Source: Oryzomonas sagensis
GTDB taxonomy: Bacteria; Desulfobacterota; Desulfuromonadia; Geobacterales; Pseudopelobacteraceae
Length of the DNA: 64,000 nucleotides
Assembly (NCBI RefSeq): GCF_008802355.1
Contig: NZ_VZRA01000001.1
Span: 800,525 to 864,524 of the forward strand
Direction: 5' to 3'
The notes beneath the pieces were generated by a model, which made no database searches, was not told the origin of the DNA, and worked only from the letters and a program-made list of their open reading frames with translations. Both the position numbers and the translations under genes were made by a program. Position 1 is the stretch's first letter. The number at the start of each line of letters is the position of its first letter. Shown piece after piece: positions 1-64,000 of this stretch.

Positions 1-33
1 CCGCTTGCCCAAAGGGGAAGGTGATATACACTT

Positions 34-915
34 ATGCCACGTGCTCTTACCATCATAAATGTCCTGCTTGGAATTGTCATCATTGCCCTTGTGGCGGCCA
101 TCACGGCCGACGGCCTGGGGCGGCGGCTCACTTCCGCCTTTGTTTCCAGGGGCGCGGGGGCCGGCAGACCGGCCCCCGCGCCCCTGCCGCTGCCCAAGAT
201 CGAGGACTTGGCGTTTTATGCCCCGATCCTGGTCAACGGCCTGTTCGGCAAGGCCGCCCAGGGGCCGCTCACCCCGCTGGCGAACGCCCCTGCGGCAGCC
301 CAGGCTGCCGCGCCGGTGACCGCACCGGCCGAACTGCTGTTGCTCGGCACGGCGACGGGCTCGTTCCGCGAGACCTTTGCCCTGGTGCGCAATACCGTCA
401 AGCAGGAGGAGCGCGTGTTCCGCCTGGGCGATATGGTCTTCGACGCCGGGCGCCTGGCCCAAGTGACCAAGGAGCGGGCCTTTATCGTGATTAACGGCAA
501 GAAGGTGGAGATTTTGACCCCCATGAGCCCCCCTCCGGCCGCTCCGGCCCAGCCGGGCACCCCCCAGGGAGGCGTGTCGGTCGCCAATATCGGCGGTGGG
601 AATTTCGTGATCGACCAGCGGGCGCTCAACGCCGCCCTGGACAACCCGGCCCAGGCCATGAGTGACGCCCGCCTGCTCCCCAGCCAGAAGGACGGCAAGG
701 TGGAGGGGTTCCGGGCCTCGGAGGTGAAGCCCAACGGCCTGTTCGCCCTGGTCGGCGTCAAGAACGGGGACGTCCTCCTGCGGCTCAACGATTTCCCCAT
801 GGACTCGCCGGACAAGGCTCTGCAGTCGTTCATCGCCCTCAAGGGGCAGAGCAAGCTCAAACTCGACCTTATCCGGGATGGACAGCCGGCGACATTCAAC
901 TACGATATCCGGTGA
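34..915 (+). CDS. gspC: Type II secretion system inner-membrane protein GspC
   Basis: GspC links the inner-membrane platform of the type II secretion system to the outer-membrane secretin. The 293-aa product has one N-terminal membrane anchor (about residues 6-25, rich in Ile, Val and Ala), a Pro/Ala linker, a homology-region domain around residues 85-155 and a C-terminal PDZ-like domain (about 215-293, with the signature GVKNGDVLLRLND). It directly precedes gspD, E and F, which fixes the assignment. The start follows a GGGGAAGG tract. The gene begins at the very edge of the window, so whether it is first in its operon cannot be seen. Confidence 0.88.
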   Translation: MPRALTIINVLLGIVIIALVAAITADGLGRRLTSAFVSRGAGAGRPAPAPLPLPKIEDLAFYAPILVNGLFGKAAQGPLTPLANAPAAAQAAAPVTAPAELLLLGTATGSFRETFALVRNTVKQEERVFRLGDMVFDAGRLAQVTKERAFIVINGKKVEILTPMSPPPAAPAQPGTPQGGVSVANIGGGNFVIDQRALNAALDNPAQAMSDARLLPSQKDGKVEGFRASEVKPNGLFALVGVKNGDVLLRLNDFPMDSPDKALQSFIALKGQSKLKLDLIRDGQPATFNYDIR

Positions 916-1003
916 ATAGCCCCTCTTCCGCTTCATGCCTGAAAAGGAAAACCGTTTGCCGGTCATCACGATTCCGCTGTTACGAAACAACGTGGAGGCA
1001 TGC

Positions 1004-2932
1004 TTGAAACAGTACCTGATACGCACATTCTGCACCCTGCTTCTGGCAGGAATAGTATGCACCCCGCCGGCTTTTGCCGCCCATGGGGTGGTGTTGAACT
1101 TCAACGACGTGGACATCTCCACCATGGTGAAGTTCATCAGCGACCTGACCGGGAAGAACTTCGTGATGGACGATCGGGTCAAGGGTAAGATCTCGGTCTA
1201 TTCCCCCTCCAAGCTCTCCACCGAAGAGGCCTACAATGTCTTTACCTCGGTGCTGGAACTGAAAGGTTTCACGGTGGTGCAGAGCGGCAAGGTGTTGAAG
1301 GTCGTCCCTTCGGCGAGCGCCAAGACCTCCGGCTTTCCCCTGCTGCCGTCGGGCAAGAGGCCGCCGGTCAACGACAGTTACATCGCCCAGGTGATCAAGC
1401 TGGAAAACATCTCGGCCCAGGAGGCGATCCCCTTCCTGCAGCCGCTGGTCTCCAAGGACGGCAGCATCTCGGCCTTTGGCTCCAGCAACCTGCTGGTGCT
1501 GGACGGGGCCATCAACCTGCGCAAGATCCAGGATATTTTGAAGATAATCGACACGGAGAAGACCCGTGAGGGGATCGAGATCATCTACCTGAAAAACGCC
1601 GCCGCCGAGAGCGCCGCCAAGACTATCCAGCAATGGCTCACCGGCAACGAGAGCAAATCCGGCGGGCAGCCGGGCGCGGCTACGGGCGCGGCTACGGCCT
1701 CCAGCGGTCAGGCAAGCGTGCTGGCCGACCAGCGGCTGAACGCCCTCCTGGTCTTCGGCAGCGACAGCATCAAGCATGCGGTGCGGGAGATGGTGACCAA
1801 ACTGGACGTGCCGTCCCCCGAAGCCAGCAACAAGGTCAACGTCTACTACCTGGAAAACACCGACGCCACCGAGATGGCCAAGGTGCTGGACGGCGTCATC
1901 AAGGGGATGAGCAGCGCCGCCGCGGCCACCACAGGACAGGCGGCCGGTACGACGGCGGCGCCCCAGACGTCACCCTTCGACAGCGGCAAGGTCACCATCA
2001 CCGCGGACAAGGCCTCCAACTCCCTGGTGATCATGGCGTCTCCCGCCGATTACAACAACCTGGTCCAGGTGATCAAGAAGCTGGACCGGCGCAGCAAGCA
2101 GGTCTTCGTGCAGGTGCTGATCGCCGAGGTCACGCTCTCCAAGTCGCGGCAAGTAGGCTTGCAGCTCGGCACCCTGGGGGTCAGCAGCATCAGCAGGTAT
2201 TTCGGCGTCGCGGGGTACTACGACCCCTTCGGCGTCCTCTCCACCATTGAAACCGCCACATCGTCGATTTCGTCCACCAGCGGCCTGTCCAGCTTATCCA
2301 CGCCGGCCAACATCGGGGCCGTACTCCAGGCCCTTGACTCCAACGGCTTGGTGAATGTCCTCTCCACCCCCAACATCCTGACCTCGGACAACAAGGAGGC
2401 CGAGATCGTCGTGGGTCAGAACGTCCCGTTCCAAGGGTCGTCCACGGTCTCCTCCGGGGTCACGACCACCTCCATCGAGCGCAAGGACGTGGGCATCACC
2501 CTGAAGATCAAGCCCCAGGTCAGCGAGGGAGACTACATCCGCATGGACCTCTCCCAGGAGATCTCCGCAATAGGCTCCACGGTCACGGTGGGGAGCGGCT
2601 CCACGGACCGCATCACCACCAAGCGCTCGGCCAAGACCAACGTCGTCGTCAAGGACAACGAGATGATCGTGATCGGCGGTCTGATCCAGGACCAGGACGA
2701 CATATCGGAGAGCAAGGTCCCGTTCCTGGGCGACATCCCCGGCCTGGGGTGGTTGTTCAAGACCAAGACCAAGAGCAAGAGCAAGACCAACCTGATGATC
2801 CTCTTGACCCCCCATATCGTCAAGGACAACGCCGACCTTACCGCCGTCTCCGACACCCAGCGGGCAAAATTCGGCGATGCCGCCAAGAAGGTCGAACCGG
2901 TGGACGTGCAGAAGGAGATCGGCGCGAAATGA
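1004..2932 (+). CDS. gspD: Type II secretion system secretin GspD
   Basis: This is the outer-membrane secretin channel of the type II system. I start it at TTG 1004, because GTGGAGG at 992-998 is well placed and translation then opens with a clean Sec signal peptide (MKQYLIRTFCTLLLAG, cleavage near AFA-AHG). The upstream in-frame ATG at 935 would bury that signal behind 23 residues. The mature 642-aa precursor shows an N0 domain (VVLNFNDVDISTMVKFISD), repeated N1-N3 domains separated by Gly/Ser/Ala-rich linkers, and the secretin core ending with VPFLGDIPGLGWLF. The stop overlaps the gspE start as ATGA, so the two are translationally coupled. No obvious C-terminal pilotin-binding domain is seen. 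Confidence 0.93.
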   Translation: MKQYLIRTFCTLLLAGIVCTPPAFAAHGVVLNFNDVDISTMVKFISDLTGKNFVMDDRVKGKISVYSPSKLSTEEAYNVFTSVLELKGFTVVQSGKVLKVVPSASAKTSGFPLLPSGKRPPVNDSYIAQVIKLENISAQEAIPFLQPLVSKDGSISAFGSSNLLVLDGAINLRKIQDILKIIDTEKTREGIEIIYLKNAAAESAAKTIQQWLTGNESKSGGQPGAATGAATASSGQASVLADQRLNALLVFGSDSIKHAVREMVTKLDVPSPEASNKVNVYYLENTDATEMAKVLDGVIKGMSSAAAATTGQAAGTTAAPQTSPFDSGKVTITADKASNSLVIMASPADYNNLVQVIKKLDRRSKQVFVQVLIAEVTLSKSRQVGLQLGTLGVSSISRYFGVAGYYDPFGVLSTIETATSSISSTSGLSSLSTPANIGAVLQALDSNGLVNVLSTPNILTSDNKEAEIVVGQNVPFQGSSTVSSGVTTTSIERKDVGITLKIKPQVSEGDYIRMDLSQEISAIGSTVTVGSGSTDRITTKRSAKTNVVVKDNEMIVIGGLIQDQDDISESKVPFLGDIPGLGWLFKTKTKSKSKTNLMILLTPHIVKDNADLTAVSDTQRAKFGDAAKKVEPVDVQKEIGAK

Positions 2933-4500
2933 GTCCGAGCCTGCTCCCGGAAGAACTGGCCGCCACCGCCCTGCGGCTGGGTATCGCCTGCCAGCCCGAG
3001 ATCGCGGTGGCCGAGGTCGATCCCGCCCTGTTGGCCCGGGTGCCGCTGACCTTCGCCCGGGCCCACGCCATCCTGCCCCTGCGGGAACAGGAGGGAAGGA
3101 TCAGGATCGCCCTCTCCAGCCCCGCCGCCCTCCTGGCCCTGGACGAACTCAGGCTTCTGTTCGGCAAACCGGTGGAGGCGGTCCTGGTGCCGGACGCCAC
3201 CCTGGGAGACGCCATCAACCACGTCTACGGCAGCCTCTCCGGCACCGCCCAGGAGGTACTCCAGGAGTTGGAGGGTGAAGACCTCTCCACGGTGGCCACC
3301 GCGCTCAACGACCCCCAGGACCTGCTGGACCTGGCCGACGAGGCCCCGGTCATCCGGCTGTTGAACTCCATCCTCTCGGAAGCGGTCAAGGAACGGGTCA
3401 GCGACATCCACATCGAACCCTACGAGCGCGACCTGGTGGTGCGCTTCCGCATCGACGGCATCCTCTACGAAAAGCTGACCCCCCCCAAGATCATCCAGGA
3501 TGCCCTGGTATCCCGGGTCAAGATCATGGCCGGCCTCAACATCGCCGAGAAGCGCCTGCCCCAGGACGGCCGCATCCGCGTGCTCGTCGCCGGTCGCGAC
3601 GTGGACATCCGCGTCTCCATCATCCCCACCTACTACGGGGAGCGTGCCGTACTGCGCCTTCTGGACAAGAAAAAAGGGGTGCTCTCCCTGGAGGACATAG
3701 GCCTGGGGGACGAAGGGGTGCGCACCATGGAGCGGGTGCTCGGCCGCACCAGCGGCATCGTCCTGGTGACCGGCCCCACCGGCAGCGGCAAATCCACCAC
3801 CCTCTACGCGGCCTTGAACCGGCTCAACACCAGCGAAAAGAACATCATCACCATCGAAGACCCGATCGAATACCAGATCAAGGGCATCGGCCAGATCCAG
3901 GTCAACGCCAAGATCGACCTGACCTTCGCCGCCGGGCTGCGCTCCATCCTGCGCCAGGACCCGGACATCATCATGGTCGGCGAGATCCGCGACGCCGAAA
4001 CGGCCGAGATCGCCATCCAGGCCAGCTTGACCGGCCACCTGGTGCTCTCCACCCTGCACACCAACGACGCCCCCACGGCCGTAACGCGTCTGGTGGACAT
4101 GGGCATCGAGCCGTTCATGATCGCCTCGTCCCTGACCGCGGTCATGGCTCAGCGCCTGGTGCGGGTGATCTGCCCCCACTGCCGTGAGGAATACCGGCCG
4201 GTGGAACAGTATGCCGGCATCACCCTGCCGGAGCGGCTCTACCGGGGACGCGGCTGCGACAAATGCTACGGTCTGGGCACCATGGGCCGCAGCGCCATCT
4301 ACGAGATCATGCCGGTGGACCAGGAGATCTGCTCCATGATCATCAAGCGCGCCCATGCCGGGGAGATCAAGGAATACGCCGTATCCCGCGGCATGAGGAC
4401 CCTGCGGGACGACGGCATGGCCCGGGCGGCGGCCGGCGTCACCACCATCGAAGAAGTACTGCGCGTCACCCAGGAAGACTATGCCGACGTTCCGGTATAA
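2929..4500 (+). CDS. gspE: Type II secretion system ATPase GspE
   Basis: This cytoplasmic hexameric ATPase powers pseudopilus assembly. ATG 2929 overlaps the gspD stop and sits behind GAAGGAGAT, so the longer open frame upstream is not used. The 523-aa product has an N-terminal GspE/MshEN domain (about 1-140), Walker A GPTGSGKST at residues 282-290, an Asp box and Walker B region (DPDIIMVGEIRD), and the His box LTGHLVLSTLHTNDA. A C4 zinc motif follows (CPHC near residue 415, CDKC about 30 residues later), typical of GspE and PilB. Its neighbours gspD and gspF separate it from the pilus paralog PilB. Confidence 0.94.
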   Translation: MSPSLLPEELAATALRLGIACQPEIAVAEVDPALLARVPLTFARAHAILPLREQEGRIRIALSSPAALLALDELRLLFGKPVEAVLVPDATLGDAINHVYGSLSGTAQEVLQELEGEDLSTVATALNDPQDLLDLADEAPVIRLLNSILSEAVKERVSDIHIEPYERDLVVRFRIDGILYEKLTPPKIIQDALVSRVKIMAGLNIAEKRLPQDGRIRVLVAGRDVDIRVSIIPTYYGERAVLRLLDKKKGVLSLEDIGLGDEGVRTMERVLGRTSGIVLVTGPTGSGKSTTLYAALNRLNTSEKNIITIEDPIEYQIKGIGQIQVNAKIDLTFAAGLRSILRQDPDIIMVGEIRDAETAEIAIQASLTGHLVLSTLHTNDAPTAVTRLVDMGIEPFMIASSLTAVMAQRLVRVICPHCREEYRPVEQYAGITLPERLYRGRGCDKCYGLGTMGRSAIYEIMPVDQEICSMIIKRAHAGEIKEYAVSRGMRTLRDDGMARAAAGVTTIEEVLRVTQEDYADVPV

Positions 4501-5692
4501 GGCATACACCGGCGCCGGGGCCACCGTCTCCGGCTCTATCGAGGCCGACTCCGAACGCCATGCCCTGGCCGACCTCAAGGGCAGAGGGCTTTTGCCGCGG
4601 GAGGTCAGCGAGGAGACGGCCGGGAGCGGCGCGAGCCGGGCCTTCTCCTTCAAGCGGGGCATCACTACCGCCGAACTGTCCCTGTTCACCCGGCGCCTGG
4701 CCACCCTGGTGGCCTCCTCCGTCCCCCTGTTCGAGGCCATGGGGTCGCTGCACGAGCAGGAGGAAAACGGCCCGCTCAAACAGGTGCTGGCGCGGGTGCG
4801 GGACCGGATCGCCGAAGGCGCCGCCCTGTCCCGTGCTCTGGCGGCCGAGCCCAAGATCTTCGGCGAGAGCTTCGTCAGCATGGTGTCTGCCGGCGAGGCC
4901 AGCGGCGCCCTCGATGCCGTCCTGGACCGGCTGGCCGACTTTCTGGAGGAACAGGAACAGGTAAAGAGCCGGGTTGTTTCCGCCCTGGCCTACCCGATCC
5001 TGATGGTGCTGGTGGGGAGCGGGGTCATGCTCTTCCTCCTGACCGTGGTCATCCCCAAGATCGTGGTCATCTTCGAGGAGAGCAAGGCCGCCCTGCCGCT
5101 GATCACGGTGATCCTGATCAAACTGTCCCATTTCCTGCGGGGGTGGTGGTGGATCCCGGTCGGACTGATCATCGGCTCCGTGTCGCTCTACCGTTCCGCC
5201 ATGCGGCGGGACAACCTGCGCATGAAGCGCGACCAACTGCTGCTCCGGGTGCCGGTAGCCGGCGGCATGCTGCAGCATCTGCTCCTGTCGCGCTTTGCCC
5301 GGGTTCTGGGGCTGTTGCTCTCCAGCGGCGTGCCGATCATCCGGGCCCTGGAGATCACCTCCGAGGTGCTGGTCAACCGGGTCTACCGCGCCTTTCTCCG
5401 CGAGGTGATGGAAGAGGTCTCCCAGGGGGGGAGCCTGTCGGGGAGCCTGAAGAAGAGCCGCCTGTTTCCCCCCATGCTGGTGCATCTTGCCGGCGTGGGC
5501 GAACGGGGCGGGACCCTGGAGGAGATGCTGCTCAAGGCCGGCACCGCCTACGAGCGGGAGTTCAGCACGCGGCTGACCCGCCTGATGGGGTTGATGGAAC
5601 CGCTGTTGGTCCTGGGCATGGGCCTGGCCGTCGGCGTCGTGGTCATGGCCGTGCTGTTGCCCATATTCGAGATGAACCAGCTAATCAAGTAG
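4481..5692 (+). CDS. gspF: Type II secretion system inner-membrane platform protein GspF
   Basis: GspF is the polytopic platform protein around which the GspE ATPase acts. The 403-aa product has the family start (MPTFRYKAY), two repeated T2SSF domains (about 70-195 and 270-395), and membrane segments near residues 165-190, 218-240 and 370-395. It overlaps the end of gspE by 20 nt, with AGGAAG just upstream of its ATG, implying coupled translation. It is the last gene of the first gsp block. The pseudopilin genes gspG-K, which often follow, are absent; a repeat element and a phosphorylase gene come next. Confidence 0.92.
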   Translation: MPTFRYKAYTGAGATVSGSIEADSERHALADLKGRGLLPREVSEETAGSGASRAFSFKRGITTAELSLFTRRLATLVASSVPLFEAMGSLHEQEENGPLKQVLARVRDRIAEGAALSRALAAEPKIFGESFVSMVSAGEASGALDAVLDRLADFLEEQEQVKSRVVSALAYPILMVLVGSGVMLFLLTVVIPKIVVIFEESKAALPLITVILIKLSHFLRGWWWIPVGLIIGSVSLYRSAMRRDNLRMKRDQLLLRVPVAGGMLQHLLLSRFARVLGLLLSSGVPIIRALEITSEVLVNRVYRAFLREVMEEVSQGGSLSGSLKKSRLFPPMLVHLAGVGERGGTLEEMLLKAGTAYEREFSTRLTRLMGLMEPLLVLGMGLAVGVVVMAVLLPIFEMNQLIK

Positions 5693-5776
5693 CAGGTTGT
5701 TGAAAAACAGCCATCTCGCCGCCCTCCTCGGGGCTCTCTCCGGGGTGCGGCGATCTGACTATTTTTGAACAACCTG
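5693..5776. repeat. Intergenic inverted repeat, copy 1
   Basis: The ends, CAGGTTGTTGAAAAACAGCC and TATTTTTGAACAACCTG, are imperfect inverted repeats of about 29 nt with roughly five mismatches. The same end sequences with a longer centre recur at 12408-12529. The element fills the gspF-glgP gap. It could act as a stem-loop in the transcript or be a non-autonomous mobile repeat. No coding capacity is seen. Confidence 0.7.
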
Positions 5777-5808
5777 GGTTTTCAACAACCCTGATTAGAG
5801 GTGCCGTT

Positions 5809-8373
5809 ATGGACTTTACCAAGATGCTGCACAAATTCACGGTCGTTCCGTCGCTGACCGACGAGTTGGTTGCGCTCCAGCGGGTCGCCTACAACTTCTG
5901 GTGGTGCTGGGAACCGGACGCCATCAACCTCTTCCGCCGCCTGGACACCGAATTGTGGGAAGCCACGCGTCACAACCCGGTGGAGATGCTGGGCATCCTC
6001 CAGCAGACCACCCTGGAGAGCCTGAAGAACGACGAAGGCTTCATGGCCCATCTCGCGATGGTGGACGAGAAGCTTTCCGACTACCTGGCGGAGAAAACCT
6101 GGTTCCAGAAGACCTGCAACGGCAGTTCCCAGATGAAGGCGGCCTATTTTTCCATGGAGTTCGGGCTGCACGAGTCGCTGCCGGTCTATTCCGGCGGCCT
6201 GGGCATCCTGGCCGGCGACCACCTCAAATCGGCCTCCGACCTGGGGCTGCCCCTGGTGGGCGTGGGGCTGCTCTACCGCCAGGGCTACTTCCGCCAGTAT
6301 CTCAACAACGAGGGGTGGCAGCAGGAGTACTACCCGGAGAACGACTTCTACAACCTGCCCCTGACCCTGGAGCGGGACGAACAGGGAGCCCCGCTCAGCA
6401 TAGAGCTGGACTTCGGCCCCCGCAGATTCAAGGTGCATATCTGGCGGGTGCAGGTCGGCCGGGTGCCGCTCTACCTCTTGGACACCAATCTGGAGGAGAA
6501 CAGCCCCGACGACCGCCTGATCACGGCCCAGCTCTACGGCGGCGATCAGGAGATGCGCATCCTGCAGGAGATCCTGCTGGGGATCGGCGGCATTCGCGCC
6601 CTGCGCGCCCTGGGGATCATCCCCAACGTGTGCCACATGAACGAAGGGCATGCCGCCTTCCTGGCCCTGGAACGCATCCTGCTCCTGATGGAGAAACGGG
6701 GCGTCCGGTTCAACGAGGCCCTGGAGATCGTCAGAGCCGGCAACGTCTTCACCACCCATACCCCGGTGGAGGCGGGCATCGACCATTTTCCCGCCGACCT
6801 GCTGGATCGCTATTTCGGCAAATACTACCGCTCCCTCGGCCTGAGTCGCGACGATTTCCTCGGCCTGGGGCGCCAGAACCCGAAGAACCCCCAGGAGACC
6901 TTCTGCATGGCGGTACTGGCCCTCAAGCTGGCCGGCCACGCCAACGGCGTCAGCGAACTGCACGGCGAGGTCTCGCGCAAGATGTGGAAGAACACCTGGC
7001 CGGAACTGCCCGAGGAGCAATTGCCGCTCACCTCCATCACCAACGGCGTCCATACCCGCACCTGGATGTCCAACCACATGGCCAGCCTGCTGGTGCGCTA
7101 CCTGGGGACCCGCTGGCTGGACGACCCGACCGACCACAACGTCTGGCGCCGTGTTTCAAAGATCCCGGACGCCGAGTTGTGGCGCACCCGCCAGAGCTGC
7201 CGCGAAAAGCTGGTGGATTTTGCCCGCAAGCGTCTCAAGGAACAGCTGGTCAAGGTGGGGGCCACGGTCAAGGAGATCGCCACGGCCGAGGAGGTCCTGG
7301 ACCCGGAGGTGCTGACCATCGGGTTTGCCCGCCGTTTTGCCACCTATAAGCGCGGCACGCTGCTGATGCGTGACCTGGACCGCCTGGCGCGCATCCTCAA
7401 CAATACGGAGATGCCGGTGCAGATCATCTTTGCCGGCAAGGCCCACCCCCAGGATCAGGAGGGGAAGGAACTGATCCGCCAGATCAATCAGATCTCCGAC
7501 CTGGAACGTTTCCGCCACCGGATCGTCTTCATCGAGGACTACGACATGGCGGTGGCCCGCCACCTGGTGCAGGGGGTGGACGTGTGGCTCAACACCCCGC
7601 GGCGGCCCCTGGAGGCCAGCGGCACCAGCGGCATGAAGGTGGCCTTCAACGGCGGCCTCAACATGAGCATCCTCGACGGCTGGTGGTGCGAGGGGTATCA
7701 GGGCAACAACGGCTGGGCCATCGGCAAGGGCGAGGTCTACGAGGATACGGAGTACCAGAACCAGGTGGAGAGCCGGGCCATCTACGATCTGCTGGAAAAG
7801 GAGATCGTTCCCCATTTCTACGACCGGGGCAGCGACGGCATCCCCCGCTCCTGGATCGCCACCATGAAGGCCTCCATGCAGAGCCTCTGCCCGGTATTCT
7901 CCACCGACCGCATGGTGCAGGAATACGCCGGACGCTCCTATACCCCTTCCTACCAGCAGTGGAAACAACTGGTGGACGACAACCTGGCCCTGGCCCTAGA
8001 CCTGGCGCGGTGGAAGGAACGCACCTTCAAGGCCTGGCCGTCGGTGCGCATCGAGGATGCCTCGGCCCAGGTCGCCGACGCGGTGGCGGTGGGCAGTCTC
8101 GTACCGGTGTCCGCCAAGGTGTTCCTGGGGGATCTTCCGGTGGAGGATGTGGCGGTGGAGGGGTATTTCGGCGTACTGGATTCAACCGGAAATATCCAGG
8201 GAGGGGAAACGGTCCCCCTGGAGCGTGTAACGCCGGCCGGAACCGGCCTCTACCAGTTCAGCGGCACCATCGAATGCCGTTTTTGCGGGCGGCACGGTTT
8301 CATGCTGCGGGTCATGCCCCGGCACAAGGTGTTGGGGAATGTGTACGAACCGGGGTATCTGCTCTGGGGATGA
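5809..8373 (+). CDS. glgP: Alpha-glucan (glycogen) phosphorylase, GT35 family
   Basis: This enzyme releases glucose-1-phosphate from glycogen or maltodextrin. The 854-aa protein matches the distant phosphorylase group that begins with a DUF3417-type domain (about 1-110, VAYNFWWCWEPDAI) before the GT35 core. The core holds the nucleotide- and glucan-binding stretches (YSGGLGILAGDHLKSASDLG; FTTHTPVEAGIDHF) and the pyridoxal-phosphate site EASGTSGMKVAFNGG, with the Schiff-base lysine near residue 610. About 110 C-terminal residues look like an accessory beta-domain. The gene sits between gspF and gspL with repeats upstream, so it probably entered or was moved into the secretion locus. Preceding RBS: AGAGGTG. 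Confidence 0.9.
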   Translation: MDFTKMLHKFTVVPSLTDELVALQRVAYNFWWCWEPDAINLFRRLDTELWEATRHNPVEMLGILQQTTLESLKNDEGFMAHLAMVDEKLSDYLAEKTWFQKTCNGSSQMKAAYFSMEFGLHESLPVYSGGLGILAGDHLKSASDLGLPLVGVGLLYRQGYFRQYLNNEGWQQEYYPENDFYNLPLTLERDEQGAPLSIELDFGPRRFKVHIWRVQVGRVPLYLLDTNLEENSPDDRLITAQLYGGDQEMRILQEILLGIGGIRALRALGIIPNVCHMNEGHAAFLALERILLLMEKRGVRFNEALEIVRAGNVFTTHTPVEAGIDHFPADLLDRYFGKYYRSLGLSRDDFLGLGRQNPKNPQETFCMAVLALKLAGHANGVSELHGEVSRKMWKNTWPELPEEQLPLTSITNGVHTRTWMSNHMASLLVRYLGTRWLDDPTDHNVWRRVSKIPDAELWRTRQSCREKLVDFARKRLKEQLVKVGATVKEIATAEEVLDPEVLTIGFARRFATYKRGTLLMRDLDRLARILNNTEMPVQIIFAGKAHPQDQEGKELIRQINQISDLERFRHRIVFIEDYDMAVARHLVQGVDVWLNTPRRPLEASGTSGMKVAFNGGLNMSILDGWWCEGYQGNNGWAIGKGEVYEDTEYQNQVESRAIYDLLEKEIVPHFYDRGSDGIPRSWIATMKASMQSLCPVFSTDRMVQEYAGRSYTPSYQQWKQLVDDNLALALDLARWKERTFKAWPSVRIEDASAQVADAVAVGSLVPVSAKVFLGDLPVEDVAVEGYFGVLDSTGNIQGGETVPLERVTPAGTGLYQFSGTIECRFCGRHGFMLRVMPRHKVLGNVYEPGYLLWG

Positions 8374-8424
8374 CGGGCAGCCCTCTGCCCGTTTATTCGA
8401 TTATTAACGTAACATAGGAACGAC

Positions 8425-9738
8425 ATGGACTATCTGGTCATACAGGTCGAATCGCAACGTGTTCTGGCGGCCCGCTTCGGGGTTGGGGGCACGTCCCTCT
8501 CCTTTTCGGGGGCAGCCGAATTTGAAATAACCGAGGAGCAGCCGCTCCCCGCCGTTGCCGGCCGGATCGCCGCCGGCATCAGCGGCGGGCCGCGCATCGT
8601 GCTCTGCCTCTCTCCGGCGTTCTTCGCCCAGCGGGAGGTGGAATTGCCGCTGGACAACCTGCGCAAGGTGCGGGAGGTGCTGCCGGGGCAGCTGCAGGGG
8701 GAGATCGCCCTGCCGGTGGAAGAGGTCGTGTTCGATGCCCTTCCGCTCGGAAGCGGGCGCTACTTGGCCCTGTGGGCGCGCAAGGCCGATCTCGGCCACG
8801 CCATCGACACCTTCCGGGAGGCGGGCTGCGAACCGCAGGTGGTCACCTCCGCCCTCTTCGCCTGGAATTTCCTGCCGGAATGCCCCGCCGACGCCGCGGT
8901 GTGCGACGGCACCGCCCTGGCGATCATGAGTGAAGACCGGGTGACCTTCGCCCGCGCCCTTGACGCCGCCGAGCCGCACCAGGGGATCGCCGCCACCCTG
9001 GCGGCCCTGGAACTGGCGGAGGCGCCGCTCCCTCCCCGGCTGGTCATCTTCGGCGAACACGCGGCCGAACTTGCCGCCGGTGGCGATCTCTCCCTGCCAA
9101 CGGAGCGGCTGGAGATGCCCCATGCCCTGGCCCCTCTGTTCAAAACCGATCAGGCGTTCCAGCACCTGGCCGGGCTGTTGGCCGTGGCCCGGGCCTGCCA
9201 GGCCGGCGTGCTCCCCGACTTCCGCCGGCAGGAGCTGGCCTGGACGGCCGGCGACGCCGCCCTACGGAAAAAACTGATCGTCACCGCCTGCCTTTCGGCC
9301 GTGGCGGTCATCCTGCTGTTCGTCTCCCAGGGGCTCAAGTACCGGGCCGCGAAGGCCGACCTGACCTCCCTGGACAAATCCATCGCCGCCATCTACCGGG
9401 GGATCTTCCCCGGTCGCCCCAAGGCCGTGGATGAAGTGGCCGAGGTCAAGGGGGAGATCAGAAAGCTGGCCGGCCCAGCGGAGGGGAGTTCCTCTCTCGA
9501 CGTATTCAAGAGACTGGCCGAAGCCAAGGGTACTACCATCAACGGCCTCTACGAGGCCGAGCTTGAGGGGGGCAACCTGCGGGTAAAGGGTGATGCCCGG
9601 TCGGCCCAGGCGGTCAACGAATTCAAGGCGGGCCTGGCGCCGTTCATGGCGACCGTGGAGTTGGGCGAGGTCAAAAGCCGCCCCGACGGCTCCGTGACCT
9701 TCACCCTGGCCGGCACGCTCAAGGAGGCCAGGAAATGA
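8425..9738 (+). CDS. gspL: Type II secretion system protein GspL
   Basis: GspL is a bitopic inner-membrane protein that docks GspE to the platform. The 437-aa product has an N-terminal actin/PilM-like cytoplasmic region (about 1-280; opening MDYLVIQVESQRVLAARF), one membrane helix (about 290-310, IVTACLSAVAVILLF) and a periplasmic ferredoxin-fold domain. Sequence identity in this family is low, so the call leans on architecture and on gspM and gspN directly downstream (ATGA overlap at 9735). A PilM-type protein of a type IV pilus is the main alternative, but the L-M-N order argues against it. Confidence 0.83.
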   Translation: MDYLVIQVESQRVLAARFGVGGTSLSFSGAAEFEITEEQPLPAVAGRIAAGISGGPRIVLCLSPAFFAQREVELPLDNLRKVREVLPGQLQGEIALPVEEVVFDALPLGSGRYLALWARKADLGHAIDTFREAGCEPQVVTSALFAWNFLPECPADAAVCDGTALAIMSEDRVTFARALDAAEPHQGIAATLAALELAEAPLPPRLVIFGEHAAELAAGGDLSLPTERLEMPHALAPLFKTDQAFQHLAGLLAVARACQAGVLPDFRRQELAWTAGDAALRKKLIVTACLSAVAVILLFVSQGLKYRAAKADLTSLDKSIAAIYRGIFPGRPKAVDEVAEVKGEIRKLAGPAEGSSSLDVFKRLAEAKGTTINGLYEAELEGGNLRVKGDARSAQAVNEFKAGLAPFMATVELGEVKSRPDGSVTFTLAGTLKEARK

Positions 9739-10286
9739 CGAACCTGCTGGCAGAACTCCAAGACTTCTGGCGCGACCTGGACCGCCGCACCCGGCTTACG
9801 GCCGGCTACTGCTTGATCGCCCTCCTGGCCGTCTTCCTCGTGTGGTCGGCCCTGGCCGGCCGGACCGCGGCCCTGGAACAGAAACGCCACGCCCGGGAGG
9901 CGGTGCTCAAAGAACTGCTGCCGCTCAGCGTGGCCTACCGCACGGCCAAGCAATCCGCCGACCAGCTTGCCGGTCGCATGGCGTCGGTCCGTCCCGACGA
10001 TTCCGTCGCCAAGGTCATCGACGAGATCGGCATCAAGGGCAAAGGGGTCAAGATCGCCCCGATCAAGGGGGAAGAGCGGGGCGGCATGCTGGAGGATGCC
10101 GCCGACGTGAGGATCGACGCCGTGACCGCCAATGAGGCCATCAACCTGATCTACCGCCTGGAAAAGGGGGGGCGGCCGGTGCTGGTGAAAAAGGTCAACC
10201 TGCGGGTCCGTTTCGACGACCCCTCCCGTCTCGACCTGGCCCTGATCGTCGCCCTGCTGAAACCGGCCCCCGGACAGCGCAAATGA
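9735..10286 (+). CDS. gspM: Type II secretion system protein GspM
   Basis: This 183-aa bitopic protein partners GspL. It has a short cytoplasmic start, one transmembrane helix (about 20-42, TAGYCLIALLAVFLVWSAL), a coiled-coil-prone stretch (about 43-80) and a periplasmic ferredoxin-like domain. Its ATG overlaps the gspL stop by 4 nt, and its own stop overlaps gspN the same way, so the three are made as one translational unit. The family is poorly conserved; size, topology and position carry the call. Confidence 0.83.
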   Translation: MTNLLAELQDFWRDLDRRTRLTAGYCLIALLAVFLVWSALAGRTAALEQKRHAREAVLKELLPLSVAYRTAKQSADQLAGRMASVRPDDSVAKVIDEIGIKGKGVKIAPIKGEERGGMLEDAADVRIDAVTANEAINLIYRLEKGGRPVLVKKVNLRVRFDDPSRLDLALIVALLKPAPGQRK

Positions 10287-11125
10287 TACCACGGCAACGC
10301 CTGCTGCGGGTGGGCGGCCTGGTGGCGGGGGGCATCGCCCTCTTCCTGGTCTGTACCTACCTCTTCCTGCCCATGCAACGGGTGAACGAACTGATCGGCC
10401 GCCTGCTGGCCGATCAGGGACTTGCCCTGACTCCCGGAGCGCACAAAACCCTGCTCCCCGGCCTGGCGTGGCACCAGCCGGTCCTCTCCTCCGACCAGGG
10501 GACGCTGGCGCGCTTCGACCGCCTGGCCGTCCGGCTCCGGCTGCTGCCGTTGGCCACGGGGCACTCCGTGGTCGGCGTAACCGCTGCCCTGGGGGCGGGA
10601 CACCTGGACCTGGGATACGGCATCAACGGCCCTGACGCCCTGGAACTCGCCGCCGACGGCATACAACTGTCGGACATTCCGTTCTTCAAGACCGTCCTGG
10701 GTGCCACGGCCGGGGGAAGCCTCTGGAGCGAGGGGCGGCTTACCCGCACGAGGGGCAGGGTGTCCGGCGACCTGAAGCTGGAGGTGAAACAGCTGGCATT
10801 CACCGGGGTCAAACTGGGGGCCTTTCCGCTGCCCGACGCCGCCAACCTGCGCTGCCAGGGGATGGTGCGGGTCACGGACGGCCGGGCGCGACTGGAGAGC
10901 TTCACCCTGCAGGGGGACGGCCTCTACATGCGGCTGTCGGGGGAACTCCCGAGCGGCGCCAATGCCGCGACGCTGCCGCTCAACCTGACCCTCGAGATCA
11001 TGCCCAAGCCGGAGTTCATGGACAAACAGAAGCTGGTGTTCCTGCTGTTGGCCAAGTTCGCGGCCTCGCCCGGCGTGTACAAGGTGCCGATCAGGGGAAC
11101 CCTGCTCAAGCCGGTCATCATGTAA
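10283..11125 (+). CDS. gspN: Type II secretion system protein GspN (AsmA-like)
   Basis: The 280-aa product has one N-terminal membrane anchor (about 10-32, GGLVAGGIALFLVCTYLFL) followed by a beta-rich periplasmic region with AsmA-like features (GHLDLGYGINGPDALELAADGIQLSDIPFF). GspN is an accessory component found in only some type II systems; its exact role is not settled. Overlap with gspM makes it the last gene of the second gsp block. A repeat element and nadD follow, so the operon probably ends here. Confidence 0.8.
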   Translation: MIPRQRLLRVGGLVAGGIALFLVCTYLFLPMQRVNELIGRLLADQGLALTPGAHKTLLPGLAWHQPVLSSDQGTLARFDRLAVRLRLLPLATGHSVVGVTAALGAGHLDLGYGINGPDALELAADGIQLSDIPFFKTVLGATAGGSLWSEGRLTRTRGRVSGDLKLEVKQLAFTGVKLGAFPLPDAANLRCQGMVRVTDGRARLESFTLQGDGLYMRLSGELPSGANAATLPLNLTLEIMPKPEFMDKQKLVFLLLAKFAASPGVYKVPIRGTLLKPVIM

Positions 11126-11152
11126 ATATTAAGATAAAAGCAAAGCACTTCT

Positions 11153-11314
11153 GCCACAGAGACACGGAGACACAGAGAACGTCAAAGGCGGAACCTGCTT
11201 TGCAAGGAAGACTGTCGCAAAAGTCTTACACATCAACTTCCCCTACCCCGCAAGGGGGGAGGGGACTTTTCAAGTGCTTCCTGTTTATTGCTTTTCTCTG
11301 TGTCTCCGTGGCGG
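11153..11314. repeat. Inverted repeat of the CACAGAGACAC family, copy A
   Basis: The left arm GCCACAGAGACACGGAGACA starts at 11153, and the right arm ends CTCTGTGTCTCCGTGGCGG at 11314, so the arms can pair across about 115 nt. The centre also contains a short C-rich/G-rich hairpin (11238-11272). Related pairs of arms occur at 42136-42257, with variants at 13031-13186, 33246-33381 and a half copy at 45927. It fills most of the gspN-nadD gap. Confidence 0.65.
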
Positions 11315-11351
11315 ATGTTGATTTTGGTTTCAATCGGACGGTGAAAGCAAC

Positions 11352-12002
11352 ATGCGAATTGGACTGATGGGGGGCACCTTCAACCCGGTGCACCTTGCCC
11401 ATCTTCACATAGCGGATGAGGCGCGGGAGGCCTGCGCCCTCGACCGGGTGGTTTTTATCCCGACCGGCGACCCGCCCCACAAACCGTTGGCGGGGGAGGT
11501 GCCCTTTGCTCTGCGCAGCCGCATGGTCGCTCTGGCGATCAGCGGCAATCCCTTGTTCGAACTGTCGCTGGTCGAGGGGGAGCGGGCCGGGAAATCCTAT
11601 TCCATCGATACGATCCGCGCATTCCGGGAGCGGTTTCCCCGGGATGAACTCTACTTCATCATCGGCAGCGATTCGTTCCTGGAGATCGGGCAGTGGTATC
11701 GTTTCCGGGAGATCTTCGCCGCCTGCAACCTGATCGTGGTGGAGCGGCCGGGCAAGCGCATCGGCGACCCGGTGGCAGCCCTTCCTGTTGCCATACGGGC
11801 AGAGTTCAGCTATACTTCCGGCGCGCGCAGGCTGGACCATGCTGCCGGCACCAGCGTCCAATTCCTTTCCGGCTGCCCGCTGGATATTTCGTCCAGCGAA
11901 ATCCGCGAGCTGGCGGCGGCGGGACGTTCCATCGCCGCTTTGGTGCCGCCGCAGGTGGCGGCCTACATTACAGAACAGGGGATCTACAACACATGCCGGT
12001 AA
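11352..12002 (+). CDS. nadD: Nicotinate-nucleotide adenylyltransferase
   Basis: NadD adenylates nicotinate mononucleotide to deamido-NAD in NAD synthesis. The 216-aa protein starts MRIGLMGGTFNPVHLAHLHI, containing the nucleotidyltransferase motifs GGTFNPxH and the (H/T)xGH-like HLAH at residues 15-18. It has the C-terminal signature ISSSEIR (SxTxxR-like) used in ATP binding. It overlaps rsfS by 10 nt, and the order nadD-rsfS-rlmH is common in bacteria, which supports all three calls. Confidence 0.95.
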   Translation: MRIGLMGGTFNPVHLAHLHIADEAREACALDRVVFIPTGDPPHKPLAGEVPFALRSRMVALAISGNPLFELSLVEGERAGKSYSIDTIRAFRERFPRDELYFIIGSDSFLEIGQWYRFREIFAACNLIVVERPGKRIGDPVAALPVAIRAEFSYTSGARRLDHAAGTSVQFLSGCPLDISSSEIRELAAAGRSIAALVPPQVAAYITEQGIYNTCR

Positions 12003-12406
12003 AGAAGACGACAGCAGCAGAGAAACCGGTGCTTTCCTCCCAGGAACGGGCATTGAAATGCGCCGAGTTGGCCTTTGACAAGAAGGCCTTCGACATCCGG
12101 GCCCTGGAAATCTCGAAGGTCTCCTCCATCGCCGACTATCTGGTGATCATCTCCGGGAACTCGGACAAGCAGAACCAGGCCATTGCCGACGGCATCCGGA
12201 CCGGCCTGAAGCAGTACGGCAAGATTCGGGATATCGAGGGGGAGAGCGAGGGGAAGTGGATCGTCATGGATTACGGCGACGTGATCGTGCATATCTTCAG
12301 CGACCAACTCCGCCACCACTACAAGCTGGACGAGCTTTGGCTCCTGGCGCCGGAACTGGACCTGCCGGAGCAGATCAGAAGCGCCCGCAAGGAAGACGAT
12401 TTCTAG
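11993..12406 (+). CDS. rsfS: Ribosomal silencing factor RsfS (Iojap family)
   Basis: RsfS binds ribosomal protein uL14 and blocks subunit joining when nutrients run low. ATG 11993 overlaps the nadD stop and gives 137 aa: a short Lys/Ala-rich head, then the Oligomerisation/RsfS domain with the motifs FDIRALEIS, ADYLVIISG and GKWIVMDYGDVIVHIF. The longer open frame upstream lies inside nadD and is not used. Preceding RBS AGGGGAT is about 11 nt from the ATG. Confidence 0.94.
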   Translation: MPVKKTTAAEKPVLSSQERALKCAELAFDKKAFDIRALEISKVSSIADYLVIISGNSDKQNQAIADGIRTGLKQYGKIRDIEGESEGKWIVMDYGDVIVHIFSDQLRHHYKLDELWLLAPELDLPEQIRSARKEDDF

Positions 12407-12407
12407 T

Positions 12408-12529
12408 CGGTTGTTGAAAAACAGCCATCTCGCCGTCGTCCTCGCAGGACCTTTCGTGCGGCGTAGCGCTGCTACGCCTCCTCAGGGCCTGCTGCGGATA
12501 CGACGATCTGACTATTTTTGAACAACCTG
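12408..12529. repeat. Intergenic inverted repeat, copy 2
   Basis: This is the second copy of the element at 5693-5776. It has the same outer ends (GGTTGTTGAAAAACAGCCAT and GATCTGACTATTTTTGAACA) but a centre about 38 nt longer that can itself fold (GGCGTAGC-GCT-GCTACGCC). It begins 2 nt after the rsfS stop, so it is likely transcribed as a stem-loop between rsfS and rlmH. Confidence 0.7.
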
Positions 12530-12563
12530 AGTTTTTTTGTAGTCTGACAGAACGGCACAAACC

Positions 12564-13022
12564 ATGAAACTCCGTGTAGTATGGGTGGGGAAGAGCAAGG
12601 AAGAGTGGGTTAAGGAGGCGCTGGCCGACTATGCCGGGCGCATCCGCCGCTACTGCCCGCTGGAGTTGTGCGAGGTGCGGGACGAAAAGGGCGCCGGGGC
12701 CGAAGAGATGCGGCGGCGCGAGTGCGAGCGGCTGGAAAAGCAGATTCCGCCCGGCGCGACCCTGGTGCTTTTGGACGAGCGGGGCCGCCAGATGGATTCC
12801 CCCGGATTGGCCGCTTTCATCGGGACACAGCGGGATGCCGGCGTCGGCGAGTTGGTTTTTGCCGTGGGCGGGGCCTACGGTTTTTCCGAAGAATTCCGCA
12901 GCCGTGGGCGGCTGCTCTCGCTGTCGAAGATGACCTTTACGCACCAGATGGTGCGGGTCTTCCTGTTGGAGCAGCTCTACCGGGCGTTCAGCATACTGAA
13001 TAACGAACCGTATCATCATTGA
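12564..13022 (+). CDS. rlmH: 23S rRNA pseudouridine(1915) N3-methyltransferase RlmH
   Basis: RlmH is a small SPOUT-class enzyme that methylates pseudouridine 1915 in helix 69 of 23S rRNA, using S-adenosylmethionine. The 152-aa protein has the family start MKLRVVWVGK, the trefoil-knot motif FAVGGAYGFSEEF and the conserved tail HQMVRVFLLEQLYRAFSI followed by NNEPYHH. Length is normal for the family. It follows rsfS after a repeat element. Confidence 0.96.
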   Translation: MKLRVVWVGKSKEEWVKEALADYAGRIRRYCPLELCEVRDEKGAGAEEMRRRECERLEKQIPPGATLVLLDERGRQMDSPGLAAFIGTQRDAGVGELVFAVGGAYGFSEEFRSRGRLLSLSKMTFTHQMVRVFLLEQLYRAFSILNNEPYHH

Positions 13023-13030
13023 ACCTAAAG

Positions 13031-13186
13031 GCAGTTATTCACCACAAAGGCACAAAGAGCACAAAGGATTCATAGCGTTAGGGGCGAAAGGCATTCACCC
13101 GAATGGTGAGTCCAGCCAATTATGAAATTGTCATGTAACTAACTGAAACCATTCTTTGTGTCCTTTGTGTCTTTGTGGTGAACTGC
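13031..13186. repeat. Inverted repeat of the CACAAAGGCAC variant family
   Basis: The left arm (13031-13067, starting GCAGTTATTCACCACAAAGG) and the right arm (13152-13186, ending GTCTTTGTGGTGAACTGC) are near-perfect inverted repeats of about 35 nt around 84 nt of unique sequence. It is related in style to the CACAGAGACAC elements but uses a different core. It occupies most of the rlmH-plsC gap. Confidence 0.65.
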
Positions 13187-13212
13187 TTTTTATAGGTTGA
13201 AGCGAGACAACC

Positions 13213-13929
13213 GTGGACGCTTCCCGAATTCGGGCATACCTGTATCTGGCGTTGTTTGTTCCAATCACCTTCCTCTTCGCCGCCAGCGCGCTTGTCGGCA
13301 CGCTGCTGGACGGCAGCGGGAGGCTCTACGCCGTTCACGCCCGGCTCTGGGCGCGGCTGGCCCTGGCCCTGGCCGGCGTCAGGGTGACGGTGAGCGGCAG
13401 CGAGCATCTCCCGGCCGGGCCGGTCGTCTTCATGAGCAACCACCAGAGCAATTTCGACATCCTGGCGCTCCTGGCGGCCATGCCGCGCCAGATCTACTGG
13501 ATCGCCAAGAAAGAGCTCTTCGACATCCCGGTCTTCGGCCCCTCCATGCGGCGCGGCGGCTACATCCCCCTGGACCGGGGCGACGGCCGCAAGGCGCTGA
13601 AGAGCATGGACAACGCCGCGGCGATCATCAGGGAGGGGAAGAGCGTGGTCATGTTCCCCGAGGGGACCCGCTCCCTGACCCGGGAACTGCTGCCGTTCAA
13701 GCGCGGCGGCTTCATCCTGGCGCGCAAGGCCGGGGTGCCGGTGGTCCCGGTCACGATCAACGGCAGCGGCAGGATCAACCCCGCAGGCCTGATCCGGCTC
13801 TCGCGGGGGAATATCGCTATCGTGCTGCACCCGCCGCTGGTTCTGCCGCCGGATATTTCAAAAAGTGAAGCCGAAACAGCACTGATGGAGCGGACCCGTG
13901 CCACCATCGTTTCGGCCCTGGAGCATTGA
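13213..13929 (+). CDS. plsC: 1-acyl-sn-glycerol-3-phosphate acyltransferase (PlsC family)
   Basis: The enzyme acylates lysophosphatidic acid to phosphatidic acid in phospholipid synthesis at the inner membrane. The 238-aa protein has an N-terminal hydrophobic segment (about 8-28) and the four acyltransferase blocks: NHQSNFD (catalytic H-x4-D), the GGYIPLDR block, FPEGTRS and a VPVVPVTING block. The start is GTG 13213, with a weak GAAGCGAG upstream; no ATG precedes the conserved region. The next gene starts directly after its stop. Confidence 0.9.
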   Translation: MDASRIRAYLYLALFVPITFLFAASALVGTLLDGSGRLYAVHARLWARLALALAGVRVTVSGSEHLPAGPVVFMSNHQSNFDILALLAAMPRQIYWIAKKELFDIPVFGPSMRRGGYIPLDRGDGRKALKSMDNAAAIIREGKSVVMFPEGTRSLTRELLPFKRGGFILARKAGVPVVPVTINGSGRINPAGLIRLSRGNIAIVLHPPLVLPPDISKSEAETALMERTRATIVSALEH

Positions 13930-14115
13930 ATGGAAATCGGTTATCAGTATCTCGCGCTGGTCGTTGCCGGTCTCGCCGCCGTTATCTGGGGGTTGCCCGC
14001 GGCCCATCGCCTGCAAAAGCCGTACGACATCGCCGCCGCGCTGGCGGTCCTGGCCGGCGTCATCCTGACGGCGGTCGGCATCCTGCTGACCATCATCCCC
14101 TCATTTTTCAGGTGA
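13930..14115 (+). CDS. Small two-helix membrane protein, function unknown
   Basis: This 61-aa protein starts immediately after the plsC stop. It has two hydrophobic helices (about 7-23 and 36-57) joined by a short polar loop containing RLQKPYD. I do not recognise a family. Tight packing between plsC and the next small gene suggests co-expression and perhaps a membrane-associated role. It could be a short variant of a DUF, but nothing in the sequence decides that. Confidence 0.6.
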   Translation: MEIGYQYLALVVAGLAAVIWGLPAAHRLQKPYDIAAALAVLAGVILTAVGILLTIIPSFFR

Positions 14116-14119
14116 ATTA

Positions 14120-14521
14120 ATGGACGAACGAATCAAGAAAACCGCCGTCAACGCCGCCGTCATCATCGTGCTCACCCTGCTGTTGTTCCTTGCCGGAACC
14201 TGGTGGCGGCTGGAGGCCCAGTTCCAGGCGGGCGAAGCGGCCTTCAGCAAGGGCGATTTCACCGGGGCGCTGGCGGGATACGAATCGGCCATCCATATGT
14301 ATATCCCCTCCCATCCGACTATCGAGAAGGCAGCCCAAAAGCTCTGGCTCCTGGGAGAAATCGCGGAGCGGCAGGGGGATGTCAACCGTGCCCTGATCGC
14401 CTACCGTGCCCTGCGGAGCGCCTTCTATGCCGACCGCTGGCTGGTGCAGCCCGGCACGGAGTGGATCGGGCGCTGCGACCAGAAAATCGCCATGCTGGTG
14501 CCGTTGCAGCGGGAGCGGTAA
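14120..14521 (+). CDS. Membrane-anchored TPR-like protein, function unknown
   Basis: This 133-aa protein has one N-terminal membrane helix (about 9-29, NAAVIIVLTLLLFLAGTWW). A helical periplasmic part follows, with TPR-like helix pairs (GEAAFSKGDFTGALAGYESA and GEIAERQGDVNRALIAYRAL). An AGGTGA box lies just before ATG 14120, inside the end of the preceding gene. It is the third member of a plsC-led cluster. No specific function can be assigned; a scaffold or assembly role is only a guess from the repeats. Confidence 0.65.
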   Translation: MDERIKKTAVNAAVIIVLTLLLFLAGTWWRLEAQFQAGEAAFSKGDFTGALAGYESAIHMYIPSHPTIEKAAQKLWLLGEIAERQGDVNRALIAYRALRSAFYADRWLVQPGTEWIGRCDQKIAMLVPLQRER

Positions 14522-14606
14522 CTTAGCTCAAGATCCATTCTCGGTACGCCCCGTAGCCTGAGGCCGTACCGAACCCATCGGCCCGTTGCGGCAGAAAGAA
14601 ACGTCT

Positions 14607-16283
14607 ATGGATACCCCAGAACCAACCAATAGCGCCCTTCAGATCATCCCCCTCGGGGGGCTGGGCGAGATCGGCCTGAACATGATGGCCTACCAGCACG
14701 GCGACGATATCATCATCGCCGACTGCGGCCTCATGTTTCCCGAACCGGAGATGCTCGGCATCGACTACGTCATCCCCGACATCGCCTGGCTGCGGGAACA
14801 CAGCGATCAGGTGCGCGCCATCTGCCTGACTCACGGCCACGAGGACCACATCGGGGCGCTGCCCTTCGTGTTGCAGGAGCTGAACGTGCCGGTGTACGGC
14901 ACGGCCCTGACCCTCGGCTTCGTCAACGAAAAGCTCAAGGAGTACAAGCTGGACGGGGTGGTCGAACTGGTCACGGTCAAGCCGAGGGACACGGTCGAGC
15001 TGGGCTGCTTCCGGGTGGAATTCCTGCGGGTGGCCCATTCCATCGTGGACGGGTGCGCCCTGGCCATCACGAGCCCGGAAGGCGTGGTGATCCACACCGG
15101 CGACTTCAAGATCGACCAGACCCCGGTGGACGGGGAGCTGACCGACCTGGCCCGGCTTTCCGCCTACGGCGACCAGGGGGTGCTGGCCCTGCTTTCCGAT
15201 TCCACCAACGTGGAGCGGGAGGGGTACACCATCTCCGAGAAGTACGTGGGCGAGGCCTTTGCCGACATCTTCCCCAAGTGCCAGGGGCGCATCATCGTGG
15301 CGGCCTTTTCCAGCAACATCCACCGCGTGCAGCAGGTGGCCGACGTGGCCATCGCCTGCGGCCGCAAGGTCCTCTTGAACGGCCGCTCCATGATCGCCAA
15401 CGTGCGCATCGCGCGCGAGCTGGGCTACCTGAACATCCCCGACGACATGCTCCTTGATGTGCGCGAACTGCCCTACCTGCCGCCCGAGCAGGTGTGCATG
15501 GTCACCACCGGCAGCCAGGGCGAGCCCATGTCGGCCCTGACCCGCATCGCCCTGGACGACCACAAGCAGATCAAGCTGGAGCGGGGCGACACGGTCATCC
15601 TCTCCTCGCGCTTCATACCGGGCAACGAGCGGACCATCTCGGAGCTGGTCAATCACCTCTACCGCCGCGGGGCCGAGGTCTACCACGAGAAGGTCTCCGA
15701 GGTCCACGTCTCGGGCCACGCCAGCCAGGAAGAGCTCAAGCTGATGATGAACGTGGTCCGGCCGCGTTTCTTCATGCCGGTGCACGGCGAATACCGCCAC
15801 CTGGTCAAGCATATCCAGCTCGCCCAGAAGGTCGGCATCCCCGAGGAACGCTGCATCCTGGCCACGAACGGCGACGTGGTGGCCTTTTACGCCGACACGG
15901 CGGCGATCATCGAAAAGGTGGAGGCGGGGCGGGTCTTCGTGGACGGCAAAGGGGTCGGCGACGTGGGGAGCGTGGTGCTCAAGGATCGCAAACACCTCTC
16001 CGAGGACGGCATGGTGGTGGTGATCATCGGCCTCAACCAGTCCAGCGGCGCCCTGATCCACGGGCCGGACATCGTCTCCCGGGGGTTCGTGTTCGAGGAC
16101 GAGAGCCAGGAGTACCTGGAAACCGCCCGCGGCATCGTGGTCGATGCGCTGGACGAACTGAACGACGAGATGCGCCGGGATTCGGAAGCGGTCAAGACCG
16201 CCGTGCGTCAGGCGTTGCGGCGGTTCTTCAAGAAGACTATTGAGCGGAGACCGGTGATTTTGCCGGTGATTATGGAGATGTGA
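14607..16283 (+). CDS. rnj: Ribonuclease J
   Basis: RNase J is a metallo-beta-lactamase-fold ribonuclease with endonuclease and 5'-3' exonuclease activity in mRNA decay and rRNA maturation. From ATG 14607 the product is 558 aa. It shows the GGLGEIGLNM start block, the zinc site HGHEDH (about residues 76-81), further metal ligands in HSIVDGC and HTGDFK, the beta-CASP motifs (SDSTN, SGHAS) and the C-terminal domain. The last zinc-ligand motif is MPVHGEYRHL. A strong terminator follows, and the AT-rich island begins beyond it. Confidence 0.95.
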   Translation: MDTPEPTNSALQIIPLGGLGEIGLNMMAYQHGDDIIIADCGLMFPEPEMLGIDYVIPDIAWLREHSDQVRAICLTHGHEDHIGALPFVLQELNVPVYGTALTLGFVNEKLKEYKLDGVVELVTVKPRDTVELGCFRVEFLRVAHSIVDGCALAITSPEGVVIHTGDFKIDQTPVDGELTDLARLSAYGDQGVLALLSDSTNVEREGYTISEKYVGEAFADIFPKCQGRIIVAAFSSNIHRVQQVADVAIACGRKVLLNGRSMIANVRIARELGYLNIPDDMLLDVRELPYLPPEQVCMVTTGSQGEPMSALTRIALDDHKQIKLERGDTVILSSRFIPGNERTISELVNHLYRRGAEVYHEKVSEVHVSGHASQEELKLMMNVVRPRFFMPVHGEYRHLVKHIQLAQKVGIPEERCILATNGDVVAFYADTAAIIEKVEAGRVFVDGKGVGDVGSVVLKDRKHLSEDGMVVVIIGLNQSSGALIHGPDIVSRGFVFEDESQEYLETARGIVVDALDELNDEMRRDSEAVKTAVRQALRRFFKKTIERRPVILPVIMEM

Positions 16284-16324
16284 CGGGGGAGCCTCACCTC
16301 TCCGCATAGTCGTAACCAAAGCAA

Positions 16325-16357
16325 GGGCCTACAGAGTCGATCTGTAGGCCCTTTTGT
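16325..16357 (+). terminator. Rho-independent terminator after ribonuclease J
   Basis: A perfect 11-bp stem (GGGCCTACAGA / TCTGTAGGCCC) closes a GTCGA loop and is followed by TTTTGTT. It lies 42 nt after the rnj stop. Confidence 0.92.
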
Positions 16358-16400
16358 TATGTCGCCGCACGTCCCCCTGTGCCTGTCCCGAACAACTTTT

Positions 16401-16511
16401 TTTGTATCAAAGTGATACAAATGACGGCGCCCGAACAGGTTTCGGGTGCCATTTTTCGTGTAAAAACAGTGGGATATGCAATGGCATTGTTTATGTTAAA
16501 TTTATTAACAT
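16401..16511. promoter_or_regulatory. Cluster of palindromes upstream of the island
   Basis: Three symmetric sequences lie in this gene-free stretch. TTTGTATCA-AAG-TGATACAAA (16401-16421) has perfect 9-bp arms. GGCGCCCGAA / TTCGGGTGCC (16426-16450) is followed by ATTTTTC and could be a second terminator. ATGTTAA-ATTTA-TTAACAT (16493-16511) has perfect 7-bp arms. The first and third could be operators for the island; no adjacent promoter is convincing. Nothing else is seen between the rnj terminator and the repeat at 16564. Confidence 0.4.
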
Positions 16512-16563
16512 GCTGAAATTGCGTTGAAATGTATGTTTGGGTGGAGTAGAAGGGGGATGGTGA

Positions 16564-16611
16564 GGGCAGCATATTGAATTAAGAGTTAAGTATGTTGCCC
16601 CCGGAACTCCC
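16564..16611. repeat. Palindromic REP-like repeat, left copy
   Basis: GGGCAGCATATTGAATTAAG begins a roughly 48-nt unit ending TATGTTGCCCCCGGAACTCC. Its two ends (GGGCAGCATA / TATGTTGCCC) pair with one mismatch. A second copy in direct orientation lies at 17609-17655, on the other side of the first island gene. Confidence 0.7.
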
Positions 16612-16677
16612 ACGTCTTTAGACCTGCCCGATGGTAGGTCAAGGCCGACCCCGTTGTGCAAATTAAATGGAGGACAG

Positions 16678-17535
16678 ATGGCACTCACTAAAGATTTGAA
16701 CAATAAAATTCACAGAATTGAGTCATCAGCCGCCGTTTTTCAAAAAGGTATATATCATTTGTTCTTGTTGTCAAATAAAGCTGAGATCGACATATACTCA
16801 ACTATTATTAGAAAATATCAGGTTTTGTTTCAGCTTTGCCTTGCGTGTTATCTGCTTGATTTTAATGCAAATATTGAAGTTAAAAACATCAACAAAAGAC
16901 TTAAAAAATTTTGTAAAGATCCCAACAGCCCAACTGGAGAAGAATTGGACCCGGCAGCTACAGTTACTCATTCAATATTTGAGAATGGTAACTGGCCGAA
17001 TAAAATTGGATCGACGCTGTACACTACTAGTAAAACATCTGTAACTCTAATATCTAAAGTTGTTAATGCGCGACATAACCTAATTTACAGACCTTTTTTG
17101 TTGCATAAGGACAAAATGCATTGGGGAGACTGTACCTTGATTGACCTGCTCAAAGAAGTGCCCAACACAACTGATATTATGGCAGTTTATGAACAATTCA
17201 TTGCCGAAGTATTTCAATATCAGGCAATTGAAATTTCTGATCAAAAGAAAATTTTAGAAGCTTTAAATAAAAACCCCAGAGAGTTTTCCTCGATATTAGG
17301 TAAAGGAGATCAAAAGTGGGCTGATTATTTCGTCCAACTTCAGTTCTGGCCCTTTGCAGACAAGGGTTCCAAACGACCGACAGAGACTTTACTGATTACG
17401 TATGCCAGAATGCTTAATCCGAACAATGACCAAATTTTGAGTGACTTGCGGAAATTTCGGAATAATTTTCTGCAGATTGAGAAGATAGTTCCCTTGATGA
17501 ACTTGAATCCAAGTTGGCGAGTAGGCGAAATTTGA
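16678..17535 (+). CDS. Island protein 1: unknown, with degraded HEPN-like motif
   Basis: This 285-aa, visibly AT-rich gene starts at ATG 16678 behind a good TGGAGGA. The protein looks soluble and mostly helical, with no signal peptide or clear membrane helix. Near the middle it has RHNLIY (residues 132-137), which resembles the R-N-x-L-I-H motif of island protein 4 but with Tyr in place of the His. I recognise no family. Direct repeats lie on both sides (16564-16611 and 17609-17655), so it may be a separate insertion from the three genes that follow. A HEPN-fold protein that has lost nuclease activity is a hypothesis only. Confidence 0.6.
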   Translation: MALTKDLNNKIHRIESSAAVFQKGIYHLFLLSNKAEIDIYSTIIRKYQVLFQLCLACYLLDFNANIEVKNINKRLKKFCKDPNSPTGEELDPAATVTHSIFENGNWPNKIGSTLYTTSKTSVTLISKVVNARHNLIYRPFLLHKDKMHWGDCTLIDLLKEVPNTTDIMAVYEQFIAEVFQYQAIEISDQKKILEALNKNPREFSSILGKGDQKWADYFVQLQFWPFADKGSKRPTETLLITYARMLNPNNDQILSDLRKFRNNFLQIEKIVPLMNLNPSWRVGEI

Positions 17536-17608
17536 TCTTGCACAACATGCGCACAGACCTTGACCGGGCTTGGTATTGAATAGGGACACTCCCCATTTGG
17601 CGAATGCC

Positions 17609-17655
17609 GGGGGCAGTATTAAATTGAGAGTTAAGTATGCTGTCCCCGGAATTCA
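17609..17655. repeat. Palindromic REP-like repeat, right copy
   Basis: This copy starts GGGGGCAGTATTAAATTGAG and continues through a TTAAGTATGCTGTCCCCGGA segment; the stretch GAGTTAAGTATG is identical in the left copy. A related tract (AGGGACACTCCCCATTTGGC) lies just upstream at 17582. Such repeats resemble those mobilised by REP-associated IS200-like transposases, but no transposase gene is present here. Confidence 0.65.
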
Positions 17656-17680
17656 CCAATGCATATAGATGCCATATACA
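17652..17680 (+). promoter_or_regulatory. Possible promoter for island genes 2-4
   Basis: TTCACC (17652-17657), a 17-nt spacer and TATACA (17675-17680) give a moderate sigma-70 match. It lies directly after the repeat and about 40 nt before the ATG of island gene 2. Confidence 0.35.
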
Positions 17681-17720
17681 TTCTAACTGGTGATTAAGGA
17701 GTTGGATGAAAGGAAGATAA

Positions 17721-18701
17721 ATGCAAAATTCGGTTCAAAACGTATTCATCAAAATACTTGACCATAATATAAGAAAAGTTCCCATACCTGAAAAAACCTC
17801 CGAAGAATGCCTCAATGATCTATATGATTATCTAAAAGAATTAAGAACCAAACACGTCAAGAAAAATTACTTGCAGAACCCGGCATATCTTGTAGGCTGG
17901 CTACATACTAAAAATAGAGTCCTTAAAACTGAAGCCGAAGCAAGTGGATTTTGTAGAGCTCACCTTTGCGTTGCAGAGTATTGCTTTGGCAAATTGCTAG
18001 AGGAAATTTCAAAAACACCCGAAGGTCACTCAGAAGAACGAATCAAATCTTTCAAAAACATGATCCATGAGTACTTACACGACCTGCGACCGATTGTTGA
18101 GTATTTAGAAAAAAAACAAGAACCAGCTTATTCATTTTTTGGTGGAGGCAAGTTTTACGGTACTTGGACGTTAGATTCATTCAGGATGTGTACAAATCTG
18201 TTTTGGACAAATGCGTTCGAAAAAAACTTTGTTGATATTCGCGCTGGCTTAAACCTTTCGACATTTTCATTACGGCAGAGCTTGGAGCTAAAATTTAGGC
18301 GTATTTTAGGAGTCAGGGCGATCACCCACAAGGCAACAGGTGATGAGCCAAAACTAAAACATGATTATTTTTACAAATTTATTATATCCGAAACAGATCA
18401 TTTCAAGTTTTACACGCCACATATTACGGCGATCTGGAAAATTTATGAATGGACGAATATGACAGTACATACTGGAAATATCCCTAGAATTTGGGAACTT
18501 CAATATGCTATTGAAATAGTAACACCCTTTTTTGCACCACAACCAGCATCATCAAGTGGAAAGTGGTCGATTGACAGTAGCGTCGAAATTTATGACTACC
18601 AAGGGCTTAAGGACAAGTTCAAAGCTTTATTCCACAATAAATACACAGAAGCTGAATGGACTATCCATTTTGAGAAGCCTGAAGCTGTACTTCAACAGTA
18701 A
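17721..18701 (+). CDS. Island protein 2: unknown
   Basis: This 326-aa product of an AT-rich gene has no signal peptide or membrane helix and looks helical. Two stretches stand out: a basic helix SLRQSLELKFRRILGVRAIT (about residues 191-210) and WTNMTVHTG (residues 244-252). Paired Arg/Glu helices plus an N-x3-H helix are reminiscent of HEPN-fold proteins, but the usual Arg is missing, so this is weak. It is first in a three-gene unit with 36 and 33 nt gaps and good ribosome sites before genes 3 and 4. No family is recognised. Confidence 0.6.
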   Translation: MQNSVQNVFIKILDHNIRKVPIPEKTSEECLNDLYDYLKELRTKHVKKNYLQNPAYLVGWLHTKNRVLKTEAEASGFCRAHLCVAEYCFGKLLEEISKTPEGHSEERIKSFKNMIHEYLHDLRPIVEYLEKKQEPAYSFFGGGKFYGTWTLDSFRMCTNLFWTNAFEKNFVDIRAGLNLSTFSLRQSLELKFRRILGVRAITHKATGDEPKLKHDYFYKFIISETDHFKFYTPHITAIWKIYEWTNMTVHTGNIPRIWELQYAIEIVTPFFAPQPASSSGKWSIDSSVEIYDYQGLKDKFKALFHNKYTEAEWTIHFEKPEAVLQQ

Positions 18702-18737
18702 ACTTTCAATAATAAGTTGGAACAAGGAGTAAATGAA

Positions 18738-19838
18738 ATGGAACAAAATGCATTGTTTTACCCCCATATCGGTTTACATAACCCCTCATGGATTAAGGCA
18801 ATGGCTCTTTTTTACGACACTATTTATCGGATCGTTCCAGACAATGTAATCCCTGACGATTCTCCAGAATTACAGCCTTTGCTTGAAGAGGGGTCAATTG
18901 GGAGAATGATTGATCCTGCAAAATACTCAAAACAAGCTTCCGAGGAGTTCTTGGCTAAAATCGATGATTGGCGCGCCGCAGCCCTATGCTTCAGTGATGA
19001 AGAAGAACAAGAGCTATCAAGGCTACACACTGATAAGACAGATGAAAGAGTACGCGAGCTTTTCCGCGAAGCAGGATATAAAGAAGAAAATAATTGGATG
19101 TATGTTCCGACTGCGCTTGCTTCAAACTTCATGCTCTATATGGCTAATTTGATAGGAACGCAAAACAAATTGTCGCTCATTACAAGTGATTGGGGCGCTT
19201 GGACGGGGACAAGTTATTTTGGTCTCAATGGGCAGATAGACGAATTTATTATCAATATTGGACAAGAATGTGACGATGATTTTGCTGAAGCTTTCGGGCT
19301 TTTTGGGCTTGTTTTGAGTGAGCTTGTTCCTATAAATATTGCAGAAATTCCCGCAAATGACATACTCAAGTTCCGAGATAAAAGACGAGATGAAATAAAC
19401 AATTTTAGAAAATGTATGCATGATTTACGTGAAGAATTATCAAAGCTTGAATCACATGAAGTTAAGATCGGTACAATACAAGACAAGGTAAAAGAGTTGA
19501 TTAGAGTGCAGGATCAGTATAAGTCAAGTGCTGATATCATAAAAGCTAAGGGCTGGTTTGGTGTTTCACTGATGGGTTTTCCTGCTCCAATGATATTTGG
19601 CCAGCTATTTTCAATTCCACATGCTTCTACTGTTGCTTTAGGTGCTGCAGGGCTTTCAATTGGTGGTTTATTCAATATCCAAAACACGAAAGAAGAACTT
19701 AGAAAACTTAATCAGCAAAACACTGCATCGTTCTTGGTTGAGTTACGAAAATCCTTCAAAGGGTATACTCATGCCAGGGGCGGCGGAGATATTAATTTCC
19801 ACGCATTCAATTGCATGGAAGAATACGTAAACGACTAA
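18738..19838 (+). CDS. Island protein 3: DUF6236-like protein with hydrophobic segment
   Basis: I start it at ATG 18738, eight nt after AAGGAG, rather than at TTG 18717. The 366-aa protein opens ALFYPHIGLHNPSWIKAMAL and continues FYDTIYRIVP. This matches, from memory, the DUF6236 family (YYPYI..W.K...L..D.I.RIVP), whose function is unknown. A charged coiled-coil-prone region (about 218-265) precedes a hydrophobic Gly/Phe-rich segment (about 272-314) that could span or insert into a membrane. It sits between two helical cytosolic-looking proteins, so a membrane-acting effector or a platform is possible. The function is inferred, not shown. Confidence 0.62.
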   Translation: MEQNALFYPHIGLHNPSWIKAMALFYDTIYRIVPDNVIPDDSPELQPLLEEGSIGRMIDPAKYSKQASEEFLAKIDDWRAAALCFSDEEEQELSRLHTDKTDERVRELFREAGYKEENNWMYVPTALASNFMLYMANLIGTQNKLSLITSDWGAWTGTSYFGLNGQIDEFIINIGQECDDDFAEAFGLFGLVLSELVPINIAEIPANDILKFRDKRRDEINNFRKCMHDLREELSKLESHEVKIGTIQDKVKELIRVQDQYKSSADIIKAKGWFGVSLMGFPAPMIFGQLFSIPHASTVALGAAGLSIGGLFNIQNTKEELRKLNQQNTASFLVELRKSFKGYTHARGGGDINFHAFNCMEEYVND

Positions 19839-19871
19839 TCGAAACCCGCCAAGTAATTTGGAGATAAATTC

Positions 19872-20759
19872 GTGAAACCTCGATGTGATAATCCAGATGA
19901 ATGTTACAGGTGTTTAACATCCCCTGCTGCGCCTCGCTTTGCTCCACGTTTAAAATTCATTCCGCGTTCCATTCTTCAAGCCTGTAAAGTTTCAGCAAAA
20001 CTCGACACCCCATCTTTTGAAATACAATCGTTCTGCAATCGAGACCTTGAGTTTAAAAAACTCTCAAAGGCTGCGAGAGAAGATTTGAAAGTTTTTCTGG
20101 AAGAGGTAAATTCAGAAAAGGCAATAGTTGATAAGTACATGGCTGAACAAGCTATAGATGAAGAACGTGTATCCTACGACCCACTAGAACACCACGAATC
20201 CCATGTGTTGTTTAAAATAGATACTGAACTTCACAGAGCGTTTAGCCGTCTAAATAACTCAATCTCTAGTTTTTCGAATACGCTAGGATCAACATTCATT
20301 ACCTTTAAAGATATATCCGGATACAAAATAGGATATGGAGAAATCAATTATTGGCATGTTTCTGCACTTCAAGATGCTTATCTTCTTCGTACTAGGCTTT
20401 TCATGGCAATGGACTTTATTTACGCATTGCATTTGGCAGAATCATCAACTGCTATCGATTATACTGAGTGGAAAAGCAAAGCTGTAAAAAAGTTCAATAT
20501 CAAATTCAACATTTCTTCTCGCAATCGACTTATTCACACGCGGTTTCTTGACGCGAGAAGCCCTGTCTTAATGTACATAGTTCATGTAGGTGATGATATA
20601 AGAGAGCGATTTTTGAAAGATGCAAGGATTCAACAGCACTTGAGTGATGAAAAAATTTCGTGGGAACAGTATGTTAAAGAACTTAGAACGGCAGTTTTGT
20701 CATACTCAGACTTTATTTCTGAATCAGTCAGGCTGTTGAACATTCTCAACCAAATATGA
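19872..20759 (+). CDS. Island protein 4: putative HEPN-type protein with R-x4-H motif
   Basis: This 295-aa product starts at GTG 19872 behind TTGGAGA with 8-nt spacing. The N-terminus has a small Cys cluster (Cys5, Cys11, Cys14) that might bind a metal. The rest is helical. Residues 217-222 read RNRLIH, a textbook form of the R-x4-6-H motif of HEPN ribonucleases, where Arg, Asn and His form the active site. It is last in the three-gene unit. HEPN proteins are common in toxin-antitoxin and anti-phage systems, but a single short motif is not proof of the fold. Confidence 0.58.
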   Translation: MKPRCDNPDECYRCLTSPAAPRFAPRLKFIPRSILQACKVSAKLDTPSFEIQSFCNRDLEFKKLSKAAREDLKVFLEEVNSEKAIVDKYMAEQAIDEERVSYDPLEHHESHVLFKIDTELHRAFSRLNNSISSFSNTLGSTFITFKDISGYKIGYGEINYWHVSALQDAYLLRTRLFMAMDFIYALHLAESSTAIDYTEWKSKAVKKFNIKFNISSRNRLIHTRFLDARSPVLMYIVHVGDDIRERFLKDARIQQHLSDEKISWEQYVKELRTAVLSYSDFISESVRLLNILNQI

Positions 20760-20870
20760 AACTGACCAAGTTCCAATACGCGCTCAGGCCATGGCCGGGC
20801 GATAAAGCTGCCCGCCAGTTCAAGCGCAGCACCGTTATAGCGAAATCAGCTCTTCCCAGTGCCCACTTTT

Positions 20871-20945
20871 GTCCGTACCGGGGAGCCAGTACGGACTCGA
20901 ACCAAGACCATATCCTCGCCCGCTTGACACCCCATCCCCGCCGCG
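20871..20945. other. Hairpin and possible tRNA-like remnant at the island's right end
   Basis: GTCCGTAC and GTACGGAC (20871-20878, 20889-20896) form a perfect 8-bp hairpin around ten nt. Read on the minus strand, the same stretch contains GGTTCGAGTCC (T-arm-like) and TGGGGTGTCAAGCGG, close to the start of tRNA-Gln with three bases missing. A complete cloverleaf cannot be formed. It may be a decayed tRNA used as an integration site, or chance. Confidence 0.3.
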
Positions 20946-20952
20946 CTACACT
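20924..20952 (+). promoter_or_regulatory. Sigma-70 promoter for the AAA+ regulator gene
   Basis: Perfect -35 TTGACA (20924-20929), 17-nt spacer, and -10 TACACT (20947-20952). The expected start of transcription is about 85 nt upstream of the ATG at 21046. Confidence 0.7.
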
Positions 20953-21045
20953 CAACTGTGTAAAATATCTACTCAAACTGGGCCGCCAATAAGCGCGGGA
21001 TGCGCCGCTCCGCAGAGCGAATCCCGCCCCAACTCAGGAGCACAT

Positions 21046-23868
21046 ATGCCCAACGATACAAGACTGGACGCCCTGCGCGCCAAGATCGCCACCTATGGCA
21101 AGGAGAACCAGGGGGAACTGCTGTACGCCCTCTCCGAGGGAGCCCGGCTGCTGTCGGGGAGCGAACGGGTGCGCATCTACCTGGAGGACCTGACCCGGGG
21201 GGCGCTCTCCTGCGTGTATGCCACCGGCGACCAGGCGGCGGCCATCCGCGACGTGCATTTCCCCATCATCTCCACCGAGACCGTGGTTTCCAGCGTCTTC
21301 GTCAGCCAGTATCCCGTGGATTTCAAGAGCGCCACGGCCCCACTCCAATCGGCCGACCGCCTCTTCGCCGAGACCTTCGGCTTTCGCGCCGCCTGGATCA
21401 TGCCGGTGGTGAGCCTGGGCAAATCCATCGGCGTGCTCTGCGTCGACAGCGAGGCGGGCGGGGAGATCCTGAACGCCCAGGACAAGTCCCTTCTGGCCGA
21501 TTTCGCCGGTTTCACGGCCGACCGGCTCGACCAGGCCCGCATCTACCACCAGCAGGTGCAGTTGGCCCGCCGCCTGGAGGAGTTCAAGGCCCGGGAGGCG
21601 GCGGGCATGATGGTGCAGTCGGCGGTGCGGCTGATCGAGAAGCTTTCCCTGGCGTCGGTCCTCGTGCCGGGGCAGCAGCCGGGTGCGGTGGTGGGTGAAC
21701 TGGAAATCCTGGCCAGCTATTCGGAGGACGCGGGACTCAAGGCGCTCTACGACCAGCAGGGCTCCATCGACCTGCACCGGGGCAAATCGCTGATCTCCCT
21801 GTATGTGAACGATCAGGCGGTGATCGACGACGAGCGCCTGCTCAAGCCGATCTTCATCGCCGACCTGACCCAGCACCGGCTGCAAAAGCGGGAGTTGACC
21901 GAGTCCATGGCCCTGCGTTCGCTGTATGTGGTGCCGCGCTTCGAGCCCAAGAGCCGCCGCGTCATCTGCCTGGTGAACTATTTCTCCCACGACCTGTACC
22001 GTTTCAGCGATTTCGAGATGGGGCTGTTGCAGACCCACGCCGAGATGGTGGAACGGGTCATCAGCGAGGTGGGGGGCGAACACCTGGAGATCCGGGTCCT
22101 GTCCGAGATCACCGACCTATTGAACGAGAGTACCGAGAGCCTCCAGCCGTTTTTGACCAAGGTGCTCTCCAAGGCCACCGAACTGATCGGCGCGGATACC
22201 GGCAGCATCGCCGTGGTCAGCGAGCGGGACGGGGTCAAGTGGCTGGTGGTGGAGGACGAGGCCGGGACAATCATCGGCGCCAAGAACAAGGAGTGGCTCA
22301 AGAGGTATATCCCGCCGTTTCTCATCGGTGGCGAGGAGTTGCCGCCCGAGGAGCGCAGCCTCACCGGCTACGTGGCCTTCACCAAGCAGCCCAAGATCAT
22401 AGCAAAGGTCGAGGAGGAACAGCAGGCCGGCGGCTTCCACCGCTCCATGAGCGATCTCCTGAAGAGCGAGATCGCCGTGCCGGTCATCTGCGACGACGAG
22501 GTGATCGCGGTGATCTGCCTCAACTCCCTGTACCACGACCATTTCCGCGAGGAGCATCGCCGCATCCTCCAGATCATCGGCTCCCTGACCGCCCGGCACA
22601 TCTCGGACCTGCAACGCATCGAACGCCTCCAGGGGGAGGTGAACCGGCTGACCAACGACGTGGCCTACAAGGACCCGCACGTCTCCTCCTACCGCCTGGG
22701 CAACATGATCGGCAACAGCTCCGCATCCCAGGCCGTGGTGGAGTTCATCAGCACCGTCTCGCCGCCGCTGTTCAACCGGATCGTCTTCTGGAACCGCAAC
22801 ATCCTCCAGGAGGCGACCATCGGCCTCCCGTCGATCCTGGTGACCGGCCCCACCGGTTCGGGCAAGGAGTTTTTCTTCAACAACCTGTACAACAACTTAA
22901 ACGGCCTCTACCGCCAGCAGATCAACCCGGGGGGCGAGCTGCCGGTCAAAAAGACCAACATCGCCGCCTATGCCGGGGACCTGACCTATTCCGAGCTGTT
23001 CGGCCACAAGAAGGGGGCCTTTACCGGCGCCTACACCGACCGGCGCGGCATCCTGGAGGAGACCATCGGCGGCATCGTCTTTTTGGACGAGATCGGCGAC
23101 GCCGACCCCAAGACCCAGGTGCAACTGCTCCGCTTCCTGGACAACGGCGGGTTCGTGCGCCTGGGGGAGAACACGGAACGCTACAGTCGCGTGCTCGTAG
23201 TGGCCGCCACCAACAAGAACCTGCAGGAGGAGATCGCTGCCGGCCGTTTCCGCGAGGACCTGTACCACCGCCTGGCCGAGCTCTCCATCCGCCTCCCCTC
23301 CCTCAACGAGCGGCGCGAGGATATCCCCGACCTGTCGGTGCACTTTCTGGGCAAGCTGTACCGTACCTACCGGGGCGAAAGCGAACCCTCGGACAAGCCC
23401 CCCGTCCTCACCAAGGGGGCCAAGGAGATTCTCACGCGGCACACCTACAAGGGGAACATCCGCGAACTGCGCAGCATCCTGCTCAGGACGCTCTTCTTCC
23501 GGCGCACGAACGTCATCTCCGGCGACGCCATCGCCCAGGCCATTGCCGGCATGGGCGGGGGCGATACCGGCGCCCGGCCGCTCCCGCCGGCCCGCGACCT
23601 GGACGAGCGGCTGGCGGATGACATCCTGGAACGGATCGCCGCGGGGGGCGATTTCTGGGGCGAGGTCTACGAGCCGTTCACCCGCAGCGACATCCCGCGG
23701 GAGACGGTGCGGCTGGTGATCGAGAAGGCGCGCGCCGCGGCGGGCAAGACCATGCCGGCCGTGGCGCGCCATCTCAAGGCGGTGGTAGCTGGCGGAGATG
23801 CGGAGGAGGAGCGGCTGCGGCTGTACAAGTTCAAGAATTTTCTCTACAAGACGGTGAAGATCGGCTGA
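21046..23868 (+). CDS. GAF-domain sigma-54-interacting transcriptional regulator
   Basis: This is a bacterial enhancer-binding protein of 940 aa from ATG 21046 (AGGAG 8 nt upstream). The N-terminal 530 residues hold two or three GAF-type sensor domains. The AAA+ domain follows, with Walker A GPTGSGKE (about 601-608), the sigma-54-contact loop GAFTGA (about 656-661), Walker B-like IVFLDEIGD and an arginine-finger region REDLYHRL. The Walker A to GAFTGA stretch carries extra residues compared with NtrC. The C-terminus (AGKTMPAVARHLKAV) is only vaguely like a Fis-type helix-turn-helix. The ligand and target genes are unknown; no linked sigma-54 promoter was found. Confidence 0.88.
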   Translation: MPNDTRLDALRAKIATYGKENQGELLYALSEGARLLSGSERVRIYLEDLTRGALSCVYATGDQAAAIRDVHFPIISTETVVSSVFVSQYPVDFKSATAPLQSADRLFAETFGFRAAWIMPVVSLGKSIGVLCVDSEAGGEILNAQDKSLLADFAGFTADRLDQARIYHQQVQLARRLEEFKAREAAGMMVQSAVRLIEKLSLASVLVPGQQPGAVVGELEILASYSEDAGLKALYDQQGSIDLHRGKSLISLYVNDQAVIDDERLLKPIFIADLTQHRLQKRELTESMALRSLYVVPRFEPKSRRVICLVNYFSHDLYRFSDFEMGLLQTHAEMVERVISEVGGEHLEIRVLSEITDLLNESTESLQPFLTKVLSKATELIGADTGSIAVVSERDGVKWLVVEDEAGTIIGAKNKEWLKRYIPPFLIGGEELPPEERSLTGYVAFTKQPKIIAKVEEEQQAGGFHRSMSDLLKSEIAVPVICDDEVIAVICLNSLYHDHFREEHRRILQIIGSLTARHISDLQRIERLQGEVNRLTNDVAYKDPHVSSYRLGNMIGNSSASQAVVEFISTVSPPLFNRIVFWNRNILQEATIGLPSILVTGPTGSGKEFFFNNLYNNLNGLYRQQINPGGELPVKKTNIAAYAGDLTYSELFGHKKGAFTGAYTDRRGILEETIGGIVFLDEIGDADPKTQVQLLRFLDNGGFVRLGENTERYSRVLVVAATNKNLQEEIAAGRFREDLYHRLAELSIRLPSLNERREDIPDLSVHFLGKLYRTYRGESEPSDKPPVLTKGAKEILTRHTYKGNIRELRSILLRTLFFRRTNVISGDAIAQAIAGMGGGDTGARPLPPARDLDERLADDILERIAAGGDFWGEVYEPFTRSDIPRETVRLVIEKARAAAGKTMPAVARHLKAVVAGGDAEEERLRLYKFKNFLYKTVKIG

Positions 23869-23894
23869 GGAGAAATTTTCGGAACGGAACGAAC

Positions 23895-23925
23895 GAAGGC
23901 CGGGCGCACCTGCTGCCCGGCCTTC
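23895..23925. terminator. Hairpin between convergent genes
   Basis: A perfect 11-bp stem, GAAGGCCGGGC / GCCCGGCCTTC, with a 9-nt loop. It lacks a clear T-tract on the plus strand but sits between two convergent genes and probably ends transcription from one or both. Confidence 0.6.
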
Positions 23926-23951
23926 GCTGTTATGGGTGGTGTATTACGCCG

Positions 23952-26507
23952 TTACCACGTCTGAACGCCCGGCCCGCTGTGGCATCCGCTGACGGCCAGG
24001 CTGCCGTGGGTGCAGGTGGCGCCGGTGCCGCGCGGCGTCTTGGGCACGATGCCGGCGGCGGTGTTGACTACGTTCGTCTGGCTGGTGCCGCTGGTCATGG
24101 TCTTGTTGGGGCCGTGGTTCACCCCGGCGCCGGAACCGGCGGCGACGGTGCCCGCGGCGACGGTGCCGGTGAACCTGCCGGTGGTGTCCACATTGGGGTG
24201 GCAGTAACCGCAGCTCGCCCCCTGATGGCTCGGATGGCGGGCATTCGTGTTGGTGCCGCGGATGTTGGGCCAGGTGGTGCCGGTCGGGGCGGCCAGCGTG
24301 CCGGTGCCGCCGGTGCCGTGGCACGATTTGCAGTTGCCCAGGCCGTTGCCGGTGCCCAGGGGATCGGCCAGGGTGTGGCACGCCATGCAGTCCGGCGGTA
24401 CGCCGGTGGCGGCCGGATAGGGGGAGGCGGCCGTGCCGGTGCTGTGGCAGCCGCCGTTGGCCGCCAGGCAGGAGGCCGCGGCCGAGGCGTTATGGGTCAG
24501 GTAGGGGACGGTGTGGGCTCCCGTGGCATCAACAACGCCGTTGATGTGCTTGGTGGCGTCGGTGAAACCGGTGCCGCTGCTGTTGACGTGGGGGTGGCAG
24601 GTGATGCACTGGGTGGCGGTTACACCGGAGTGCGGCGCAACCATCGGAGGATAGCCGTGGCATGTGGAACAATCACCTGAACCGGGTGTGGTACTGCCGT
24701 TGCCGACAACACTGGCGACCCCCAGAAACGGGGCGTTCCACGCCGGGATTGCTATTCTTGAGCCAGGAGGGTTGCTTATGTTGCTGGCCATGGTACTGCC
24801 GTGACAATAGGTGTTGGCGCAGGTGAATGTTGCCATGGTGAAGGCCGGCGTTGCACCGTTGGCGGTGCTGAGAACGCCGCCGAATACGACCGCACCGGCT
24901 TGGGTGCTGGTGGCGGTTCCCAGTTCAATATTTTTGGCCCGCAGGAAATGGTCGAGCGTACCGGAGCCGAGACCGGAATGACATTCGGTGCACAGTCCGC
25001 CGGTGGGAACGTTCAGGGCGGTATGGCTGCTGTGGACGCGATTGATGTTCGGATACGTCGTGCCGCTGGGGGGCTGGGAGTGGCAGGAACTGCACGGATC
25101 CGCGCTGGAAATGGTAGCCGTCGGCAAGGCGCCCACATGGCAGCTCTGGCACTTTGGACCGACACCACCGGTCAGAGTCGCGCCATGGCAGCGATTGCAT
25201 GCGTCGAAATTGGTGGCGGTCCGGTGACGGAACCATGGGGTGCCGAGGGGATCGGGACTGGTGATGCCAAAGGCCGCTGGAATCTGAAAGACCGGCGGGT
25301 GGGCCGTATTGGGCTCGTGGCACGTTTCGCAGCCTGACGTCAACCGGCCCAGCACGGCATTGAAGCGTGGATTGGTGCCGGGGCCGCCGGTCGGGTTGTT
25401 GGCGTGACAGGTCTGGCAGAAGGTCAGGTTGGCCTTGGCGGTCGCCCCATGCTGGGCCGGATCGGCCCAACCGGCCGGATGCCCCATGGAACCGTGGCAT
25501 AGGGTGCTGTTGAAGCAACTGGGAGTACCGGTTGCATAGGTGGTAAGTATCGGCGTGCTGAGATTGGCGCCCTTGAGATGGCATTGGGCGCAGACGGCGG
25601 CATTCAAGCCCAAGGCATCATCGACCGTGGTAGTGTGGGTCGGACTGGGCGAAGTTGCATGCCAAGGGAGCGCCGCGTGGGGGGCATTCACCGGAGAGCC
25701 GTTGCGCAGGTGGCAACTGCCGTTCTGGGAATTGGCCGAGAAACAGCTGACGCCTGAAGATCCGCCCCTGAAATCAGTGCCGTGACAGTTTTGGCAGTTG
25801 TTGAAACCGGCGCCGGTACCTGGTTGCGATTTGGCCGCCGCGCCGTGCTGAGCGGGAGCGATCCAACCGGCAGGGTGAAGTCCGGCATGGCAGAGAGTGT
25901 TGTTGAAACAGTCGGGTTGCGCCCCGGCGGCCGGGGCGGGGGGCATGGGAAGGTTCGTAAGGAATCTACCGCCCGCGTGGCACTGGTAGCAGGCCGCCGC
26001 GTTGTTTGAGTTGGTCGTGGAATGATTACTCGTGGTACTGGTCGCCCAATTTTTGGCATGGGGGGCGCTTACTCCGTGGCAGGTAAAGCAGGAAACCGAC
26101 GATAGCAGGCCGCCCACATAGCCGCTGCCGTGGCAACCGCGGCAACTGTCGAGACCGCTGGAAAAGGTGGGAGCAGACTTGGCGGCAGCGCCATGGATCT
26201 GGGGATTGGCATAGCCTGCCGGATGGAAGTGGCAGGTCGTGGCGCCAAAGCCTTGGCTGAAACAGCTTACCTTGGCGATACCGCCCTTAAGGTCGCTGCC
26301 ATGGCATTCGGCGCAGCTTGTTGTTTGGGCGGCCGCTTGACTGTCGGCCGCTCCGGCGGTCTGCCGGAAAAACGAGGCATGGTTCTGAATCCAGTTGGCC
26401 GGATGTTTGCCGGTCGCATCAAGGATTCCCGCCTTATCGTTGCTCTTGCTGCATCCGAGTACAATAAAAAAAACAAACAATATCAAGCTGCACCGAAATG
26501 AGATCAT
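23952..26507 (-). CDS. Large multiheme c-type cytochrome lipoprotein (extracellular electron transfer)
   Basis: The 851-aa precursor has a lipoprotein signal (lipobox VLGC, Cys19), so it is probably anchored on the outer membrane. I count 17 canonical CxxCH heme motifs. There are also about seven spaced variants: CANTYCH (Cx4CH), CFNNTLCH and CFNSTLCH (Cx5CH), one Cx6CH and three Cx9CH. The CxxxxCH...CxxCH pairing is a known Geobacter cytochrome signature. The N-terminal half repeats a unit built on HPAGW-x4-QHGAxAK followed by CxxCH. It is the third gene of a porin, 5-heme lipoprotein, large cytochrome operon, so it most likely faces outward and passes electrons to extracellular acceptors. 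RBS TAGGAG; 10 nt from the preceding gene. Confidence 0.9.
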   Translation of the reverse strand: MISFRCSLILFVFFIVLGCSKSNDKAGILDATGKHPANWIQNHASFFRQTAGAADSQAAAQTTSCAECHGSDLKGGIAKVSCFSQGFGATTCHFHPAGYANPQIHGAAAKSAPTFSSGLDSCRGCHGSGYVGGLLSSVSCFTCHGVSAPHAKNWATSTTSNHSTTNSNNAAACYQCHAGGRFLTNLPMPPAPAAGAQPDCFNNTLCHAGLHPAGWIAPAQHGAAAKSQPGTGAGFNNCQNCHGTDFRGGSSGVSCFSANSQNGSCHLRNGSPVNAPHAALPWHATSPSPTHTTTVDDALGLNAAVCAQCHLKGANLSTPILTTYATGTPSCFNSTLCHGSMGHPAGWADPAQHGATAKANLTFCQTCHANNPTGGPGTNPRFNAVLGRLTSGCETCHEPNTAHPPVFQIPAAFGITSPDPLGTPWFRHRTATNFDACNRCHGATLTGGVGPKCQSCHVGALPTATISSADPCSSCHSQPPSGTTYPNINRVHSSHTALNVPTGGLCTECHSGLGSGTLDHFLRAKNIELGTATSTQAGAVVFGGVLSTANGATPAFTMATFTCANTYCHGSTMASNISNPPGSRIAIPAWNAPFLGVASVVGNGSTTPGSGDCSTCHGYPPMVAPHSGVTATQCITCHPHVNSSGTGFTDATKHINGVVDATGAHTVPYLTHNASAAASCLAANGGCHSTGTAASPYPAATGVPPDCMACHTLADPLGTGNGLGNCKSCHGTGGTGTLAAPTGTTWPNIRGTNTNARHPSHQGASCGYCHPNVDTTGRFTGTVAAGTVAAGSGAGVNHGPNKTMTSGTSQTNVVNTAAGIVPKTPRGTGATCTHGSLAVSGCHSGPGVQTW

Positions 26508-26517
26508 GGTTTAACTC

Positions 26518-26994
26518 CTATCTGTGACAGGCCACGCAGCGTTCGTTGTTGGCCCGCCCGTGGCAGCGGTAGCAACTGGCCGGGTCGAGCTTGCCTTCGA
26601 TCTTGTGGAGCGTCAGAAAATCACCGCGGTGGGGCATCTCCCGGTCGGGGCGATAGCCGAATTTGTAGGACGGCTTCATCTCCACCTTGTTGGTATGGCA
26701 GTCGTTGCAGAAGGAACTCTTGTGGCAGACGGCGCAGAGGCGGTCGTCCGAGGCGGCGTAGAAACGGTGGTTTTTCACGAACGCCGGGGTATGGCTGAAG
26801 GCGGTGAGGGCCTTCAGGGTCCCCTTGGCCTGGTCGTCATGGCACTCCGAACAGTCCGCCTGTTGGCCTATGGCCAACGCCTCGGGGTGGGATGCGGGGA
26901 GGCTGGGGAGTTCCTGCATCTGGGCGCAGGCCGCCAGGAGCAGGATCAACCCGGCCAGGAACGCCGCGGGAAGCATCCGGTGCACGATTCTCAT
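26518..26994 (-). CDS. Five-heme c-type cytochrome lipoprotein
   Basis: This 158-aa lipoprotein (lipobox LAAC) has five CxxCH motifs: CSECH, CAVCH, CNDCH, CYRCH and CVACH. Small multiheme lipoproteins of this size, encoded between a porin and a large cytochrome, act in Geobacter conduits as the periplasm-side or intra-barrel electron carrier. Its start overlaps the porin stop by 4 nt, so the two are made together. It resembles ExtC-type proteins in size and heme number; orthology is not established here. Confidence 0.88.
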   Translation of the reverse strand: MRIVHRMLPAAFLAGLILLLAACAQMQELPSLPASHPEALAIGQQADCSECHDDQAKGTLKALTAFSHTPAFVKNHRFYAASDDRLCAVCHKSSFCNDCHTNKVEMKPSYKFGYRPDREMPHRGDFLTLHKIEGKLDPASCYRCHGRANNERCVACHR

Positions 26995-28307
26995 TTTTTT
27001 CCTCCCTTGCGGTCAAAGGTCGTGGTGTAGGTCAGGCGGACGAGCCCCTTGGTCTCTTCGGTAAACTGGGGGTTGCGGCCGTAGCTCACGTCGCCGGAAA
27101 GGGCCAGGGCCGGCGTGATGTGATACCCCAGGGACGCGGTCCCCTCCCAGGCGCTCTTCTCGTTGTAGACCTTGTCCTTGAAGATGTAGTCGATGCCGTC
27201 CAGGGCGGCGAAAATGCCGGCGGAGTCGTACAGGGCAAAGGCGTGCAGCTCGTGGTAGGAAGCGCTGGGGTTCGTGCCGATGGCGAAACCGGACCCGGCG
27301 CGCAGGTAGTGGTAGCCCAGGCCGGTTCGGACGGCGTTGTTCAGGAAGCTGAGGCGGCCGGTGACGCCGTAGCGGTCGGCATTGCCCACTTCGCGGGTGT
27401 AGTGTTTGTAATCCGCGGACAGCCCTGCGTTTTTGGCGACGTCATAGGAGACACTCCCCCCCAGGGAACGGGATTTGTCGGAGGGGTTGAGGGCGGCGCC
27501 GGAGAACATGGCCCAGGCGGAGAGGTAGCTGCGGTCCCGCTGTTCGTTGAATTCCGCCGTGGCGACCAGGCTGCGCACCGGCGTGAGGTTGATGAGGTAG
27601 CTGTGCTCGGCCAGGGTCCTGGTCTCGGTATTGTAGCTGCTGTGCCCCATGATCTCCACCATGCGGACGGGGCTCAGCCAGATGTCGCCCCCCACCAGGC
27701 GGTGGGTGGTGGTGGCGTAATTGACCAGCCTGGGGGCGTTGTCCTCGTAGACCACGGAGGCCCCCAGTTCCAGCAGCCCCCGGTAGCGGTAGCTGCCCCG
27801 GCCGCCGATGATGGAATCCCCCTTGCCGTCGCTCTTCTCCCCGTACAGGTGTTTGGTATGCACGGTGGCCCCGCCGAAGGCCGACAGGCCGAAGCCCAAG
27901 GGCAGGTCGGTGCGGGCGCTGATGCCGTCCACCTGCTCGTTCACGATTCCCTCGTGCACGAAGAGGCGGCCGAGGCGGACGTTGGCGTTGGCCTCCTTGA
28001 AGCGGTACTGGAGGTACCCGTAGGTGAAGCTGCCGTCCACCCTGTCGTTGTTGTAGCTTTTGTCGGCCAGGTCGGCGCGCCCCCAGCCGGAAAAATGCAG
28101 GGAGAGGTTGCCGTCGGCCAGCTTTTCCACATCCAGGCCCAGGAACTGGGTGGCGGGCATGAGGTCCTGTTTGGACGCCCCCGAAATATCGCGCTGTTCA
28201 AAGCGGAAGATGGTGGTGGCGTCGACGGCGGTTTCGGCCGCCGAAGCGGCAGCGGGGAGGGGCAGGAGGGAAACGGCAGATAGCAGGCGGCAAAGAGCTC
28301 TTTTCAT
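26991..28307 (-). CDS. Outer-membrane beta-barrel protein of an electron conduit
   Basis: I start at the second ATG (28307), because GGGAG is then 7 nt away, whereas it would abut the first ATG at 28313. The 438-aa precursor has a Sec signal (MKRALCRLLSAVSLLPLPA, cut near ASA-AE). A long series of alternating amphipathic strands with Gly and aromatic residues follows (LSLHFSGWGRADLADKSYNN, GYLQYRFKEANANVRLGRLF), ending in a typical barrel strand. No heme motif is present. Coupled to two cytochrome lipoproteins, it is the predicted porin that encloses the electron path across the outer membrane. Confidence 0.87.
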   Translation of the reverse strand: MKRALCRLLSAVSLLPLPAAASAAETAVDATTIFRFEQRDISGASKQDLMPATQFLGLDVEKLADGNLSLHFSGWGRADLADKSYNNDRVDGSFTYGYLQYRFKEANANVRLGRLFVHEGIVNEQVDGISARTDLPLGFGLSAFGGATVHTKHLYGEKSDGKGDSIIGGRGSYRYRGLLELGASVVYEDNAPRLVNYATTTHRLVGGDIWLSPVRMVEIMGHSSYNTETRTLAEHSYLINLTPVRSLVATAEFNEQRDRSYLSAWAMFSGAALNPSDKSRSLGGSVSYDVAKNAGLSADYKHYTREVGNADRYGVTGRLSFLNNAVRTGLGYHYLRAGSGFAIGTNPSASYHELHAFALYDSAGIFAALDGIDYIFKDKVYNEKSAWEGTASLGYHITPALALSGDVSYGRNPQFTEETKGLVRLTYTTTFDRKGGKK

Positions 28308-28432
28308 GGGCATGCTCCCGTGCTTTTAAAATAAGAACGCCGTTAAATTAATAGCTTAAACCTATATCATAGATTTTTGAAATAGCAACTAAACGGATAT
28401 TTGCAATCTTATTTGTCCAATGTGCGGCGTGG

Positions 28433-28462
28433 AAAAAGCCGGACTCTATGGTCCGGCTTTTT
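28433..28462 (-). terminator. Rho-independent terminator of leuA
   Basis: AAAAAGCCGGAC / GTCCGGCTTTTT, a 12-bp stem with a 6-nt loop. It lies 27 nt past the leuA stop and has T-runs on both strands, so it could also act in the other direction. Confidence 0.85.
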
Positions 28463-28488
28463 GTGGAAGGAAGGGAGGGGAGACTGGG

Positions 28489-30054
28489 TCAGACGGTTTC
28501 CTTGAGGCGCTTCTGCCGTAAATTCAGCCTGTTGAGCGCATGAACGTAGGCCTTGGCCGAGGCCTCGATGATATCGGTGGAGGAGCCCTTGCCCACCACG
28601 ACGTTGTTCCCTTCGGCCACACGCACGGTGACCTCGCCCTGGGCGTCGGTGCCGCTGGTGATGGCGCCCACGTTGTATTGCACCAGCTTGGCCTTGGTCT
28701 TGGTCAGTTTCTTGATGGCCTTGAGGGTGGCATCCACCGGGCCGTCGCCCAGTTCGGCGGTGCGCACCGGCTCGCCGTCGATCTCCAGCTGCACCGTGGC
28801 GGTGGCCACGGCAAAGGAGCCGCAGGTGACGGTGATGTGCCCCAGCCGGTACTTCACGTCCTCGCGGGACTCTTCCATCACGATGGCGTCCAGGTCTTCG
28901 TCGAAGACCTCCTTCTTCAGGTCCGCCAAGGCCTTGAAGCGCTCAAAGGCCCGGTTGAGCCGGTCGTCGTCCAGGTCGTGGCCCAACTCCTCCAGGCGTT
29001 GCTTGAAGGCGTGGCGTCCCGAGTGCTTGCCCAGCACCAGGGCGCTGGCGGAAAGCCCCACCGATTCCGGCGTCATGATCTCGTAGGTGGACTTGTCCAT
29101 CATCATGCCGTGCTGGTGGATGCCCGCCTCGTGGGCAAAGGCGTTGGCCCCCACGATCGCCTTGTTGGGCTGGACCCCGATGCCGGTGATGTTGGACAGG
29201 AGGCGGCTGGCCGGGGTGAGCTGTTCGGTCGCCACGTTGGTGGTAAAGGGGAGGATGTCGTGGCGCGTGCGCAGCGCCATGATGAATTCCTCCAGGGAGC
29301 AGTTGCCGGCCCGTTCGCCGATGCCGTTGATGGTGCACTCCACCTGGCGGGCGCCCGCCTGCACGGCGGCGATGGAATTGGCCACGGACAGCCCCAGGTC
29401 GTTGTGGCAGTGGACTGAGATGATGGCGCGGTCGATGTTTTTCACATGCTCCTTCAGGTAGGTGATGATGTTGAAGTACTCGAAGGGGATGGTGTAGCCG
29501 ACCGTATCCGGGATATTGACCGTGGTGGCGCCGGCGTCGATGACCGCCTCCACCACCTCGGCCAGAAACGGCAGCCGCGTCCGGGTGGCGTCCTCGCAGG
29601 AGAACTCCACGTTGGGGGTATAGGAAGCGGCCCTTTTCACCGCCTTGATGGCCGCCGCCAGCACCTTGGCCGGCTCCATCTTCAGCTTGTACTGCATGTG
29701 GATGTCGGAGGTGGCGATGAAGGTGTGGATGCGCCCCTTGTCGCCGGCGTGTTTCAGCGCCTCCCAGGCCCGGTCGATATCCTTGTCGCCCGCGCGGCAC
29801 AGACCGGCGATCTGGGGTCCCTTGATCTGTTGGGCCACCAGCTTGACCGCCTCGAAATCGCCTTCGGAAGCAATGGGGAATCCGGCCTCGATCACGTCCA
29901 CGTTCATCTTCTGGAGCTGTTTTGCCACCCGCAGTTTTTCTTCGATATTCATGCTGTTGCCGGGGGCCTGTTCGCCGTCCCGCAGCGTGGTGTCAAAAAT
30001 CCTGATCAGTTGCCGGTCGTCCTGCTTCTGTTTTTTCGTCGGTGCCTTTGCCAT
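28489..30054 (-). CDS. leuA: 2-isopropylmalate synthase
   Basis: LeuA condenses acetyl-CoA and 2-oxoisovalerate, the first committed step of leucine synthesis. The 521-aa protein has the HMGL-like catalytic barrel (RIFDTTLRDGEQAPG at about 18-32; metal ligands in VHCHNDLGL; NGIGERAGN). The C-terminal LeuA dimer/regulatory domain (about 385-515) has Gly/Asp motifs for leucine feedback. Its RBS is AAAGGAG, 11 nt from ATG 30054. It is controlled by the T-box leader just upstream, so expression should rise when tRNA-Leu is uncharged. Citramalate or homocitrate synthase are less likely, given the leucine-type specifier. Confidence 0.94.
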   Translation of the reverse strand: MAKAPTKKQKQDDRQLIRIFDTTLRDGEQAPGNSMNIEEKLRVAKQLQKMNVDVIEAGFPIASEGDFEAVKLVAQQIKGPQIAGLCRAGDKDIDRAWEALKHAGDKGRIHTFIATSDIHMQYKLKMEPAKVLAAAIKAVKRAASYTPNVEFSCEDATRTRLPFLAEVVEAVIDAGATTVNIPDTVGYTIPFEYFNIITYLKEHVKNIDRAIISVHCHNDLGLSVANSIAAVQAGARQVECTINGIGERAGNCSLEEFIMALRTRHDILPFTTNVATEQLTPASRLLSNITGIGVQPNKAIVGANAFAHEAGIHQHGMMMDKSTYEIMTPESVGLSASALVLGKHSGRHAFKQRLEELGHDLDDDRLNRAFERFKALADLKKEVFDEDLDAIVMEESREDVKYRLGHITVTCGSFAVATATVQLEIDGEPVRTAELGDGPVDATLKAIKKLTKTKAKLVQYNVGAITSGTDAQGEVTVRVAEGNNVVVGKGSSTDIIEASAKAYVHALNRLNLRQKRLKETV

Positions 30055-30189
30055 GTCTCGCTACGCTCCTTTCCTGGTTGTACACGAACGCCGTTCGTTC
30101 GTCGAAAGCCCTGGGGCAAGTATATCCCCTTTTCGGCGCTTTCGCTCTGCCGGAGGGAGAATTCCGGCGTCGTGGTATGGTGATGGAAA

Positions 30190-30444
30190 ATAAAAAAAGC
30201 CTCCGCCCCAAACAGGGGCGAAGGCTTTGTAAGCACATTCGCGGTACCACCCTTTTCACCCGACACGACGATCTGTGTCAGGCCTCGATTCACCCTTGAC
30301 GCGGGAGGACGGCTTCGGCTAGCCGGAGGTTCACCGAAGCGGCTCTGAGGCGAGTTCATCGATCACGCTTACCGGTTCGCACCAACCACCGGCTCTCTGG
30401 GAAGCCTGAAACGACTACTACTCCTCTTCGTTGCCTTTCGAATA
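30190..30444 (-). promoter_or_regulatory. T-box riboswitch leader of leuA (Leu, CUC specifier)
   Basis: On the minus strand the leader contains the T-box sequence AAGGGTGGTACCGCG (30254-30240) and, further on, a terminator stem (AAAGCCTTCGCCCC / GGGGCGGAGGCTTT) with seven T residues (30227-30192). The upstream Stem I region has an AGAG-containing arm (near 30394) and a specifier loop GATGAACTCGCC, in which CTC (30354-30352) is a leucine codon. Uncharged tRNA-Leu would stabilise the antiterminator and allow leuA transcription. The specifier assignment is from position and context, not from a fold calculation. Confidence 0.9.
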
Positions 30445-30450
30445 TGGGCC

Positions 30451-30480
30451 ATCATAAGAGCAACAATTCGGCAAAGTCAA
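30451..30480 (-). promoter_or_regulatory. Promoter of the T-box-leuA transcript
   Basis: -35 TTGACT (30480-30475), an 18-nt spacer and -10 TATGAT (30456-30451). It is placed correctly to start the leader RNA near 30444. Confidence 0.75.
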
Positions 30481-30620
30481 GATGTTTTATTTTTGGCGGG
30501 GTGGATTTGATAATGCCAAACAAAATGTTTAAGACTGGTGGGTTGGCACTACCTCAATCTGCCGCACCGGGGTGACAGCCCCGAAGACGGCACATGCATG
30601 TCCCCGTAATTGCTAATACA

Positions 30621-31025
30621 TCATGACTTCTTCGTATCAAACGCGGATTGGGACCTCCTCACGGCTTCCCAATTCCCGGAAACCCAGTCGAAAAGCACTT
30701 CCATCGGGCGCAGCAGACTCTTGCCAAGGTCTGTGAGTTCGTATTCGACGCGCGGCGGGACCTCCGGGAACAACTCCCTTATTACCAGCCCGTCCCGTTC
30801 CAGATTCCGCAACGTTACCGTCAGCATTCTCTGGGAGATATGCGGGATCGATTTTTCCAGCTCGGAAAAGCGGGCGCGATTGCCGTGAATCTTGGCAAGG
30901 GCCAGGATCAAAAAGATCGTCCACTTGTCGCCGACCTTGGTCAGCAGTTCCCGGACAGCCAGAGGGTCTTTGTGGCCACACACGTACGCGGGGTCCAACC
31001 CCTGGGTTTTATTGGCGCTTTTCAT
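30621..31025 (-). CDS. HxlR-family winged-helix regulator
   Basis: This 134-aa DNA-binding protein has the HxlR/MarR-like winged helix: VGDKWTIFLILALA, RFSELEKSIPHISQRMLTVT and the wing LERDGLVIRELFPEVPPRVE. A single Cys near the N-terminus (YVCGHKDPL) matches redox-sensing family members, where it reacts with quinones or electrophiles. It is divergent from the NTF2-like and azoreductase genes, which it probably represses. An imperfect inverted sequence in the intergenic gap overlaps the -35 of the divergent promoter. Confidence 0.88.
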   Translation of the reverse strand: MKSANKTQGLDPAYVCGHKDPLAVRELLTKVGDKWTIFLILALAKIHGNRARFSELEKSIPHISQRMLTVTLRNLERDGLVIRELFPEVPPRVEYELTDLGKSLLRPMEVLFDWVSGNWEAVRRSQSAFDTKKS

Positions 31026-31065
31026 AGCTTACGTTCCTGTCTGCTACCTATTTTGAGGTGCGTAC

Positions 31066-31094
31066 TTACCATCCTGCAACGACCGATATATAAT
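31066..31094 (+). promoter_or_regulatory. Promoter of the NTF2-like/azoreductase unit with possible HxlR operator
   Basis: -35 TTACCA (31066-31071), a 17-nt spacer and a perfect -10 TATAAT (31089-31094). The upstream tract from 31045 to 31070 (CTACCTATTTTGAGGTGCGT, then ACTTACC) is partly symmetric and overlaps the -35, so a repressor bound there would block the polymerase. Confidence 0.55.
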
Positions 31095-31149
31095 CGACTA
31101 TAGATCAGGAGGCGACATAAGAAAAGCACGTAACGAAAGGAGCCGGTCC

Positions 31150-31578
31150 ATGCCCAAGGACAAATACCCCCACCACGAAGCGCTCAACCCCTTCTTTGCC
31201 GTGGTGATGGAAGGATTGCACGGTCTGGTCGATGGCGACCATTACTTCGACACCATTGCCGACGATGCCGAATTCGAGTTTCTCTACCGTTTCCCCGGTT
31301 GGCCGGAGAAGATTCACGGGCGGGAAAATCTGATAGCCGCGTATTCCGGCTATGGCGACAACATCAAGGTCCACAAGGGCGACAACCTTGCCGTGCATCA
31401 TGACCGGGAGCAGGGCGTCGTTGTGCTGGAATACCAGGTTCACGGCACGATCCTGAGAACCGGCGCCGCCTATGACAACCGGTTTGTCTCCATCGTCACC
31501 ATACGGGACCGGAAAATTGTCCGCTGGAGGGACTACATGGACTCCCTCGCCGCATGGCAGGCCCTTGGCGGCAACTGA
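31150..31578 (+). CDS. NTF2-like (SnoaL-type) family protein
   Basis: This 142-aa cytosolic protein has the compact alpha+beta cone fold signature: an early helix with HEALNPFF, the LVDGDHYFDTIADDAEFEFL segment, then strands VVVLEYQVHG and FVSIVTIRDRKIVRWRDYMD. It carries AAAGGAG before its ATG and lies 41 nt upstream of the azoreductase. In such HxlR-controlled pairs, NTF2-like proteins may bind or convert a small electrophilic or aromatic compound. The substrate is unknown. Confidence 0.8.
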   Translation: MPKDKYPHHEALNPFFAVVMEGLHGLVDGDHYFDTIADDAEFEFLYRFPGWPEKIHGRENLIAAYSGYGDNIKVHKGDNLAVHHDREQGVVVLEYQVHGTILRTGAAYDNRFVSIVTIRDRKIVRWRDYMDSLAAWQALGGN

Positions 31579-31619
31579 TAGTCCCCCTTACATCGTCATC
31601 ACCTGAAAGGAAGAACATC

Positions 31620-32240
31620 ATGACCAAGCAAATCCTTGTTGTCTCCGCAAGCCCCCGAGGCAGTGAATCCGCCAGCCGGACGATCGCTCAAAAACTGGAT
31701 GCGAGACTGCGCAAAGAATTCCCGGACGCGCAGTATGTCTACCGCGATCTGGCGGAAGATCATCTGCCCCATCTGGATGGCAGCACCCTGAAGGCGATCA
31801 CGTCGCAAGATGCAAAAGAGGTCGAAGAGAATCGCGAGGCGGCCCGTCTGTCCGACAAACTGACCGCGGAGCTTCTGGCGTCGGACCTGGTGGTCATTGC
31901 GACGCCCATGTGGAATTTCGGCATCCCTTCGCTGCTCAAGGCGTGGATAGACCTTGTGGTGCGTCCCGGAAGAACCTTCCGGTACGCAGAGGCGGGGGTG
32001 GAAGGGCTGGCCAGGGGGAAAAAGGCCATCCTGGTGATCGCTTCGGGAGGGGTCTTTACCGACGGCCCGTGGAAACCGTGGGATTACGTGGACCCCTATT
32101 TGCGCCAAATACTCAAGTTCATCGGCATCGAGGATGTGCAGACCGTTCGGGTCGAAGGCCTGAATGTTCCGCCTCTCGTCGCCGCGGCCATTCCGAATGC
32201 GGAGCGAGCCATCAGCGAACTCGCCCTCGCCGAGGCATGA
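31620..32240 (+). CDS. azoR: FMN-dependent NADH-azoreductase
   Basis: AzoR is a flavodoxin-fold NADH:quinone/azo reductase that detoxifies quinones. From ATG 31620 (GAAAGGAAG upstream) the protein is 206 aa, with the FMN phosphate loop SASPRGSESAS and the flavin-contacting PMWNFGIPSLLKAWID plus ASGGVFTDGPW segments. The upstream NTF2-like gene and divergent HxlR regulator suggest a small quinone- or aldehyde-response operon. Confidence 0.92.
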   Translation: MTKQILVVSASPRGSESASRTIAQKLDARLRKEFPDAQYVYRDLAEDHLPHLDGSTLKAITSQDAKEVEENREAARLSDKLTAELLASDLVVIATPMWNFGIPSLLKAWIDLVVRPGRTFRYAEAGVEGLARGKKAILVIASGGVFTDGPWKPWDYVDPYLRQILKFIGIEDVQTVRVEGLNVPPLVAAAIPNAERAISELALAEA

Positions 32241-32260
32241 TGCATATCGTGGCTCACAGC

Positions 32261-32290
32261 AAAGCCCCTCTGAATCGGAGGGGCTTTGTT
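32261..32290 (+). terminator. Rho-independent terminator after azoR
   Basis: A 10-bp stem (AAAGCCCCTC / GAGGGGCTTT) with a 7-nt loop and a following GTTTGTTTG tract. Confidence 0.88.
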
Positions 32291-32431
32291 TGTTTGAAGA
32301 GTCCGGTTGTGAGGTGGGGGCGTTATTGCAGGGTCCAGTCCTCAAAATTTGAGTTTTGGAGCCCTGCCCCTTAAGCCTCCTGCGAACAGTCCTGTAAAAC
32401 GTGGAATGTCATTGTTAAAGCCGCAAGTAAT

Positions 32432-32959
32432 TCACTTGACAATAACAGTATTGTCAGCCGGACCGGTGGCGCTGGTTGGAGCAGACACTATGGAACCAAC
32501 GGATGTGTTGATGGCGTTTTGATCTCCGTTTACCGTTACGGTACTACCGCCTGTTGTCCTGATGATTGTTCCAGAGGGGACCAAAATTGTCTCGCCGCTG
32601 GTTGTCAGAGTAATTGATTGCCCGGCAGCGAGTGTCGCCAGGGAAACTTGGATAGTCAGAGTTTGCTTGCACGTTGTGACGGGATTGGAGGAATCGGAGA
32701 CTTCGACCGTAAAGGTGCTGGTGCCGGCAGTAGTGGGGGTTCCTAATATCTCTCCCTTTGCGCTGAGGGTTAAGCCGTTTGGTAGACCGCCGTCTGATAT
32801 TGACCAAGTATAAGGGTTCTCGCCATTGTTGCTTATAAGTATTTGATAATAAGCGGTCCCCACGGTCGCGGCCGGCAACGTTTTTGTATCAATCTCTACG
32901 TTGGTGCCTCCGCATCCCGCGCACATCAGGATTACAACGCCTACAAGAAAAGATTTCAT
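32432..32959 (-). CDS. Putative Ig-domain lipoprotein
   Basis: From ATG 32959 the product is 175 aa and starts with a lipoprotein signal (MKSFLVGVVILMCAGC). The upstream extension in the same frame would hide that signal. Residues about 22-100 match a He_PIG-type Ig fold (LPAATVGTAYYQILISNNGE; GLPNGLTLSAKGEILGTPTT). The remaining Thr/Ser/Gly-rich part has a repeated strand pattern (TIIRTTGGSTVTVNGDQN). It is probably a surface or periplasmic structural or adhesive protein. It stands alone, with divergent repeats and a toxin-antitoxin pair to its right. Confidence 0.72.
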   Translation of the reverse strand: MKSFLVGVVILMCAGCGGTNVEIDTKTLPAATVGTAYYQILISNNGENPYTWSISDGGLPNGLTLSAKGEILGTPTTAGTSTFTVEVSDSSNPVTTCKQTLTIQVSLATLAAGQSITLTTSGETILVPSGTIIRTTGGSTVTVNGDQNAINTSVGSIVSAPTSATGPADNTVIVK

Positions 32960-33245
32960 GAACAAAACAACTCCCAAATCAATATTCAAGGCCGTGACGT
33001 CCAAAAACTCATGAGAATATATGTCCTTTTACTCCGTCTAGATGCACATTTCAATTGTAAAATCAGTATGTTAAAATAATTACCACTCTCCTGAAAATGT
33101 TAAAAAAAATTAACACTCCCCGCCTCTCTCCCCAACTCCCTGTCATCACACAAAAAAAGGCCCTCGAACCGCCTTCGGGAGCCCCTCCTTGTATCATTTT
33201 GAATCACGCCCTCCCAAGCAAGCGTCGAACCCCAAACACCATCTG

Positions 33246-33381
33246 TCCACGAAAGACACGAAAAGCACGAACGAAACAAACAACCGGGATGAAGTGGGAA
33301 CTTTGACCACTCACCAGAAAGGCAAGCCGCTTGTACCCATAATCAACCGGCTTTGTTCGTGCCGTTCGTGCTTTTCGTGGA
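33246..33381. repeat. Inverted repeat, CGAAAGACACGAAAAGCACG variant
   Basis: The left arm begins TCCACGAAAGACACGAAAAG (33246) and the right arm ends CGTTCGTGCTTTTCGTGGA (33381), separated by about 80 nt. It is the same design as the other long-range inverted repeats in the window but has a different core. The rest of the 33.0-33.47 kb gap shows no gene. Confidence 0.6.
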
Positions 33382-33468
33382 CCGCCGTCGTTTTAAGGCC
33401 GAAACAGTAACTTGTCATCATCAGGTCTCTATGCTAACGTAAAATCACCGAAAACAAGGAGGGTGATC

Positions 33469-33678
33469 ATGCCACGTTCCGCAACCGATCTGCTTGATCT
33501 TTCCGAACTTCCTGCTCCTCAGCGTCGCGAGGTGCGGGATTTTGTCCAGTTTTTGCTTACCCGGCAGGCAGGCGCGAAAAAACCTGCGGCATCCTATCGT
33601 TTCAGCGATCTGTGCGGCACCATGGCCTGGAAGGGGGATGCTGTAGCTGCTCAACGGAGTCTGCGGGATGAGTGGTAA
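33469..33678 (+). CDS. Antitoxin of a VapBC-like pair
   Basis: This 69-aa protein starts at ATG 33469 behind the very strong AAGGAGGGTGATC. An N-terminal helix-rich part (DLLDLSELPAPQRREVRDFV) is followed by a C-terminal segment (YRFSDLCGTMAWKGDAVAAQ) of the kind that wraps a PIN toxin. It overlaps the toxin start by 11 nt, the usual coupling in such pairs. It resembles DUF2281-type antitoxins; DNA binding is assumed, not visible. Confidence 0.78.
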   Translation: MPRSATDLLDLSELPAPQRREVRDFVQFLLTRQAGAKKPAASYRFSDLCGTMAWKGDAVAAQRSLRDEW

Positions 33679-34045
33679 ACTACGCTATGTGCTCGACACC
33701 AATGCCGTTGTATCGCTTTTGAACGGCAACCGAGAACTGGCTACCCGGCTTGAAGCAGCGGAGTATGTCGGCATTTCGGTTGTTACCTACCTCGAATTTC
33801 TCGCTTTCGATGGCTTGACACTTAATGATCGGAAAAGTTTCAAGCGATTTTGCTCAAGGATCGAGATAGTTCCGCTTGTCCATAATGACGAACTCGCGGA
33901 CAGTGCCTTGACATTGCGCACACAGCATCGACTGAAACTTCCCGATGCAATTATTGGCGCGACCGCTCTTTGTCGCAAAGCCATTATCATCACAAACGAC
34001 TCTCATTTTTCCGGCATTGCATCCCTTACGGTTCAAAGCTGTTGA
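33668..34045 (+). CDS. PIN-domain toxin (VapC-like ribonuclease)
   Basis: This 125-aa PIN-domain protein has the acidic metal-binding set in order: Asp in YVLDTNAVVSLL, Glu in VVTYLEFLAF, Asp in LKLPDAIIGATAL and Asp in IITNDSHF. VapC-type toxins cleave specific RNAs (often tRNA or rRNA) when the antitoxin is lost. Length and motif spacing are complete, so it looks functional. It overlaps the antitoxin gene upstream. Confidence 0.88.
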   Translation: MSGKLRYVLDTNAVVSLLNGNRELATRLEAAEYVGISVVTYLEFLAFDGLTLNDRKSFKRFCSRIEIVPLVHNDELADSALTLRTQHRLKLPDAIIGATALCRKAIIITNDSHFSGIASLTVQSC

Positions 34046-34097
34046 TCCCTCTTCCCCCTCCCTAACCCTCCCCCGACGGGGGGGACACACTACAAAC

Positions 34098-34131
34098 AAA
34101 AAACGCCCCGCCGGTATCCCGGTAGGGCGTC
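34098..34131 (-). terminator. Terminator of the liv operon
   Basis: On the minus strand, ACGCCCTACCGG-GATA-CCGGCGGGGCGT followed by TTTTTTG. The stem tolerates two imperfect pairs. It lies 24 nt after the livF stop. Confidence 0.78.
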
Positions 34132-34155
34132 GCTATAGGTGTATGCAAGGGGCGG

Positions 34156-34859
<704 letters not shown>

Positions 34860-34860
<1 letters not shown>

Positions 34861-35630
34861 CAGTGGGTGGCTCCTTTCCCCAGGTAGGCCTCGATGACGG
34901 CCGGGTTGGCCCGGACCTCCTCGGGCTTGCCGTCGGCGATCTTGACGCCGTAATCCAGGACCGCGATGCGGTCCGAGAGCCCCATGACGAATTTCATGTC
35001 GTGCTCCACCAGAAAAACGGTCACGCCGGAGGCGCGGATGTTGCGCACCATCTCCAGAAGGGTCTGCTTCTCCTGGGGGTTCATGCCGGCGGCCGGCTCG
35101 TCCAAGAGGAGCAGGGCCGGTTCGATGGCCAGGGCCCGGGCGATCTCCAGGCGGCGCTGTTCGCCGTAGGGGAGGTTGCAGGCCTGCTCGTAGGCCTTGT
35201 GGGCCAGGTCTACCTGGGAGAGGCAGCGGATGGCCAACTCCAAAAGACGCCCCTCTTCCCGGCGCACCGGGGGGAGCAGTTTGAGCAGCGCGCCGGTCAG
35301 GTTCCAGCTTCCCCGGGTATGGGCGCCGATCAGCACGTTTTCCAGGACGGTGAGTTCGTTGAACAGGCGGATGTTCTGGAAGGTGCGGCCGATTCCCCCG
35401 CCTGCAATGATGTGGGGGGGCATGCCGGCGATGCTTTTGCCCTTGAAGCTGATGCCCCCTTCCGTGGGGGGATAGATGCCGGTGATGAGGTTGAAGATGG
35501 TGCTCTTGCCGGCGCCGTTGGGGCCGATCAGGGCCATGATCTCCCCCTCTTCCACATCCAGGTTGACGCTGTTGACCGCAACCAGGCCACCGAAACGGAT
35601 GGTGGCGTTATCGAGTTTGAGCAGCGCCAT
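34860..35630 (-). CDS. livG: Branched-chain amino acid ABC transporter ATPase LivG
   Basis: This is the partner ATPase of LivF, 256 aa. It shows Walker A GPNGAGKST, the LivG-specific GGGIGRTFQNIRLFNELTVL block, a family-typical insert before the signature PYGEQRRLEIARALA, and Walker B LLLLDEPAAGMNP. It ends with the conserved VIEAYLGKG tail. One-base overlaps on both sides show tight coupling with livM and livF. Confidence 0.94.
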
Positions 35631-36544
35631 CAGTGTTTCTCCTCCAAGGTGCGGACCGCGCCGCGCGGCCTCACCCCCAGCTTGCGCAGCACCAGGTCGG
35701 TGAAGTTGACGCCCCCCAGCAGCCCGTTGGGGCGGAAGACCATGAGAAAGACCATGAGGGCGCCGTAGACCAGCATGCGGTACTGGGACATGAAGCGCAG
35801 GACCTCGGGGGCCGCGGAGAGGAGCGAGGCGCCGAAGACCGCGCCGGGGATGCTTCCCAGGCCCCCCAGGACGACCATGCTGAGCATGTCCACGGACTTG
35901 AGAAAGCCGAAGTCGGACGGGTTGATGTACCCCAGGAAGTGGGCGTAGAGACAGCCGCCGGTCCCGGCCATGAAGGCGCTGACCGCAAAGGCCTGGATCT
36001 TGTAGCGGGCGATGTTGATGCCCATGGATTCCGCCGCGATTTCGTCGTCCCGGATCGCCTTGAGGGCCCGGCCGAAGCGCGAGTTCTGGATGAAGGTCGA
36101 GGCGATGATGGTCAAAATGGCGACGATCAGTACGATCACCGGCATGGGCAATGCGGTCTGCGGGGGGGGGACGGTCAGACCCAGGGCCTTGTTGGTGATC
36201 TCCAGGTTGAGGAAGACCACCTTGACGATTTCGGCAAAACCCAGGGTGCAGATGGCCAGGTAGTCGCCGGTCAGCCGCAGGATCGGCCAGCCGATGAGGG
36301 CTGCCACGGCGGCGGTGAAGAGGCCGCTCAGGACCAGGGTAAGGTAGAAGGGGGAACCGGTCTTGAGGGTCAGGAGCGCACCCGCGAAGGCGCCGACGCT
36401 CATGAAGGCGGCATGGCCGAGGGAGAGCTGGCCGGTCAGGCCGGTGATGATGTTGAGACCCAGCGCCAGGGTGATGCCGATGCCGATGTTGACCAGGATC
36501 TGCAGGAAATAGGGGTCGATGGAATTGACAAAGCCGTACAGCAT
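35630..36544 (-). CDS. livM: Branched-chain amino acid ABC transporter permease LivM
   Basis: This inner-membrane permease has 304 aa and about nine hydrophobic segments. The EAA-like loop reads GRALKAIRDDEIAAESMGIN, the docking site for the ATPases. The start LGLNIITGLTGQLSLGHAAF is characteristic of LivM. It follows livH after a 2-nt gap. Confidence 0.93.
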   Translation of the reverse strand: MLYGFVNSIDPYFLQILVNIGIGITLALGLNIITGLTGQLSLGHAAFMSVGAFAGALLTLKTGSPFYLTLVLSGLFTAAVAALIGWPILRLTGDYLAICTLGFAEIVKVVFLNLEITNKALGLTVPPPQTALPMPVIVLIVAILTIIASTFIQNSRFGRALKAIRDDEIAAESMGINIARYKIQAFAVSAFMAGTGGCLYAHFLGYINPSDFGFLKSVDMLSMVVLGGLGSIPGAVFGASLLSAAPEVLRFMSQYRMLVYGALMVFLMVFRPNGLLGGVNFTDLVLRKLGVRPRGAVRTLEEKH

Positions 36545-36546
36545 AT

Positions 36547-37422
36547 TCAGACCTTCTTCAGGATCTTGCGGCCCAAAAGGCCGGTAGGCCGGACCAGCAG
36601 CACCAATACGAGAATGGCGAAGGCGATGGCGTCGCGGTAGGAGGAGTAGCCGATGGCAACCCCGAACACCTCGGTCACGCCCAGGAGGAGGCCGCCCAAC
36701 ATGGCCCCCGGTATGGAACCGATGCCCCCCAGGACGGCGGCGGCAAAGGCTTTCAGGCCGGCCATCAAGCCCATGTTGAAGGAGACGGCGTTAAAGAGCA
36801 TCCCCACCAGGACGCCGCCGGCGGCGGCCAGGGCCGAGCCTAAGGCAAAGGTGAAGGATATGACGAAGTTGACGTTGACCCCCATGAGGGCCGCGGTGTT
36901 GTAGTCTTCGGAGGTGGCCCGCATGGCCTTGCCGACCTTGGTCTTCTGGACGATGAACTCCAGGCCGATCATCAGCACCGCCGACACGCCGATGATCAGG
37001 AGTTGCAGGGTCGAAATGTCCGCGTCTCCGATGCTGATCTGGTGCGAGGGGAATGCCTGGTCGGGGAACCCCTTGGCGTTGGCGCCGAAGACCATCAGGG
37101 CCAGGGAGGAGAGGAAGGTGGAGACGCCGATGGCGGAGATGAACGCCGAGAGCCGGGACGACTTGCGCAGGGGGCGGTAGGCGATGAACTCGATGACGAC
37201 CCCCATGACCATGCAGAAGATCATGGCGCAGGCCATGGCCAGGAAGATATTGAGCTTGAAGACGCCCACCATGAGGAGGCCGACGAACGCCCCGGCCATG
37301 AAGATCTCGCCGTGGGCGAAATTGATCAGGGCGATGATGCCGTACACCATGGTATAGCCCAGGGCGATCAGGGCGTAGGTGGAGCCCAGGGCGATGCCGT
37401 TGATGAGTTGTTGCAGAAACAT
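36547..37422 (-). CDS. livH: Branched-chain amino acid ABC transporter permease LivH
   Basis: I start at ATG 37422, which gives the family N-terminus MFLQQLINGIALGSTYALIA. The longer frame adds 23 residues with no family match. The 291-aa permease has about eight membrane segments and the LivH motif INFAHGEIFMAGAF. It is first in the livHMGF unit. No periplasmic binding protein (livJ/livK) is present on either side, so the substrate-specific receptor must be encoded elsewhere. The RBS is weak. Confidence 0.92.
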   Translation of the reverse strand: MFLQQLINGIALGSTYALIALGYTMVYGIIALINFAHGEIFMAGAFVGLLMVGVFKLNIFLAMACAMIFCMVMGVVIEFIAYRPLRKSSRLSAFISAIGVSTFLSSLALMVFGANAKGFPDQAFPSHQISIGDADISTLQLLIIGVSAVLMIGLEFIVQKTKVGKAMRATSEDYNTAALMGVNVNFVISFTFALGSALAAAGGVLVGMLFNAVSFNMGLMAGLKAFAAAVLGGIGSIPGAMLGGLLLGVTEVFGVAIGYSSYRDAIAFAILVLVLLVRPTGLLGRKILKKV

Positions 37423-37633
37423 AGTGGGGTGTCCCGTGTTTATGCGTAAAAGTGTATGAAAATAGGTGCCTTTTACAAAGAAAAAAAGCACTGTTTTTTA
37501 TCACGGTAAACAGTACGCCTGCAAGCGAATTGTGCGATCCGTTACATTTTGTTTGATTTAAGGGAAAAATTGTGTGGTATAGACGTGAATACTCTTCGGC
37601 AGGATCACCTCTCGCCAGCGGAAAAAGGACAGC

Positions 37634-38524
37634 ATGCATACAAGCGAACGTCAGACCATGCGCGGGTACTGCGCCCTGGCCGCGGCGGCCTCCATCTGGG
37701 GCGGCATGTACGTGGTCAGCAAGTATACCCTCGATTTCATCCCCCCCTTCACCCTGCTCTGGCTGCGGTATGTCACCGCCTTTATCACACTCTATCCGCT
37801 GGCCGCGCGCCGGCAGACCGCCCCGCTGACCCGCAGCGACCACCGCGCCTTCATCGCCGTAGGCTTTGTGGGCTACTTCATCTCGGTCGGCCTGCAGTTC
37901 ATCGGGACGCGCCTTTCCTCGGCCCACAACGGGGCGATCCTCACCTCCGCCAGCCCGGTCTTTATCCTGCTCTTGGCCTGGCTCATGCTGGGGGAGCGCC
38001 TGACCCGCCGCAAGCTGTTCTCGGTGCTGCTGGCGAGCATCGGGGTCATCATCGTCGTGGGGTGGGACGCCACCGCCACCGGCAGCCGGGTACTGGCCGG
38101 CAATCTGGCCCTGATCGGCGCCGCCGTCACCTGGGCGCTCCTGTCGGTCCTGGCCCGGAAATTCTCGGCCAGCCTGTCCCCCCTGGTCATCACCACCGGG
38201 GCCATCTTCTGGGCCACCGTGATGACGACCCCGGCCATGGTCATCGAATGGCGCTTCCTGCCGGTCAGCGGGCTGGGTAATCCGGTGCTCTGGGGGGCGG
38301 TGCTCTACCTGGGGGTCGTTTCCACCGCAGGGGCCTTCTATCTCTGGAACAAGGGGATGAGTCTGGTGGAGGCCGGCTCCGGCTCGGTCTTCTTCTTTCT
38401 GCAGCCGGTGGTGGGGGCGCTCCTGGGGTGGCTGGTGCTGGGGGAGCATCTGTCGCTGTCGTTCTTTGCCGGGGGCGGGGTGATTCTGCTGGCGGTGCTG
38501 ATCGTTTCCTGGCGCCGGGCCTGA
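37634..38524 (+). CDS. DMT-superfamily (EamA) transporter
   Basis: This 296-aa inner-membrane protein has ten predicted helices arranged as two EamA repeats. The motifs are IWGGMYVVSKYTLDFIPPFT and LLAWLMLGERLTRRKL in the first, and LYLGVVSTAGAFYLWNKGMS and LGWLVLGEHLSLSFFAGG in the second. Such carriers usually export amino acids or related metabolites. Divergent from livH, so a branched-chain amino acid link is possible but unproven. AAGGA lies 5 nt before the ATG. Confidence 0.88.
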   Translation: MHTSERQTMRGYCALAAAASIWGGMYVVSKYTLDFIPPFTLLWLRYVTAFITLYPLAARRQTAPLTRSDHRAFIAVGFVGYFISVGLQFIGTRLSSAHNGAILTSASPVFILLLAWLMLGERLTRRKLFSVLLASIGVIIVVGWDATATGSRVLAGNLALIGAAVTWALLSVLARKFSASLSPLVITTGAIFWATVMTTPAMVIEWRFLPVSGLGNPVLWGAVLYLGVVSTAGAFYLWNKGMSLVEAGSGSVFFFLQPVVGALLGWLVLGEHLSLSFFAGGGVILLAVLIVSWRRA

Positions 38525-38544
38525 CCCCTCTTCGGCGCTTTCAA

Positions 38545-38586
38545 CGCACTGCGGGGGAAACGGTCTGCCGTTTCCCCCGCAGTGCG
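38545..38586. terminator. 19-bp perfect hairpin between convergent genes
   Basis: CGCACTGCGGGGGAAACGG and its exact reverse complement flank a TCTG loop. It lies between the transporter stop (38524) and the end of the NifU-like gene (38604). No T-tract is present; a bidirectional terminator or an mRNA-stabilising end is likely. Confidence 0.75.
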
Positions 38587-38603
38587 AGCCATGGTCGGTA
38601 AAC

Positions 38604-38825
38604 TTAGACCTGCTGCACTTCCTTGACGCCGGGGACCTGCTCCTTCACGGCCCGCTCGATGCCCATCTTGAGGGTCATGGTGGACATGGGGCAACTGCCG
38701 CAGGCACCTTTCAGACGCACCTTGACGACGCCGTCGTCGGTCACCTCCACCAGTTCCACATCGCCGCCATCGGCCTGCAGGCCGGGCCGCACCATGTCAA
38801 GTACCTTTTCGACTTCTGCTTTCAT
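38604..38825 (-). CDS. NifU C-terminal domain (Nfu-type) Fe-S scaffold protein
   Basis: This 73-aa protein consists only of the NifU C-terminal domain. The CxxC pair in [16 protein letters not shown] binds a transferable [4Fe-4S] cluster, and the start is [20 protein letters not shown]. Start ATG 38825 is preceded by AAAAAGGAG; the longer open frame upstream is not used. Small stand-alone Nfu proteins deliver clusters to apo-enzymes, which suits an organism rich in Fe-S proteins. Confidence 0.92.
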
Positions 38826-38965
38826 CGCTGTTCTCCTTTTTGGTATGTGTAATGACACAAAGTCGTGAAAACCGAATCGCCAGGGAGGCAGGATAGCGGT
38901 GCCTTTGTCCTGCATATCCCTGTAAAACCGTTTATCAGCCCTGTGTTCCCCTGCTCTCAGTGGTA

Positions 38966-40363
38966 TCACCGCAACGGCAGCCCCGGTTCGGTCAGGTGTT
39001 CCGGCTTCATGACCGCTTCCAGCTCCGCCTCCGGCATCAGGCCGCGTTCCAGCACGATCTGCCGGATGGACGTGCCGGTCGCCACCGATTCCTTGGCCAC
39101 GTCCGCCGCCGCATTGTAACCGATGTACGGGGCCAGCACCGTCACCAGCCCCAGCGAATCCTCCAGATACCGGCGGCAGCGTTCCGCGTTGGCCTCTATC
39201 CCCAGTATGCACGATTCGGTGAATTTGCGCACGCCGTTTGTGAGCAGCTCCATGGCGAACAGCACATTGTAGGCGATCAGCGGCATCATCACGTTCAATT
39301 CCAACTGCCCGGCCTGGGCCGCCAACATGACCGCCTGGTCGCACCCGATCACCTGGAAGCAGACCATGTTGACCATCTCGGCCATGGAGGGGTTGATCTT
39401 CCCCGGCATGATCGAGGAGCCGGGCTGGACCGCCGGCAGGCGGATCTCGTCCAGCCCCGTGCGCGGCCCGGAGGCGAGGAGGCGCAGGTCGTTGGCGATG
39501 CGGCCGACGGCGACCGCCGTCCCGCGCAGGGCCGCCGAGAGGGCCAGGAAGGGCTCCATGTTCTGCATGGCCTCGAACAGGTTAGCGCTGGCAATGACCG
39601 GAAAACCGGTTGCAGCGGCCAACTCCGCCACCATGCGTGTGCGGTAGTCCGGTTCGGCGTTCAGGCCGGTGCCCACGGCGGTGCCGCCGATGCCCAGTTC
39701 CAGAAGCGCCGGAAGGCAGCCCTCCACCCCCTCGCGGCTCCGGCGCACGGCCTCGGCATAGGCGCCGAACTCCTGCCCCAGGCGGATCGGCACCGCATCC
39801 TGGAGATGGGTGCGCCCCGATTTGAGGATCGGGTCGAACTCCCGTGCCTTGTCGGCCAGGGCCCTCTCCAGCCCCTCCAGTACCTCCAGCAGCGGGTCGA
39901 GCATCCTGAGCGAAGCCAGGCGGATGGCGGTGGGGATCACGTCGTTGGTGGACTGGGCCATGTTGACGTGGTCGTTGGGGTGCAGGGTGGAGAAATCGCC
40001 CCGCTGCCGCCCCAGAAGTTCCAGGGCCCGGTTGGCCAGGACCTCGTTGATGTTCATGTTGTGGGAGGTGCCGGCCCCCGCCTGGAAGGGGTCGACCACG
40101 AACTGTGCGTCGAATGCGCCCGCCAACGCCTCGTCGGCCGCCGCCACGATGGCGGTGCCGATCTCGGCGGGGAGCCTGCCGCCGGCCATGTTGGCCTTGG
40201 CCGCCGCCCTCTTGATGGCCACCGTGGCCCACACAAAGGCGGGATGGGGCTTCAGGCCGGAGATGGGGAAGTTGCGCACCGCCCGTGCCGTCTGGGCACC
40301 GTAATACGCCTCGGCGGGGATTTCCATCTCACCGAGGGTGTCTTTTTCCTTGCGTGTGGTCAT
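38966..40363 (-). CDS. aspA: Aspartate ammonia-lyase
   Basis: Aspartase converts L-aspartate to fumarate and ammonia. From ATG 40363 (AAAGGGGGTG upstream) the protein is 465 aa. It has the superfamily signature [10 protein letters not shown] and the aspartase-like stretches [41 protein letters not shown] and [12 protein letters not shown]. These favour aspartase over the homologous fumarase C, though the two can be hard to separate. In Geobacter-type metabolism it feeds fumarate to the citric acid cycle or to fumarate reduction. Confidence 0.88.
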
Positions 40364-40458
40364 AGGTGCACCCCCTTTCACGATCTCATCATCTCCTGCA
40401 TATTTTACCACGCCGGAGACGGAGGAGCGCATGAAACTTCCCGTGAAGCTACTTGCGG

Positions 40459-40824
40459 TCACTTCTCGAATTTGATGGCTATACCTCTGACGTTGGTGCA
40501 GGTATAGGAGAAGATGTTGTAGATGGGTATGAAGCCATAGAGACTGCTGGAAACGGTGACGTTCAGCAGGGCGTCCCCCTTGCTTTGCTCCAACGCCTCG
40601 TCCACGGCTGCGGAGAACGAAGAGTTGCCGAAGGGAACAACATTCAATAGAAAGAAGCGGCACGCTTCACCTGCGGCGGGGCCGATCTCTTTATACTGCT
40701 GTCCGTTTCTCAGCAGGGCGCCGGGGTCACCCATGCTTTTGGTAACCATGCCCAGATTGCCCACTGAGGTACACCCGGCACACAACATCACGACCGCCAG
40801 CAAGATCCACAACCTCTTCATCAT
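40459..40824 (-). CDS. TRL-like family lipoprotein
   Basis: From the ATG ATG at 40824/40821, right behind AAGGGGAG, the roughly 121-aa precursor has a lipoprotein signal (LAVVMLCAGC). The rest resembles the TRL family of small lipoproteins: CTSVGNLGMVT, a RFFLLNVVPFGNSSFSAAVD segment with alternating Ala, Leu and Asp, and a hydrophobic SLYGFIPIYNIFSYTCTNVR end. The function of this family is unknown. The extended upstream frame overlaps the tyrS end and is not used. Confidence 0.72.
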   Translation of the reverse strand: MMKRLWILLAVVMLCAGCTSVGNLGMVTKSMGDPGALLRNGQQYKEIGPAAGEACRFFLLNVVPFGNSSFSAAVDEALEQSKGDALLNVTVSSSLYGFIPIYNIFSYTCTNVRGIAIKFEK

Positions 40825-40879
40825 CTCCCCTTCGTGCTTATGAGTTTCATCCCGCACCAGGCAATGCCTGGCAAAGGGT

Positions 40880-42091
40880 TCAGGCAATCACGATCCTGGC
40901 AAACCTGCGCTTGCCGATCTGGACGATGTACTCGCCGGCGCTGGCCAGTTCCAGGTTGGTGTCGCTGACCTTTTCGCCGTTCAGCTTGACCCCCCCCTGG
41001 TCGATGGAACGCCTCCCCTCGCCGTTGGACTTGGTGAGCCCCGCCTCGGTCATGGCCTTGGCCAGGAGCACCGGGCCGTCGGCCAGGGGGTAGCCGACCT
41101 GGGGCATGTCGTCCGGGATCTCGTTCTCCTTGAAGCGTTTGACGAAATTTTCCTCCGCGGCCTCGCCGGCCCCGGCACCGTGGAAACGGGAGACGATCTC
41201 GCGCCCCAGGGCCTTCTTGGCCGCCATGGGGTGGACGGAATGATCCTTCAGCCCGGCCTTCAGTCGTTCCAGTTCGGCCAGCGGCATGTCGGAGAGCAGT
41301 TCGTAGTAGCGCAGCATCAGGTCGTCGGAGATGGACATGACCTTGCCGAAGATCTCGTCGGGGGCCTCGCTGATGCCGATGTAGTTGCCCAGGGACTTGG
41401 ACATCTTGTTGACCCCGTCCAGCCCTTCCAAAAGCGGCATGGTCAGGATGCACTGGGGCGGCTGGCCCCACTCCCGCTGCAGTTCACGCCCCATGAGCAG
41501 GTTGAACTTCTGGTCGGTGCCCCCCAGCTCCACGTCCGAGTGGAGCGCCACCGAATCGTACCCCTGGATCAAGGGGTAGAGGAACTCGTGGATGCTGATC
41601 GGCTGCTGACTGGTGAAGCGCTTGTTGAAGTCGTCCCGCTCCAGCATGCGGGCCACGGTATATTTGGAGGCCAGGCCGATCATGCCGCCGGCGTCCAGGT
41701 TGTTGAGCCACTCGGAGTTGAAGACGACCCTGGTCTTCTCCGGGTCGAGGATCTTGAAGACCTGCTCCTTGTAGGTTTCGGCGTTCCTGAGCACATCTTC
41801 GCGGGTCAGAACCTTGCGGGTCACGGATTTGCCGGTGGGGTCGCCGATCATGCCGGTGAAGTCGCCGATGAGGAAGTTGACCTCGTGCCCCAGTCGCTGG
41901 AACTGGCGCAGCTTCTGGATCAACACGGTATGGCCCAGATGGAGGTCCGGGGCGGTCGGGTCGAACCCGGCCTTGATCTTCAGGGGAACACCGCTTTTGA
42001 GGGACTTCTCCAGCTTTTCTTCCAGTTCCTTTTCAACAAGGATTTCCACGGCGCCGCGCTTGATGACGGCCATCTGCTCTGCTACGGACAT
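40880..42091 (-). CDS. tyrS: Tyrosyl-tRNA synthetase
   Basis: This class I aminoacyl-tRNA synthetase charges tRNA-Tyr. From ATG 42091 (GGGAG upstream) the enzyme is 403 aa. It has the HIGH-type motif HLGH in [10 protein letters not shown], the tyrosine-site segment [25 protein letters not shown] in [10 protein letters not shown] and a C-terminal S4 RNA-binding domain (about 340-403, [18 protein letters not shown]). It is of the TyrZ-like form, longer between the Rossmann core and the S4 domain. Confidence 0.95.
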
Positions 42092-42135
42092 ATCTCTGAC
42101 TCCCGGTATGGATAGAATTCTAGAATCTTTAGAAT

Positions 42136-42257
42136 CTGCCACAGAGACACAGAGACACGGAGGGACATAGAGAAAAAACAAAAGAAATAAAATTTGGTAA
42201 AAGCCCTGAGTTCGTGATCTTAATGCTTTTCTCTGTGTCTCCGTGTCTCTGTGGCGG
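42136..42257. repeat. Inverted repeat of the CACAGAGACAC family, copy B
   Basis: The left arm (42136-42177) starts CTGCCACAGAGACACAGAGA, and the right arm (42227-42257) ends CTCCGTGTCTCTGTGGCGG. The arms pair over about 30 nt around a 49-nt centre. It is closely similar to 11153-11314 and lies between tyrS and the nitrilase-family gene. Confidence 0.7.
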
Positions 42258-42271
42258 ACTTTTTGTTTGTA

Positions 42272-43048
42272 TCAGTAGTACTCGGGCCGGCGATCATTGA
42301 AGCAGGGTATCTGGGCTCGCCAGTCCGCCATGGCCTGCATGTCCAGGGAGGCAACGATTTCACCCTCACCGTCGCCCGCCTCGGCCAGGATCTCACCCTT
42401 GGGGTCAATGACCATACTCATGCCGAAGAGCTCCAGTTTGCCGATGGGGCCGCAGGCGTTGCAGGCCACCACGAAGAGCTGGTTTTCGATGGCCCGGGCG
42501 CGGAGCAGGGTGCGCCAGTGTTCCTCCCGGGGGCGGGGCCACTGGGCCGGAATGCAGATCACTTGAGCCCCTTCCACGGCCAGCCGGCGGGAAAGCTCGG
42601 GGAACCGCAGGTCGTAGCAGATGATCACGCCGACCTTGCCTACGGAGGTCTCGGCCACCAGCCAGCGGTTGCCGCCGGAAAAGGCGCGATCCTCCCCCAA
42701 AAGGGAGAAGAGGTGGATCTTGCGGTAGACCCCGGCCAGGGTGCCGTTGTCGGCCAGGAACACGGTGTTGAACACCTTGTCCCCGCCCGGCTCGGGCATG
42801 CTGCCGACGATCACCAGGTTCAGCTCCCGCGACAGGGCCAACAACTCCTCCACGATCCCGGCGGTGCGCTGGGCCAGTTCGTTGAGGCTCTTGTAGGCGA
42901 AGCCGCTGGACCACATCTCCGGCAGCACGGCCAGGTCGGCCCCTTGCGCGGCGGCGCGCCTCAGAGCCTCCCGGACCTGGGCCAGGTTGGCGTCCACTGC
43001 ACCCTGTTTGACGTTGAACTGAATGGCGGCTGCCCGGATCACGCTCAT
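42272..43048 (-). CDS. Carbon-nitrogen hydrolase (nitrilase family, omega-amidase-like)
   Basis: This 258-aa amidase has the complete Glu-Lys-Cys triad: Glu in LAVLPEMWSSGF, Lys in GVYRKIHLFS and Cys in GVIICYDLRFPEL. The neighbouring motifs (ARAIENQLFVVACNACGP; GMSMVIDPKGEILAEAG) resemble omega-amidase/YafV-type enzymes that hydrolyse alpha-keto acid amides for metabolite repair. The exact substrate cannot be read from sequence. It lies 11 nt from the end of ftsK and probably shares its transcript. Confidence 0.87.
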   Translation of the reverse strand: MSVIRAAAIQFNVKQGAVDANLAQVREALRRAAAQGADLAVLPEMWSSGFAYKSLNELAQRTAGIVEELLALSRELNLVIVGSMPEPGGDKVFNTVFLADNGTLAGVYRKIHLFSLLGEDRAFSGGNRWLVAETSVGKVGVIICYDLRFPELSRRLAVEGAQVICIPAQWPRPREEHWRTLLRARAIENQLFVVACNACGPIGKLELFGMSMVIDPKGEILAEAGDGEGEIVASLDMQAMADWRAQIPCFNDRRPEYY

Positions 43049-43059
43049 GGGTTTCTACC

Positions 43060-45402
43060 TCACCTCGTCAACGGGGAATTCAGGTAGGCATTGATGATGT
43101 CCGTGTAGATCTCCCGGGGTTTGCTGGTGCCGTCGCTGGGGGCGACCATGCCTTCCCGCTCCATCATCTCGATGATGCGCGCAGCCCGGTTGTAGCCGAT
43201 GCGCAGACGGCGCTGGACCATGGAGATGCTGGCCTGCTTGGTCTCGGCCACCAGCCGCAGGGCATCCTCCCAGCGTTCGTCCTGCTCCTCGTCATCACCG
43301 TCGCTCCCCTTCTCGTCCGGATCCTTCATCTCCAGGATGGATTTCTCGTAGACCGGCTTGCCCTGCTTCTTGAGAAAATCCACCACCCGCTGGACCTCGG
43401 CGTCGGAGACGAAGGCGCCGTGGATGCGTTGCAGCCTGGAGGTCCCGGGCGGCATGTAGAGCATGTCGCCGGCCCCCAAAAGGCTCTCGGCCCCGTTGCA
43501 GTCCAGGATGGTGCGCGAATCGACCTTGGACGACACCTGGAAGGAGATACGCGACGGCAGGTTGGCCTTGATCAGACCGGTGATGACGTCCACCGACGGG
43601 CGCTGGGTCGCCAGGATCAGGTGAATGCCCGAGGCGCGGGCCTTCTGGGCCAGGCGGGCAATATGCTCCTCCACCTCGCGGCCGGCCACCATCATCAGGT
43701 CGGCCAACTCGTCCACGATGACCACGATGTAGGGGAGGTGGCTGTGCTCCAGCTCCTCCTCGGCGTCCACCGTAAAGGGGATCGGATCGACGGCCGCCTC
43801 ACCCTCCTGGACGATCTCCTCCAAATCCTCGATGATCTCGGCTTCGGGGATGGCGCTCAACTCTTCCTGCTCCTGGGCTTCGCCGGCCAGCTTCTTGTTG
43901 TAGGACTCGATGTTGCGCACGCCCTTGTCGGCCATCAGTTTGTAGCGGCGCTCCATCTCGTTGACCGCCCACTTCAGGGCCAGGGAGGCCTTCTTGGGCT
44001 CGGTCACCACCGGCAGCAGCAGGTGGGGGATGCCCTCGTACATGGAGAATTCCAGCATCTTGGGATCGACCATGATCATGCGCACATCCTGAGGCGTGGC
44101 GGTGTAGAGCAGGGAGAGGATCATGGTGTTGATGGAGACCGATTTGCCCGATCCGGTGGAGCCGGCCACCAGCAGGTGCGGCGCCTTGCCCAGGTCCGTG
44201 ACCACCGGCATGCCGGCGATGTCCTTGCCCAGGGCCAGGGGGAGCTTCATCTTGTTGTGGTGGAACTCCTCGCAGTTGAAGATCTCCCGCAGGAAAACCA
44301 TGTCCCGATCGCGGTTCGGGACCTCGATCCCCACCACCCCCTTGCCGGGAATGGGGGCCACGATACGGATCGACATGGCCTGCAACGCCATGGTAAGGTC
44401 ATCGGACAGTCCGGCGATCCGGCTGATCTTGATGCCGGGGGCGGGGGAAAACTCGTACATGGTGATGACCGGCCCGGGACAGATCTCCACCACCTCGCCG
44501 TCGATGCCGTAGTCCTTGAGTTTCTTTTCCAAAAGCCGGGCGTTCATGGTCAGGGCGTCCCGGTCCAGCTTCTTCTCGGTGACCGGGGGATTGTCCAGCA
44601 GGGAGAAGGGTGGGGTGAGGAAGTCGCCGTCGGCCTTGATGAACTCGAAGGATTCCTGGACCGAGGCGCTCTTTTCGGCTTCCTTTTTCCTGGCCTTCTC
44701 TTTTTTGAACACATTGGCCTGGACCGGCGGCGGGGTGGCCGGTTTGATGACCGGCCCGGCCGCTGCCGCGGCAACCGGCATCCCCTCCTGCTTGGCCTTT
44801 TCCCGCTGGCGCTCCTTGAGCCCGTGGGCGCGGCGTTCCTGCCAGGCGAGCCATTTGTGCTTGATGGTCTCCAGCCACCACCCGGCAAAGAGGATGAAGG
44901 AGAAGCGCGACAGGATCATGATCGAGGCCGCCAGGAGCGGCAGCAGGAGGAGCATGGAGCCGGTTACGCCGACCGTTGCCCGGAGCTGGCGGGCGACGAT
45001 CACCCCCACGGCGCCGCCGGTGGGGACCTGCTGGCCCAGGAACATGGTCTTGTCCCGGAAGAAGGCGAACAGGACGGAAAGGGTGAGCATCAGCCCGAAA
45101 AACGCCAGAAGCTTGTAGGAACGCAGGCGGATCTCTTTGAAGCGGAACAGGGTGTAGGCCATGTACAGGAGGGCCAGGGGGACCAGGTAGGAGGCCAGGC
45201 CGAAGCAGATGAAGAACAGGTCGGCCACCTGGGCGCCCAGACGCCCCCCCAGGTTATGGACGGTACCCTCGTTGGAGTAGCTGTTGAAGGAGACGTCGCC
45301 GGCGTTGAAGGTCACAAACGCCAGCAGGATGAAGACGCCGACCGTGGCGAGCGCCATCCCCTGCAGTTCTTTGGTAAGTTTTTCTTTTCTTTGTTCTGCC
45401 AT
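43060..45402 (-). CDS. ftsK: DNA translocase FtsK
   Basis: FtsK pumps chromosome ends across the division septum and activates XerCD recombination. The 780-aa protein has four N-terminal membrane helices (about 15-35, 65-90, 100-120, 145-175) and a short charged linker. The RecA-like motor has Walker A AGSTGSGKSVS near residue 413 and Walker B-like YIVVIVDELADLMM. A gap-filling acidic insert lies around residues 510-545, and a C-terminal winged-helix gamma domain (QASISMVQRRLRIGYNRAA) reads KOPS sequences. The linker is shorter than in E. coli, as in SpoIIIE-like members. No clear ribosome site precedes ATG 45402. Confidence 0.94.
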   Translation of the reverse strand: MAEQRKEKLTKELQGMALATVGVFILLAFVTFNAGDVSFNSYSNEGTVHNLGGRLGAQVADLFFICFGLASYLVPLALLYMAYTLFRFKEIRLRSYKLLAFFGLMLTLSVLFAFFRDKTMFLGQQVPTGGAVGVIVARQLRATVGVTGSMLLLLPLLAASIMILSRFSFILFAGWWLETIKHKWLAWQERRAHGLKERQREKAKQEGMPVAAAAAGPVIKPATPPPVQANVFKKEKARKKEAEKSASVQESFEFIKADGDFLTPPFSLLDNPPVTEKKLDRDALTMNARLLEKKLKDYGIDGEVVEICPGPVITMYEFSPAPGIKISRIAGLSDDLTMALQAMSIRIVAPIPGKGVVGIEVPNRDRDMVFLREIFNCEEFHHNKMKLPLALGKDIAGMPVVTDLGKAPHLLVAGSTGSGKSVSINTMILSLLYTATPQDVRMIMVDPKMLEFSMYEGIPHLLLPVVTEPKKASLALKWAVNEMERRYKLMADKGVRNIESYNKKLAGEAQEQEELSAIPEAEIIEDLEEIVQEGEAAVDPIPFTVDAEEELEHSHLPYIVVIVDELADLMMVAGREVEEHIARLAQKARASGIHLILATQRPSVDVITGLIKANLPSRISFQVSSKVDSRTILDCNGAESLLGAGDMLYMPPGTSRLQRIHGAFVSDAEVQRVVDFLKKQGKPVYEKSILEMKDPDEKGSDGDDEEQDERWEDALRLVAETKQASISMVQRRLRIGYNRAARIIEMMEREGMVAPSDGTSKPREIYTDIINAYLNSPLTR

Positions 45403-45553
45403 GGGGTCTATAGACTCAAATTCGCAATCAGGTAATGATGAAATCGGGTCATATTACCTGCAATCCGGGGGGAGAGGCAAAGGAAAAAATGGAGCCGGGC
45501 CGCAAAAGGAGTTTATTTGACCTTTGTCATGTAAGATTCCGGGATAAGGGGGC

Positions 45554-45910
45554 ATGATGACAACCATGGAAGCGCTTACGAAGCAGCAGAAAAAGGATAT
45601 CAGGCTGATCGGCAGGTTTGTGGAGGTCTACTGCGCCGACAAGCACGGAGCCGGAGAACGTTCGCTGTTCGGCCTTCCGGCAGGGTTGGGAGAGCACGCC
45701 CTGTGCGCCGAATGCGCCGAATTCATGGCCTATGCCGTCGCCCGGCGGTTGAAGTGCCCCCTGGAGGCGGAGAAGCCGACCTGCAAGCGGTGCCGGATTC
45801 ATTGTTACAATGAGGCGAACCGGGCGAAGGTGAGGGAGATCATGGCCTACTCCGGGAAGAAGCTGCTGTTGCGGGGGCGGCTGGATTATGTGTGGCATTA
45901 CTTGTTCTGA
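45554..45910 (+). CDS. YgbA-like protein (nitrous-oxide-stimulated promoter family)
   Basis: This 118-aa cytosolic protein is rich in spaced cysteines (VYCADKHG; LCAECAEFM; PTCKRCRIHCY) and has the family tail YSGKKLLLRGRLDYVWHYLF. In enterobacteria YgbA is induced by nitric oxide through NsrR and supports recovery from nitrosative stress. Here the next gene is a ferredoxin-like protein, which fits such a role. ATG 45554 or 45557 follows AAGGGGGC. Confidence 0.85.
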   Translation: MMTTMEALTKQQKKDIRLIGRFVEVYCADKHGAGERSLFGLPAGLGEHALCAECAEFMAYAVARRLKCPLEAEKPTCKRCRIHCYNEANRAKVREIMAYSGKKLLLRGRLDYVWHYLF

Positions 45911-45926
45911 GATCGAGAATCAAAAC

Positions 45927-45953
45927 CTGCCGCAGAGACGCGGAGACACAAAG
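45927..45953. repeat. Half copy of the CACAGAGACAC repeat
   Basis: CTGCCGCAGAGACGCGGAGA and flanking bases match the left arm of the repeats at 11153 and 42136. No partner arm is seen nearby. Confidence 0.5.
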
Positions 45954-46006
45954 GAACTCAGAGATAAAGCTTGAGTCAAAAATTTACGGGGAAAAAGGAG
46001 AAAAAC

Positions 46007-46756
46007 ATGTTGAGAAAGATCGTAAAGATAGACCAGGACAAATGTGACGGCTGCGGGTTGTGCGTTCCCTCGTGCGCCGAAGGGGCCATAAAGATCGTTG
46101 GCGGCAAGGCGGTGCTTTCGGCCGAGAACCTGTGCGACGGCCTGGGGGCCTGCCTGGGCGAGTGCCCGCGTGGCGCCATTACCGTCGAGGAGCGGGAGGC
46201 CGACGAATTTGACGAAGCGGCCGTTGAGCGGCATCTTGTCGCCGAGGGTAAGCCCGTTCCCGGCCATCATCACGCCGCCCCGGCACCTGCCCAGCATCAC
46301 CACCACGGCGGCGGTTGCCCCGGTTCCCGCGCCATGAGCTTCGCCCGCCCGCAGGCGGCGGCCGCTTCGGAACCCACCGGCAGCCGCCAGAGCCAACTGG
46401 CCCAGTGGCCGGTGCAGCTGCACCTGGTCTCCACCAGCGCCCCCTATTTCCAGGGCGCCGACCTGCTGATCACGGCCGACTGCGTGCCGGTGGCCTATGC
46501 CGGCTACCACGAGGATTTCCTCAAGGGGCGCGCCGTTGTCATGGGCTGCCCCAAACTGGACGACAACCAGTTCTACCAGCAGAAGCTGACCGAGCTCTTT
46601 ATCCGTTCCGATATCAAGAGCGTCACGGTGCTGAAGATGGAGGTGCCCTGCTGCGGGGGGATCGCCGCGGCTGCCCGGCAGGCCGTTGCCGCCAGCGGCA
46701 AGCAGATACCCTACAACGAGGTTACCATCGGCATTCAGGGGCAGATCAAGAAATAG
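46007..46756 (+). CDS. Two-[4Fe-4S] ferredoxin-domain protein
   Basis: From ATG 46007 (AAAAAGGAGAAAAAC upstream) the product is 249 aa. The N-terminal 65 residues form a ferredoxin domain with CDGCGLCVPSC and a second, modified cluster site (LCDGLGACLGECPRGA). A His-rich linker (HHHAAPAPAQHHHHGGGCPG) follows, then a roughly 140-aa domain with further Cys (TADCVP, MGCPKL, VPCCGG). Proteins of this build occur beside hybrid-cluster protein genes in anaerobes and may act in nitrosative-stress redox chemistry. That link is inferred from family context and the YgbA neighbour. Confidence 0.82.
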   Translation: MLRKIVKIDQDKCDGCGLCVPSCAEGAIKIVGGKAVLSAENLCDGLGACLGECPRGAITVEEREADEFDEAAVERHLVAEGKPVPGHHHAAPAPAQHHHHGGGCPGSRAMSFARPQAAAASEPTGSRQSQLAQWPVQLHLVSTSAPYFQGADLLITADCVPVAYAGYHEDFLKGRAVVMGCPKLDDNQFYQQKLTELFIRSDIKSVTVLKMEVPCCGGIAAAARQAVAASGKQIPYNEVTIGIQGQIKK

Positions 46757-46875
46757 GATTCCGTTGCGGGGGTGTTCCAACAAGGCTTTTATTGCTGACA
46801 GACGCTGCAAGTTTGAGTTAGTATACAAAATTTGCATCATTGGAATTCAGTAATAAAACACCCTGGAGCACCCCC

Positions 46876-49800
46876 GTGAGGCAACGGTCCGCACTTACCA
46901 TCACGCAGTTCAAGACACGCGTCAGGCTTATCGTCGGGCTGCTGCTGGTGGTTGTTATCGCTATCTCGGCCTGGCAGATGGCTTCCGAACGCCACGCCAT
47001 CGTCAATGCCGCCGAAAAACAGTCCGAGGGGTATGTCCGCGCCCTCGGAGAACACGCCGGCAGCGCCTTTGCCGAGGCGGACCGCGCCTTGCAGGATATC
47101 GTCGGCGAGATCGATCAGCGGGGGGGGATGGAGCGGGTCGATCAACGCACCCTGTTCCACCTCATCAGGCGCCAGGGAGGCGATACCCCCCAGATCGGCG
47201 CGATCTTCATCGTCAACCGCAGCGGGGTCATGACGGTCAATTCCCTGGAGTTCCCTTCCCGGCAGATCAACGTTGCCGACCGGGACTATTACCTCTCCGG
47301 CAGGGGCAACCCCCGCGCCGGGCTCTTTTTCAGCAGGCCGCTCGTGAGCCGGTTGAGCAATTGCTGGCGTTTCACCATGACACGGCCGCTCGTCGCGGCG
47401 GACGGCAGCTTCTCCGGGCTGGTGGCGGCGGCTTTCGAGATCGATTACTTCCATCGCTTTTATACCTCGACGAGCCTCGGGCCGCGGGGCAAGGTGCTTC
47501 TGGTCCGAACCGACGGGGCGCCGCTGGTGAACGAGCCGTTTGCCGAAAACGCCTATACGACCGACTTCCGACAGTCCGCTCTCTTCCGACGCTATCTGCC
47601 CCATGCCCCGGCAGGAACCTTCCGCGGCTCTCAGAGCCCCCAGGATACCACCCCCCGCATTATTTCATACTATCGGATCTCCCGCTTTCCCGTCGTGGCT
47701 GTCGTCTCCCTGCACCAGGGCGACTTCCTGGATTCCTGGCGGCAGAAAGCCGTTTTTCAGGCAACCATCCTGGCGGGCCTCAGCCTGACCATCCTCTTGC
47801 TGATGCACCTGTTGCTGAACTACCTCGACCGCCTGCACGGGGCGCAGAACTCCCTGCGGGAGGAGCGGGAACTGGTTCGGCTCAAGGCGGCGCAAATCGA
47901 TGCCGCCAACGACGCGATCCTGTTGACGGATCGCGAGGGGCATCTGCTGCACGTCAACACGACCCTGTGCCACATGACCGGTTTTACCCAGGACGAACTG
48001 CGGCACAAGAACCTCCGTGACCTGCAGACCCGGGAATTTGCGGCCTGTACGGATGCCCACACCACCGCGGCCCTGGAACGCGGAGAGGCGGTCTTCGAGT
48101 CGGCCTACCTTGCCAAAGGTGGAACGGTCCTGCCGGTGGAAATCCATGCCCGGGCCATGACGGATGACGGGAAGGGCCTGATCCTGAGCATCGTCAGGGA
48201 TATCAGCGAGCGCAAGCGCAACGAGTTGCGCGAGCATACCAGGCTGCGCATCCTGGAAGAGATGGCGACCGGCGCCGGTCTGGCGGACATCCTGCTCCAC
48301 ATTGTCGGCTTTGTGGAGCAGGAGTGCAGAGGCGCGCTCTGCTCCATACTCCTCTTGGATGAGGACGAACAACACCTCCGCCGTGGCGTCGCCCCGAGCC
48401 TTCCCGATTCCTATAACCGGGCCGTTGACGGGCAGCGGCCCGGTCAGTGGCTGCTCTCCGGCGGGGCGGATGGCCGCCGATACCGGCGGATGATCGTGGA
48501 CGATTTGGCGGCACACCCCTCGTGGAGAGACTTCATCCCCGCCCGGGAAGCGGGCCTGCGCGCCTGTTGGGCGGAACCGGTGTTTTCGTCGGAGGATGAG
48601 TTGCTCGGCACCGTTGCCATGTACTACCGGGAGCCACGGACACCGGATCAATTCGAGATCCAGATGATCGAGACCGCCGCGCATCTCGCCAGCATCGCCA
48701 TCGGACGCTTCAAGATCGAGGAACGGCGGAACCATCTTGAGGTGCAACTGCACCATGTGCAGAAGATCGAGGCCATCGGGCAGTTGGCCGGCGGGATCGC
48801 CCATGACTTCAACAACCTCCTGACCCCCATACTCGTCTATGCCGAAATGATGCAGAACAAACTGGCCAAGGACGACCCCCAGAGGGGCAAGACCCAGGGG
48901 ATTATCTCGGCGGCCTGCAAGGCGCGGGATCTGACCCAGCAGCTTCTCAGCTTCGGGCGCAAGCAGATGCTCACGATCCAGCCGGTGGACCTGAACGGGA
49001 TCGTCCGCATGTTCCAGGATATCCTGCGCCGCACCATTCGGGAGAGTGTCTCCATCGATATCCGCCTGGCGCCGGGAAAGGTCGTCGCCCTGGCGGATCG
49101 CGGCCAGATCGAGCAGGTCCTGCTCAATCTGGCGGTCAATGCCCAGGATGCGATTACGGGGAACGGCACCATCATCGTCGAAACCGGCCATGTGGTGCTG
49201 GACAGCGAATATGCCCGCCTGCATCCCGGCATGCGGCCCGGTCCCTATGCCTTGCTGGCCTTCAGCGACAATGGCTGCGGCATGGATGACGAAACCCTGG
49301 TGCACATCTTCGAGCCGTTCTTCACCACCAAGCAGGTGGGGCATGGGACAGGGCTCGGCCTGGCCACGGTCTACGGCATCATCAAGCAGCATGAAGGGTA
49401 TATCACCGTGAGAAGCGGCAGTGGGGAAGGGACGACCTTCTGCCTCTATCTGCCGCTCGGCCACCATGAAACGGCCGCAAAGGAGCTGGAACCCGCTGCA
49501 CCGACGGCGGCGCCCGGCACGCCCCGCGGCGGGAGCATCATGGTTGTGGAGGACAACGACATGGTCCGGGAGATGACGGTGGAACTGCTGGAGTCATCGG
49601 GCTATCGCGTGCTTGTGGCGGACCATCCCGCCGCGGCCCGGGAACTCGCCCGGCAGCACAGGACCGTCATCGACCTGCTGGTAACCGATGTGGTCATGCC
49701 GGAGATGAACGGCAGGGAGCTGTACGGCTGTTTGCATGAATCCCTGCCCAAGCTCAGGGTGCTGTATATTTCCGGTTACGCCAATGAGCTCTTTGTCCAC

Positions 49801-49890
49801 GACGGGATGCTCGAAGAGGGCATTGATTTTCTCCAGAAGCCGTTCACGGCGGAACGCTTTCTGGAACGGGTCAGGCAGGCGTTGGAGTGA
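46876..49890 (+). CDS. Hybrid sensor histidine kinase (Cache-PAS-GAF-HisKA-HATPase-REC)
   Basis: I start at GTG 46876 (GGAG seven nt upstream), giving 1004 aa. The domains in order are: membrane helix (about 15-34); extracytoplasmic double-Cache sensor (about 40-285); second helix (about 293-315); PAS (about 335-445); GAF (about 455-615); HisKA with phospho-acceptor His in GGIAHDFNN (about 643); HATPase with DNGCGM (about 798) and GTGLGLATV; and a fused receiver with phospho-acceptor Asp in [13 protein letters not shown] (about 938). The fused receiver has no output domain, so it either hands phosphate to a separate protein or regulates the kinase. The ligand and partner are unknown. Confidence 0.92.
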
Positions 49891-50046
49891 TTAAGCCGCC
49901 GTTCCTGTTTCAGGGGGGCACGCGGATGAACCGCCGTCCTTGCATGGGGGGCTTCCCATGAAGATATTCCGGGGTATCCCCTCCCGCCATGGGTCTGGTG
50001 TGGTATACTTGCCGGCAATGATATCCCACCTGCCGGGAGCGAGACC

Positions 50047-50574
50047 ATGAACCCACGAATCGAGATCATACGGGGAGACCTCACGCATATGGCCGTGGAC
50101 GCCATTGTCAATGCCGCCAACAACACCCTGCTGGGCGGCGGCGGGGTCGACGGCGCCATCCATCGGGCGGCCGGGCCGGAACTGATGGCGGAATGCGCCG
50201 GCCTGGGGGGCTGCGAGACCGGGGATGCCAAGATTACCAGGGGCTACCGGCTGGCTGCGCGCCATGTCATCCATACCGTTGGCCCGGTCTGGCGCGGCGG
50301 CGCCCAGGGAGAACCGGATCTTCTGCGAAGCGCCTATAGGCGCTGTTTTGAGGTGGCCGCAAAGAGCGGGCTGGCGAGCATCGCGTTTCCGGCCATCAGT
50401 TGCGGGGTGTACGGCTACCCCATGGGGGCTGCGGCCCTGATCGCGCTGGCGGCGGCAAAGGAGGCCGCGGCGTGCGATCCCGCGCTGGAGCGGGTCGTCT
50501 TCGTCGTGTATAACGACGAGGCGCTGCAGGTCTATCGGCAGGCGGCCGCGGCCCTGAAACTGGAAACGGATTGA
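50047..50574 (+). CDS. Macro-domain protein (O-acetyl-ADP-ribose deacetylase, YmdB-like)
   Basis: The 175-aa protein is a single macro domain. It shows [20 protein letters not shown] (the Asn and Gly loop that binds ADP-ribose), [20 protein letters not shown] and the second loop [14 protein letters not shown]. MacroD/YmdB-type enzymes hydrolyse O-acetyl-ADP-ribose and mono-ADP-ribosyl marks. No ADP-ribosyltransferase is next to it. It converges with the EAL-HDOD gene, 10 nt apart. Confidence 0.93.
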
Positions 50575-50584
50575 GGGGGGAGCG

Positions 50585-51841
50585 CTACTGGGGAGGTTCC
50601 TTGTCTTCCGAGATGCTGGTCCGCCAGTTGAAGGCGTCCAGTTGGGCGGTCAGCAGGGTTGCGATGGGGATGCCGCAGGTTTCGGTCAGGTTGGTGACTT
50701 CGCCGAAGTTGGTCTGTTCCAGGGTCTCGGCCAGGGCCAGAAGGCCACCCAGCTTCCCCTCGCGGTTGATCAGCGCCGCGGAGATTTCGTCGTTCAACTG
50801 CAATTCGCGCACTACCCCCTCCACGGAGGTCTCGAAAAGCACATCGACCAGCGACAGGATGCCGAGCATGAAGGCCGCCTCCACCTGTTCGCTGCCCCGG
50901 GGCAGGTGGTAACGCTCCATGACCAGGTACTCCAGCAGGCGTCCCCGAACGGCGGCCATCTCCAGCAGGGGGTTGTCGACCCCGCGGCTGTCGGCGCTGG
51001 CAAAGATGGCCAGTTGAACCCAGCGGCGCAGCTTGCCGAGCCCGAGCAGCATGATGGCGTGCCGCAGGCTCTTGATCTTCTCCCGCAGCCCCAGATGCAC
51101 CGAATTTACCAGTTTCAGCAGGTTGTACGACAATTCCGGGTGGTCCCTGAATACCTCCTCGATCTTGCCGAAATCCGTTTCGCTCTTAAGGTAGCCGAGC
51201 AGCCGCAGCATAGCCATCTTGGAAGGTTCGAGCCCTTTGCGCTTGAGCACCACCGGCCGTTCGAAGAAGTACCCCTGGAAGAGCTCGAAGCCCAGCTCGA
51301 GGCAGTCCTGAAACTGCTCCTGGGTTTCTATCCGTTCCGCCAGGAGCGTGAGGGGAAACTGGCGGAGCGCGGCGACGGCCTCGTGCAGGACGACGGGATC
51401 GGTCTCCAGGAGGTCGATCTTGACGATGTCCACGAAGCTATACAGATCGTGGTGGTCCGGGGAATAGATGTGGTCGTCCAGGGCGATGCGGAAGTTCTTG
51501 GCCTTGAGTTCGCTGCAGCGCTCCTTGACCGCGCCGGTCAGTTCCACCGACTCGAGCAGCTCCAGGATGGTTTGCTTGGGAGGCAGGACTTCGACCATGT
51601 CCGAGAAGAGCACATCGTGGGTGACGTTGATGAAGCCATCCTTGTCCCCCAGCACATTGCGGAAGCCGAAGTTGGCCATGGCGCTGGATATGACGCTCAT
51701 GCTGGCCTGGTCCTGGCTTTCGAATTCGCTGTAATTTTTCTCGGTCGAACGGAAGAGGAGTTCGTATCCCACGATCTCCTGGCGGATGTTCAGGATCGGC
51801 TGGCGCCCCAGAAAAAATTTTGTAAGCGATGGTCCGTTCAT
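50585..51841 (-). CDS. EAL-HDOD (YuxH-type) signalling protein
   Basis: I place the start at ATG 51841 (MNGPSLTKFFLGRQP), giving 418 aa; the upstream 31 residues do not match the family and the ribosome site is weak. The N-terminal half is an EAL-type domain with the start motif IVGYELLFRS, FINVTHDVL, ELLESVEL, VKIDLLETD and AERIETQEQF. The loop normally DDFGxG reads DDHIYS, so c-di-GMP hydrolysis is doubtful. The C-terminal HDOD domain (about 210-400) includes LSYNLLKLVNSVHLG. It is more likely a c-di-GMP-responsive or scaffold protein than an enzyme. Confidence 0.85.
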   Translation of the reverse strand: MNGPSLTKFFLGRQPILNIRQEIVGYELLFRSTEKNYSEFESQDQASMSVISSAMANFGFRNVLGDKDGFINVTHDVLFSDMVEVLPPKQTILELLESVELTGAVKERCSELKAKNFRIALDDHIYSPDHHDLYSFVDIVKIDLLETDPVVLHEAVAALRQFPLTLLAERIETQEQFQDCLELGFELFQGYFFERPVVLKRKGLEPSKMAMLRLLGYLKSETDFGKIEEVFRDHPELSYNLLKLVNSVHLGLREKIKSLRHAIMLLGLGKLRRWVQLAIFASADSRGVDNPLLEMAAVRGRLLEYLVMERYHLPRGSEQVEAAFMLGILSLVDVLFETSVEGVVRELQLNDEISAALINREGKLGGLLALAETLEQTNFGEVTNLTETCGIPIATLLTAQLDAFNWRTSISEDKEPPQ

Positions 51842-52043
51842 GGCTGGCTCTACCCGCGCCCGAAGCGCAATTCTCCCCATGGTTGCCGATTGTCCCGCCG
51901 GTCGGGCGGACGAAAGGATGATAAACTTTACCATCGTATTGCCAGGAATGCGATGGTAAAGTTGCAGGACTCCCCCGGCGAATATGCCCGCGGGCCACGC
52001 GCGTCACTTGCCGATGACGCCTCTGTTGTGCTACAACAATGCC

Positions 52044-54011
52044 ATGCTTCAACTCATAGATATCTCCAAAGACTTTGCCGGCAACCCGCTTTTTACCGCC
52101 ATTTCCTGGCACCTGAAGAAGGGTGAGCGGGTCGCCCTGGTAGGCGAGAACGGCGCCGGCAAATCCACCCTGATGAAGATCATCGCAGGACTCAGCGAGC
52201 CCACCTCGGGCGAGATCCAGCTTGCCCGGGGCGCAAAGGCCTCCTATCTGCCCCAGGACGGCATCGTCACCAGCGGGCGCACCCTGTTCCATGAAGCGCG
52301 GACGGCGCTTGCCGAATTGCTGGCCATGGAGGACGAGTTGCACCGCCTGGGGCAGGAATTGGAACGGCTCCCCCACGATGCCGCCGAACATCCCGCGGCC
52401 CTCCAGCGTTATGGAGACCTCCAGGAGCAGTTCCGCCACCGGGGCGGCTACACCATGGAGGCCGAGATCGGGACGGTGCTGAAGGGGCTGGGGTTTTCCC
52501 AGGCGGACTGGCAGCGGGACTGCGGCGAGTTCTCCGGCGGCTGGCAGATGCGCATCGCGTTGGCCCGTTTGCTTTTGCAGAAGCCGGACGTGCTGCTCCT
52601 GGACGAGCCGACCAACCACCTGGATATCGAGGCCCGCAACTGGCTGGAGGAGTACCTCTGCTCCTATCCCGGTTCGGTGGTCCTGGTCTCCCACGACCGA
52701 TTCTTCATGGACCGGGTCTGCAGCCGGATCAGTGAGGTCTGGAACCACACCATCGCCGACTATCATTGCAGCTACTCCACCTACCTCGTGCAGCGGGGTG
52801 AGCGGGTCACGGCCCTGCGTGAGGCCAAGCGCCGTCAGGACGAGGAGATCGAGAAGTCCGAGGACTTTATCCGCCGTTTCCGTTATCAGGCCAACAAGGC
52901 CTCGCTGGTGCAGTCGCGCATCAAGCAGTTGGACAAGATCGAACGGATCGTGCTGCCGCCGGAGCGGAAAAAGATCCGTTTCCACTTCCCCCCCGCCCCC
53001 AAAAGCGGCAAGACCGTCATGGAGCTGAAGGGCCTGACCAAGGCCTACGGCGACCATGCGGTCCTCAACCGGGTGGATCTCGTTATCGAAAAAGGGGAGC
53101 GGGTCGCGCTGGTGGGGCATAACGGGGCCGGCAAGTCGACCCTCATGTCGGTCCTGGCCGGCGCCGAATTCCAGGGGGGCGAACGGACCCCCGGGCACAA
53201 CGTGGTCATGGATTACTTCGCCCAGGACCAGGCCAGCGTGCTGGACGCCACGCGCAGCGTCTACGACGAACTCTATGCCGACGCCCCCTACGACATGGTC
53301 CCCCGGTTGCGGGACATCCTGGGCGCCTTTCTCTTCTCGGGGGACGACATCCACAAGAAGGTCGGTGTCCTCTCCGGCGGCGAACGCAACCGCCTGGCCC
53401 TGGCCAAGATGCTGCTGCGTCCGTCCAACCTGCTGCTGATGGACGAACCGACCAACCACCTGGACCTGTTCAGCAAGGAGGTGCTGCTGGACGCCCTGCG
53501 CTCCTTCGACGGTACGGTGGTGTTCGTCTCCCACGACCGCTATTTCGTCAATGGTCTGGCTACCCGTGTCGTGGAGGTCGATGGCGGCACCCTGGTCAAT
53601 TACTACGGCGATTACGAGTATTATCGGGAGAAAAAGGAGCGGTCCGAGCCGGCGGCCGCCGCATCTCCCACTGCCGCGCGGAGCGCCGCCGCTGCGCCGG
53701 TGGCGGCCGACGACTCGGGCGCAGCCGCACCGCCGCTGCCGCTCCCCGAGATGACCAAGGAAGAACGCAAGAAGGGGCGTGAGGAGGAAAAACAGCGCAA
53801 GCGGGAGGAACAGGGGCGCCAGAAGCAGTTGGCCGCCGTGGAGTCGGAGATTGCCCGCACCGAGGCCGAGATCGCCCGCCTGGAGGTGGAGATGAATGGG
53901 CCCGGCTTCTTCGACGACCCGCAGCGGGGCGCCGAGGCGGGCGAACGCCATGTTGCCCTCAACGTCCGGTTGGAGGAGCTGTATGGGGAGTGGGAGGCGC
54001 TGTCGGGGTAG
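52044..54011 (+). CDS. ABC-F family ATPase (Uup/YheS-like)
   Basis: ABC-F proteins bind the ribosome and rescue translation or act in ribosome assembly; they have no membrane domain. From ATG 52044 the 655-aa protein has two nucleotide-binding domains (Walker A GENGAGKSTLM and GHNGAGKSTLM; signatures FSGGWQMRIALARLLL and LSGGERNRLALAKMLL; Walker B LLLDEPTNHLD and LLMDEPTNHLD). The ABC-F linker lies between them (about 235-315, FRYQANKASLVQSRIKQLDK). A charged coiled-coil C-terminal extension (about 575-640) is typical of the Uup/YheS group. In-frame ATG 52014 is an alternative start. Confidence 0.9.
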   Translation: MLQLIDISKDFAGNPLFTAISWHLKKGERVALVGENGAGKSTLMKIIAGLSEPTSGEIQLARGAKASYLPQDGIVTSGRTLFHEARTALAELLAMEDELHRLGQELERLPHDAAEHPAALQRYGDLQEQFRHRGGYTMEAEIGTVLKGLGFSQADWQRDCGEFSGGWQMRIALARLLLQKPDVLLLDEPTNHLDIEARNWLEEYLCSYPGSVVLVSHDRFFMDRVCSRISEVWNHTIADYHCSYSTYLVQRGERVTALREAKRRQDEEIEKSEDFIRRFRYQANKASLVQSRIKQLDKIERIVLPPERKKIRFHFPPAPKSGKTVMELKGLTKAYGDHAVLNRVDLVIEKGERVALVGHNGAGKSTLMSVLAGAEFQGGERTPGHNVVMDYFAQDQASVLDATRSVYDELYADAPYDMVPRLRDILGAFLFSGDDIHKKVGVLSGGERNRLALAKMLLRPSNLLLMDEPTNHLDLFSKEVLLDALRSFDGTVVFVSHDRYFVNGLATRVVEVDGGTLVNYYGDYEYYREKKERSEPAAAASPTAARSAAAAPVAADDSGAAAPPLPLPEMTKEERKKGREEEKQRKREEQGRQKQLAAVESEIARTEAEIARLEVEMNGPGFFDDPQRGAEAGERHVALNVRLEELYGEWEALSG

Positions 54012-54520
54012 GCTGCCGGCCGATACGGCCACGGCTATGCGGCCTTGTCGTCCCCAAAACCGGCCCCTTTATTCTGCCTAAAAGCGATGGACCGCCCCTT
54101 TACGGCGTGCCGGATAACTGCAAGGCAGTTCAGGCGGTTAAGCCTGGCGAAACCGGATTTACCCTCTGTGGCATTTATTTAGTAAAACGCTTTTGCATTT
54201 TGATACTCCCTGTGGTATTTACTACAGATAAATTTTTTTGTTATTGCATGGGGAAGCAGGACAGCAAAATTCAACGGTGTTTACCTGTCGCCACAGGGTT
54301 GAAAGCAGGCCCGAAAAAGGTTGCCGAGGTTTTCACCCAGGACCCAGCCATTGCCCTAACCAGCCTGATCATGGCTGTTTGCCCGCCCTTCTTCCGTCGC
54401 AATTCCCATCGATATACGGCGCTAACACCGTCAGTATGATCAATCATGCTACCTATCTTGACCAAGATCTTTCCGGTTTTATTAGGTATGAAACTTACTT
54501 AAACATGAGGAGGAAGTGGT
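54012..54520 (+). other. 509-nt gene-free region upstream of pckG with tandem hairpins
   Basis: No gene is seen. At 54110-54156 two adjacent hairpins (AACTGC-AAG-GCAGTT and CAGGC-GGTTAA-GCCTG) are enclosed by CCGG/CCGG, which could make a small three-way junction. An AT-rich stretch at 54170-54240 has a hairpin (54210-54227) followed by seven T. Candidate promoter pairs (for example TTGCAT, 17 nt, TATTTA near 54193-54221) are weak. It may hold the control region of pckG; its mechanism is unknown. Confidence 0.35.
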
Positions 54521-56374
54521 ATGGGTTACGAGGTAAAGAACGAGCAGTTGCGGAAGTGGGTCGAAGAAGTTGCGGCGCTGTGCGAACCCGATGCGATACA
54601 TTGGTGTGACGGCTCCGATGCGGAGTACGACAACCTCTGTAACCTGCTGGTGAAGAGCGGAACCTTCCGGAAGCTGAACGAAGCGAAACGTCCCAACAGT
54701 TACCTGGCCTGGTCCGACCCCAGCGATGTGGCCCGCGTCGAGGACCGCACCTTCATTTGCAGCCTTTCCAAACAGGATGCCGGACCAACCAACAACTGGA
54801 TGCCCCCCAAGGAGATGAAGGAAACCCTGCACAAGCTCTTCAAGGGCTGTATGAAGGGGCGCACCATGTATATCATCCCTTTCAGCATGGGACCGCTCGG
54901 CTCCAATATCGCCAAGATCGGGGTGGAGATCTCGGATTCCCCCTATGTCGCCGTCAACATGCGGATCATGACCCGTATGGGCAAGGCTGTTCTGGATGTG
55001 CTCGGCGACGGCGAATTCGTCCCCTGCCTCCACTCGGTGGGTGCTCCGCTGCAGCCGGGCCAAAAGGACGTGATCTGGCCGTGCAACAAGGAAAAGTACA
55101 TCGTCCACTTCCCGGAAGAACGTTCCATCTGGTCGTTCGGCAGCGGTTATGGCGGAAACGCCCTGCTCGGCAAGAAATGCCTGGCCCTGCGGATCGCCTC
55201 CAAGATCGCCAAGGACGAAGGGTGGCTGGCCGAGCATATGCTCATCCTGGGGATCGAATCGCCTCAAGGCGAGAAAACCTATCTGGGGGCGGCCTTCCCC
55301 AGCGCCTGCGGCAAGACCAACCTGGCCATGCTGGTGCCGCCTGCATCCTTTAAGGAGAGCGGTTGGAAAATCTCCACCGTGGGCGACGACATCGCCTGGA
55401 TCAAACCCGGCCCCGACGGGCAGCTGTATGCCATCAACCCCGAAGCGGGCTTTTTCGGCGTGGCCCCCGGCACCAACGTCAAAACCAACCCCAACGCCAT
55501 GGCGTCCTGCTCCCGCAACACCATCTTTACCAACGTCGCTCTGACGCCGGACGGCGATGTCTGGTGGGAGGGGATGAGCGATGAGCCGCCCGCAGAGTTG
55601 ACCGACTGGCAGGGCAACGCCTGGACCCCCGGTTGCGGCAGGAATGCCGCCCACCCCAACTCCCGGTTCACCGCGCCTGCGGGGCAGTGCCCTTCCATCG
55701 ATCCGGAATGGGAAAACCCCAAAGGGGTGCCGATCAAGGCCTTTGTATTCGGCGGCCGCCGCAACAACGTCATCCCGCTGGTGTACCAGGCATTCAACTG
55801 GAGCTACGGCGTTTACCTGGCCGCGACCATGGGTTCCGAGACCACGGCCGCTGCGGTGGGCAAGGTCGGCAACGTGCGCCGCGACCCGTTCGCCATGCTC
55901 CCCTTCTGCGGATACCATATGGCCGATTATTTCAATCACTGGCTCCAGGTTGGGCGCACCAACCCCAATCCGCCGCGCATCTTCAGCGTCAACTGGTTCC
56001 GCAAAGACGCCAACGGCAAGTTCCTCTGGCCCGGTTATGGCGAAAACATGCGGGTGCTGAAATGGATCGTTGACCGGGCCAATGGGCGGGGGTCGTCCAC
56101 CGAAAGCCCCCTGGGCTGGATGCCGCGCTACGAGGACCTGGACTGGACCGGGTTGGACAACGTCACCCGCGAGCAATATTCCGAGTTGATGTCCATTGAC
56201 CGGGATGTATGGAAGGAAGAGGTCCTTTCCCATGAGGAGCTGTTCGTCAAGATGTACGACCGCCTCCCCAAGGAATTCCTCCATATCCGTGAATTGATTC
56301 TTTCCAGCCTGTGGCGTTCCCCGGAACATTGGGAGCAGATCGGCGAGGTCAATTCCGAAGGGTGGAATGAATAA
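54521..56374 (+). CDS. pckG: Phosphoenolpyruvate carboxykinase (GTP)
   Basis: PckG converts oxaloacetate and GTP to PEP, CO2 and GDP, or runs in reverse as an anaplerotic enzyme. The 617-aa protein has the GTP-type signature FPSACGKTN (P-loop with the mobile Cys), the [20 protein letters not shown] block, the metal-site segment [10 protein letters not shown] and the guanine-binding [14 protein letters not shown]. Strong AGGAGGAAG precedes the ATG. An ATP-dependent isoenzyme lies directly downstream. Length is normal. Confidence 0.96.
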
Positions 56375-56392
56375 GGGCCGCTACAGCCACTG

Positions 56393-56477
56393 AACCCCGG
56401 CCCGGGCCGGGGTTGGCAAACTTAAGAAAGCTGGGTAAGACGCCGCAGGGGTATGGTTTCTCGCCCAGCTTTTTTTT
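56393..56477 (+). terminator. Palindrome and terminator after pckG
   Basis: A perfect 22-nt GC palindrome (56393-56414, arms AACCCCGGCCC) is followed by AAAGCTGGG ... CCCAGCTTTTTTTT (56427-56435 and 56464-56477), a stem with a long loop and eight or more T. The two pck genes are thus probably transcribed separately, at least in part. Confidence 0.7.
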
Positions 56478-56527
56478 AAACCGTTCCGCAGGGAATAACC
56501 GCCATATATCACACGGGAGGTGCGACG

Positions 56528-58120
56528 ATGAAATTCAACGATGTCACCCGCGGCACAGGGCTTGAGGAGCACGGCATCACCAATGCGAACCTGATCTTCT
56601 GGACCCCTCCCACGGCGGTCCTCTACGAACAGATCATCAAGCGCGGCGAAGGGCTCGTCTCCCACCTGGGAGCCATTGCCGTCAAAACCGGTCATTACAC
56701 CGGACGGGCCGCCAATGAAAAATTCATCGTCGATGAACCGGCGTCCCGCGACAACATCGCCTGGGGCAAGGTCAACAAGCCGTTTGATCCGGCCAGGTTC
56801 GACGCCCTCTATGACCGCATGCTGGCCTACATGCACGGCAAGGACCTGTTCGTGCAGGACTGCTTTGCCGGTGCCGACCGGGAGCACCGCCTCCCGATCC
56901 GGGTCATCACCGAGAAGGCCTGGCAGTCGCTCTTCGCCCGCAACATGTTCGTGCGCGCCACCCAGGAGGAACTGGCGACCATCCGCCCCGAGTTCACCGT
57001 CGTCAACATGCCGAACTTTCACGCCGTTCCGACGGTGGACGGCACGAACTCGGAGACCTTCATCATCGTCAACTTTGCCAGGAAGCTGATCATCATCGGC
57101 GGCACCAGTTACGCCGGTGAAAACAAGAAGTCGGTCTTCACCATCCTCAATTACCTCCTGCCGATCGAGAAGAAGATCCTTTCCATGCATTGCTCGGCCA
57201 ATGTGGGGCCCAAGGGGGACACGGCCATATTCTTCGGCCTCTCCGGGACCGGCAAGACCACGCTTTCGGCCGACCCCCACCGTTCGCTGGTCGGCGACGA
57301 CGAACACGGCTGGGATGACAAGGGGATTTTCAACTTCGAGGGGGGGTGTTACGCAAAAATCATCAGACTTTCCCGGGAGGCCGAACCGGAGATCTACGAA
57401 ACGACCCGCAGATTCGGCACCATTCTGGAAAACGTCGCCATCGACACCCAGAGCCGCAGGGTAGACCTGGACGACGATTCGTTCACCGAAAATACCCGGG
57501 CATCCTACCCCCTGACCCACATACCCAACATCGTGCTCTCGGGAACGGCCGGACATCCCAGCAACATCATCATGCTGACCTGCGACGCCTACGGCGTGCT
57601 GCCCCCCATTGCGCGGCTCACCAAGGAGCAGGCCATGTACCACTTCCTCTCCGGTTACACCGCCAAGGTCGCCGGCACCGAAGCGGGGGGCAAGGAGCCC
57701 TCGGCCACCTTTTCCACCTGCTTCGGCGGCCCGTTCATGCCTCTCGACCCGGCGGTGTATGGTGAACTGCTCCGGGAAAAGATCGCCCGGCACACGGTGT
57801 CCTGCTGGCTGGTCAATACCGGTTGGAGCGGCGGCCCCTACGGCGTCGGCTCGCGCATGAAGATCGCCTATTCGCGCGCCCTGGTCAACGCCGCCCTCGA
57901 CGGCACCCTGATCGCCGGGAGCTTTGAGCAGGACCCCTTCTTCGGTCTGGATATCCCCACCAGCTGCGCGGGGGTGCCGGCGGAGGTGCTGAATCCGCGC
58001 AACACCTGGGCCGACAAGGCCAAATACGATGAAGCCGCCCGGAAGCTCGTCGAGTTGTTCAGGGGGAATTTCGAGAAGTATCGGGCCTCTGTCCCGGATG
58101 ACGTGGCAAACGTCATGTGA
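56528..58120 (+). CDS. pckA: Phosphoenolpyruvate carboxykinase (ATP)
   Basis: This is the ATP-dependent class of PEP carboxykinase, 530 aa. It has the kinase-1a motif FFGLSGTGKTTLSADPHR, the substrate motifs SHLGAIAVKTGHYTGRAANE and EHRLPIRVITE, and the kinase-2 segment LVGDDEHGWDDKGIFNFEGG. GGGAGGTG lies before ATG 56528. It follows the GTP-dependent enzyme in the same direction. The two families share little sequence but the same overall chemistry. A terminator-like hairpin lies after the stop. Confidence 0.96.
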   Translation: MKFNDVTRGTGLEEHGITNANLIFWTPPTAVLYEQIIKRGEGLVSHLGAIAVKTGHYTGRAANEKFIVDEPASRDNIAWGKVNKPFDPARFDALYDRMLAYMHGKDLFVQDCFAGADREHRLPIRVITEKAWQSLFARNMFVRATQEELATIRPEFTVVNMPNFHAVPTVDGTNSETFIIVNFARKLIIIGGTSYAGENKKSVFTILNYLLPIEKKILSMHCSANVGPKGDTAIFFGLSGTGKTTLSADPHRSLVGDDEHGWDDKGIFNFEGGCYAKIIRLSREAEPEIYETTRRFGTILENVAIDTQSRRVDLDDDSFTENTRASYPLTHIPNIVLSGTAGHPSNIIMLTCDAYGVLPPIARLTKEQAMYHFLSGYTAKVAGTEAGGKEPSATFSTCFGGPFMPLDPAVYGELLREKIARHTVSCWLVNTGWSGGPYGVGSRMKIAYSRALVNAALDGTLIAGSFEQDPFFGLDIPTSCAGVPAEVLNPRNTWADKAKYDEAARKLVELFRGNFEKYRASVPDDVANVM

Positions 58121-58137
58121 TCCGGCTCAAAAGCAAG

Positions 58138-58167
58138 AACGGGCGCTGCTTCCGGCAGCGCCCGTTT
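58138..58167 (+). terminator. Terminator after pckA
   Basis: AACGGGCGCTGC / GCAGCGCCCGTT, a 12-bp stem with a 5-nt loop followed by TCTATT. It sits between convergent pckA and hypA and may serve both. Confidence 0.82.
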
Positions 58168-58503
58168 CTATTCATCCACCTCGATTTCCCGGACCCGCAT
58201 CTCTTCCCCCGTTTCGATGGTTACCCGATAGCCGCCGCAGCGGCTACACGATCCAAAGGCCGCGGTGAGCGGCGTGTCCATCCCGCAATCCAGGCAATGC
58301 CCCCGGCCCGGAATTCGCAGGATATTCAGGCGCGCCCCCTCCAGCAGGGTGCCGCGGCTGCATGCCTCGAAGCAGAACTCCACCGCGTCGGGGACAACGC
58401 TGCTCAGTTCCCCGATCTCCACGTCCAGCGAGAGCACGCGCCTGCCGCCGGCATGTTGTTCGCAAATATCGATGATTCCCTGGGTTATGGACATCTCGTG
58501 CAT
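58168..58503 (-). CDS. hypA: Hydrogenase nickel-insertion protein HypA
   Basis: HypA delivers nickel to NiFe-hydrogenase (or urease) large subunits together with HypB. From ATG 58503 (AGGAG 8 nt away) the 111-aa protein starts MHEMSIT; His2 and the N-terminal amine bind nickel. It has the structural zinc site CLDCG ... CSRCGG. The nine extra residues of the longer frame would remove the required N-terminal Met-His, so that start is rejected. No other hyp or hydrogenase genes are nearby. Confidence 0.94.
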   Translation of the reverse strand: MHEMSITQGIIDICEQHAGGRRVLSLDVEIGELSSVVPDAVEFCFEACSRGTLLEGARLNILRIPGRGHCLDCGMDTPLTAAFGSCSRCGGYRVTIETGEEMRVREIEVDE

Positions 58504-58580
58504 GGTGGGTTCTCCTGCGGTAGCGCGCATTCATCTGCTGCGCTGCATTGGTACTGCTCGCACTCGGATAATTGAACACA

Positions 58581-58610
58581 AAAAAAGCCTGCGGGTTGCC
58601 CCGCAGGCTT
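58581..58610 (-). terminator. Terminator of the small lipoprotein gene
   Basis: On the minus strand, AAGCCTGCGG and CCGCAGGCTT with a 6-nt loop, followed by TTTTTTTG. It lies 27 nt after the stop at 58637. Confidence 0.9.
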
Positions 58611-58636
58611 GTGCAATCCACACAGGGAAAGCAGAA

Positions 58637-58843
58637 TTACTTCTTGTCGGCAGCAGGAGCTTCCGGAGCCTTAGGAGCTTCAGCAGCAGGAGCTTTAGCG
58701 GAAGACATCGGTTTCTGCTCAGGAGCCGGAGCAGCGGCAGGAGCCGGAGCAGGAGCAGGAGCTTCTTCCGTCTTTTTCTTGCAGCCAGCAGCAAAAACGG
58801 TAGCAAGGGCCAGTACCAGCGTCAGGGAGATCAGTTTTTTCAT
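58637..58843 (-). CDS. Small Ala/Pro-rich lipoprotein
   Basis: This 68-aa precursor has a lipoprotein signal (MKKLISLTLVLALATVFAAG, lipid-anchored Cys21). A KKKTEE start and a low-complexity Ala/Pro/Glu/Lys tail follow. The mature peptide is unlikely to fold; it may be a spacer or wall-associated lipoprotein. It has a strong consensus promoter (58915-58942), AGAGGTGAC before the ATG and its own terminator, so it is a monocistronic, probably highly expressed gene. The function is unknown. Confidence 0.8.
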   Translation of the reverse strand: MKKLISLTLVLALATVFAAGCKKKTEEAPAPAPAPAAAPAPEQKPMSSAKAPAAEAPKAPEAPAADKK

Positions 58844-58914
58844 TTTGTGTCACCTCTTTCTCTTAGAATTCACCATTTGAACGCTATGCGCATGGTTTTG
58901 AAAATCAAACACGA

Positions 58915-58942
58915 AATATACTCGCAAAAAAAACTATGTCAA
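58915..58942 (-). promoter_or_regulatory. Strong promoter of the small lipoprotein gene
   Basis: Perfect -35 TTGACA (58942-58937), a 16-nt T-rich spacer and -10 TATATT (58920-58915), with an AT-rich stretch upstream that could be an UP element. Confidence 0.75.
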
Positions 58943-59037
58943 TATTTTTTTATGCAAATAGAGCTATTTTTTTAGAAAAAATAATTAGAACACAAATCAA
59001 ACCGTCTGCGGCAGCGGTTCGCTGCGGGCCACGGGGA

Positions 59038-59373
59038 TCAATGATGAAAGCGCCCTTTGCGCCCCTGATGCGCCGGCGTCGGTGATTTGTGACAATCGAA
59101 ACATGCCAGCTCCTCGACCTTTTTGGTGTCAAGGGGGGATTGCTGCTTGCCCTGCTGGGAGAGGTTGTATTCCGGGGTCTGGAAATATTGCCTGCCCCGT
59201 TCATCGGACACCATGGCCGGTTGATAGGTGACCTGCCAATTGGCGGAGATCGCCAAGGTGTGGCACTGGTCGCAACCGCCGGGCGGCGGAATGCTCTTCC
59301 AGGCGGAGAACATGGTGCAGCCGCTGAGAGCCAGGCCAAGGGCCGCCGCAACAGCGGCAACAAGATATTTCAT
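59038..59373 (-). CDS. Diheme c-type cytochrome lipoprotein
   Basis: From ATG 59373 (GAGGAG upstream) the 111-aa precursor has a lipoprotein signal (lipobox LSGC). Two heme motifs, CDQCH and CFDCH, lie about 65 residues apart. The middle region (NWQVTYQPAMVSDERGRQYF) has no recognisable domain, and the protein ends in His residues (RKGRFHH). It is probably a periplasmic-side electron carrier. No partner genes adjoin it, and the multicopper oxidase starts two genes away. Confidence 0.8.
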   Translation of the reverse strand: MKYLVAAVAAALGLALSGCTMFSAWKSIPPPGGCDQCHTLAISANWQVTYQPAMVSDERGRQYFQTPEYNLSQQGKQQSPLDTKKVEELACFDCHKSPTPAHQGRKGRFHH

Positions 59374-59572
59374 GATGAAGCTCCTCGCAAGGGGTGACGA
59401 CAAAGCTTACCCTCTGATCTTGACCTAAGCAAGTCATTTTAAGCAAATTCGCTAAAAATAGCAGGAATCATCCGCCTGAGGCATCCTGCGGCTGATGTTG
59501 CGGTCAAGGTCTTTTGCGGCATCAGGGAGCGGTTTCTGCCCATCGGTTGCGCCACCAAGAGGCCGAGGGCAC

Positions 59573-59606
59573 ATGAAAACGGGCCGCAATGGCGGCCCGT
59601 TTTCAT
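59573..59606 (-). terminator. Terminator of the multicopper oxidase gene
   Basis: ATGAAAACGGGCCGC and GCGGCCCGTTTTCAT form a perfect 15-bp stem with an AATG loop. On the minus strand it lies 22 nt past the stop. Only a T4 run inside the stem supports termination, but the stem is strong. Confidence 0.75.
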
Positions 59607-59628
59607 GCCTGCCGGTGTCCCCGGCGTC

Positions 59629-61626
59629 TTACGGCGCGACAACCTCGAATGGCCGCATCATGTCGTTATCCTCGTGTGAGAGGATGTGGCAATGCCACAT
59701 ATAGATGCCGAGGCGGTCGAATTTTGCGCGGATGCGCACATATCCCCGATTGTTGGGATCCGGATTGCCATTCGGGTCCAGACCGCCCGGCGGGACCTTT
59801 ACCGTATCCTTCAAGCCTGTTTCGTTGCCGGTGACGGTATAGTTCCTGTCGAATTCGAAGTCAAGCGGCGTACGTCCGGCCGGGTCGGTATCCTTATTGA
59901 GTGCGGCATAGCGGGGCGGCAATCCGAGGGCGGCCGGGATGTAGCCGGTCAGGGTCCCCTTCTCCACGACCTCGAAGCCGACCAGGTGGAGGTGCATCGG
60001 ATGCATATCGACGGTGCCGTTGACGATGATCCAGTCCTCCACGGTATTCAAGACCGGTTTTTCCGTGATCGGGTCCGTAAAAAGGTTTCCGTTCAGGAGC
60101 AGGAGGTGGCGGTAGAAGAGGGTTCCCTCGCCGGCCGGATCATAATTGATGCCGAAGATATCGCGCAACTCCTGGAGATCGACGATACGGACGTTATCCG
60201 CAGCCGCCAGAGGCGTGTGCGGCCGGGAGGCGGTGGCCGCGCTGGTATCGGTGCCTGAAAGGGGTTTCGTCACCGTGAATTGCATGATCTTGCCGGTGGT
60301 CTTCGGATCGGGCGGGTTGCCGCCGGGGTAGGGGCCGTTGGCATTATTGCGCATGGTGATCTTGGTGCCGGGCGGCACCTTTGAGAAGTCGATGATGAGA
60401 TCGGCACGTTCGGCAAGCGCGAGCAGGATGCCGTTGTCCTCCGTGTCGCCCACGGTGGCGGGTGTCGGGAGCAGACCGCCTTCATTGCCGATCTGGGTGA
60501 TCATGCCTGCGGGGAGCGGGCTGCCGTTGGGAAGTTCGATCCACAGGTTGTAAAAGCGTGAATCGGAGCCGTTGAGCAGCCTGAAGCGATAGCGCCGTGG
60601 CTCGACCTCGAGCTTTGGCCAGACCTTCCCGTTTACCATGATGGTGTTGCCGAAAAACTCGGGAAGGGACGACAGAACAGGCCTACCGTTTGCGTCAACG
60701 ATCGGGAGATGGGTGTAGGGGTCGAGCAAGGGGGTTGTGGGGTAGGCGATGGAGCCGTCCTCGTAGAATGATTTGTCCTGAATGACCAGGGGAATCTCGT
60801 AGTTCCCCTTGGGCAGGTTGAGGCTGTCCTCGTAATTGTCCCTCAGGATATAAAAGGCGGCAAGCCCGGCGTAAACGTTGAGCCGGGTAATCCCCATGGC
60901 ATGGTCGTGGTACCACAGCGTGGTGCCCAATTGATCGTTGTCATAGGTATAGGTGACGGTATTCCCGGCCGGCCCACCCATGCCGTTGGCGGGAGCGTTC
61001 GGGTTGTTGGTGAACCAGTACAGCGGGTTTCCGTCAAAGCCTGACTGGGTGTGGCCGCCGTGGAGGTGGGGAACGATACGGATTTCCGGCTCTCCATTGT
61101 TGGTCCCGTCCAGCGTCGGATCAACGTACAGGAGGTGCTTCGTGAGCAGGTTGCCGGCAGCGTCACGGAGATCATTGATATATTTGACTACAACCTTTCT
61201 GCCCGATGTGTCGAGGGTCGAGCGGGCCTCGATGGTCGGCCCCAGGTATCCTGCGCTGAGGCCGTTCACAGAGTAGCCCCAGACCGTGCTTCGGACCGGC
61301 TTGCCGGTGTATGGATTCGTGAGTTCGCTGCCGTCACTATTCCTCAGCCCGAAATCATAGTCGGTGCTTTGCTGAGCCTTGACCACGTAAAAGTCGGATC
61401 CGGCGACGGATGTCGTGTCGGCGGTGGCCGCCGGGATGATCGGCAGGGGTGTGGCAAATTGTTGGAGCATCAATGGGTTGAGCGGGCTCTTCGAACCGGA
61501 AGCGGCGGAACGCGTCGAAATATTTGTGGTGTCGCCGTTGCATCCCCACATCATCAGGGCGCAGCCGGCAAGCAGTATGGAGCGATAGTACCGATACGCC
61601 CGGTGTGGCCATTTTCCCTTTGCCAT
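59629..61626 (-). CDS. Multicopper oxidase lipoprotein (CotA/bilirubin-oxidase-like)
   Basis: From ATG 61626 (GGGGAGG six nt upstream) the 665-aa precursor carries a lipoprotein-like signal (MMWGC). It has three cupredoxin domains with all four copper-binding blocks: PHLHGGHT, WYHDHAMG, HPMHLHL and WHCHILSHEDNDM. The last supplies the type 1 Cys and the type 3 His. Such enzymes oxidise metals or phenolics using O2. In an otherwise anaerobic lineage it may protect against copper or oxygen, or act in metal redox chemistry at the cell surface. Confidence 0.9.
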   Translation of the reverse strand: MAKGKWPHRAYRYYRSILLAGCALMMWGCNGDTTNISTRSAASGSKSPLNPLMLQQFATPLPIIPAATADTTSVAGSDFYVVKAQQSTDYDFGLRNSDGSELTNPYTGKPVRSTVWGYSVNGLSAGYLGPTIEARSTLDTSGRKVVVKYINDLRDAAGNLLTKHLLYVDPTLDGTNNGEPEIRIVPHLHGGHTQSGFDGNPLYWFTNNPNAPANGMGGPAGNTVTYTYDNDQLGTTLWYHDHAMGITRLNVYAGLAAFYILRDNYEDSLNLPKGNYEIPLVIQDKSFYEDGSIAYPTTPLLDPYTHLPIVDANGRPVLSSLPEFFGNTIMVNGKVWPKLEVEPRRYRFRLLNGSDSRFYNLWIELPNGSPLPAGMITQIGNEGGLLPTPATVGDTEDNGILLALAERADLIIDFSKVPPGTKITMRNNANGPYPGGNPPDPKTTGKIMQFTVTKPLSGTDTSAATASRPHTPLAAADNVRIVDLQELRDIFGINYDPAGEGTLFYRHLLLLNGNLFTDPITEKPVLNTVEDWIIVNGTVDMHPMHLHLVGFEVVEKGTLTGYIPAALGLPPRYAALNKDTDPAGRTPLDFEFDRNYTVTGNETGLKDTVKVPPGGLDPNGNPDPNNRGYVRIRAKFDRLGIYMWHCHILSHEDNDMMRPFEVVAP

Positions 61627-61801
61627 GTTGAACCTCCCCACTGTTTTTGTTGGATCGTAGAGGCGGGCCGAGGGCGTATCGCTTACACGACGCCCCCCAA
61701 CGCACTGATTTGGCGAGTACGTTTGCAGTTATCGGGCCCAAAAAAATAGATTAATAATAACCGGATGTTATCGGGATGTTTGCGCGAGGGGACGGGACGG
61801 T

Positions 61802-61907
61802 GCTGCAATAAACGTTGCAGCCGATGCGCGGCGAAACGTGTGGTCTAAGCCCGCGAGAGATGAGGGAAGAAGAGGATGTCAATATTTGTTGATTGTGCAA
61901 CAAATAT
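61802..61907. promoter_or_regulatory. Two perfect palindromes upstream of the multicopper oxidase
   Basis: GCTGCAA-TAAACG-TTGCAGC (61802-61821) has 7-bp arms. ATATTTGTTG-ATTGTG-CAACAAATAT (61882-61907) has perfect 10-bp arms, like a dimeric repressor site. The remaining 61.64-62.04 kb region holds no gene. A TTGACA on the minus strand overlaps the second palindrome, but no good -10 follows. Confidence 0.45.
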
Positions 61908-62046
61908 GGATAGGGGCGTTGCTGATGCGGCTAAATCACGAGAGGGGGATGGCGCCATGGGGGGGAGCGCTGCAACCGGCCGATAATGAACCGGTCTGCG
62001 ACATTGTGCCGTTTGTTGCGATACGGCCGCTACGGGATAAGGCGAG

Positions 62047-62898
62047 TCAAGAGACGTTGCTCTCCCCGGAGAGGCCGAGTATCCTGACGGCATTATCCCG
62101 TGTGGCCGCGGCAACGGTTTCCGGCGTGTTGTTTTTGGCCGCTGCGAGGGCGAGCAGGGTCTCGACCATCCAGGCCGGCTGGTTGGCGCTCCCCCGGTGG
62201 CCCTGGGGGGACAGGTCGGGGGCGTCGGTTTCCAGGACCAGCTGTTCCAGCGGGACCTCCCTGGCGAGGCGCAGGGGGCGCACCGCGCCTGGCCAGGTCA
62301 GGGTGCCGGAGAGGGAGATGAGGAAGCCGAGGCGGATAAACTCCCGCGCCATCTCCGGCGACCCGGAGAAGGCGTGCATGATCCCTCCCACCCGATCGGC
62401 CCGTTCCTCCCGCATGATCTGCACGGTCCGCTGGAAGGCCCGGCGGCAGTGCACCAGCACCGGGAGTCCCCGGGAGGCGGCCAGCCTGAGCTGCCCGCGG
62501 AATGCGGCTTCCTGGATTTCGAGGGGGACGGGGTACGTCGGGTCCAGGCCGATCTCGCCGATGGCAACGCTGCCGGCGGCCAGCCGGGCCAGGGCGGAGA
62601 GGGCGTCATCGTCCGCCAGAGCGGCATGCATGGGATGGATGCCGACGGCGGGCAGGATCTCATGGTGCGCTGCCGCCAATGCCCGGATCCGCTGCCAGCC
62701 GTCGGGATGCACCCCGGGCACCACGAACCGGGTCACCCCGGCCCGGCGCGCCGCCGCAAGCGCCTGGGGCAGGTGCGGGGCAAGCGGCTCCAGGTCCAGG
62801 TGGCAGTGGGTGTCGATCAATCCCGCGTGAGCTTCGGATTGCAAATATGGCTGATTCGGATACACTGGACTGCATTCTCCCGGAGCGCCCATGACCAA
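62047..62898 (-). CDS. TatD-family deoxyribonuclease
   Basis: TatD-type metal-dependent hydrolases act as 3'-5' exonucleases on damaged DNA. The protein (up to 283 aa) has the start motif LIDTHCHLD, VGIHPMH, IGEIGLD, PVLVHCRRA and LVLETDAPDLSPQGHRG, which give the complete His/Asp/Glu metal site. The true start is uncertain. The first ATG, 62898, lies inside the divergent glycosyltransferase start. GTG near 62865 (GGAGAA upstream) or TTG 62820, immediately before IDTHCHLD, would fit the domain boundary better. Confidence 0.9.
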   Translation of the reverse strand: MVMGAPGECSPVYPNQPYLQSEAHAGLIDTHCHLDLEPLAPHLPQALAAARRAGVTRFVVPGVHPDGWQRIRALAAAHHEILPAVGIHPMHAALADDDALSALARLAAGSVAIGEIGLDPTYPVPLEIQEAAFRGQLRLAASRGLPVLVHCRRAFQRTVQIMREERADRVGGIMHAFSGSPEMAREFIRLGFLISLSGTLTWPGAVRPLRLAREVPLEQLVLETDAPDLSPQGHRGSANQPAWMVETLLALAAAKNNTPETVAAATRDNAVRILGLSGESNVS

Positions 62899-63991
62899 CG
62901 ATCACCCCCCTGAACTCTCCATCATTGTGCCGGTTCTCAACGAGGCCGCCTACGTGGCGCCCCTGTTCGCCACCCTTGCCGCCCAACAGGGCATCCGTTT
63001 CGAATTGATCCTCTGCGACGGCGGTTCGGAGGACGGCACCCCCCAGCGGGCCGCCCGCCTGGCCCGGCAGGTGCCGTTTGCAACAGAGGTCGTCCCGGCG
63101 CCCCGCGGTCGCGGCCGCCAGATGAATGCCGGTGCCGTGGTTGCCCGCGCCGATACGCTGCTGTTTCTGCACGCCGATTCGACGTTCGCCGCGGCTGATG
63201 CCCTGGCCCGCGGAGTCGCGGCGCTGCGGGCCAGGCAGGCCGCCGCCGGGTGCCATGAGGTCGCCGGGCGTTTTGCCCTGCGTTTCCACCGGAGTGACGC
63301 CACGCCATCCCCGGCCTATTTCTTCTACGAGGCCAAGGCGCGCCTCGACCGCCCGGAGTGCATCCGGGGCGACCAGGGCTTCATGCTGCCCCGCCCGTTC
63401 TTCCGGTCTCTGGGCGGTTTTGACGAGCAGATGCCCTTTCTGGAGGACCTCCGCCTCGCGGATGCGGTGGCGGCGCGGTGCGACTGGCTGCTCCTCCCCG
63501 CCGAGATCGGCACCTCGGCCCGCCGCTTTGAAGCGGAAGGGCTGTGGGAGCGGCAGGTGCTGAACGCCATCATCGTCAACTGCCTGGTGGCCGGCTGGAC
63601 GGAGTTCTTCACCACCCTTTCCGGGCTGTACCGCTTCGACGCCTATACCGGCCGGCTCTCGCTCCACCCGATCCTGGACGGCATCCGCACCCTGCTCGCG
63701 TGCCGGTCGGGGGAGTGGCGCCGCTCCTTTTGGCGCATTACCGGCCGCCATGTGGCCGCCAACGCCTGGCAGATCTTCTTCTGGCTGGATACCCGCCGCG
63801 CCTTTTCCCGGGGGAAGGGGCCGGGAGAGGTTGCGCCTTGTTGGCTTCGGCTGTACGAGCGGCGCCTGAAGCCGCTCTTCGGCACCCTCCCCGCGGCCCT
63901 GGCGGCAGCAGGGTTGGTCCGGCTCTGGTTCGGCTTCATGCTCATGCGCCCTTTGCAGGGAGCGGCTACAAAAACCAGGCAAACAGGTTGA
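62891..63991 (+). CDS. Family 2 glycosyltransferase (TIGR04283-like)
   Basis: This 366-aa GT-A fold glycosyltransferase begins ELSIIVPVLNEAAYVAPLFA. The donor-binding ILCDGGSEDGT, the RGRGRQMNAGAVVARADTLL block and the acceptor-side LLFLHADSTF follow, matching from memory the TIGR04283 group; some members lie in arsenosugar clusters. The C-terminal part (about 230-366) has hydrophobic stretches that may tie it to the membrane. It is the last complete gene of the window. The sugar and acceptor are unknown. Confidence 0.85.
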   Translation: MTNDHPPELSIIVPVLNEAAYVAPLFATLAAQQGIRFELILCDGGSEDGTPQRAARLARQVPFATEVVPAPRGRGRQMNAGAVVARADTLLFLHADSTFAAADALARGVAALRARQAAAGCHEVAGRFALRFHRSDATPSPAYFFYEAKARLDRPECIRGDQGFMLPRPFFRSLGGFDEQMPFLEDLRLADAVAARCDWLLLPAEIGTSARRFEAEGLWERQVLNAIIVNCLVAGWTEFFTTLSGLYRFDAYTGRLSLHPILDGIRTLLACRSGEWRRSFWRITGRHVAANAWQIFFWLDTRRAFSRGKGPGEVAPCWLRLYERRLKPLFGTLPAALAAAGLVRLWFGFMLMRPLQGAATKTRQTG

Positions 63992-64000
63992 CCAGCTTCT

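Follow-up and report, generated by a model that had tools for sequence, protein, structure and literature searches.

An orphan cargo protein, possibly a HEPN-like ribonuclease, in a partly defense-linked integration hotspot of Oryzomonas sagensis

The stretch of the Oryzomonas sagensis genome analyzed here, 64,000 nucleotides long and called the window below (contig NZ_VZRA01000001.1, positions 800,525 to 864,524), contains an AT-rich insert of approximately 4.3 kb (positions 16561 to 20826), delimited by its GC content and by comparison of its flanks with those of congeners. GC content is 37 to 41% within the insert (500-base steps, 16500 to 20499) and 56 to 73% in the flanks (steps 12000 to 16499 and 21000 to 25999). 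The insert sits between two conserved genes, and its last gene, p4 (19872 to 20759, forward strand), is the subject of this work. p4 encodes 295 amino acids from a GTG start codon, with a GGAG at 19860 to 19863, 8 nt ahead of the GTG. Given that 295 open codons are expected by chance with a probability of only about 1.6e-9 at this base composition, and that its codon-position GC and purine bias resemble those of its neighbors p1 to p3, p4 is very probably a real gene.

The left flank of the insert was present in all five congeners searched. Both flanks were compared in four of them (G395 to G398), the contig of the fifth (G399) ending at the site; in these four genomes, homology on the left ends at around 16287 to 16560 and resumes on the right at around 20827 to 20920. 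None of p1 to p4 was found at this site in the congeners (best tblastn E value of 0.20). The congeners' own contents are diverse: a DUF4124-glutaredoxin gene in G396; a DUF4124-glutaredoxin-like gene and a HigB/HigA-like pair (both recognized by eye) together with a TIR protein in G398; a TPR membrane protein, a caspase-domain protein, an IS200-like transposase, and other genes in G397; and a chemoreceptor (recognized by eye) in G395. Judging from these sequences, we regard the site as an integration hotspot of exchangeable, partly defense-linked genes. p4 is an intact cargo gene of this chromosomal hotspot, which collects genes partly of defense type.

Two copies of a palindromic, REP-like repeat lie in spacers of the insert, the first at 16572 to 16609 and the second at 17617 to 17654; p1 is located between them, and p3, p2, and p4 follow the second copy. 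The repeat is likewise found twice in G398, twice in G397, and once in G396 (among the congener stretches, at 2492 to 2552 of L021 and at 4341 and 4560 of L023), with none in the hotspot stretch of G395. When three mismatches were allowed, the few other loose matches elsewhere looked like chance, and a 24-mer core of the repeat, with two free positions and no mismatch, occurs three times in two of six genomes of the genus, always at the hotspot. In G397, parts of the spacer at 16.3 to 16.6 kb are present three times.

The first gene of the insert, p1 (16678 to 17535, forward strand; 285 amino acids from its ATG), is an orphan for which our searches found no homolog. It carries the strings RHNLIY and RPFLLH, both of the form R-x4-Y/H, and might on this basis be counted as a second, weak HEPN-like candidate. 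p3 (17721 to 18701, forward strand; 326 amino acids) ends 36 bp before the ATG of p2. It has no family match in Pfam, NCBIfam, PADLOC, or PHROGs and none in viral contigs, and its matches among plasmids are weak and confined to its C-terminal half (Pseudoalteromonas, E value of 0.01; Nostoc, E value of 0.03).

The gene directly upstream of p4, p2 (18738 to 19838, forward strand; 366 amino acids, with the ATG placed as in its closest relative), belongs to the family DUF6236 (PF19749; E value of 3.1e-8, 33.6 bits, above the cutoff of 26.2), which Pfam describes as being of unknown function and which was named in no paper found in our literature search. Six nearly full-length relatives, 54 to 87% identical to p2, come from two Desulfuromonadaceae metagenome-assembled genomes (MAGs) and from Oxalobacter, Chlorobiaceae, Fibrobacter, and Sporomusa records; in the resulting alignment of seven sequences, the C terminus is nearly invariant, with HA.NCMEEY.ND in all seven. 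A seventh relative, with a broken frame, comes from a Paludibacterium region that contains phage-tail-like genes (recognized by eye), and the eighth is a partial, 81-residue match near the edge of the available stretch of a Thiodictyon MAG. Defense genes lie beside or around the p2 relative in five of the eight distinct loci: type I restriction at two (L008/L029 and L028), BREX PglZ-BrxL at L031, an AAA protein plus IetS (IetAS) at L030, and a TIR-effector match at L027. At L026 and L032, where most surrounding genes were inspected without a family search, no adjacent defense gene was recognized by eye among the open reading frames (ORFs) listed, although at L032 an ORF resembling a DNA methyltransferase is located some 4 kb away from the p2 relative. 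This distribution suggests that the DUF6236 gene is an accessory common to many defense systems.

The boundaries of similarity at these loci bear on how p2 travels. The DNA ceases to resemble the window no more than 6 bases away from the p2 stop codon in six of the eight loci (L026, L027, L028, L031, L032, and L033, the sequence of L033 covering the side before p2 only briefly) and 13 bases short of the stop at L030; no DNA similarity to the window was found around p2 at L008/L029. At the closest locus the similarity covers 18718 to 19838. Furthermore, no match to p3 or p4 better than an E value of 1 is encoded in L026 to L035 or in L008 to L010, the best p4 match in the loci of p2 relatives being no better than 1.2. 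Since DNA similarity stops by the end of p2 and these loci lack p3 and p4, p2 is a module of one gene that moves on its own, and that it lies close to p4 consequently does not prove that the two work together.

p4 had drawn attention through the string RNRLIH, which the first-pass annotation described as a canonical R-x4-H motif of HEPN ribonucleases. The open reading frame on the forward strand and the position of the motif at residues 217 to 222 (R217 to H222; codons at 20520 to 20537) are both confirmed. As a description, "canonical" is apt: the string fits the pattern Rx4-6H, and Asn218 supplies the polar residue after the Arg, where the passages of PMC3710099 (Anantharaman et al. 2013) that deal with the motif give a preference for N, D, or H. 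As evidence the motif carries much less, being only mildly above chance. Of the residues of p4, 7% are Arg (21 of 295), and 49% of 4,000 shuffles of the protein contained an R-x4-H; the narrower pattern R[ND]xxxH turned up in 6.8% of them and R[NDH]xx[LIVMFA]H in 3.8%. Taken by itself, the motif is weak evidence for a HEPN protein. From the shuffle rates, at least one R[ND]xxxH would be expected by chance with a probability of about 17% over the four island proteins together. In the window outside the island, 38 ORFs (17,423 amino acids; chosen mechanically, such that not all of them are necessarily genes) contain 36 occurrences of R-x4-H in 19 ORFs, two occurrences of R[ND]xxxH, and none of RNxxxH. 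RNRLIH in p4 may be a chance match.

An acidic E-x3-[KR] motif in helix 2 characterizes many, but not all, HEPN families; in p4 this pattern occurs only at residues 199, 245, and 265, and none falls in the segment corresponding to helix 2, whose placement is of low confidence. The N-terminal cysteines that had been suggested as a sensor or metal site, Cys5, Cys11, and Cys14, are indeed present in the translation (codons within 19884 to 19913), all within 14 residues of the start codon and in this one sequence only.

Searches for relatives of p4 covered plasmids, phages, viral and genome contigs, and sets of genomes from its own phylum and from three others, and none of them returned a homolog. 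Protein searches of 395 genomes of the phylum, 97 relatives, and 277 genomes of the class, three overlapping sets, gave p4 itself as the only convincing match, along with two weak matches among the 97 relatives (E values of up to 0.1) and four among the 277 genomes (up to 0.05). There was no match at an E value of 0.05 in seven whole genomes holding p2 relatives and no convincing one in sets of 398, 348, and 267 genomes from the phyla of three of these p2-relative genomes, of which the 348-genome set gave five weak matches at E values of up to 0.01 and the other two gave none. Nothing at an E value of 0.1 came out of tblastn searches of plasmids (72,556 records) and phages (50,697 records), and six pattern scans with p4 or parts of it (five of viral contigs, one of genome contigs), which are seeded by exact 8-residue peptides and so miss distant relatives, found no relative. 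As far as these sequence searches reach, p4 is an orphan, which does not imply that it is unique.

The distinct weak matches number ten, one of them (L002) being common to the searches of 97 relatives and 277 genomes, which by our estimate is about or below the chance expectation for so many genomes. Upon realignment, nine of the ten scored higher than every one of 200 shuffled versions of the frame concerned; this is to be expected when matches have been picked as the best from whole genomes and gives no support. Only two, L002 and L040, span the motif. The L002 frame pairs RNRLLHT with RNRLIHT of p4; it runs antisense to an uninterrupted frame of 1,054 codons and has no Pfam match below an E value of 0.08, and was hence judged spurious. 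L040 was rejected as a homolog since it lacks the Arg and its ORF resembles an ABC-binding protein. Inspected by eye, the ORFs around these matches belong to a YicC/guanylate-kinase/P-type ATPase region (L039) and a LacI/ABC-binding-protein region (L040), and to lipoprotein-like genes (L042). Within the insert, p4 showed no similarity to p3 or p2 when aligned, and its best local alignment with p1, although it pairs RNRLIH with RHNLIY, is not significant (its score was reached by 21 of 400 shuffles; BLASTP E value of 0.14).

Profile searches were similarly unrevealing. hmmscan of p4 against Pfam, NCBIfam, PADLOC, and PHROGs gave chance-level scores only and no HEPN model, a result to be read with the proviso that divergent true members can escape profiles; the C-terminal 195 or 145 residues gave chance-level scores only against Pfam and NCBIfam. 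The matches that we judged to be due to chance were MAG6450 (E value of 0.041), phrog_13043 (0.11), and, with fragments of p4, SID (0.12 to 0.14) and SigX (0.017 to 0.022). phmmer against the PDB returned nothing below an E value of 0.8.

The predicted structure of p4 is uninformative, as AlphaFold2 had a single sequence to work from: mean pLDDT was 39.0 for the whole protein and 40.7 for residues 96 to 295. Both low-confidence models are mostly helical. In the model of residues 96 to 295, helices at 118 to 138, 163 to 190, and 197 to 207 precede the motif and a long helix at 264 to 294 follows it; the motif itself starts a helix (216 to 227) in the model of the whole protein and lies in a loop in the model of residues 96 to 295. 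According to the structural description in PMC3710099, the HEPN motif is found where helix 3 finishes, ahead of the loop that leads into helix 4. The modeled helix order of p4 is compatible with such a position, but given the low confidence and the disagreement between the two models this does not count as evidence.

Compared with known systems, p4 would resemble the HEPN superfamily in its R-x4-H motif with Asn after the Arg, in probably being all-helical, and in its defense-type surroundings. It differs in lacking a profile match, a confident fold, homologs that would show conservation, and an E-x3-[KR] in the putative second helix, and in possessing the N-terminal Cys cluster. With the HEPN/MNT toxin-antitoxin pair HepT/MntA (PMC7641770), p4 would share the catalytic motif; in contrast to that pair, its neighbors p1 to p3 include no nucleotidyltransferase family, nor any antitoxin-type family, in Pfam, NCBIfam, PADLOC, or PHROGs. 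The gene downstream of p4 encodes a GAF/sigma-54 activator (Pfam), and p4 does not belong to the DUF6236 family of p2.

How, then, should p4 be interpreted? Among the helical effectors of defense-type settings, HEPN proteins are common. This background, together with the preferred Asn after the Arg and the defense-type hotspot, leads us to favor a HEPN-like ribonuclease as the likeliest individual mechanism for this orphan cargo protein, though we claim nothing stronger. We put the probability at only about 0.4 because p4 has no profile match and no confident fold prediction, and because chance alone could give the motif. At least as likely is that p4 is a helical orphan outside the HEPN superfamily, maybe a regulator, an adaptor, or phage-sensing cargo, in which RNRLIH arose by chance. 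A motif only mildly above expectation, the absent HEPN profile match, and an Arg content that favors chance occurrences would all be explained in this way, and the antisense frame of L002 illustrates how easily such strings arise; the preferred Asn, the partly defense-type neighborhood, and, at very low confidence, the location of the motif where a HEPN one could sit in the rough helix order speak for a HEPN protein instead. Between these possibilities, we cannot tell whether the earlier HEPN interpretation is right: it is neither supported nor refuted.

Two further explanations concern the gene rather than the motif. The arrangement of p3, p2, and p4 on one strand, where just 36 bp separate the p3 stop and the p2 ATG and 33 bp separate the p2 stop and the p4 GTG, and the presence of p2 relatives beside other defense genes might suggest a single three-gene defense system with p4 as effector and p2 as sensor or regulator. 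We consider this unlikely, given that L026 to L035 hold no p3 or p4 match better than an E value of 1 and that DNA similarity halts so close to the p2 stop in six of eight loci. That p4 is a gene in decay, or a reading frame that encodes nothing, would agree with the lack of homologs in the searched data and is highly improbable in view of its open length, its codon-position bias, and its well-placed GGAG.

If p4 is a HEPN-like, metal-independent ribonuclease, its C-terminal helical domain (approximately residues 118 to 294) would hold R217 and H222 close to the point where the third helix ends, and the protein would dimerize. Once triggered, it would cut host or phage RNA and so might halt the growth of the infected cell. 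H222 would activate the 2'-OH and R217 would stabilize the intermediate or bind the backbone, with no metal involved, in line with the metal-independent catalysis by the motif's His and Arg that is proposed for the superfamily in the mechanistic part of PMC3710099. HEPN fold, catalysis, toxicity, and trigger, like any partnership of p4 with p2 or p3, are what we infer for such a protein. A bolder version, in which p4 founds an undescribed HEPN family with an N-terminal cysteine sensor and entered a Desulfuromonadaceae-type hotspot as exchangeable cargo, its neighbor there being a DUF6236 gene that acts as an accessory to a wide range of defense systems, strikes us as rather unlikely.

Regardless of p4, the DUF6236 gene recurs, well conserved, in several phyla at type I restriction, BREX, IetAS, and TIR loci, which makes it a testable accessory of several such systems. 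Should p4 prove to belong to the HEPN nucleases, it would represent an additional family, one missed by all four profile libraries used here, and would show how much of the defense repertoire rapid divergence can hide.
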